From IMG/VR virus record IMGVR_UViG_3300037070_000401, positions 1 through 29,698 of that record: a stretch of 29,698 nt of DNA; one strand, 5' to 3'. The position numbers and the translations under genes were made by a program. The DNA is from a virus. Below, in pieces: positions 1 to 29,698 of the stretch (within the stretch, counting starts at the first letter, position 1; every line of letters begins with the position of its first letter). The notes under the pieces were generated by a model. The model worked only from the letters and a program-made list of their open reading frames with translations, ran no database searches and was not told where the DNA came from.

Positions 1-893
1 AGGTTCTGTACTGCCTGAACAAGCACTCCACCAAAGAAATCATGATGCGTCTGGATAACAAGTTTGTCCCTGTAGACCCGAGAAACTGGAATACCGGGTG
101 GGACATGACTGTAACGGTGGGTCTTGGTACTGGAGACAAGGAGCAGGAGCTTATGCACCTCCAGGTCGTGGGCACGTACATGGAGAAAATGCTTGCCGCC
201 GGTAAAGCCCACATGATTACCGACAAGAATCTCTATTCCTACGGGAGAAAACTTGTCGAGAGTACCGGCTACAAGCATGTTGAGGAATTCATCACGAACC
301 CGGAAGGACAACAGCCACCGCCTCCTCCGCCCAGTCCTGAAGTCATCAAGGCGCAGTCCGAAAAAGAAATAACCCAGATGAAGCTGCAAGCCGATCAGCA
401 GAAGTCTATTGGTCAGGCTTCCGTTGAAAAGCTGATGAAGGACATTGAGGTTCAAGGACAGATTCAGATAGCAAGAATCAACGTAGAAGCGCAGATGGCC
501 ATAAAGACGATGGAACTCAACGCTGCCTCGCTAATGAAGGACAAGGAACTTAGGACAGAAGCTGAATTCGAGGTCTTCAGGGCGAACAACGAAGCCTCTA
601 TCAAGCAGGCTGAAATCGATGCAGAGCGTGAAAGAGAGTTGCTTAAGGCCCAGGTCTCCGAAAACGCTTCTATCCGCCAATCTGAGACGCAGAAAGAAGC
701 CGCCAAGGAAGCCTCAAAGCAAAAGCAGATCGAGAGCAAGCAGAACGAAAGCCGTAAAAATGGCGAATCCAGGGAGAAGTCTCCGCCCATAAATGTGACG
801 GTGCCGGTGACGATAGCCGGGGGAAAACGGGTTACTACGGTAAAGCGGGACAAGGACGGCAATATGACAGGGGCTGAGTCGGTAGATCAGTAA
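1..893 (+). CDS. Portal protein, C-terminal part (5' end outside window)
   Basis: The frame is open from base 3 to the stop at 891-893, so the gene begins before the window and the ATGs near 42 are internal. The first visible part, with [20 protein letters not shown], matches the conserved C-terminal segment of P22-type portal proteins, the dodecameric ring at the capsid vertex through which DNA is packaged and ejected. A run of six prolines (about residue 105 of the visible part) is followed by roughly 130 residues rich in Gln, Glu, Lys and Ala, predicted to be a long coiled coil, and a short beta-rich tail ending [11 protein letters not shown], which is common in such portals. It overlaps the next start by one base. 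Family assignment is confident; the phage subgroup cannot be decided from this fragment. Confidence 0.87.
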
Positions 894-1825
894 TGGCCCG
901 CGTATGGCACACAACCCCTGCTGATGGAACATTTTCAGGTGCAGGGGCTACCGCTTGGGATGCTGACCATAACCTAGACCTTGCAGGACTTACAGGCGCT
1001 CAAGGCGTAACGGGTTCACAGGGAATCCAGGGCGATCCTGGGCCTACTGGCTCTCAGGGAATCCAGGGAGACCCCGGACCCACTGGAGCTGGAATCCAAG
1101 GCCCGACCGGGGCAACTGGAGTCTCAGGAGCTACCGGATCTACCGGAGCCGGAGTAACTGGGTCTCCTGGTGTAACCGGCGCTCAAGGCGCTACCGGACC
1201 CACAGGGGTAACCGGGGCCGGAGTTCAAGGCCCTACTGGTGCAAGTGGCGCGGCTGGAGCTACAGGCCCTACTGGTGTCACAGGGGCTGGTGTTCAGGGT
1301 CCAACTGGTGCCACTGGGGTTTCCGGTGCTACAGGGCCTAGTGGGGCAGCAGGCCCTACTGGACCGACCGGCCCCATAGGCGGGACGACGACCAGGCTTG
1401 GCACGACTGGGGCCACTACTGTTGGCACGACATTAGTTACCAACACTACCCTGACGTTCCCCATTACTTCTGGGAACACGTATAACTTCGAGTTCAATGT
1501 ACTGTTCCAGAGCGGTGCTACTACAAACGGCGGGCGATTCAGCCTGATATTTCCGGCTGTAACTATAGTTGCGGCGCGCGTGGTTATTCCAACTGCTGCC
1601 GATGCAGCCGCCGGCTCATGGCATGGAACCATTATTTCCAGTGGAGACGCAGTTCTGGCGAGCGGCGTCGAAACGGCAAACACAACTTACGTGGCAAAGA
1701 TAGAGGGGACAATAATTCCTTCGGCTAATGGAAATATCTCTCTTGCCCATGCTGGAGAGATCGCAACTACGCTTGGGGTGAGGCTGATGCCGGGATCAAA
1801 CGCGAGGCTGGTATTGGTTGCATAA
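893..1825 (+). CDS. Collagen-like phage structural/appendage protein
   Basis: This 310-residue protein has a short N-terminal region (1-31) and a collagen-like Gly-X-Y stretch at about 32-163. The triplets are rich in GPT, GAT and GVT and are broken several times by a two-residue slip in the pattern TGAGVQG. A beta-rich C-terminal domain of about 147 residues follows and probably folds as a trimer, as in other bacterial and phage collagen-like proteins. Collagen stretches in phages form rod-like fibres or capsid appendages. Position directly after the portal supports a virion role. Thr in the Y position is the kind of residue that carries O-glycans in the Bacillus exosporium protein BclA; whether it is modified here is inference. 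The ATG overlaps the portal stop by one base, so translation is probably coupled. Confidence 0.85.
986..1381 (+). repeat. Collagen Gly-X-Y coding repeat
   Basis: About 44 Gly-X-Y triplets, with several GA-type interruptions that shift the register. At DNA level the units are degenerate (many synonymous differences), which suggests selection on the protein rather than very recent slippage expansion. Two copies of a [10 protein letters not shown] block lie in tandem near the start. Confidence 0.85.
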
Positions 1826-2624
1826 CTACAATGCGGTGCGCGTGCTGGAGCCGCAGGACATCACGCTCAAAAACCTGCCATACAAGTTTCCGACGAGATC
1901 AGCACTTACTTTGCAGGCGGAACTGGACCAGATAGAGAATGCAGTAAAGCAGGGCTTTCCAAGAATAGAGTTGAAGCCGGTCCGCGATGACGCGCTTTGC
2001 ATAGTGGGCTTCGGCCCTTCCCTGCAAGATACATGGCAGCATATTACGCATCCCTGTATCACTATGTCCGGTTCGCACGACTTCCTGTTGAGCAAGGGAG
2101 TTGTGCCTGATTATCACGCTCAATGCGATGGGCGGGACCACCAGGCCAGATTCATCGAGCATCCTAACCACGGAACGCAGTACCTCATGGCGTCCATATG
2201 TTGCCCCAAGATATGGGAGCAGCTAAAAGGCCATGATGTCAGGCTGTGGCATAACGCCCACGGCAAGCATGTGGTGGACTGGATAGGCGAACACGACTCT
2301 GGCGGCGTACTGGTCGTCGGCGGGTCCACGATAGGTCTTTGTTCAATTCATCTCGGCGGTATCCTTGGTTTCCGCAAGTTCAGGTGTTTCGGTATGGATG
2401 GAAACTACAAGGACTTCAAGAGACATGCCGGTGAACATTATGATCCGCAGACGCAGGGTGTTATCAGGCGCTGGGCGAACGGCAGGAAGTGGTTTACATC
2501 TCCGCAGATGTCAAATGCAGTTGACGAATTCATTCGGCTGGCTACAAACAGCGAGCTTGAATTCGACGTATACGGCACTTCGCTTCTAACCGACGCCTTA
2601 GAAGAGGCCGGCCTTGTCTACTGA
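1818..2624 (+). CDS. MptE/Maf-like DUF115 protein (copy 1), possible glycosyltransferase
   Basis: The protein has the pattern of the DUF115 (6-hydroxymethylpterin pyrophosphokinase MptE-like) superfamily: a Rossmann-like beginning with IVGFGPSL (about 62-69), then [15 protein letters not shown], a YLMASICCP strand, an LWHN motif, a VVGGSTIG loop, and [11 protein letters not shown] followed by a conserved His region. Bacterial Maf proteins of this superfamily transfer nonulosonic-acid sugars to flagellin; the archaeal relative MptE makes a pterin precursor. Which activity applies cannot be read from sequence, but position directly behind a collagen-like virion gene favours sugar transfer to protein. 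The start is TTG at 1818, overlapping the preceding gene by 8 bases; GTG at 1836 or 1842 is possible. It is a divergent paralogue of the product of 6192-7061. Confidence 0.75.
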
Positions 2625-2976
2625 TTTCTTTGGGAGCGAGTTCTTCGGAGGCGGGTTTTTCACTGGCGGTGCTGCTCCTGAAGTTACCGCGCCTGTCATT
2701 CCTGGCGGCGTTAGAAGAGGGCGAAAACTCAGGATCTTTCCTGACAAGAAACGACTTTTTCTAACAGAGCAGGAAGCTATAACCGTACTTCTTGGGTATT
2801 ACCACGAACAGAAACTCAAAGCCTCTGAAGCGGAGTTTCTGGGATTAAAACCTAATCGTAAGAAGGTAATTGTCAGTCCTGAGGAGAGGACTGAAATCCG
2901 TGAGGCTCTCGATATGGTGGACGATAAATGGAAAGTCCGGAGACAAGAGGAAGAGTGGCTCGTAACACTTCACTAA
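2614..2976 (+). CDS. Conserved hypothetical small phage protein
   Basis: Unrecognised 120-residue protein. The N-terminus is rich in Phe and Gly (FFGSEFFGGGFFTGG, about 5-19), typical of short phage virion-associated proteins. The C-terminal two thirds are charged and probably helical, with a segment reminiscent of a helix-turn element but no clear DNA-binding motif. TTG at 2614 is the likely start, with AGAGG at 2603-2607 six bases upstream. It overlaps the DUF115 gene by 11 bases and the next gene by 49 bases, so it is embedded in the late operon. Function unknown. Confidence 0.6.
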   Translation: MSTDFFGSEFFGGGFFTGGAAPEVTAPVIPGGVRRGRKLRIFPDKKRLFLTEQEAITVLLGYYHEQKLKASEAEFLGLKPNRKKVIVSPEERTEIREALDMVDDKWKVRRQEEEWLVTLH

Positions 2977-3575
2977 GAATAATTCTCCAGCCATTTATTT
3001 TCCTGGGCTACGTACTGGCAACAGTGTGTTTGTTCGTATTGACGTTAATTGGCTACGCGCTGACGTGGTTATACGGGCGCGCAGGGTGGCCGTCAGGATT
3101 AAATGCCATCAACTGTTGGCCTTTTGTAATAGCAAAGTGGCTTGAACAGGGGCCGTCAAAAACTTACGTCATAGTAAGAATGAGTTGGGAGGGCGCTCCT
3201 GTGCCGCATGGGTTTTTTGCTAAATCCATAGAAGGGCTGGCAGTAGAGGAATTCATTCCTATAAACAAACCTCGTCCAGGATGGCGAAGACTATTTCATG
3301 CGTTCTGGCATAAGGGTCGCGTGCGAGATGGAATCGGTGAAGAGAGCAGGTCAACTAAACATAAGGAGTACATCATGTCTGAAAAACCAGGACTCAATGT
3401 TTCGGTGATATTCGAGGTTACAAACGTAGATGGATCTCCATACCACAAAACAGAACTCTCGTATGCAGGAGTGCCTTATTACGCCTTGGTGTACATGGAG
3501 AAGGTTCTCGTAGGCGCACTTGCTGAGATGAACAAATTGGGAGAATCTCTGGTGGACAAGGACAAAGACAAGTAA
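2928..3575 (+). CDS. Membrane-anchored hypothetical phage protein with internal start
   Basis: This 215-residue protein has one or two hydrophobic segments near the N-terminus (about residues 17-50, including LQPFIFLGYVLATVCLFVL), then a soluble region rich in Trp and basic residues, and a C-terminal part beginning at Met150. I do not recognise the family. ATG 2928 overlaps the previous gene by 49 bases; GTG 2955, closer to a GAGGAAGA sequence, is an alternative that would keep the membrane segment. An in-frame ATG at 3375 has a much better ribosome binding site than the first start, so two products are likely. The next gene begins directly after the stop. Confidence 0.55.
   Translation: MESPETRGRVARNTSLRIILQPFIFLGYVLATVCLFVLTLIGYALTWLYGRAGWPSGLNAINCWPFVIAKWLEQGPSKTYVIVRMSWEGAPVPHGFFAKSIEGLAVEEFIPINKPRPGWRRLFHAFWHKGRVRDGIGEESRSTKHKEYIMSEKPGLNVSVIFEVTNVDGSPYHKTELSYAGVPYYALVYMEKVLVGALAEMNKLGESLVDKDKDK
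3363..3368 (+). promoter_or_regulatory. Strong internal ribosome binding site
   Basis: AAGGAG followed by six bases and ATG at 3375, inside an open frame that started 447 bases earlier. This decides the nested start described above. Confidence 0.6.
3375..3575 (+). CDS. Nested in-frame product (66 residues), alternative start
   Basis: Starting at ATG 3375 in the same frame as the larger gene, this would give a soluble 66-residue protein beginning MSEKPGLNVSVIFEVTNVDG. AAGGAG at 3363-3368 lies six bases upstream, one of the best ribosome binding sites in the window, whereas the 2928 start has no clear one. Either the long frame makes two proteins, or the soluble domain is the main product and the membrane part is a separate unit joined to it. 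The segment is predicted beta strand then helix. Function unknown. Confidence 0.5.
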   Translation: MSEKPGLNVSVIFEVTNVDGSPYHKTELSYAGVPYYALVYMEKVLVGALAEMNKLGESLVDKDKDK

Positions 3576-4040
3576 ATGGCACTCACCAGTTCATATACTG
3601 TAGAACATGACCAGATAGACGGACGGTTCTGGGTCAATGAAAAGCACGTAGATGTAATCTCACGAGAGCATTTTCTTTCCTATCTAGCCACTGACGCTAT
3701 AGACAAGGATGCAACGCTTCTCATCCATGCGGCTCAGTTAGAGCCGGATCTTATCTTTGCTGAAGTCATGGAGTGCATAGAGTTCGACCGCATCACCTTT
3801 GTCTATAGCACAAAAAATCAGGTTGCCGCTGCGATAAGGCAGCTCTACAAGGATGGAAATCCTGAACTCGTGGTGAGAATAGCGCGCTGGATCAGGAGAC
3901 GAATCATCGCTGGAGACTTTACTGAAACCCAGGTCCGCAATGCTTTCGGTCTGACCGTTACGCAATGGGACGCTCTTAAAATAAAACTCCAGGCAATGGA
4001 CGAAGCTCTTAATACAGTTGAAACAGCGGTGGGTGAATGA
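3576..4040 (+). CDS. Conserved hypothetical phage protein
   Basis: A 154-residue soluble, mixed alpha/beta protein with no membrane segment, signal or motif that I can tie to a family. The ATG follows the preceding TAA without a gap, and the stop overlaps the next ATG in an ATGA arrangement, so it is part of a coupled string. The C-terminal half (about 90-150) looks helical, with an RWIRRRIIAGDF basic patch. The order of genes around it suggests an accessory virion or assembly protein, but nothing in the sequence proves this. Confidence 0.55.
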   Translation: MALTSSYTVEHDQIDGRFWVNEKHVDVISREHFLSYLATDAIDKDATLLIHAAQLEPDLIFAEVMECIEFDRITFVYSTKNQVAAAIRQLYKDGNPELVVRIARWIRRRIIAGDFTETQVRNAFGLTVTQWDALKIKLQAMDEALNTVETAVGE

Positions 4041-5362
4041 CTGATATTTATGTGCGTTCCACTGACGGCTCAGACGCATCAGACGGTTTAACGTGGGCAA
4101 ATGCGAAAGCTACCCTTGCTGGAGCAGCGGCAATAGAAGCCGCAGGAGACAGAATCTTTGTCTCCCAGGTTCACGCCGAAAGTACCGCTGCGGCTATCAC
4201 TGCGGCATGGGCCGGGACGCTGCTTGCACCCAATTACATACTTTGCGGTGATGATGCTGCGGAACCGCCAACAGCACTTGCGACAACTGCAACGGTTACA
4301 ACGACAGGCAACAGCAATATCACCATTGGAAGTGCTGGTTATTTTTATGTTTATGGTCAGACTTACATTGCCGGAAGCGGGGCGAGCGGAACTGCAACTA
4401 TAAACATCCATTCAGCCGCAACGAGAGCGGTATGTCAAAGCTGTAGTTTCCAGATTGCTTCAACCGGAACATCTTCGAGAATAAACACAGCCACGAACTC
4501 CAATGGGAATGCAGTTCTTCGTGACTGTACGTTCAAATTCGCAGCTACCGCACAAGGTATTTCTGCTACGGCTCCAACATATATTTTTGGAGGATCAATC
4601 CTCGCTGGTGGGACGACTCCTACCGCCCTTGTTCTTGGCAGCGGCAATTCCACTCCAAGACTGTTTGTTGATGGCATGGATTTATCCAATGCTGACGCCA
4701 CAATGAATCTATCCGGTGATAATGGTCTTAATCAGTTTGTTGTATTCATGAATTGCAAGCTTCCTGCCAGTTGGTCGGGCGTACTTAATTCATCTACCCC
4801 TGGTGTCGGGTCCAAGTATGCGATGTTCAACTGTGATGCAGGAGACACGAATTACAGGATATGGACGAAGACACAGTTTGGAGAAGTGACCAGCGAAACA
4901 ACGATTATAAAGACAGGAGGGGCTTCTGACGGAACCACTGGATTAAGCTGGAAAATGGTTGCCACTGCAAACCCTGAATTTCCAATTCAGACATTGCAGT
5001 CAGAGGAAATCGTGAAGTGGAACGAAACCACGGGTTCTGCAATCACTGTGACTGTAGACATAATTCACGATTCTGTTACAAATCTTCAGAATGACGATGT
5101 GTGGCTGGAAGTCAATTATCTCGGGACCAGTGGCTTTCCTCTTGGGAGTTTTATTAACGATGCCGCTGCAGATATTCTGACTGCGGCTGCGGATCAAACT
5201 GCTAGTTCAGCAACGTGGACTACTACAGGTCTGACCAATCCGAACAAGCAGAAGCTGGAAGTTACTTTTACTCCGCAGGAGAAGGGATATATTCACGCCA
5301 TCGTGCATCTCGGCTTGGCGTCAAAGACGATATACGTCAATCCTGTTCTGGACATAACTTAA
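4037..5362 (+). CDS. Right-handed beta-helix-like phage structural protein
   Basis: The 441-residue protein begins with DIYVRSTDGSDASDGLTW, a start shared by many secreted or virion beta-helix proteins of the pectin-lyase fold. Residues about 15-270 show the short irregular strands with recurrent Gly, Asn, Ser and Thr, and small-residue turns, expected of a parallel beta-helix. The last 150 residues look like a separate beta-sandwich. No catalytic residues can be assigned, so it may be a decoration or receptor-binding structure rather than an enzyme. It lies between virion genes and overlaps the previous stop by four bases (ATGA). The product is very rich in Ala, Thr and Ser, in keeping with an exposed protein. 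Confidence 0.6.
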   Translation: MTDIYVRSTDGSDASDGLTWANAKATLAGAAAIEAAGDRIFVSQVHAESTAAAITAAWAGTLLAPNYILCGDDAAEPPTALATTATVTTTGNSNITIGSAGYFYVYGQTYIAGSGASGTATINIHSAATRAVCQSCSFQIASTGTSSRINTATNSNGNAVLRDCTFKFAATAQGISATAPTYIFGGSILAGGTTPTALVLGSGNSTPRLFVDGMDLSNADATMNLSGDNGLNQFVVFMNCKLPASWSGVLNSSTPGVGSKYAMFNCDAGDTNYRIWTKTQFGEVTSETTIIKTGGASDGTTGLSWKMVATANPEFPIQTLQSEEIVKWNETTGSAITVTVDIIHDSVTNLQNDDVWLEVNYLGTSGFPLGSFINDAAADILTAAADQTASSATWTTTGLTNPNKQKLEVTFTPQEKGYIHAIVHLGLASKTIYVNPVLDIT

Positions 5363-6220
5363 ATGGCTTCGGAACGCCAGATACCGGGCGGGCCATACCT
5401 TAACGAAACCGGAACAAGACAAGCACAGATACCCGGTGCGCAGTATGTAAATGAGACCGTAGCAGCCGGTGGCGGGGTAACGTCATCGCCCGGTGTTGGG
5501 TCGATAGTCTTTACAGGGTTAGCGCCAAGTTCTTCGGTTTCAAGCTCCGGTGTAGTTGCGACTCCAGCACTTGGCACGATTGTATTCACAGGCCTTGCTC
5601 CTGCTCTTTCAGTAACAGCGCACCAGTTCTCGGCACCAAGTCTTGGAACGATAGTCTTTACCGGACTCGCTCCAACAGCTGCTACAACAGCGCACCAGTC
5701 TGTAGCTTCTGCGCTTGGAACGATAGTTTTCACAGGTCTTGCCCCGACTTCGCAGGTCTCTACGTCTGGAGAAGTATTTCCAAGCGCAGGTCTGATTACA
5801 TTTACCGGACTCGCCCCGACAGCAGTAAGTCCGCTGAGTGTAGCTCCAGGACAGGGTTCTATAGTCTTCACTGGTCTTGCCCCAACGGTAGCAGGCCCAG
5901 TGGTTGTGGCTCCGGACAAGGGCGCAATAGTATTTACCGGGCTGGCTCCTACCCTTTCAGAAGGGATAGCAGTCGGTGCGGGGCTTATTACATTTACAGG
6001 CTTTACCCCGGTAGTTGCCACCACCACTGGAATTTACTCATTCCCGAGTACAGGACAAATAGTATTTCAAGGACTGGTTTCTACCGTAACCGGAGGGTCT
6101 TCGCCATTCACGGTATGGACAGAGCAGTCCGATGGCACAAGCGCATGGACAGAACAATTTGACGGCACTTCACAATGGACAGAGCAGTTTGATGGAACTA
6201 CAACCTGGTCTGAGAATTAG
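5363..6220 (+). CDS. Tandem-repeat phage structural protein (VFTGLAP repeats)
   Basis: Three nested repeat types make up this 285-residue protein. Residues 5-33 hold two copies of an RQIPGGPYLNET-type unit, a motif seen in many phage virion proteins. Residues about 45-245 contain nine copies of a 20-26-residue unit with core GxIVFTGLAPT, the eighth and ninth degenerate. Residues 252-285 contain three copies plus a remnant of WTEQFDGTSx. The units are probably short beta strands joined by Ser/Thr/Ala/Pro-rich linkers, suited to a surface fibre or a capsid appendage. Start ATG directly after the preceding stop, with no evident ribosome binding site, implying coupled translation. Its end overlaps a DUF115 gene. 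Exact role unknown. Confidence 0.7.
   Translation: MASERQIPGGPYLNETGTRQAQIPGAQYVNETVAAGGGVTSSPGVGSIVFTGLAPSSSVSSSGVVATPALGTIVFTGLAPALSVTAHQFSAPSLGTIVFTGLAPTAATTAHQSVASALGTIVFTGLAPTSQVSTSGEVFPSAGLITFTGLAPTAVSPLSVAPGQGSIVFTGLAPTVAGPVVVAPDKGAIVFTGLAPTLSEGIAVGAGLITFTGFTPVVATTTGIYSFPSTGQIVFQGLVSTVTGGSSPFTVWTEQSDGTSAWTEQFDGTSQWTEQFDGTTTWSEN
5495..6097 (+). repeat. Nine-copy protein repeat, core GxIVFTGLAPT
   Basis: Unit length about 60-78 bases. The core (ATAGT(C/T)TT(T/C)AC...GG.CT.GC(C/T)CC) is conserved at protein level but differs at many synonymous sites, so the copies are not recent duplicates. Linkers vary in length and sequence and are rich in Ser, Thr, Ala and Pro. Copies 5 and 8 share AGLITFTG in place of IVFTG. 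Confidence 0.8.
6116..6217 (+). repeat. 30-base tandem repeat, WTEQFDGTSx
   Basis: Three full 30-base copies and a truncated fourth at the 3' end of the repeat-protein gene, each encoding WTEQ(S/F)DGT plus two residues, ending WSEN. The following DUF115 gene starts inside this block in another frame. Confidence 0.8.
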
Positions 6221-7061
6221 AAACGGGCGCGACGCTACAAAGCACGCAGGCATAAATGTCACAGAGCAGCAGATCCGCGAAAACATTCTTGAGAATCTCA
6301 AGCTAGGACTTAAAGAGGCTTCTCCGCATCTACAGCAGGATACCGAGATTATGCTTCTCGGAGGTGGTCCGAGTCTTGATGGATATCAAGAGGAAATCAG
6401 ACTCAAGCGAAACTCAGGAATGCTGCTTGTTACCGCGAACGGAGCTTACAACTGGTGTGTTACAAGAGGAATAAGACCGAGCGCGCAGATCGTTGTTGAT
6501 GGGAGAGAATTTAACAAGCGGTTCGTAGTGCCGAATATCGAGAAGTGCCATTACCTATTGGCTTCGCAGTGTCATCCTGAAACAGTAAAGGCCGCTCCCA
6601 AAGAGCAGATTTATCTCTGGCATGCAGGATCGAACGGCCCGGTAAAAGAGACGCTGGAGTACTACGACAAAGGTCGCGGGGAAGGCAGGGAGTGGTTTCC
6701 TGTAGCAGGTGGAGCCACGGTTATGTTGAGGGCTATCCCGCTACTGATAATGCTCGGATACCACATGTTCCATATCTACGGGTTCGATTCCTGCATTATC
6801 GGTGGGCAACATCATTCCTACGAACAACCCGAGAACGACAGCAAACGTATCCTGGATGTTGCTGTAGGCGGTAAGGTCTTTAAGTGCTTTCCGTGGATGT
6901 TAATACAGGCACAGCAGTTCATTGATATGCAGAAAATGATTGCAGAGCATTGCGAGCTTGCAGTCTACGGGGCAGGTTTAATCGCACACATTATCAAGAC
7001 AGGCGCGGATATCGCAGAGGAGTTAAATTATGGCAGCAACAGCATTCAGCATCTACAATAA
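6192..7061 (+). CDS. MptE/Maf-like DUF115 protein (copy 2), possible glycosyltransferase
   Basis: Second member of the DUF115 superfamily. Recognisable elements in order are MLLGGGPSLDG, IRPSAQIVVDGREFNKRFV, HYLLASQCHP, YLWHAG, VAGGATVMLRAIPLLIMLGY, FHIYGFDSC and a HHSYEQ histidine motif. These occur in the same order, with short identical patches, as in the protein at 1818-2624, so the two are paralogues. Bacterial relatives (Maf) glycosylate flagellin. The frame is open from ATG 6132, but that start lies inside the WTEQ repeat of the previous gene; I prefer ATG 6192, which shortens the overlap to 29 bases. The C-terminus overlaps the next gene by 32 bases. It sits immediately downstream of a repetitive Ser/Thr-rich virion gene, as copy 1 does. 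Confidence 0.75.
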   Translation: MELQPGLRIRNGRDATKHAGINVTEQQIRENILENLKLGLKEASPHLQQDTEIMLLGGGPSLDGYQEEIRLKRNSGMLLVTANGAYNWCVTRGIRPSAQIVVDGREFNKRFVVPNIEKCHYLLASQCHPETVKAAPKEQIYLWHAGSNGPVKETLEYYDKGRGEGREWFPVAGGATVMLRAIPLLIMLGYHMFHIYGFDSCIIGGQHHSYEQPENDSKRILDVAVGGKVFKCFPWMLIQAQQFIDMQKMIAEHCELAVYGAGLIAHIIKTGADIAEELNYGSNSIQHLQ

Positions 7062-7452
7062 CGCCAAGCGGTATTTGGTGGATGGCACGCTTGATCTGGA
7101 TACGGACACGATCATTGCGCACCTGTTCAAAAGCGATTCCAACGCTTCCACCTTCACCTTATCGCTTCTATCCGAAGTCACAGGATCGGTAGCAGGACAG
7201 GCGGGCTATCCAGGGTCTAAAACCCTGACGGTAGCCATAACCGATACTGGCCTTTCAACTGGCGTGGACTCTAACGACCTCGTTTTCACAGCGAGCGGAT
7301 CTGACCTGACCTCAGTTCAGTTCCTTGTAATAGCAGAGTCCGGAGGGAAGCTTCTCTGCTGGACAAGGCTTTCCACGGCACTTTTCAACGTGACCTCCGG
7401 TAATACGTTGACAGTAACTATTGCCGCAGGCGGCGTCTTCACAATGCAATGA
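7030..7452 (+). CDS. Conserved phage structural protein, hypothetical
   Basis: A 140-residue, beta-rich protein starting MAATAFSIYNNAKRYLVDGT, with strands separated by Gly/Ser/Thr turns and a C-terminal VTIAAGGVFTMQ. Proteins with this start and organisation occur among head and tail genes of other phages, so a decoration or minor tail role is likely, but I cannot name a family. AGGAG at about 7018-7022 precedes the ATG by seven bases, a clear ribosome binding site although the start lies inside the DUF115 gene. The stop overlaps the next ATG (ATGCAATGAG region). Confidence 0.6.
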   Translation: MAATAFSIYNNAKRYLVDGTLDLDTDTIIAHLFKSDSNASTFTLSLLSEVTGSVAGQAGYPGSKTLTVAITDTGLSTGVDSNDLVFTASGSDLTSVQFLVIAESGGKLLCWTRLSTALFNVTSGNTLTVTIAAGGVFTMQ

Positions 7453-7727
7453 GTCCAGACGAAGAAGTTATCAGGGGCCACAAGGCGTCACAGGTTCTTG
7501 AAAACGAGTTGGTGATAGAGGCTTTTGAGGAATGCAGAAAGCAGATCATGCTGGCGTGGTCACAAACGCCCGCGCGTGACGTAGAGGCGCGTGAGTTCAT
7601 TTTCAAGCTCCACCAGGCATCTCTTCGGTTTGAGGAGATTTTCAAAGGTTACGTTGATACAGGCAAGGTTGCTGCCGACAAGATCAAGCAGCGATCCCTG
7701 ATGGGTAAGTTGAAGTCAATTATGTAA
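7449..7727 (+). CDS. Conserved small head-region protein
   Basis: A 92-residue helical, charged protein with the pattern MSPDEEVIRGHKASQVLENELVIEAFEE..RKQIMLAW.QTPARDVEAREF. This pattern recurs just before the scaffold and capsid genes in many podovirus-like phages, though without an established function. Its constant position suggests a part in head assembly. It overlaps the previous gene by four bases, and the stop forms part of the ribosome binding site of the scaffold gene, so the two are likely co-translated. Confidence 0.65.
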   Translation: MSPDEEVIRGHKASQVLENELVIEAFEECRKQIMLAWSQTPARDVEAREFIFKLHQASLRFEEIFKGYVDTGKVAADKIKQRSLMGKLKSIM

Positions 7728-7737
7728 GGAGAATGAA

Positions 7738-8721
7738 ATGGCAGAAGTAGCAAACCCTCAGGGAGCTACGTTGGAAGCCGCCGCAGCAAAGATGCTTGAG
7801 GCTGGCGTAGTACCGAAAGACGAGGAAGAGAAGCAAGAGGCGGCTCCAGAGGAAACTCCTGACGAGGAGCAACCTGCGGAAGTAGCCCCTACTGAGGAAG
7901 AATCCAAACCGGAACAACCGGAGGCATCTGACACGGTAGAGATTGATCCTGAAGAATCGCTATTCGAGGTCGAAATTAAGGATGGCGGACAACTTCTTAA
8001 AAAAGAGAAGTTGAGTCTGAATGAACTCAAGAATGGGTACAAACGGCTTCAGGACTATTCGCGTGACATGCAGGAAGTCGCCCGCCAGCGGGAAGGTGTG
8101 AAAGATGAAATCCGCAAAGGCATTGCCGACCAGCAAAAGCAGTATCTACAAGCTCTGGAGACACAACAGAAGCTTGTATGGGGTCTCGTTGCACCCGAAC
8201 TCCAGAACGTAAACCTTGACCAGCTTGCCAGTGACGATCCTGCCGAGTACGTCAAAGTGTCAAATAAACTGAATCGTTTCAATATGACGATTCAGGGGAT
8301 ACAAGCTGAACAACAAAAACTCGCGCAGCAGGAGAGGGAACACCTAGAAAGGGTGGTCCTCCCCAAAGCCGCGGAGGAGCTTCAGCGAGACATTCCAAAC
8401 TGGGGTGCCGATCTCCAAAGAAACATCTCGCGTAACGCGATGGAGAAGTACGGTTTCACCACAGAGGAATTAAGCATGGTCGTTGATCCCCGTTATATAA
8501 AGGTTCTCCATGATGCTTTTCAGTTCAATGAGGGCAAGAAAGTGTCTGATACTCAGAAAACTATTGCTCAAAAGAAGGTTGTTGAGAAGCCGAAAGTCTT
8601 GAAACCCGGTACTACTCAACAGGCCAAGAAAAGCGAAGGGGATGATTTCAAACGACTGCAAAAATCAGGGCGTTTCGAGGATGCAGCAACAGTGATTCTC
8701 GGGAGGCTCAACAGGAGTTAG
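7738..8721 (+). CDS. Capsid scaffold protein
   Basis: The 327-residue protein has the make-up of a scaffold: an acidic, Glu/Pro-rich disordered N-terminus (about 20-80), a long helical, Gln-rich coiled-coil centre (about 95-215), and a basic C-terminal segment (KKVVEKPKVLKP...KRLQKSGRFEDAATVILGRL) that would bind the capsid protein. It lies immediately upstream of the major capsid gene, the usual place. Scaffolds direct assembly of the procapsid and are released or cleaved before DNA packaging; no protease domain is seen here. AAGGAG at 7726-7731, six bases before the ATG, is a strong ribosome binding site, in keeping with high expression. Confidence 0.82.
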   Translation: MAEVANPQGATLEAAAAKMLEAGVVPKDEEEKQEAAPEETPDEEQPAEVAPTEEESKPEQPEASDTVEIDPEESLFEVEIKDGGQLLKKEKLSLNELKNGYKRLQDYSRDMQEVARQREGVKDEIRKGIADQQKQYLQALETQQKLVWGLVAPELQNVNLDQLASDDPAEYVKVSNKLNRFNMTIQGIQAEQQKLAQQEREHLERVVLPKAAEELQRDIPNWGADLQRNISRNAMEKYGFTTEELSMVVDPRYIKVLHDAFQFNEGKKVSDTQKTIAQKKVVEKPKVLKPGTTQQAKKSEGDDFKRLQKSGRFEDAATVILGRLNRS

Positions 8722-8722
8722 C

Positions 8723-9694
8723 ATGACTGTTCCATCAGGTACGTTTCAGACGTATCAGGCGATTGGAAACAGGGAAGACCTGAGCGATATTATCTACAAC
8801 ATCGCTCCCACGGAAACCCCGTTTCTGAGCATGGCCGCCCGTACCACGGCCAAAGCCCGATTGCACGAATGGCAAACCGACACCCTCGCAACTGCGGCTG
8901 CAAACGTCGCGGTTGAAGGTGACGACGCAACAATCAATACCGTAGTCCCGACCGTCAGACTGACGAATTACAATCAAATCCTGTCGAAAGCAGTATCTGT
9001 TTCCGGCACGGAAGAGGTTGTTAACAAGGCCGGTCGTAACAGCGAAATGGCCTACCAGATCGCCAAACGCTCGAAAGAGTTGAAGCGTGACCTGGAATTT
9101 GCCCTTGTTGGAAACCAGGACTCCACAACTGGAACGGCTTCGGCTGGTTCAGAAATGGGCGGACTGGAAGCATGGCTGTCCAGCAACAAGACCTCTATGC
9201 AGACTTCCGCTGGCGGAGCTTCCACTGGTGGTTTCGTCTCTGGCAAGGTTCAGTCCCCGGTTGACTCGTCTCCGGTGGGCACATTCACCAAAGCAGGCCT
9301 TGACGCAATTATCGCGGCCACATGGCTTGCTGGTGGAGACCCGAAAATCATCATGACTGGGCCTTTCAACAAGGCAAGGCTATCCGGATTTGTCGGAATC
9401 GCCACCCTGTACAAAGAGGTTCCGGGACTGAAGCAGGGAACGATTGTTGGCGGGGCAGATGTGTACGTCAGCAACTTTGGCGAACACACCGTAGTCCCGA
9501 ATAGGTTCCAGCGTGATCGTACCGTGTTCGTTCTGGACATGGACTATTGGGCGGTCGCGTATCTGCGGCCCTTCACCAGCTTTGATCTAGCGAAAACAGG
9601 AGACTCCGAAAGGCGTGAACTGCTTTGCGAAGCAACGCTGGTTTCTCGTAACGAAGCGGCGTCAGGGAAGATCACTGACCTGCTCACGGTGTAA
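8723..9694 (+). CDS. Major capsid protein, SU10/DUF5309 family
   Basis: The 323-residue sequence matches the SU10-type (DUF5309) HK97-fold capsid family. Diagnostic stretches are YQAIGNREDLSDIIYNIAPTETPFLSM near the N-terminus, the TAKARLHEWQTDTL segment, LSKAVSVSGTEE, and AKRSKELKRDLEFAL, followed by a central insertion of Gly/Ser (about 150-185) and a C-terminal VFVLDMDYWAVAYLRPF strand. No N-terminal cleaved delta domain is evident, consistent with the separate scaffold. AGGAG at 8713-8717 gives a good ribosome binding site. This family occurs in SU10-like podoviruses and some other short-tailed phages. A hairpin terminator follows directly after the stop, which would give this gene its own transcript end. 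Confidence 0.9.
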   Translation: MTVPSGTFQTYQAIGNREDLSDIIYNIAPTETPFLSMAARTTAKARLHEWQTDTLATAAANVAVEGDDATINTVVPTVRLTNYNQILSKAVSVSGTEEVVNKAGRNSEMAYQIAKRSKELKRDLEFALVGNQDSTTGTASAGSEMGGLEAWLSSNKTSMQTSAGGASTGGFVSGKVQSPVDSSPVGTFTKAGLDAIIAATWLAGGDPKIIMTGPFNKARLSGFVGIATLYKEVPGLKQGTIVGGADVYVSNFGEHTVVPNRFQRDRTVFVLDMDYWAVAYLRPFTSFDLAKTGDSERRELLCEATLVSRNEAASGKITDLLTV

Positions 9695-9699
9695 CGTAT

Positions 9700-9724
9700 G
9701 GGCCGGGGGAAACCTCGGCCCTTT
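9700..9724 (+). terminator. Intrinsic terminator after the major capsid gene
   Basis: A nine-base-pair GC-rich stem (9700-9708 with 9713-9721, one G-U pair) is closed by a GAAA tetraloop (9709-9712) and followed by TTTCTC. It starts six bases after the capsid stop. The U-run is short, so termination may be partial, letting some transcription continue into the downstream genes while capsid mRNA accumulates. Any ATG within it (9698) is unlikely to be a start. Confidence 0.75.
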
Positions 9725-9727
9725 CTC

Positions 9728-9901
9728 ATGGACAATGAACAGGCATACCAATACGTTCTAAGCATCAAGAGCAAGGTTTGGCGCGGAGAGGCTGTTGATC
9801 CGGGTGATTACCCAGGCGTTGATCCTGCTATACTAGATGAGGTAAGAAAGAACTTTGAGGTTATCGTCAAAGCAGAGAGGCGCAAAGATTATGGAAAATA
9901 A
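9728..9901 (+). CDS. Small hypothetical protein
   Basis: 57 residues from ATG 9728 (MDNEQAYQYVLSIKSKVWRG). An in-frame ATG at 9698 lies against the capsid terminator and would put its basic leader inside the hairpin, so the later start is chosen; it has no clear ribosome binding site. The protein is charged and soluble, with a conserved-looking VDPGDYPGVDPAIL segment. Function unknown. It overlaps the next gene by 11 bases. Confidence 0.5.
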   Translation: MDNEQAYQYVLSIKSKVWRGEAVDPGDYPGVDPAILDEVRKNFEVIVKAERRKDYGK

Positions 9902-10061
9902 ATTCGATACATTCACTGTTGTTGCTGATCCAGTTCCAAGTAAAACCGAATGGAGTTGGTATGAAACTCCGTGGATGTACATTGAAGATGAAACAGGTGA
10001 GTGGTGGGTGAATAGAAAAACATTTGAACGTCGCCCGTATGATCCAGAAGTGGACTCATGA
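9891..10061 (+). CDS. Small hypothetical protein
   Basis: A 56-residue protein from ATG 9891 (MENKFDTFTVVADPVPSK), unusually rich in Trp (WSWYETPWMY..EWW). AGAGAGG at 9874-9880 is a distant ribosome binding site. An earlier in-frame ATG at 9855 would deepen the overlap with the previous gene and is less likely. No function can be assigned. The stop overlaps the next ATG (ATGA). Confidence 0.5.
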   Translation: MENKFDTFTVVADPVPSKTEWSWYETPWMYIEDETGEWWVNRKTFERRPYDPEVDS

Positions 10062-10390
10062 AGAGAATACTTTCACAAAGCGATGGCATAACGGAAATAT
10101 TCCACCACGATGAACAGACGAATGAATCTGTAATAGAGACGGTTCAGGATGTCGAGCCTTATCTTGAGGTGGCGAGCATTCTCAGAAATGATGACTCGTA
10201 TTCAAAGGATGGCATAAAGCGTGATTGGTGGCACTTCGCTCACGTACCGAACATTGTCATAGACAAGATGCTCAATGAGGATGGAGTTAATTTCTACGAC
10301 AAAAATGATTGGAAGAAAGTTGGTGAGTTACTGAACACAAAGTATTCAAAATGCAAAGTAACTTATGGAAAACACAAGTTCAAGACTTGA
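10058..10390 (+). CDS. Conserved phage protein downstream of capsid, unknown function
   Basis: The 110-residue protein has the pattern MKRILS..DGITE.FHHDEQTNESVIETVQDVEPYLE...ILRNDDSYSKDGIKRDWWHFAHVPNIVIDKML. Proteins of this pattern occur a few genes after the major capsid gene in several podovirus-like phages. No enzymatic motif is visible, so a virion or assembly role is only suggested by its position. It overlaps its upstream neighbour by four bases (ATGA), and the next gene starts 26 bases inside its end. Confidence 0.6.
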   Translation: MKRILSQSDGITEIFHHDEQTNESVIETVQDVEPYLEVASILRNDDSYSKDGIKRDWWHFAHVPNIVIDKMLNEDGVNFYDKNDWKKVGELLNTKYSKCKVTYGKHKFKT

Positions 10391-11708
10391 CGAGGCGCTG
10401 AAACTCCTGAATGCAGGAGATGCTGAGAAGTGCCTCAAGATAGCCTCACTTGAACTGGACGAAGACCCGCAGAACCTGATCGCTACATGGCTTTCCGGAA
10501 AGGCCTTCCTGGACATGAGAAGGCCAGGACTTGCGGATATAGTCATTTCAAGAGCGATAGAGCTAAATCCTAAAGATCCTTTGCTATGGTCATATCTCGG
10601 GATAGCTTACAACATGAGCTATAGACCAGACCTTGCGATGGAAGCCCTTAGAAGGGCGCTGGAGTTCTCCCCGAGATACCAACTGGCTTTGGATGCGATG
10701 AGCCTTGTGTTTGTGAACAAGGGAGACCCTAACAGGGCTGTGGAATGGGTCAACAAGGCTATGGCGATCAAGGAGGATATCCGAGATAAGCACGGCCTCA
10801 CCACGCTTGACGTTCTCCAGCACGCAGGCTTTGCCTACCTCATGCGCGGCGATTACAAGGAAGGCTGGCCGCTCTTTAATACCGGGCTTGGAAACGACGC
10901 CTCAAGACGCGAGCGCGTTTACGGAACGGAGAAGAAGTGGGACGGCACAAAAGGATTGACTGTAGTTGCTTTCGGGGAACAGGGCATTGGAGACGAACTG
11001 GCCTTTGCCTCTGCTATTCCAGACTTCATAAAGGACTGCAACGCCATTATCGAGTGTGACCACAGGCTGGAAGGCTTGTTCAAACGCTCATTCGACTGCC
11101 CTGTGTACGGCACCAGATACAGGTCTGCGGACTGGTCAAAGGATATAAAGGTAGACGCTCATATATCCCTTGCGCAGTTGATGGAGTTCTACAGGAACAG
11201 CAAGGAAGACTTTCCTGGTACGGCGTATCTCAAGCCCGATCCAGAGAAGCGCAAGTGGTGGAGAGCGATACTGGATCAGTATCCGGGGAAGAAAATAGGC
11301 ATTACCTGGAATGGCGGGGATACTTATACAGGGCATAGAAAGAGGTCTGTAGAACTGGAAGACCTGCTCCAATTGAGAGGCAACGACACATTCGTTTCCC
11401 TGGAATACAAAGACCCTGGAGACTGCGGGGTACTCAACTTCCACAAGCAACTGGACCAGAAGAATTACGACGATACCGCTGCTTTGGTTGCCGAACTGGA
11501 TCATGTAATATCTGTGACCACGGCGATAGTAGACCTGTGCGGTGCCATAGGTAAGTCATGTGATGTTCTGGTGCCAACCATACCGCCTTGGAGATACGGT
11601 CTTAAGGGCGATATGCCGTGGTACAAGTCCGTTCGTCTATTTAGGCAGCTTCCCAACGAACCCTGGTCAAAGACCATAAGGAGATATGCGCGTCTTCATA
11701 GGAGTTGA
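10365..11708 (+). CDS. TPR-containing glycosyltransferase (GT-B, GT41/GT9-like)
   Basis: The N-terminal ~150 residues form tetratricopeptide repeats (WLSGKAFLDMRRPGLADIV, LLWSYLGIAYNMSYRPDLAMEALRRAL, NRAVEWVNKAMA). The C-terminal 250 residues resemble a GT-B glycosyltransferase of the heptosyltransferase/O-GlcNAc-transferase type: the GEQGIGDELAFASAIPDF motif at 204-221, IIECDHRLEGLFKRSF, the IGITWNGG motif, and a VISVTTAIVDLCGAIGKSCDVLVP segment that normally binds the sugar nucleotide. TPR plus GT-B is the plan of protein O-GlcNAc transferases, in which TPRs bind the protein acceptor. Phages with this plan are known but the acceptor is usually unproven. It is the first gene of a sugar-modification cassette and starts inside the previous gene. 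Confidence 0.78.
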   Translation: MENTSSRLDEALKLLNAGDAEKCLKIASLELDEDPQNLIATWLSGKAFLDMRRPGLADIVISRAIELNPKDPLLWSYLGIAYNMSYRPDLAMEALRRALEFSPRYQLALDAMSLVFVNKGDPNRAVEWVNKAMAIKEDIRDKHGLTTLDVLQHAGFAYLMRGDYKEGWPLFNTGLGNDASRRERVYGTEKKWDGTKGLTVVAFGEQGIGDELAFASAIPDFIKDCNAIIECDHRLEGLFKRSFDCPVYGTRYRSADWSKDIKVDAHISLAQLMEFYRNSKEDFPGTAYLKPDPEKRKWWRAILDQYPGKKIGITWNGGDTYTGHRKRSVELEDLLQLRGNDTFVSLEYKDPGDCGVLNFHKQLDQKNYDDTAALVAELDHVISVTTAIVDLCGAIGKSCDVLVPTIPPWRYGLKGDMPWYKSVRLFRQLPNEPWSKTIRRYARLHRS

Positions 11709-12309
11709 TTCAAGGCAGTCCATAGCAGGCGCTGTTCTGTCTCACAGCATCAGCGTAAGAAGCACAGAGCCAGTATCAATAACGCTCTTACACCTTCACC
11801 AACTGCCAATTACACACAGAGGACTGACGGAGTTCACATACTCCCGCTATCTGGTTCCGTGGCTATGCAACTATGAAGGTAAGGCGTTATTCATAGACGC
11901 CGACATGCTCTGTCTTGGAGACATAGCAAATCTATTCAAGCTGTACGACGAGAGCGCGGTACAGGTCGTAAAGAGCCACAGGCGGTTTGAATGGCCTTCT
12001 CTCATGCTGTTCAACTGCGAGAAGTGCAAGATGCTTACTCCTGACTATGTACAGAACTACGAAACACCGCAAGACCTGAAGTGGGCATCAGAGATAGGCG
12101 AACTCCCGGCAGTATGGAACCACCTTGTTGGCTACGATTCTCCGAAGGCTGCCCAGATCGTTCATTTCACCAAGGGCATCCCAGTATGGGAGGAGACGCG
12201 GGACTGCGAATATGCAGATCTGTGGCACGAAGAACGAAAAGCAATGATGAGTACTTGTGGGTATAGAGAGTTGATGGGCAAAAGCATACACATCAAGGAG
12301 AGTGCATGA
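11686..12309 (+). CDS. GT-A glycosyltransferase, GT8-like
   Basis: The 207-residue protein begins MRVFIGVDSRQ and shows the GT8 plan: EFTYSRYLVPWL (about 49-60), the DAD metal-binding motif in ALFIDADMLCLGDI (71-73), a core substrate segment, and a C-terminal HFTKGIPVW corresponding to the HFxGxxKPW signature. It would transfer a hexose or related sugar from a nucleotide donor. AAGGAG at 11676-11681, four bases before ATG, is a good ribosome binding site; the ATG lies 23 bases inside the TPR gene. The family usually has about 280 residues, so this is a compact, possibly minimal member. Neighbours suggest a multi-enzyme glycan pathway. Confidence 0.75.
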   Translation: MRVFIGVDSRQSIAGAVLSHSISVRSTEPVSITLLHLHQLPITHRGLTEFTYSRYLVPWLCNYEGKALFIDADMLCLGDIANLFKLYDESAVQVVKSHRRFEWPSLMLFNCEKCKMLTPDYVQNYETPQDLKWASEIGELPAVWNHLVGYDSPKAAQIVHFTKGIPVWEETRDCEYADLWHEERKAMMSTCGYRELMGKSIHIKESA

Positions 12310-13085
12310 ACACGGTCATAACGACCTGTAATGAACATTATTTCCAGAACAAGGGCGGCAAGGCTTTCCTGGAGACATTCAGGAAACACTGGCCCAAGTC
12401 GGTGAAACTCGTCATCTACTACGAGGGAGACGAGCTAAGACCAGATGAGGAAAACGTCCAATGGCGCTACATAGAAGAAGTAGAACACTACATGTGGTGG
12501 ATGGACGCAATAGGTAAGTTCCCGGTTATGAGCGGGAACCTCGGAAGATATAACATCGAATACGACGCCAGAATGTGTAGAGCGGGGTTTATCCATGCCC
12601 ACGCCCTTAAAACTCTTGGCGGGAAGGTGTTCTGGCTGGATGCCGATGTAATCACGCACTCAGACGTTCCGGAGACGTTCCTTGATGAAGTCCTGCCGGA
12701 TAGCAAGCTCTGTTGCTGCCTCCTGAGACCGTGGTTCAATACGGAGACAGGGTTTCTCGGGATCAATGGCAACCATCCGCTTATAGAGCATTGGCTTGAC
12801 TGCTGGACACAGGTCTATTTGAGCGGGTTGATCTTCACCCAGCAAGGATGGCACGACAACTGGGGATTCGATCTTGCCAGGCAGATCATCAAGCATCCTG
12901 ATGAATTCGTTAATCTTGCCAAGAATGTTCCACATGGAACAATGCACCCATTCATAAATTCCATATGCGGGAAGTACATGGATCACCAGAAAGGGGCAAG
13001 GAAGAACTCTGGTTCCAAGAGAGATGATCTGGTAATAGAAAGAACAGAGCCATACTGGGCTAGGCTCGAAGAACATGCTGCGTGA
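12306..13085 (+). CDS. Glycosyltransferase-like protein (GT-A fold)
   Basis: A 259-residue protein with a DxD-type motif in VFWLDADVITHSDVPETFL (about 108-126), preceded by GRYNIEYDARMCRAGFIHAHAL (about 80-101) and followed by FLGINGNHPLIEHWLDCW. The C-terminus has the YMDHQKGARKNSG..RDDLVIERTEPYW signature of a group of phage and marine bacterial proteins found in similar sugar clusters. DAD at 112-114 would bind the metal and the nucleotide sugar. AAGGAG at 12295-12300, five bases before ATG, gives a strong start. The gene overlaps its neighbours by four and eleven bases. Donor and acceptor are unknown. Confidence 0.65.
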   Translation: MNTVITTCNEHYFQNKGGKAFLETFRKHWPKSVKLVIYYEGDELRPDEENVQWRYIEEVEHYMWWMDAIGKFPVMSGNLGRYNIEYDARMCRAGFIHAHALKTLGGKVFWLDADVITHSDVPETFLDEVLPDSKLCCCLLRPWFNTETGFLGINGNHPLIEHWLDCWTQVYLSGLIFTQQGWHDNWGFDLARQIIKHPDEFVNLAKNVPHGTMHPFINSICGKYMDHQKGARKNSGSKRDDLVIERTEPYWARLEEHAA

Positions 13086-14004
13086 GTGCGAACTTTTACT
13101 AGAGGCGGAATGCGGTGGAAAGGCCTTCCTAGTTCCTAGTTGTACATCCGCGTTAGAACTCTCATGTCGGATGGTTCTTAATCCTGGAGACGAAGTGATT
13201 ATGCCTTCGTGGTCTCACCCATCGGCTGCGAATGCTGTAATCCTTGCAGGTGGAGTCCCGGTATTCGTAGATGTAAATGACGACCTGAACATAGAAGTTC
13301 TGGCAATTCGAGTAGCGATAACCTCAAAGACCAAAGCTATCCTGCCTGTCCACTATGCGGGTGTTGTGGCAGACATGACTGTGATAAACAACATAGCAGA
13401 TGCGCATGGGTTGTTCGTCATAGAAGACGCAGCCCAAGCTATTGGTAACTGGAAGGTCTCAGGAGATTTCGGGTGTCTTAGTTTTCAGGAGAAGAAGAAC
13501 GTCCAGATTGGGCAGGGTGGCGCGCTTATAGTCAAGAACGAGAAGTTCCTAGACCGCGTTCAGGTGTTCCAGAACATGGGAACAGACAGGCACAAAAACC
13601 CCAACTGGGATTGGGTAGGTGTTGGAAGTTCCTACTTGATGAGCGAGAAGCTAGCCCCAATGCTTTACGAGCAATTGGCAATGCTTCCACATATCACCAA
13701 GGCACGGCAGGACCAATGGAATGTGTATGCAGATAATTTTAAGGAACATGCCGACAAATCATACTACGTGGGAAACGGGCATTTGTTTTGGCTGTTGGTT
13801 GAAGACAAGTTAGAGTGGATTAACACGCACCAACACGCCACAACACACTTCGACGCACTTCACATGACGCCACCTGGAAGGAAGTATGGACGTGTTGGAG
13901 GCCCGATTACAAGAGCGACAAAAGCGATGCAGAAGCTTGTTAAGCTTTATACAAATGTCCAACAGGCATCCGCAGAACCCGGACGAATACAGCAAGCTGC
14001 TTGA
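13075..14004 (+). CDS. DegT/DnrJ/EryC1/StrS sugar aminotransferase, N-terminally short
   Basis: PLP-dependent sugar aminotransferase, closest in pattern to the WecE/RffA type, which makes dTDP-4-amino-4,6-dideoxygalactose. Visible elements are VPSCTSALELSCRMV, GDEVIMPSWSHPSAANAV, LPVHYAGVVADM, FVIEDAAQAIG (117-121 EDAAQ), SFQEKKNVQIGQGGAL with the Schiff-base Lys at about 141, and GSSYLMSEKLAPMLYEQL. At 310 residues it is shorter than the usual 370-380: the N-terminus lacks about 30-40 residues and the C-terminal substrate domain is compact. Homology seems to continue upstream of the ATG in the same frame (see findings). It overlaps the preceding gene by 11 bases and the next by 50 bases. Confidence 0.75.
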   Translation: MLRECELLLEAECGGKAFLVPSCTSALELSCRMVLNPGDEVIMPSWSHPSAANAVILAGGVPVFVDVNDDLNIEVLAIRVAITSKTKAILPVHYAGVVADMTVINNIADAHGLFVIEDAAQAIGNWKVSGDFGCLSFQEKKNVQIGQGGALIVKNEKFLDRVQVFQNMGTDRHKNPNWDWVGVGSSYLMSEKLAPMLYEQLAMLPHITKARQDQWNVYADNFKEHADKSYYVGNGHLFWLLVEDKLEWINTHQHATTHFDALHMTPPGRKYGRVGGPITRATKAMQKLVKLYTNVQQASAEPGRIQQAA

Positions 14005-14491
14005 GTGGGTCAAAGATGCAAACTCGGTGCTTGAGATCGGTTCTCGGTACGGAACGACGCTTGTAGACTTTGCCCATAACATGGCGGGAAAAAGGCTTGT
14101 GTGTGTGGACTGGCCCAACAAGGAGGGCTGGAACGATCCAAACATAGAGGCCGAGCTTATAGACAACGTCATGAAGCTCAAGGGAGAGGGGTTTGACGTA
14201 CACCTTATCCTTGCCGACTCTCACCACCCTGATACGCTGGAAAAGGTTACAAGGCTGGGGCCATATGATTTCGTTTTCATTGATGGAGACCATTCCTACG
14301 AAGGGGTAAAGCAGGACTGGGAGTATTACGGTCCTCTGGGAAGACAGATTGTATTCCACGACATCGTAAAACCATCCAAGGGGAGAAACAAAAGCCTCAT
14401 GGTATGGAAGTTCTGGGAAGAGATAAAAGGAGAAGAGTACATAGCAAAGGAATCGGTAATGGGTCTGGGGCGCAAATGGAACGTCAGCTAG
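13955..14491 (+). CDS. Class I SAM-dependent methyltransferase (Methyltransf_24-like)
   Basis: 178 residues from ATG 13955. The SAM-binding glycine motif is SVLEIGSRYGTTLVDFA (about 24-40), the acidic end of strand 2 is LVCVDWPNKEGW, and the DFVFIDGDHSYEGVKQDW motif with a later IVFHDIV is typical of the cephalosporin-hydroxylase-like/Methyltransf_24 group. Such enzymes methylate sugars or other small groups in glycan clusters. The frame is open from ATG 13886, but this would overlap the aminotransferase by 119 bases and lacks an aligned N-terminus; 13955 is preferred. Substrate unknown; position in the cassette suggests a sugar O-methyl group. Confidence 0.7.
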   Translation: MSNRHPQNPDEYSKLLEWVKDANSVLEIGSRYGTTLVDFAHNMAGKRLVCVDWPNKEGWNDPNIEAELIDNVMKLKGEGFDVHLILADSHHPDTLEKVTRLGPYDFVFIDGDHSYEGVKQDWEYYGPLGRQIVFHDIVKPSKGRNKSLMVWKFWEEIKGEEYIAKESVMGLGRKWNVS

Positions 14492-15042
14492 GCCGACTAG
14501 AAGAGATCCACAAGGGGCATGTAAGGCGTTACGAGTTTGCCGCCAACCTAGTAAGCGGGGACGTACTTGACGCGGCTTGTGGTTGTGGCTACGGTTCCAG
14601 AATGCTAATGGACGCAGGCTGTAACGTGGTCGGGATAGACATAGACGAGAAAACCATTGTCTATGCCAAGAAGAACTACTCCGGTCCTGAGTATATTGTC
14701 TGCAATGTCTGCCCTGATGAAAAGTTCTCACTTGGATACTTTGACTGGGTTGTGTCTTTCGAGACCATAGAGCATTTGCCAAACCCTGGAAAAGCATTGA
14801 GAGCGTTCAGGGAGTGCGCTGAGAACCTCATCGTCTCAAGTCCGAACAGCGACCATTACCCATTCAGGCCGGAGAGCTATGCCGGGGATATGTATCCTCA
14901 TTTGAGGCACTATAGCCCCAAGGAACTCGAAGACCTGCTCAATTCCTGCGGGTGGGAAGTAGTTGGGCGATACGGGCAGGCACAGAAGATCAAGCATGTT
15001 GACGAAAGGGAAGGCCCATTTCAAGTAATGGTATGCGAATAA
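14476..15042 (+). CDS. Class I SAM-dependent methyltransferase (UbiG/Methyltransf_11-like)
   Basis: The 188-residue protein has a canonical motif I DVLDAACGCGYGSRML (about 29-44), then VVGIDIDEKTIVYAKKNY, FDWVVSFETIEHLPNPGKAL, and LIVSSPNSDHYPF. This is the small standalone Rossmann methyltransferase type common in polysaccharide clusters. ATG 14476 is preferred over the earlier in-frame ATG 14404: it reduces overlap with the previous gene to 16 bases and starts directly at the family-like MERQLGRLEEIHKGH. The target is unknown, but three methyltransferases in one cassette suggest multiple methylations of the same glycan. Confidence 0.72.
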   Translation: MERQLGRLEEIHKGHVRRYEFAANLVSGDVLDAACGCGYGSRMLMDAGCNVVGIDIDEKTIVYAKKNYSGPEYIVCNVCPDEKFSLGYFDWVVSFETIEHLPNPGKALRAFRECAENLIVSSPNSDHYPFRPESYAGDMYPHLRHYSPKELEDLLNSCGWEVVGRYGQAQKIKHVDEREGPFQVMVCE

Positions 15043-15842
15043 GAACGTATCTTGGCGATTCCAAGGAAGAAAACTACGTTCTGACGAAGTTCCACGAAGC
15101 CTGTGGTGGGATTTTAACTACCCTGGATGACTACGAACCAAGCGATATAGCGGTTATCTTCGGCACCTACAAAAAGCACGTAGCGAGGTCGTACAAGAGG
15201 GGCGCTATATTCAAGGCCCAGATTGAGAACAAGCTCGATACGGTCATCATAGAAACTGGCTATATCAACCGTGGTTCTGGGCCGGATAACCACTACGCTG
15301 TAGGTTTGAACGGCATCAACGGACGGGCAGACTTCAAGAACAAGAACAGCCCTCACGACCGCATGGAGAAGCTAGGACTAATCCCTGTAGCGTGGAGATC
15401 GGGGGATCATGTGCTTCTCTGCGGGCAAGTACCGTGGGACGCTTCTTGTGACTTCACCGATCACAGGGAATGGCTGGAAAAGACCGCGAGGGGGATCTTT
15501 CTAGCCACAGACAGGGCGGTGGTATTCAGGCCTCATCCTTTGTGCAAGCTTAATCCGATTCCAGGAACGATCTACTCCACTCGTTCCCTTGAGAACGACC
15601 TGAAAGACGCCTTTGTGTGTGTAACGTTCAACTCCAATACCGGGGTTAATTCTGTTATGGACGGAGTTCCTGTAATAGCCTGCGATGAAGGCTCGATGGT
15701 CTATAACATTGCGGGACACTCGATACCTGATATAGAAGACGTTAAAAAGCCCGACAGGACGCAGTGGCTTGCAGACCTGTGTTATGCCCAGTGGAAACCG
15801 GATGAGTTTGGAGAAGCGTGGGAACACTTGAAATTGATGTAG
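15033..15842 (+). CDS. Capsular-polysaccharide biosynthesis KpsS/KpsC-like glycosyltransferase
   Basis: A 269-residue protein of the GT-B-like capsule polysaccharide group: an early alpha/beta half, HDRMEKLGLIPVAWRSGDHVLLCGQVPWDAS in the centre, FRPHPLCKL, and CVTFNSNTGVNSVMDGVPVIACDEGSMVY (about 190-218). The last segment corresponds to the acceptor/donor-binding TSxxGxEAxxxGxPV motif of KpsS and KpsC, which add Kdo to phospholipid during capsule assembly. Similar phage proteins are found in glycosylation cassettes. The start overlaps the methyltransferase by 10 bases. Donor is unknown and no capsule export genes are near, so a role in decorating the virion or the host surface is equally open. 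Confidence 0.6.
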   Translation: MRIRTYLGDSKEENYVLTKFHEACGGILTTLDDYEPSDIAVIFGTYKKHVARSYKRGAIFKAQIENKLDTVIIETGYINRGSGPDNHYAVGLNGINGRADFKNKNSPHDRMEKLGLIPVAWRSGDHVLLCGQVPWDASCDFTDHREWLEKTARGIFLATDRAVVFRPHPLCKLNPIPGTIYSTRSLENDLKDAFVCVTFNSNTGVNSVMDGVPVIACDEGSMVYNIAGHSIPDIEDVKKPDRTQWLADLCYAQWKPDEFGEAWEHLKLM

Positions 15843-16450
15843 CGCAGTTAGAGCGGTTCTTGAAGCAGGTCCAGCACGGTCCTGAGGCTCTTAAAGCTCT
15901 CCGGTACAGAACTGGCGTCCACTGGCTAAACCCGAATCTGGACAGACTATCTTCCAGGATGCTGGTGGCTTACGACAAGCTTTGTGAAATCGTTAAGCCC
16001 CCGTTTTCCATACTAGATGTTGGATGTATGTGCGGTTTTCTTTGGCATCATATGAAGCGAAAGCTAGGGAATTCTTTCAGGTATACAGGTATTGATAGTT
16101 GGGAAGAAGCCCTCCAAGTTGCTGAAGAATTCCAGCCAGGTATCGAAACGTACAAGCTTAATATCATGGAGGACGAACTCCCAAAACTTGAAGGCGGATG
16201 GGATTACGTCTGGTGTTCCAATATTAATTTCAAGAATCCGGAAGACATTATCAAAAGACTTGTGCCAATCGGGAAAACCATCCTGATCGCGCAACCGCCG
16301 TGGTGCGGAGACTACGACACACCGGCCAGAAAGTACGGCGATGTAGAAGTCTTCGATTGCGGTGAAACCACTCTTCACAAGATAACCAATGGCCATATCC
16401 ACATACAGCGAGCTAAAGACATCAGTAGCGGCTTGGCTTCACAGGTCTGA
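15818..16450 (+). CDS. Class I SAM-dependent methyltransferase (third in cassette)
   Basis: Starts at GTG 15818, with GGAGAA just upstream, overlapping the previous gene by 25 bases. The 210-residue protein has motif I FSILDVGCMCGFLWHHMK (about 63-80), FRYTGIDSWEEAL, and a DYVWCSNINFKNPEDIIKRL segment, which corresponds to the FD.v...dvlehl part of small methyltransferases. It differs in sequence from the other two methyltransferases of the cassette, so it is not a recent duplicate. The 3' end overlaps the head-tail adaptor by 62 bases, joining the cassette to the tail genes. Substrate unknown. Confidence 0.68.
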   Translation: MGTLEIDVAQLERFLKQVQHGPEALKALRYRTGVHWLNPNLDRLSSRMLVAYDKLCEIVKPPFSILDVGCMCGFLWHHMKRKLGNSFRYTGIDSWEEALQVAEEFQPGIETYKLNIMEDELPKLEGGWDYVWCSNINFKNPEDIIKRLVPIGKTILIAQPPWCGDYDTPARKYGDVEVFDCGETTLHKITNGHIHIQRAKDISSGLASQV

Positions 16451-17006
16451 TTTGACTGCGGTAATACCGGACTTTGTTACGCTCTGCGAGGTCAAGTTCA
16501 ATCGCATACTGAGGCTTTCTACAATGGAGACACGCTCGACCGCTACATTGGACGAGCAGTATGAGGAAGTGCCTACCGACTTCCTAGAAATGAGGTCTAT
16601 CCAGATTACCGGAGGCTCAGGGTGGTTGCTTTCGTACATATCTCCACAGACTGCGAGTTCGAGCTACCTGACTACTGAATCTGGAATACCGAAGTTCTAC
16701 ACGATCATAGACAGCTCTCTGGTGTTCTTTCCTGCTCCGGCTGGCTCCTTTACTATGGAGATGCTCTACTACGCAGCTATTCCGGCTCTGTCAGATGTCG
16801 CCCCTACAAACTGGATGCTGACCAATCATCCTGACGTGTACCTGTATGGGTCTTTGAAAGAAGCAGAGGCCTATATCAAGAACGATCCTCGCATTCAGTC
16901 ATGGAAGATTCAGTACGAAGAGGCTATAGCGCAGGTCATGGCTGCTGACCAGAGATCGAGATGGTCAGGACCAATGCAGATTAGAGCGGGAATGTTTAAC
17001 CCATAA
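16389..17006 (+). CDS. Head-tail adaptor protein
   Basis: The 205-residue protein starts MAISTYSELKTSVAAWLHRSDLTAVIPDFVTLCEVKFNRILRL, which fits the N-terminus of the phage adaptor family (P22 gp4-like, SU10 adaptor). The rest is helical with a VFFPAPAGSFTMEMLYYAAIPAL strand pair. Adaptors form a ring below the portal and link it to the nozzle. The family-like start supports ATG 16389 despite the 62-base overlap with the methyltransferase gene and the lack of a clear ribosome binding site. It sits immediately before the nozzle gene, the usual order in short-tailed phages. Confidence 0.75.
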   Translation: MAISTYSELKTSVAAWLHRSDLTAVIPDFVTLCEVKFNRILRLSTMETRSTATLDEQYEEVPTDFLEMRSIQITGGSGWLLSYISPQTASSSYLTTESGIPKFYTIIDSSLVFFPAPAGSFTMEMLYYAAIPALSDVAPTNWMLTNHPDVYLYGSLKEAEAYIKNDPRIQSWKIQYEEAIAQVMAADQRSRWSGPMQIRAGMFNP

Positions 17007-18475
17007 TGGCCCTGATAGAATTCGTTGGATACGCCCCAGACGTAAGAAGCGACACACCGGGAATCTTTGTAAATTGTGCCAATGTCGTTCCAACCCTGAG
17101 AGGCTTTGCCGGGTCGCCAAGCCCTCAGACAACCCTGTTGCCCGCTTTGGCCGCTACATGCCAGGGCGGTGCTGTTTTAAGGAACCTGGACGATACAACG
17201 AGGCTTTTTGCAGGGACGGCCACAAAGCTCTATGAAGCGGCCTCAAGCTCATGGAGTGACGTAAGCCGCGCGGTAGGTGGCGCTTATGCCTTAGGGGCCG
17301 ATGTCCGCTGGAGATTTGCCCAGTTTGGCAGTACCGCTTTAGCTGTTGCCAAGTCCGACACATTACAGTTTTCCTCTACAGGCGCTTTTGCCGATGTTAC
17401 TGGCGCTCCAAAGGCAGCGATTGTAGAGACGGTAAACCAGTTCGTCATGCTCTTGGATACGACTGAAGCGACGTTCGGGGATTCTGCCAACAGGTGGTAC
17501 TGCTCTGCCCTTGGAGACTATACCGACTGGACGCCAGATGTAACAACCCAGTGCGCTTCAGGTCTTTTGCTCGCTTCTCAGGGGAAGATCACTGCAGGGA
17601 AAAGGTTTGGAGAGGCGATTGTCGTTTACAAGCAACGCTCTTTGTACATCGGTATTTATGTCGGTCCGCCTGCGATATGGGACTTCCGGCATATACCTGG
17701 AGAGGCTGGCGCGCTCTCTCAAGAGGCTGTAATCGACATAGGAACCTCTGAAGATCCAAGGCATATCTTTATGGGTGAGTTTGACTTCTACTCATTCGAT
17801 GGTGCGAGACCTGTTCCCATAGGCGCGCCTTGGTTGAAAGAAACGGTATTTGGAGAACTGAATAGAAGCTTCCAGCACCTCGCTGCCGGGCTTCATGATC
17901 GCGTTAACTCCAGGGTCTATTTCTACTATCCAGGTTCAGCTTCAGCGACGCTTAACAAGTGCGTTGTGTACAACTACAAAAACGCTCGCTGGGGAAGGGA
18001 TGATAGGGAAGTTGAAGTGCCTGTGGACAACATATCGTCTTCCATAACCTATGGAGACCTTGGAACCTATTATGCTACTTACGGCAGTTTCCCGGACATT
18101 TCCTACGGGTCAGGTTTCTGGACGGCGCAAACTCCAATACCGTCGATCTTCAACACCTCGCACGTTGTCCAGACCCTGACTGGAGGAACGGTTACAAGCT
18201 CGATCACGATGGGAGACTATGGAGACGATTCCACATTTACGGACTTCTCCGGGGCAAGGCTTCGTTATCTGACAGCGCCGACCTCTGCGGAAATGGTCAA
18301 TTACTACCGGGATAACTTGGGAGACACCCTGACTCCTGACCAAACCACCCCGCAAACGAATTCACGGTTCGATGTATTGAGGTCCGCTCGCTGGCACAGA
18401 ATGAGATTCGATTTCGTTGGGAATTGGGAGTCTACCGGCTTCGTTCCAGCAGTACGCAGGGACGGCGATGAGTAA
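17006..18475 (+). CDS. Nozzle/tail tube protein (P22 gp10-like)
   Basis: A 489-residue beta-rich protein, similar in size and architecture to podovirus nozzle proteins (P22 gp10, T7 gp12-like). The pattern includes ALIEFVGYAPDVRSDTPGIFVNCANVVPTLRGF, long beta-propeller-like repeats (RLFAGTATKLYEAASSSWSDVSR, TALAVAKSDTLQFSS), and a C-terminal RSARWHRMRFDFVGNWESTGF segment typical of the family. The nozzle forms the tail tube below the adaptor. The ATG overlaps the adaptor stop by one base. No tape-measure gene follows, in agreement with a short tail. Confidence 0.8.
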   Translation: MALIEFVGYAPDVRSDTPGIFVNCANVVPTLRGFAGSPSPQTTLLPALAATCQGGAVLRNLDDTTRLFAGTATKLYEAASSSWSDVSRAVGGAYALGADVRWRFAQFGSTALAVAKSDTLQFSSTGAFADVTGAPKAAIVETVNQFVMLLDTTEATFGDSANRWYCSALGDYTDWTPDVTTQCASGLLLASQGKITAGKRFGEAIVVYKQRSLYIGIYVGPPAIWDFRHIPGEAGALSQEAVIDIGTSEDPRHIFMGEFDFYSFDGARPVPIGAPWLKETVFGELNRSFQHLAAGLHDRVNSRVYFYYPGSASATLNKCVVYNYKNARWGRDDREVEVPVDNISSSITYGDLGTYYATYGSFPDISYGSGFWTAQTPIPSIFNTSHVVQTLTGGTVTSSITMGDYGDDSTFTDFSGARLRYLTAPTSAEMVNYYRDNLGDTLTPDQTTPQTNSRFDVLRSARWHRMRFDFVGNWESTGFVPAVRRDGDE

Positions 18476-18767
18476 ACTTGCTTCAACGAGAATTACGCAC
18501 GAATACAGCAGACAGACTCTTTTCAATATCCTTCAAAGCATAGACGTTCAGGTAAATAGCCTTTCTGAAGGACATATCTCGGCGAGCTATAACGCAGCCA
18601 CTGCTGCTCCTACTACCGGAACTCACGCAGCAGGAGACTTTATCAGGAACTCCGCACCTTCAGAACTGGGTGGTGCAGGATCGAAATTCGTAGTACTGGG
18701 CTTTCTATGCACAGTAGCCGGGACTCCGGGAACGTGGTTGTCTTGCCGCGTCCTGACGGGGAACTAA
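18468..18767 (+). CDS. Small phage structural protein with fibre-type C-terminus
   Basis: 99 residues from ATG 18468, overlapping the nozzle stop by eight bases (ATGAGTAA). The frame extends further upstream to ATG 18417, but that would lie within the nozzle gene. The C-terminal half, GTHAAGDFIRNSAPSELG, GFLCTVAGTPGTWL and CRVLTGN, matches a module found at the ends of phage tail fibres and related structural proteins. The N-terminal half is helical. It probably belongs to the distal tail, but no specific role can be given. Confidence 0.6.
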   Translation: MSKLASTRITHEYSRQTLFNILQSIDVQVNSLSEGHISASYNAATAAPTTGTHAAGDFIRNSAPSELGGAGSKFVVLGFLCTVAGTPGTWLSCRVLTGN

Positions 18768-19183
18768 GGCACGTTCCTCCACAAGATCTTCATCAGTACT
18801 GGCCTTTCATTAAAGAAGGCCTGGAGGAAGTAAGAAACCACTCTGTGGATGGATGGATTGCCGAGGACGTGTATTCGGCAATTAGGACAGGTTCCTCCAC
18901 ACTGCACGTAGCCTTCATCTCCGGCACCTATGCCGGATTCTGTGTCTTGACTGTGATGCAGGGCTATTCCTCCAAAGCTTTGCATATATGGTGCGCCTAT
19001 GGAGCGCATGGTGCGAATGTCATTCAGCGATTCGAGTCTGAACTGATAAAGATTGCATTGAACTGTGGTGCCAGGAAGCTCACGTTTCTCTCCCCTAGAA
19101 AGGGGTGGGGAAAGTACTACAAAGCTATAAACACGGTATACGAAAAGGAACTCATATGTCAGGCGGATCACCAGATACCATAA
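18707..19183 (+). CDS. GNAT-like hypothetical phage protein
   Basis: A 158-residue protein. Its pattern, with LHVAFISGTYAGFCVLTVMQGYSS, FESELIKIALNCGARKLTFLSPRKGWGKYYKAIN, fits the small GNAT-fold proteins found near tail genes in podoviruses: a strand-turn-strand centre followed by a helix and a conserved SPRxGW segment. Whether it binds acetyl-CoA is not certain; the signature pyrophosphate-binding loop is not clear. The start is uncertain: ATG 18707 overlaps the previous gene by 61 bases, and GTG 18734 or TTG 18743 would still retain the fold. It overlaps the ejection-protein gene by 28 bases. Confidence 0.5.
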   Translation: MHSSRDSGNVVVLPRPDGELRHVPPQDLHQYWPFIKEGLEEVRNHSVDGWIAEDVYSAIRTGSSTLHVAFISGTYAGFCVLTVMQGYSSKALHIWCAYGAHGANVIQRFESELIKIALNCGARKLTFLSPRKGWGKYYKAINTVYEKELICQADHQIP

Positions 19184-19965
19184 CCCAGACTAACAAGAGC
19201 GAACTCCCCAAAGAGTTTCAGCCTCTTGCCGCAGGTCTGGCGAACTATGCGGGGCAGGTCGCGCAACAGCCTTTCTATCCTGGACAGCAGATCGCCGGTA
19301 TTTCTCCAGAGCAGGAAGGCGGGTTGCAGATGGCGACCCAGAGGGCTTTGTATGGGTCTGATGTCACTAGAGCGGCGCAGAATAATGCTGTTCAAACGCT
19401 GCAGGGAGGATATGAAAACCCCTACATAGATGCGATGGTGAAACGAACCCAGGACGATGTAATGCGGCGTTTTGGTTCTCAGATGGCAGGAAACTTCGGT
19501 AACACAGGGGTTAATCAAACCATAGCCAGTCAATTAGCAGACTCAGGAAACGCCGTTAGATACCAGGGTTACAACGACGAACGCGGGAGACAGATGCAGG
19601 CAATGGCTCTAGCACCTAATCTGGTAGCCGGAGACTATGCCGATGCTCAAGCGTTAACGGGGGTAGGAGACTTCCGCAGGGGTTACGCACAGGACATTCT
19701 CAATCTCGGGAAGGCGGAATATAACCATCCGCAACAGCAACTGGGAATCCTGCAGAACGCTCTCGCCTCTGCTACGGGTGGTACCCAGACTCAGACAGGA
19801 GACAATCCGAATCAGCCAAATACAGCCGCCAATGCTATTGCTGGTGGTCTTTTAGGTTACGGGGCCATCAGTGGTGCTGGAGCAGCCGGAATGATGGGTA
19901 TCACAAATCCGTGGTTAGGCGCAGCCTTGGGCGCAGGCGCAATGGTAGGTTTAGGAGGAATGTAA
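19156..19965 (+). CDS. Probable ejection (internal virion) protein
   Basis: The 269-residue protein from ATG 19156 (MSGGSPDTITQTNKSELPKE), preceded by AAGGAA about six bases upstream. Hydrophilic, Gln/Asn/Ala-rich N-terminal two thirds, helical with a GNTGVNQTIASQLADSGNA segment, then a Gly/Ala-rich hydrophobic C-terminus (GGLLGYGAISGAGAAGMMG...LGAGAMVGLGGM). This distribution is usual for P22/T7-type ejection proteins, which are injected with the genome and form a channel across the envelope. The first of a group of three such genes between nozzle and fibres. Confidence 0.65.
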   Translation: MSGGSPDTITQTNKSELPKEFQPLAAGLANYAGQVAQQPFYPGQQIAGISPEQEGGLQMATQRALYGSDVTRAAQNNAVQTLQGGYENPYIDAMVKRTQDDVMRRFGSQMAGNFGNTGVNQTIASQLADSGNAVRYQGYNDERGRQMQAMALAPNLVAGDYADAQALTGVGDFRRGYAQDILNLGKAEYNHPQQQLGILQNALASATGGTQTQTGDNPNQPNTAANAIAGGLLGYGAISGAGAAGMMGITNPWLGAALGAGAMVGLGGM

Positions 19966-19966
19966 A

Positions 19967-20293
19967 ATGTCAGACCAACAGAAAGCAGCCGGTCTTCAAA
20001 TGCTTCAGCAGAGGCAGGCTGGTATGCAGCAGCCTCAAGCTGGTGTTAGTACCGCACCAGGAAGTCTTGCTGCAATGGAAGGGCGCTACGTAGCTCCTAC
20101 CGGGGCTGGGTATCAATACTACCAGGGCGGCTCTACGGTTCCAGCGTTTAATCCACAAGCAATACAGGCGCAGCTTCAGCAGGCATTAGCTCCTCCTGCT
20201 CAACCTGTTCCGCAGCAGGGACGGCCTATGCAAAGTGGTCCATCCTGGAACATTCCTCCTAGAATGCGGCAGTACCTTATTGGAGGCGGCTAA
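19967..20293 (+). CDS. Gln/Pro-rich small virion-associated protein
   Basis: A 108-residue, low-complexity protein rich in Gln, Pro, Gly and Ala (QMLQQRQAGMQQPQAG, LQQALAPPAQPVPQQ). It starts two bases after the preceding stop, with a TAGGAGGAA sequence at about 19952 as ribosome binding site, and its stop overlaps the next ATG by one base. Its place among ejection genes suggests it is packaged with them or assists their assembly. No family can be assigned. Confidence 0.55.
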   Translation: MSDQQKAAGLQMLQQRQAGMQQPQAGVSTAPGSLAAMEGRYVAPTGAGYQYYQGGSTVPAFNPQAIQAQLQQALAPPAQPVPQQGRPMQSGPSWNIPPRMRQYLIGGG

Positions 20294-21810
20294 TGGCTTA
20301 CGGACTCCTGGTAAATCCGCCAACACATCAGAAGCTCAGCTGGCTGGATAACCCAAAGAACATAGGACTGCTCTCGGCTGCGCTTGGTATCTTAGCGAAC
20401 AATAAAGGCCACTACGGTGCCTTCGGGCCTGCTGTAGGTGCTGGAGGTCTTCTGGGATTGCAGGCCGCACTTGGAACGCAACAGCAGAATGTAACGAACC
20501 GTCTCAATCAGGAGACCTTGGATGTTGCTAGAAACAAGCGATTGAAGGACGCGGCCATTGAAAAGCAGCAAGGTAATTGGGAGCTGGAGTTTTCCAAGCA
20601 ATTCCCCACCCTCAAACTACCAGGAATGCAGAAGGTAGCCTTTGACCTACCATACGGAGATAGCTCAGATACCGATATGCAGAATCGGTACGGTCAGTTC
20701 CAGACTCCTCCTGGTGATGGAGGGCCGGACGATGAAGACCACACAGACACGAATATGATGCGCAGGTATGGTGGGGAAGGCGGGCCTGAGGGTGGAACTC
20801 CGCTTCCTCCTCAACCAGCAGGTATTGGGCAGTTCATACAGACCAGATCTCCGCAGCCAGAGCCTAATCTAGCCGTACCTGGAGGTGAGCAGGTAGTTCC
20901 TGGAGGCGGGAAAGAAGTCAATGCCAATGAGTTCCTGTTGGCTTCCAGGTTCTGGGCGGATAAGGACGCAAAGAAGTCCAAGACCTATCTTGATCTGTAC
21001 AAAGAGACCAGAGAAAACCCCGGAAAGTATGTCGTAAGAGATGTTGGTGTAGGTGGAGGAAAGACCAGAACCGCGATTATAAATATCGAAGGCTTCAAGG
21101 AAGGCAAGGGCGGGAACATCCTTGCCTATGTAGGAGAGCCTAAGACACCGCAGCCGTTGGTGCAGATTGCTCAGACGCAGGAAAGAGCAGAGGCAGCTAA
21201 GGTTGGCGGTGGTCAGGGGGAGATGTATGTGAAACTCCAGCAAGGCGGATTGGATGCCCAGCCAAAGATCGACCGTTTCACAAGGCTGTCTTCACTGTTG
21301 GAAGGCGTTAACACCGGAAAGCTAACTCCGCTTGGAACGCAAATAGCTGCCTATGCCCAGAGTCTTGGGATGGACATAGACCCACAGTTAGGCAACAAAC
21401 AGGCCGCAGAGGCTTTGAGCAGTGAACTAGCTTTGCAGCTTAGAAACCCATCCGGTGGGGCGGGGATGCCTGGAGCCTTGTCTGACAAAGACAGAGAGTT
21501 TCTAGTAGGCATGGTTCCCGGTATCGCTAAAACCCCAGAAGGCCGAAAGTTGGTTGTTGAAACTGCGGTCAAGATGGCCCAACGCGACAAGGACGTTGCC
21601 AAGTTAGCTAGGGACTATCGCAAGAAGCATGGGCAGTTTGATGAAGGCTTCTTTGACGAGCTTGAAGCATTCTCTCAAAAGAACCCTCTGTTCACCACGA
21701 AAGCTCCGGAACAGAAGATAAAGAAGATCATGGGCGATGCCGATTTCAACAAGCTGCCATCAGGGACTAAGTTTCAGGGGCCTGATGGCGTGGTAAGGGT
21801 TAAGCCGTAA
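20293..21810 (+). CDS. Probable ejection (internal virion) protein
   Basis: The 505-residue protein has a hydrophobic Gly/Ala segment near the N-terminus (about 25-65), a disordered Gly/Pro-rich linker (about 140-215), and a helical C-terminal half. Segments such as LSSLLEGVNTGKLTPLGTQIAAYAQSLG and NPSGGAGMPGALSDKDREFL match large internal virion proteins of podovirus-like phages. No lytic transglycosylase motif is visible. It would be ejected with the DNA. It overlaps neighbours by one base on each side, so it is co-translated with the preceding Gln/Pro-rich and the following ejection genes. Confidence 0.65.
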   Translation: MAYGLLVNPPTHQKLSWLDNPKNIGLLSAALGILANNKGHYGAFGPAVGAGGLLGLQAALGTQQQNVTNRLNQETLDVARNKRLKDAAIEKQQGNWELEFSKQFPTLKLPGMQKVAFDLPYGDSSDTDMQNRYGQFQTPPGDGGPDDEDHTDTNMMRRYGGEGGPEGGTPLPPQPAGIGQFIQTRSPQPEPNLAVPGGEQVVPGGGKEVNANEFLLASRFWADKDAKKSKTYLDLYKETRENPGKYVVRDVGVGGGKTRTAIINIEGFKEGKGGNILAYVGEPKTPQPLVQIAQTQERAEAAKVGGGQGEMYVKLQQGGLDAQPKIDRFTRLSSLLEGVNTGKLTPLGTQIAAYAQSLGMDIDPQLGNKQAAEALSSELALQLRNPSGGAGMPGALSDKDREFLVGMVPGIAKTPEGRKLVVETAVKMAQRDKDVAKLARDYRKKHGQFDEGFFDELEAFSQKNPLFTTKAPEQKIKKIMGDADFNKLPSGTKFQGPDGVVRVKP

Positions 21811-22988
21811 TGGCTGAGCCTAAGTGGAAGTCTGCTCCTGTAGTTGGAGGGTATAAAAACGCTCCAGCCGCTGAAGAAGAGATACCTGTTATCGAACCTC
21901 CTACCGTAGAGCGTCCTCCTGAACAATCAAAGGTGCGCGGAATATTGTCCGAGGCAATGAGAGGAATGAGGCTTGGTAGCTTCCCGGGTGCCGTGGTTGG
22001 CGGTCTTGCTGCTGGAGCCGGACCTCTCATGAACTTGGAGAACCAACTAATTGGAGAGGGTGCTTATAAGGCAGGCGGTGCAGTAACGGATCTGGCTGCT
22101 AAAACCGGAATGCCTCCTGAAGTTGCTGGCGGTCTAGGATTTGCCGCCAATGTAGGTATTCAGGCCATTCCTCCTATAGTTGGTGGGGAACTCACAAAGG
22201 CGCTCGCAGCACCTATCATGCAGGCAGCCGGAAAAAGGCTGATGCAGAGTGCGTTGAAACCGACAATTAAGGATCTAAAGACAGGGAAAGCCGCGACCGC
22301 AATAAATACCCTGTTGGAAAAAGGAATTAATCCGAACGAGGCTGGTATTGAAAAACTAAAGGATCAAATCACAAAACTGGACTTTGAAATAAAAACTGTC
22401 TTGGCTAAGTCCCCAGAAACAATACGCAAGGGAGATGTCGGAAAAGAACTTCTAAACCAATTTAATGAGCTAAAGCGTATAGCTGGTTCTACTGATGACT
22501 TGAGTATTATCCAAAAGGCTTGGATGGACTTTAGAAATGCTCCGGCCTTAGCCGGACAAACCGATATCCCAGTCGCATTAGCGCATGATATTAAAGTTGG
22601 AAAATACGCACAGCTTAGTAAGAAGTACGGTGAATTGGGTTCCATACAGACTCAGGCTCAAAAGGCACTGGCTAGAGGCCTTAAAGAAGAAATAGCCAAG
22701 AAAGTTCCTGCTGTAGTGGGACCGCTCGCAGAGCAATCAAAACTGCTGACCACCATGAAAGTAGCGGAAAGACGTGCCCTCATGGAAGGAAACAAGAATA
22801 TCAGTGGTCTATCTCTGCTGGCTCCAACGAAGACCGGGCTAATAGCAATGCTGGCAGACAGCTACGGGATAACCAAGTCTATGGCCGCTCGACTCCTGTA
22901 TTCAGGAGCAGAGACCATTCCTGCCAATGCCGCCAGAACTGCTGGGTTGTTGTATTCAATAGGCACGAATCGTAAGCAGGGTCACTAA
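21810..22988 (+). CDS. Probable ejection (internal virion) protein, C-terminal extension possible
   Basis: The 392-residue protein has a Pro/Glu-rich N-terminus, a hydrophobic Gly/Ala region (about 50-125, for example GAVVGGLAAGAGPLMNL), then a long helical, basic and coiled-coil region and a final hydrophobic segment TIPANAARTAGLLYSIG. The plan is like other ejection proteins of this window. It starts one base before the preceding stop. The annotated end is TAA at 22986-22988, but the same frame stays open and coding-like for another 37 codons (see the extension feature), so the natural C-terminus may have been longer or is made by readthrough. Confidence 0.65.
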   Translation: MAEPKWKSAPVVGGYKNAPAAEEEIPVIEPPTVERPPEQSKVRGILSEAMRGMRLGSFPGAVVGGLAAGAGPLMNLENQLIGEGAYKAGGAVTDLAAKTGMPPEVAGGLGFAANVGIQAIPPIVGGELTKALAAPIMQAAGKRLMQSALKPTIKDLKTGKAATAINTLLEKGINPNEAGIEKLKDQITKLDFEIKTVLAKSPETIRKGDVGKELLNQFNELKRIAGSTDDLSIIQKAWMDFRNAPALAGQTDIPVALAHDIKVGKYAQLSKKYGELGSIQTQAQKALARGLKEEIAKKVPAVVGPLAEQSKLLTTMKVAERRALMEGNKNISGLSLLAPTKTGLIAMLADSYGITKSMAARLLYSGAETIPANAARTAGLLYSIGTNRKQGH

Positions 22989-23102
22989 GTATTGGCGTAT
23001 GCCAATCATGGTTTCCTCACCAACGCTTTGAGAGAAGGGTTCGGGATGAGAGCTAATCCCGAGGTCTTGGACGCGAGCTTGCTCAAGTCCAGTAACCTAT
23101 AG
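22989..23102 (+). other. Coding-like in-frame extension after the ejection gene stop
   Basis: Translation in the frame of the preceding gene gives 37 codons without a stop until TAG at 23100-23102, with a normal amino-acid mix (beginning VLAYANHGFLTNALREGF). GC content resembles that of the coding regions and drops sharply beyond 23105. It could also be a separate 36-residue ORF from TTG 22992, though with a weak ribosome binding site. A six-base-pair hairpin (22991-22996 with 23001-23006) begins two bases after the TAA, and a second lies at 23041-23062. Explanations are recent loss of the C-terminus, readthrough, or chance. Confidence 0.4.
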
Positions 23103-23127
23103 AGTAAATGCTAACACCGGAAACGAT

Positions 23128-23155
23128 GTAAGAAGAATGTACTAAATCTTCTTAC
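23128..23155 (+). repeat. Inverted repeat GTAAGAAGA/TCTTCTTAC
   Basis: Perfect nine-base arms (23128-23136 and 23147-23155) with a ten-base loop. The loop contains TACTAAA, also found in the repeat at 23242. Could form an RNA hairpin or be a dimeric protein-binding site. Confidence 0.7.
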
Positions 23156-23156
23156 T

Positions 23157-23185
23157 TTGTAACGTCATGATATTTTTGGTAAATA
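23157..23185 (+). promoter_or_regulatory. Weak candidate promoter for fibre/lysis genes
   Basis: TTGTAA, a 17-base spacer, and TAAATA with TG preceding the -10, giving an extended -10 type. It matches consensus only partly (4/6 and 3/6). It overlaps the palindrome and is flanked by the GTAAGAAGA repeats. Phage late promoters can have other forms, so this is tentative. Confidence 0.25.
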
Positions 23186-23194
23186 TGTAGACGT
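23162..23194 (+). repeat. Symmetrical imperfect palindrome
   Basis: Outer arms ACGTC (23162-23166) and GACGT (23190-23194) enclose inner arms ATATTT (23170-23175) and AAATAT (23181-23186), with three unpaired bases on each side and a five-base loop. The candidate -10 element lies within it, which suits an operator. Confidence 0.55.
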
Positions 23195-23199
23195 CGCAG

Positions 23200-23236
23200 A
23201 ATCATCTTACACTTGACAGGTTTCTGTAAGAAGATT
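23200..23236 (+). repeat. Inverted repeat AATCATCTTAC/GTAAGAAGATT
   Basis: Eleven-base arms with one mismatch (23200-23210 and 23226-23236) around a 15-base loop; the loop contains TTGACA at 23213-23218. Confidence 0.65.
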
Positions 23237-23241
23237 CAAAC

Positions 23242-23273
23242 GTAAGAAGATTTACTAAATCGTCTTAACTTAC
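23242..23273 (+). repeat. Inverted repeat GTAAGAAGATT with TACTAAATC, second copy of unit
   Basis: TAAGA-A-GATTT pairs with AAATC-G-TCTTA (23243-23253 and 23257-23267) with one mismatch and a three-base loop. It is a near-direct repeat of the unit at 23128 (same GTAAGAAGA, then TACTAAATC, then TCTT, one base shorter). It ends just before the fibre ribosome binding site. Confidence 0.65.
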
Positions 23274-23283
23274 AAGGACAAAA

Positions 23284-24336
23284 ATGGCGGACGTATTATC
23301 GGCATTGCCCGATTGGAGTACCACTGAAAGCTCTAACCTGCCAGCCGATGCTACTACTGTCGGCTCTGGTATGGCTGACAACTTTCAGCAGATACAGGCC
23401 ACGGTACGGGCTTGGCTCGCCCATAAGGGGGCGGATATCGTCGCCACGGCCACGACTGATCTCGGCGCTATACCAGGCCTGTTCCACGATATCACAGGTT
23501 CCACAGGCATAAGCTCGTTCGGAACAGTAAGCGCTGGGATATGGAAGATCATCAAGTTCGAGGGAACGCCTGTCCTTACCCACAATGCTACAAGCCTGAT
23601 CCTGCCCGGTAGCGCGAATATTACCGCAGCCGTTGGGGATATGCTCATGGCTGTCTCGGAGGGCGGGGGCAACTGGCGGGTGGTCTGGTATACAAGAGGA
23701 ACGGATATATTTCTTCCGCTATCAGGTGGAACTCTTACCGGCGGACTAATTGGAACTACCGGGACGTTCAGTGGGGCGGTTAGCGGCACTACTGGCACAT
23801 TTACAGGCGCTGTTAGTGGAACTACTGGAACTTTTACCGGGGCTGTAAGCGGGACTACAGGCACGTTTACCGGGGCGCTTAATATAAGCGGGGCCAGTGC
23901 TGGACAGATTTCCTTTCCTGCTACGCAAAATGCTTCTGCCGACGCGAATACTCTGGACGACTACGAAGAGGGAACGTGGACGCCAAGTATTGGTGGTACT
24001 GCTACATATACTACACAGCTTGGTTACTACACCAAGATTGGCAGAACAGTACATATTCAACTTACTTTACAGATCAATTCTATTGGCACCGGTAGTACTA
24101 CTGCTATTTCAGGACTTCCATTCACATCAAACGCAACGATAGGATCATCTTTGGCGTGCAGCCAATGGAGCAGCAGTGTTGGCTCCTTTGTATTGGTTGC
24201 TGGAAGCATATCAGTCAATAGCACAATTATAACAATGGCCGGTCTTACCGCCGCAGGGACATCATTTACTCCCGGTGTTCAGACGTTCTTCCAGAATTCT
24301 ACGTTAGTACGACTAATGGGAAGCTACATTATCTAA
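23284..24336 (+). CDS. Tail fibre protein
   Basis: The 350-residue protein has an N-terminal domain of about 140 residues (LPDWSTTESSNLPADATTVGSGMADNFQQIQATVRAWLAHKG ... GNWRVVW in outline) that recurs in the next gene, so it is the virion-attachment domain. Residues 157-200 hold four copies of an 11-residue repeat SGTTGTFTGAV. The C-terminus has a YEEGTWTPSIGG...YTTQLGYYTKIGRTVHIQ module, often found at the tips of phage fibres. AAGGAC precedes the ATG by four bases. This is probably a receptor-binding fibre, shorter than the adjacent spike; the two are alternative or co-assembled appendages. Confidence 0.78.
   Translation: MADVLSALPDWSTTESSNLPADATTVGSGMADNFQQIQATVRAWLAHKGADIVATATTDLGAIPGLFHDITGSTGISSFGTVSAGIWKIIKFEGTPVLTHNATSLILPGSANITAAVGDMLMAVSEGGGNWRVVWYTRGTDIFLPLSGGTLTGGLIGTTGTFSGAVSGTTGTFTGAVSGTTGTFTGAVSGTTGTFTGALNISGASAGQISFPATQNASADANTLDDYEEGTWTPSIGGTATYTTQLGYYTKIGRTVHIQLTLQINSIGTGSTTAISGLPFTSNATIGSSLACSQWSSSVGSFVLVAGSISVNSTIITMAGLTAAGTSFTPGVQTFFQNSTLVRLMGSYII
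23752..23883 (+). repeat. Four-copy 33-base repeat in tail fibre
   Basis: Four tandem 33-base units encoding GTTGTF(S/T)GAVS, in frame, with synonymous differences between copies. Such linear Gly/Thr repeats form rigid shafts in fibres and are prone to copy-number change. Confidence 0.85.
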
Positions 24337-26309
24337 TGGCAGACGTATCCGCAGAACTCAAAGACTGGAGCATCATACCAAGCTCCAACCAGCCAGCAGA
24401 TGCCACGACTATCGGCGCTGGAATGGCGGACAATTTCCAGCAGATACAGGCTACCGTTCGCGCTGCGTTGGCACACAAAGGCTCAGACCTCAACTCTGCA
24501 GCCACGATAGACCTTGGTGCGAATACTGGCTTCTACCACGATATCGTCGGCGCTACCGGACCGATAACGTCATTTGGGACTGTCAGTGCCGGAGTGTGGA
24601 AGATACTCCAGTTCGACTCGACGCCTACGATCACTCATAACGCGACCTCCATGATATTGCCCGGAGGGGCGAGTATCACGATGACAGCAGGAACTCACCT
24701 GATGGCTATGTCATTGGGTGGCGGTAATTGGATTGTTCCGTGGTGTTCTAATGCACCAGTACGCGGCATTGTCAGCGTCAAGGACTATGGTGCAATAGGA
24801 AATGGCGTTGCTGATGATACTGCAGCTATACAGGCTGCGTTAAATTCAGGCCGCAGAATTTATGCTCCAGAAGGAACATATCTTACTGGATCGATTACGT
24901 TGCCAAGCAACACATGGTTATATGGAGCTGGAACAGAGTTGACAATTTTTAAGGCCAAGAATTCAATTGGCGCTCCTGTTTTCATCAACTCCGACACAAG
25001 CGGTGGCAACAGCAATATCACTTTGCTGGATTTTCGCATCAATGGTAATTCAGCAGGAAACGCAGCAGGAAGCCACGATGGAATAAGACTTCATAAATCC
25101 GACAACAATCTAATAGAGCGCGTACACATTGATGATTTCATAGACTGGTCGTTTGGGATGTACGAAGGCAATGGCTTTACCCTGCGAGATTGCCTCGCTA
25201 CCGGAATGATTGGGATCAATAATCCTGCTGGAGTACGTGCTGGGTATTTGTTCGGTACAACTTCAACGCTCCGTTACGCGAACGATGTCACAGTGGAAAA
25301 TTGTGAAGCGTCAGACGTTACTGATCCATACGTTGACGGATTTATATTTGAACAGGGTGATAGCGTGACCGTGAGTAATTGCAGGGCAATCGGTATACCT
25401 TATTCTGGGTTCAAGCTTAATGCAATGCACAATGTGGAATTCCTTTGCAATCGCGCCAAGGAATGCCTGCTTGGATTTCAGCAATTAAGCTACTGCAACA
25501 ACGTGCAATACATCGGGAATCGTGCAGTGGAAAATTCCAGCGCAGGATTTCATATCGGTAATGGAGATACGGCAAATATATCAAAAGGTGTGATGCTTCA
25601 CAGCAACTTCGCTATTGATAATGGGCAAAATGCCTATTCTGCTCTATACGGTGCTTCAGGAGTTAGATATGGAATCGCTTTTGAGGGAACTGTGGCTGCT
25701 ACGGTAGACCGTGTTTCTGTTAAAGACAATGTATGTATAGACAACGGTGGAGGCACACAAGGCAGAGGAATATCATTTGGTGGTGACGGTACGTTTAGCA
25801 ACGTGTTCATGGATGGAAATGTTTGCAGGGGGAACACCGCAGACTTCGTTGGTGCAGCGTCTTTGCAATTGTCCACATTTACCTATGGACAACACATAGG
25901 TCTTGATGTTGGGTCTCAACAGTTAGCAGGAGGCCAAAGCAGACATCCTTACAGATTTTATCTAACTGATGCTGCGGCTGGGTCGGGTGGATTACAACTG
26001 AATGATGGAATTACAGACACCACCCCGCGAGGCTTTATCATGCCTAGAGTGGGGTATCTACTCGGTATCTATGTGAAGTCAAATGCAGCGGTTACAGCAG
26101 GATCAATAACTTTCTTTCCTAGAATAAACAATTCTAATTTTGGTAGTGGATTATCAATAACTTCTGGAACATTCAATTTGACAGAAGAAACATTCCAGGC
26201 GAATCAATTTGCTGCTGGAGACATCCTGACCTGTATCTATACATCCACAGCCGGGTTGCTGCCTGCAGGCACTAATGATTTCGACGTAACAATACTGGTG
26301 GTATTCTAA
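24336..26309 (+). CDS. Tailspike with pectate-lyase-superfamily beta-helix
   Basis: The 657-residue protein has an N-terminal attachment domain (about 1-140) homologous to that of the preceding fibre. A linker leads to the beta-helix entrance motif VSVKDYGAIGNGVADDTAAIQAALNSG (about 147-172), then IYAPEGTYL, the signature of the pectate lyase 3/tailspike family. Rungs of a right-handed beta-helix follow (for example NSNITLLDFRINGNS, NDVTVENCEASDV, DSVTVSNCRAIG) up to about residue 510, and the end (about 525-657) is a separate beta-domain. Such spikes usually depolymerise host capsule or LPS. Catalytic acidic residues cannot be assigned with confidence. The ATG overlaps the fibre stop by one base. 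Confidence 0.82.
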   Translation: MADVSAELKDWSIIPSSNQPADATTIGAGMADNFQQIQATVRAALAHKGSDLNSAATIDLGANTGFYHDIVGATGPITSFGTVSAGVWKILQFDSTPTITHNATSMILPGGASITMTAGTHLMAMSLGGGNWIVPWCSNAPVRGIVSVKDYGAIGNGVADDTAAIQAALNSGRRIYAPEGTYLTGSITLPSNTWLYGAGTELTIFKAKNSIGAPVFINSDTSGGNSNITLLDFRINGNSAGNAAGSHDGIRLHKSDNNLIERVHIDDFIDWSFGMYEGNGFTLRDCLATGMIGINNPAGVRAGYLFGTTSTLRYANDVTVENCEASDVTDPYVDGFIFEQGDSVTVSNCRAIGIPYSGFKLNAMHNVEFLCNRAKECLLGFQQLSYCNNVQYIGNRAVENSSAGFHIGNGDTANISKGVMLHSNFAIDNGQNAYSALYGASGVRYGIAFEGTVAATVDRVSVKDNVCIDNGGGTQGRGISFGGDGTFSNVFMDGNVCRGNTADFVGAASLQLSTFTYGQHIGLDVGSQQLAGGQSRHPYRFYLTDAAAGSGGLQLNDGITDTTPRGFIMPRVGYLLGIYVKSNAAVTAGSITFFPRINNSNFGSGLSITSGTFNLTEETFQANQFAAGDILTCIYTSTAGLLPAGTNDFDVTILVVF

Positions 26310-26593
26310 TGGCCGAACAACATAACCGCCGCAAGAACCATCTGTTCGGGATGACCTTCGACATCTCGGTCAAGTGGCTGGTGCTCATCGTCTTCGGAGG
26401 CCTGGTCCAGTTCGGCGTGTTCCTGAACCAGTTTCACGGACTGAGCGAAAGCGTAGAGCAGATGAGAGTTGATATGCGTGTGGGTTCTGTGACTGTCCAG
26501 ACACTGACCATCAAAGATGCGACTCAGGATGCAGACATTGCAGAGATCAAGCGCAGGCTCAATGGACATGATAGACGAGCTAGGGGAAATTGA
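26309..26593 (+). CDS. Small membrane protein of lysis region
   Basis: The 94-residue protein has a basic N-terminus, one membrane segment (about 21-42, VKWLVLIVFGGLVQFGVFL), then a charged, coiled-coil C-terminal tail rich in heptad positions (ESVEQMRVDMRVG...DADIAEIKRRL). The layout, N-terminal anchor plus helical tail, is found among small lysis and spanin-like proteins, but no named family is clear. It directly follows the tailspike, with a one-base overlap, and begins a run of small membrane proteins. Role as holin, i-spanin or unrelated protein is undecided. Confidence 0.5.
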   Translation: MAEQHNRRKNHLFGMTFDISVKWLVLIVFGGLVQFGVFLNQFHGLSESVEQMRVDMRVGSVTVQTLTIKDATQDADIAEIKRRLNGHDRRARGN

Positions 26594-26594
26594 A

Positions 26595-26783
26595 ATGGAC
26601 TGGAATTCCATCGTAATAGCGTCAATTCTGACCATACCGCCGACGCTTATGGGTCTGGCAACGCTCATCCAAGGTATACGCACGCACAAGACATTCAACT
26701 CAAAGATGGATGCGATGCTTGAGCTGACCGAGAAAGCCGCTTTTGCTGCAGGACAAAAGGCTGGGAAAGAAGCCGCGAAATGA
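26595..26783 (+). CDS. Small membrane protein, holin-like
   Basis: 62 residues from ATG 26595, which begins right after the preceding stop and has AGGGGAAATTG upstream. The frame is open further upstream, but the earlier ATGs at 26562 and 26568 lie inside the previous gene. One membrane segment (about 5-27, SIVIASILTIPPTLMGLATLI) is followed by a charged amphipathic tail ending GQKAGKEAAK. Small size, a single membrane helix and a basic tail fit a class III-like holin or regulator, but this is inferred from position only. The stop overlaps the next ATG (ATGA). Confidence 0.5.
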   Translation: MDWNSIVIASILTIPPTLMGLATLIQGIRTHKTFNSKMDAMLELTEKAAFAAGQKAGKEAAK

Positions 26784-27130
26784 AAGAACGCCGTTCTCCA
26801 TTCGTAGCAGAGGAACAGAAGTTTTCCACACAGAGAGTCGTGACCTACGTTCTGCTCATCATATTCGCTGCCGTGACGGCTTATGTCTTTTACGGAGATG
26901 ATCAGGCCGAGCGGTCAACTGTGCTTCAGACCGTCATAAACTTCACGATGCTCGCTATCGGATTCTGGCTGGGTTCCAGCAAAGGCTCTGCCGATAAGGA
27001 GGCGCAGCTTAACCAGATCCGCAAGGCCGAGACTCCACAGGCTACGGATACCGACACGGTTGGGGCCGCTAAAGAGACAGTTGTTGCAGCCAAGGCGACT
27101 GTGGCTGTGGCGGAGGAGCAAGGGAAGTGA
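26780..27130 (+). CDS. Two-span membrane protein, holin candidate
   Basis: The 116-residue protein has two membrane segments (about 18-38, VVTYVLLIIFAAVTAYVFYG, and 48-66, VLQTVINFTMLAIGFWLGSS) joined by a short charged loop, and a C-terminal disordered tail rich in Ala, Thr and Val. This topology is like that of class II holins, which make membrane lesions and time lysis. It lies just upstream of the endolysin, as holins usually do. It overlaps both neighbours by four bases. One of several holin candidates here. Confidence 0.55.
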   Translation: MKERRSPFVAEEQKFSTQRVVTYVLLIIFAAVTAYVFYGDDQAERSTVLQTVINFTMLAIGFWLGSSKGSADKEAQLNQIRKAETPQATDTDTVGAAKETVVAAKATVAVAEEQGK

Positions 27131-27381
27131 CCAAAACAGAAATTGTCGTGCTAGTTCTGATAGGGCTGCTTTCCAGTGTTGCCTATGGGCAGGACAAGGA
27201 CAAGAGATGTAAGGCAATGGCTGATTGGGCCGTGGAACTGTTCAATGAACACAGGGCTGGAGTAATCATCAACGTCATGCCTCAGGATGAGGAGTTTCTA
27301 AAGCTGGTGAAGGAATACAAAGGCACGGCTGACGAATTGCGCAAGGAGGTTATCAGCGGGTGTTCAGGTACTAGGGTATGA
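27127..27381 (+). CDS. Exported small protein with signal peptide
   Basis: Starts at GTG 27127 overlapping the previous stop (GTGA). The 84-residue product has a typical signal peptide: short basic N-terminus, hydrophobic core (IVVLVLIGLLSSV), and cleavage expected after AYG at about residue 21. The mature part is about 63 residues with two Cys (about residues 28 and 80) that could form a disulfide in the periplasm. It overlaps the endolysin by four bases. No known family. Possibilities include a spanin subunit, a lysis regulator or a superinfection-exclusion protein. Confidence 0.5.
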   Translation: MTKTEIVVLVLIGLLSSVAYGQDKDKRCKAMADWAVELFNEHRAGVIINVMPQDEEFLKLVKEYKGTADELRKEVISGCSGTRV

Positions 27382-27725
27382 CGCTCTCTGAAAAGCAGCG
27401 TGTGTTCACTATGAACATAGGCAAGCTTATTGGCTGGGCCTATTCCAATGGCTTCGAGCTTACCTTTGGAGACGCCTATAGAGATCCACGGCTGGCAGCA
27501 TTGAACGCACAGGAAGGCAAGGGCATCAGGAACAGTCTGCACACTCGCCGCCTTGCCGTAGACTTCAATTTGTTCATGAACAGCAACTACATTGCACAAT
27601 CTGAGATGTATCGACCTTTGGGAGATTACTGGAAGACTCTTGATCCGCAAAACCGCTGGGGTGGTGACTTTAGACCAGTGTCGGACGGGAACCACTTTTC
27701 TATGGAAGATGGAGGCATCAAATGA
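27378..27725 (+). CDS. Endolysin, M15-family peptidase
   Basis: The 115-residue protein carries the M15 zinc-peptidase signature: SLHTRRLAVDFNLF (H55 and D62 as ligands) and a C-terminal DGNHFS with H106 as the third ligand. NRWGGDF before it contains the acidic residue commonly needed for catalysis (D97). GDAYRDPRLA is also conserved. Phage enzymes of this type (for example that of T5) cut L-alanyl-D-glutamate in peptidoglycan during lysis. There is no signal peptide or cell-wall-binding domain, so it needs a holin to reach the wall, and this fits a Gram-negative host. It sits between the exported protein and the three-span membrane protein. Confidence 0.85.
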   Translation: MTLSEKQRVFTMNIGKLIGWAYSNGFELTFGDAYRDPRLAALNAQEGKGIRNSLHTRRLAVDFNLFMNSNYIAQSEMYRPLGDYWKTLDPQNRWGGDFRPVSDGNHFSMEDGGIK

Positions 27726-27967
27726 AGTACCTACCCGCGTTACTTAGCATCATTGCTTTCCCGGTTATGGCTGCGACCGGACAGTTCACGATGGAGTCCA
27801 TGCTGCAAGCCCTGATCTACATCGTAATCGTTGGCGCTATCTTCTGGCTCATCTGGTGGTTCATCGGCTACATCGCAGTGCCTGAGCCGTTCAACAAGGT
27901 TCTGCGTGTAATCGTTGGGCTTGTGGCAATCGTTGTTCTGATTCAATTCCTTCTGAGGTACATATGA
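27722..27967 (+). CDS. Three-span membrane protein, holin candidate
   Basis: An 81-residue, very hydrophobic protein. The first segment (about 3-18) could be a cleavable signal (PVMAATG) or a membrane helix; two further helices are about 27-50 (LIYIVIVGAIFWLIWWFIGY) and 58-80 (VLRVIVGLVAIVVLIQFLL). The pattern IWWFIGYIAVPEPFNKVLRVI recurs in small phage membrane proteins next to endolysins. It could be a class I holin. It overlaps the endolysin and lipoprotein genes by four bases each (ATGA). Confidence 0.6.
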   Translation: MKYLPALLSIIAFPVMAATGQFTMESMLQALIYIVIVGAIFWLIWWFIGYIAVPEPFNKVLRVIVGLVAIVVLIQFLLRYI

Positions 27968-28296
27968 TCCGCAAATACAGTCTATACATTGCCCTGCTGC
28001 TTATTGCAGGCTGTGCCCAACTCGGGTTGCAGCTTCCGCAAACGTTCGACCAGAAACTTGCCTATGCTTACGGGACTCATACTGCTGTCCAAAAGGCTGC
28101 TGCTGCATCTCTTAATGCGAAGGAAATCACCAGCGACGAGGCGAAGCAAGTCCTGAAACTGTCCGATGAGTCCAGAATGCTGCTGGATGCGGCTGCGGCA
28201 GCGTCTGCCGGTGGAGATATTTCCAGCGCAGACGGAAAACTGCTTCTGGCCACAAGCATCCTGACGCAGTTGCAGTCATATCTGAGGAGTAAATAA
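27964..28296 (+). CDS. Small lipoprotein
   Basis: The 110-residue protein has a lipoprotein signal: basic residues (RK), a hydrophobic core and a lipobox IAGC (Cys17), so the mature protein would be lipid-anchored. The rest is helical with many Ala, resembling periplasmic coiled-coil proteins. Lysis cassettes often encode an outer-membrane lipoprotein spanin, and this could be one, although o-spanins are usually shorter and more Pro-rich. GAGG at 27954-27957, six bases before the ATG, is a ribosome binding site. The next gene follows directly. Confidence 0.65.
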   Translation: MIRKYSLYIALLLIAGCAQLGLQLPQTFDQKLAYAYGTHTAVQKAAAASLNAKEITSDEAKQVLKLSDESRMLLDAAAAASAGGDISSADGKLLLATSILTQLQSYLRSK

Positions 28297-28494
28297 ATGC
28301 ATATCAGCGCAGCCATAGAACTGGTTCTATCACTACTTTCACAGATGCAACGCGTCTCCGGCATGATTGCCAAGGCCATTGCGGAGAAACGCGATATTTC
28401 CACGGATGAGTGGGCTGAAATCAAGGCCGCAGACGATGCCGCAAGGGCTGACCTTGCAGCCGCTATCAAGAAGGCTGAAGACGAAGGAAGGTGA
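28297..28494 (+). CDS. Small helical hypothetical protein
   Basis: 65 residues, starting right after the lipoprotein stop with AGGAG at 28285-28289. The sequence is amphipathic and helical throughout, with Ala, Lys and Glu in the second half (ADLAAAIKKAEDEG), and no clear membrane segment beyond a weakly hydrophobic start. Its GGAAGG end doubles as ribosome binding site for the next gene. It ends with two TGA codons in tandem. Function unknown; possibly a lysis accessory protein. Confidence 0.5.
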   Translation: MHISAAIELVLSLLSQMQRVSGMIAKAIAEKRDISTDEWAEIKAADDAARADLAAAIKKAEDEGR

Positions 28495-28497
28495 TGA

Positions 28498-28734
28498 CTG
28501 GTCCTTGTAGACGAAGGATACATTTCGTTCAGTGGAGGTCGGATCTCCCTCATGGTGGCTGACACGGACGAAGAACTGCACGAGATGGCGGCAAAACTCG
28601 GGCTACAGAAGGCAATCTTCAGCGTAGGACGCTCCCACGTTTATTATGTTGATAGCGAGGCCAGGGACAAGGCCATGATGCTCGGGGCGAAGCTGGTAGA
28701 CCGCAGGGTTATCCTTGAGAAATTGAGAACATGA
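28498..28734 (+). CDS. DUF4031 family protein, probable CTG start
   Basis: The 78-residue product fits the DUF4031 pattern, including its start: xVLVDEGYIS..GGRISLMVADTDEELHEMAAKLGL, SHVYYV and GAKLVDRR. Homology begins at CTG 28498, five residues before the conserved LVDE, while the first ATG, at 28552, would delete this conserved strand. The CTG has a good ribosome binding site (GGAAGG, six bases upstream) and is preceded in frame by two TGA stops, so a longer start is impossible. Hence non-canonical CTG initiation is likely. Family function is unknown; members are common in phages and bacteria. The next gene begins immediately after the stop. Confidence 0.65.
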   Translation: MVLVDEGYISFSGGRISLMVADTDEELHEMAAKLGLQKAIFSVGRSHVYYVDSEARDKAMMLGAKLVDRRVILEKLRT

Positions 28735-29698
28735 ATGGCAACAACCGCGCAGCTTCTAGCGGCGATGGAAAAGCGCCTGACCGCGCTGGTCAACTCGCGG
28801 CAGTGCCCACTCAACGCTTCCAGACGGTCCTACCTGCCAGTTATCCCCGGAGAGGCTGGCTACGGGATGCACACGCCTGCCGGACGGCATGGCAAGGTGC
28901 TGAAGGTCACTACTCTTAATGCAACAGGCAGCGGCTCGCTCAAGGCTGCTGTGGAGGCTGATGAGCCGAGAGTGATTGTGTTCGAGGTGTCCGGCAACAT
29001 CAACCTCGCGGGTGGCGACATTACTGTCCGCGAGCCATTCCTGACCATTGCCGGGCAGACCGCGCCACCGCCAGGCATCTCGATCATCAACGGTAGCTTC
29101 CGGGTAGCGACGCATGATGTATTGGTACAGCACATTCGCACCAGAGGCGGCTTATACCCGGAACGCAACTCGCCCGCAGCAATCGACAACTACCGTGGTA
29201 CGGCTTACAACATCGTCATGGATCATGTCTCGACCGCATGGTCCACTGACGATCTGGTGCAGACCTGGTGGGGGGCACACGATGTTACATGGACTAGCGT
29301 GCTTGCTACTGGTGAGTTGAATAACCCGGACGTATACTTTGACGCAACCGGGAAGTGCATGATTACGGATAGCATGGATTACAACATCCTCATGCAGAAG
29401 AGCGCCCTGCTCACCGCATACCAGAGGATGCCGCTGGCCAAGGCTAACCCATTCGTGTTTGTGAATAACGTGGTCTATAACTGGGGTGGGGTGGGGACGT
29501 ATTTGATGCGCGAGGGCGCCACTTCTGCTGGCGAGTTTGTCTTTGTTGGAAACCATTATCGTAAGGGTCCGCTCAATGCTCAAGCGTGGTCACCGAAGCC
29601 TATCCTGCTCCGTGACTTCTGGGTGCCTGCAACACATATCTATCTTGACAGGAACTACGCGCCTGACTGGACAGTCAACAAGCAATGGGATCTGGTGT
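28735..29698 (+). CDS. Pectate-lyase-like (PL1-type) beta-helix protein, 3' end outside window
   Basis: The frame starts at ATG 28735, directly after the DUF4031 stop, and stays open to the end of the window, giving 321 codons so far. After about 40 residues it shows the pectate lyase pattern: PGEAGYGMHTPAGRHGKVLKV, SGSLKAAVEADEPRVIVFEVSG, LTIAGQTAPPPGISI, THDVLVQHIRTR, NIVMDHVSTAWSTDDL. This is similar to PL1-like pectate lyases, which bind Ca2+ and cleave acidic polysaccharides, and fits a right-handed beta-helix. It would act as a depolymerase, either on the virion or released at lysis. No signal peptide is obvious at its start. Substrate and virion attachment cannot be judged from this part. 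Confidence 0.75.
   Translation, partial: MATTAQLLAAMEKRLTALVNSRQCPLNASRRSYLPVIPGEAGYGMHTPAGRHGKVLKVTTLNATGSGSLKAAVEADEPRVIVFEVSGNINLAGGDITVREPFLTIAGQTAPPPGISIINGSFRVATHDVLVQHIRTRGGLYPERNSPAAIDNYRGTAYNIVMDHVSTAWSTDDLVQTWWGAHDVTWTSVLATGELNNPDVYFDATGKCMITDSMDYNILMQKSALLTAYQRMPLAKANPFVFVNNVVYNWGGVGTYLMREGATSAGEFVFVGNHYRKGPLNAQAWSPKPILLRDFWVPATHIYLDRNYAPDWTVNKQWDLV

Follow-up and report, generated by a model that had tools for sequence, protein, structure and literature searches.

Gene content of the portal-capsid interval

The window analyzed here is an IMG/VR virus record of 29.7 kb, taken at its whole length, from an SU10-type podovirus. It opens within an SU10-type portal gene, truncated by the window start to its C-terminal part (positions 42-893; PF23899, 107 bits; phrog_1216), and the SU10 major capsid protein is encoded at 8723-9694. 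After the portal come, in order, genes for a collagen-like protein with a C-terminal head domain (893-1825), a first DUF115 protein (DUF115a, 1818-2624), a protein with an FFG-rich start (2614-2976), two unnamed ORFs, the Ser/Thr-rich YVRS protein (4037-5362), an FTGLAP-repeat protein (5363-6220), a second DUF115 protein (DUF115b, 6192-7061), a Ser/Thr-rich (26%) phrog_644 protein (7030-7452; 60.7 bits to phrog_644), a further unnamed ORF, and finally one that is charged and scaffold-like. The portal and all of the named genes between it and the capsid are on the plus strand. A preliminary description of this DNA had reported that each DUF115 gene follows and overlaps a gene for a repetitive protein; the ORFs are where it placed them and both overlaps are real, measuring 8 nt for the first pair and 29 nt for the second when counted from the ATG at 6192. 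The phrog_644 gene, which overlaps the 3´ end of DUF115b by 32 nt, had been missed. Genes were called with a simple script, and many viral records are fragments.

Among 80 loci with related capsid genes, DUF115 was found in one (L030). We compared the 47 portal-capsid intervals in which both genes are visible, the window included. The two DUF115-carrying intervals measure 7.8 kb in the window and 4.5 kb in L030, against a median of 1.9 kb for the 45 others. Both carriers have a DUF115 gene together with an FTGxAP-repeat protein, and both gene types are missing from all 45 others (Fisher P = 0.0009, kinship ignored). The length of the carrier intervals, and the absence of either gene type from the other intervals, give these genes the appearance of an insertion. 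A tblastn search of 50,697 phage records returned no match to either DUF115 protein, the repeat protein, the collagen head domain, the phrog_644 protein, or two other DUF115 domains, and scans of viral contigs with single proteins found no relative; alignments were needed for recovery. Ser/Thr richness was discarded as evidence, because Ser+Thr contents of 22-27% are also found in further structural genes of the window.

The two DUF115 proteins and their Maf-like fold

It is near certain that both window proteins belong to the DUF115 family and have a Maf-like fold. They score 58.8 (DUF115a) and 58.3 bits (DUF115b) against PF01973 (MptE-like/DUF115), for which the curated cut-off is 34.6. DUF115a (268 aa) necessarily starts with TTG, and the start of DUF115b (289 aa) is uncertain because its ORF is already open from an ATG at 6132. 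With a profile built from 16 phage DUF115 sequences, the match to Maf (structure 5mu5) had E = 4e-14, against 7.6e-5 for MptE. When the AlphaFold (AF2) model of DUF115b (pLDDT 85.6, pTM 0.85) was compared with the PDB by Foldseek, Maf 5mu5 was again the top match (E = 3.6e-8), followed by MptE (8sd5/8sbu) and then by sialyltransferases. The relationship to Maf suggested in the preliminary description is thus borne out by profile and by predicted structure.

Maf proteins, such as those of Magnetospirillum (5mu5), Clostridium, and Campylobacter, O-glycosylate flagellin with nonulosonic acids on Ser/Thr without a fixed sequon; in their central domain they are similar to Cst-II, a sialyltransferase, and the N-terminal domain of the crystallized protein is weakly similar to methyltransferase motifs (PMC11339370). 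The phage proteins share the PF01973 family of the central domain, for which Maf is the closest solved fold. They differ in that Maf proteins have a three-domain architecture and are ~630 aa or longer, whereas both window proteins are single-domain. The window genes also sit among virion genes, donor genes are mostly absent, and no flagellin family match was seen among the scanned window proteins. A text search of open-access papers on DUF115 or MptE-like proteins in phages found none describing particle glycosylation by them, two apparent matches being in reality to DUF1156, although such proteins are already named MptE-like in sequence databases.

DUF115a and DUF115b are paralogous, as had been proposed, and their low identity (24%) and separate, well-supported clades mark them as old paralogues. 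Clade a unites DUF115a with the protein of contig L100 and the second DUF115 protein of L089/L110 (support 100/99), and clade b is supported at 98/96. This placement led us to reject a recent duplication. Neither window protein carries the methyltransferase domain that is fused to DUF115 in L087, L088, L095, L098, and L099, and in nearly all clade-b loci among the best 80 of 263 relatives, in many of them at the N-terminus.

Clade a and the collagen-like protein

The collagen-like assignment of 893-1825 is supported by PF01391 (55.4 bits, cut-off 27.2) and by tail-fibre PHROGs. The protein has 41 GXY triplets, in which Y is Ser or Thr in 63%, mostly as GXT, and its collagen structure, like the repeats described below, exceeds what chance would give. 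The first pair recurs in L100, a contig found with clade-a proteins, where the portal (1803-4061), a homologous collagen-like gene (4061-5215), and DUF115a (5212-6036; ~42% identical to that of the window) follow one another with comparably tight overlaps. Ser/Thr occupies just above 60% of the Y positions in both collagens. On the 3´ side of DUF115a, L100 also encodes a protein with an FFG start similar to that of 2614-2976, the two being too diverged for BLAST (E = 0.47). A third clade-a lineage (L089-L110) has a methyltransferase gene, not collagen, before the enzyme. The likely acceptor of a clade a enzyme, judging from gene order and triplet composition, is the collagen-like fibre.

Clade b, phrog_644, and the repeat protein

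A wider scan for clade b gave 263 relatives, of which the best 80, partly close kin, were kept and fell into 15 clusters at 80% identity. Within these best 80, phrog_644 lies directly after DUF115b in 14 of 15 clusters, and a second phrog_644 gene lies directly before it in 10 of 14, with a typical spacing of 1 nt. It is also directly downstream in the window, L030, L087, L096, and L097, with which L086 was grouped as the first b-type loci. The gene directly 5´ of DUF115b varies: it is the portal in L030, whereas L086, L087, and L096 have a methyltransferase there, as a separate gene or as a domain. Around the second pair it is the module that is conserved, not the placement of the repeat protein next to the enzyme. 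The model of the phrog_644 protein was of moderate quality (pLDDT 72.6), and its fold search gave nothing significant in the PDB, the best match being a halovirus tail protein (E = 0.11).

The protein encoded at 5363-6220 is repetitive, as had been noted, with seven exact FTGLAP motifs and one FTGFTP at a spacing of 20-25 residues (G-x-I-x-FTGLAP type); FTGLAP did not occur in 2000 shuffled sequences. It has no convincing family match in Pfam, PHROG, or NCBIfam, and proteins of this repeat class occur in L030, L087, L111, and clade-b loci. A homologue in L145 shares a non-repeat NETGTRQA stretch with it and, as in the window, is directly preceded by a YVRS protein (7527-9050; 34% identity, E = 7e-45). 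The order in L145 is DUF115, phrog_644, a small ORF, YVRS, and repeat protein, against YVRS, repeat protein, DUF115, and phrog_644 in the window. Strict FTGxAP-type repeats are found downstream in 7 of 14 clade-b clusters (best 80 of 263 relatives), and looser related repeats in more. The expectation that repeat proteins and DUF115 would co-occur in related phages thus holds for the portal-capsid intervals and for many clade-b loci; it does not extend to adjacency outside the window, and L111 and L112 encode FTGLAP-type repeat proteins with no DUF115 in view. The L111 protein (7257-11489) has 1410 residues with ~35 G-x-I-x-F-[TN]-G-x-[AS]-P repeats, FNG occurring alongside FTG; phrog_644 is present in the same phage, and the neighbours look T4-neck-like by eye.

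The FTGLAPT regions had been named as places where glycopeptides might be found. FTG is replaced by FNG, LAG, or IGS in some repeat proteins, so the Thr of this motif is not a conserved site, and we rejected it as a sequon. The likely acceptor for clade b would be phrog_644, the repeat protein, or both. For the two clades together, synteny suggests that collagen (clade a) and phrog_644 (clade b) are better supported than the repeat protein as candidate acceptors.

DUF115 genes in other phages

In the structural clusters of diverse phages, DUF115 genes occur between two phrog_644 genes, after collagen (window and L100), and after the virion protein phrog_29386, which itself follows the capsid gene (L088, L089-L094, L098, and L099). 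Their most frequent companion, a methyltransferase, is not peculiar to glycosylation. L089-L094, L106, and L110 form one lineage, in which the capsid and phrog_29386 genes are directly followed by a methyltransferase gene and two distinct DUF115 genes; its first DUF115 protein has a weakly GT-B-like C-terminus (L089).

The possible sugar donor

Genes for nonulosonic acid synthesis were seen next to DUF115 in two records. L030 has a NeuB fragment just upstream of the portal-DUF115 block. L095 encodes, consecutively within a structural cluster (6485-11557), a methyltransferase-DUF115 protein, NeuB, a class IV aminotransferase, a radical SAM/SPASM protein, and a cytidylyltransferase of KdsB/NeuA type (nearest to KdsB in NCBIfam, under all cut-offs). 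NeuB was not found in the window, and overall it occurs in 2 of 17 DUF115 records of the first set, in none of 21 clade-b records, several of which are 50-80 kb long, and in none of 50 relatives without DUF115; we rejected it as a general companion. A nonulosonic donor is plausible from the L030 and L095 neighbourhoods and, given the absence of NeuB from the other records, would be mostly host-supplied if real.

Between the capsid and later structural genes, outside the two pairs, the window has a sugar-handling cassette (10365-16450, plus strand) comprising a TPR protein, a GT8-like protein, a DegT aminotransferase (189 bits), three methyltransferases, and a weak KpsS-like protein. A comparable TPR protein occupies the equivalent position in L030. 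The cassette is a possible source of a modified sugar.

Discussion

The best explanation for the locus, to which we assign a probability of roughly 55%, is a mobile virion-glycosylation module in which Maf-like transferases of two old clades add sugar to the phage's own particle proteins. The evidence is homology, fold, gene order, and recurrence, whereas activity, donor, and acceptor are inferred. A sugar coating of parts of the particle is probable because related phages keep DUF115 enzymes beside a few constant particle-protein families, and the partners stay together when their order changes, as between the window and L145. In this model, the module was inserted between the portal and scaffold/capsid genes, and both DUF115 proteins would act as single-domain transferases with a Maf/sialyltransferase-like fold, their O-glycosylation taking place in the cytoplasm on freshly made virion proteins that are yet to be assembled. 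The clade a enzyme would modify the collagen-like fibre encoded upstream, whose GXT triplets would be natural O-sites, and the clade b enzyme would modify module proteins, most likely the downstream phrog_644 product and possibly the FTGLAP-repeat protein. A nonulosonic acid, or a CMP-sugar like it, would probably be the donor, and the host would usually supply it. Against this explanation, the fold similarity to MptE leaves room for other chemistry, the repeat Thr is variable, NeuB is rare, and phrog_644 and the repeat protein are putative virion proteins.

The preliminary description had gone further and proposed dedicated pairs, each DUF115 protein modifying the repetitive protein encoded directly upstream. 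Order, overlaps, the recurrence of the first pair in L100, and the shared distribution of DUF115 and repeat proteins across the intervals fit this proposal, but we consider it doubtful, since clade b has a variable upstream gene and a fixed neighbour in phrog_644, and the repeat Thr is not conserved. Phages are well known to carry modifiers of host glycans, and the DUF115 proteins might instead glycosylate host surface glycans or proteins, in receptor masking or superinfection exclusion, with the virion genes serving as a convenient insertion site. The general sugar cassette and the long intervals, which could be a cargo slot, are compatible with such a role. We regard it as unlikely, given that DUF115 genes lie flush with constant virion-type partners in unrelated phages, an arrangement unnecessary for a cargo gene standing on its own; we also noticed, informally, no membrane or export features in the DUF115 proteins. 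Similarly improbable, and slightly more so, is that virion proteins receive another group or are modified stepwise, for example with a methylated or decorated sugar, the fused methyltransferase being the main activity. The many methyltransferase-DUF115 fusions would suit this idea, but the window proteins lack the fused domain, and, because the Maf N-terminal domain is itself weakly similar to methyltransferase motifs, the fused domain may be structural. Finally, the Pfam name of PF01973 and the second place of MptE in the fold search suggest MptE-like pterin pyrophosphokinases that provide a pterin cofactor. This is very improbable, as the profile is much nearer Maf, cofactor synthesis is a poor match for a pair of paralogues linked to structural genes, and no pterin genes were seen among the scanned window proteins.

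Virion glycosylation thus remains our preferred reading. Several known systems are partly comparable. MptE, a 6-hydroxymethyl-7,8-dihydropterin pyrophosphokinase (8sd5), shares the Pfam family and a similar fold, and differs in its weaker profile match and in a pterin context that the window does not show. Bacterial collagen-like proteins such as BclA have GXT-rich repeats that are O-glycosylated, with other transferases and on the spore surface rather than the virion. In mycobacteriophages (Che8 and relatives), phage-encoded glycosyltransferases reportedly add sugar to the particle, as Freeman et al. are said to have described in 2023. A related report gives major capsid proteins as the mycobacteriophage acceptors and places the Maravista transferase genes near the genome 3´ end (PMC11256854), whereas the DUF115 genes of the window are found between portal and capsid, next to genes for fibre-like and phrog_644 proteins.

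If the model is true, many environmental phages have co-opted a protein glycosylation machinery of the flagellin type for their own particles, phage DUF115 and phrog_644 proteins gain a function, and there is a reason for these genes to stay together. It would also provide a small single-domain Maf with a natural acceptor in the adjacent gene, useful for studies of Maf recognition since no sequon is known. More tentatively, and with less confidence than in the model itself, we suggest an undescribed mobile module in unrelated tailed phages, in which each of two old Maf-type clades stays directly beside a virion acceptor particular to it (collagen fibre for a, phrog_644 protein for b), often with a methyltransferase fused to the enzyme, the nonulosonic acid coming from the host or the phage.

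Elsewhere in the window, 27378-27725 resembles, by eye, a D-Ala-D-Ala-type peptidase endolysin. Two consecutive genes (23284-24336 and 24336-26309) encode proteins that are nearly identical over their first ~110 residues, the former with TGTFTGAVSG repeats and the latter with a pectate-lyase-like/beta-helix domain. These are likely alternative tail-fibre or spike proteins with a common anchor.
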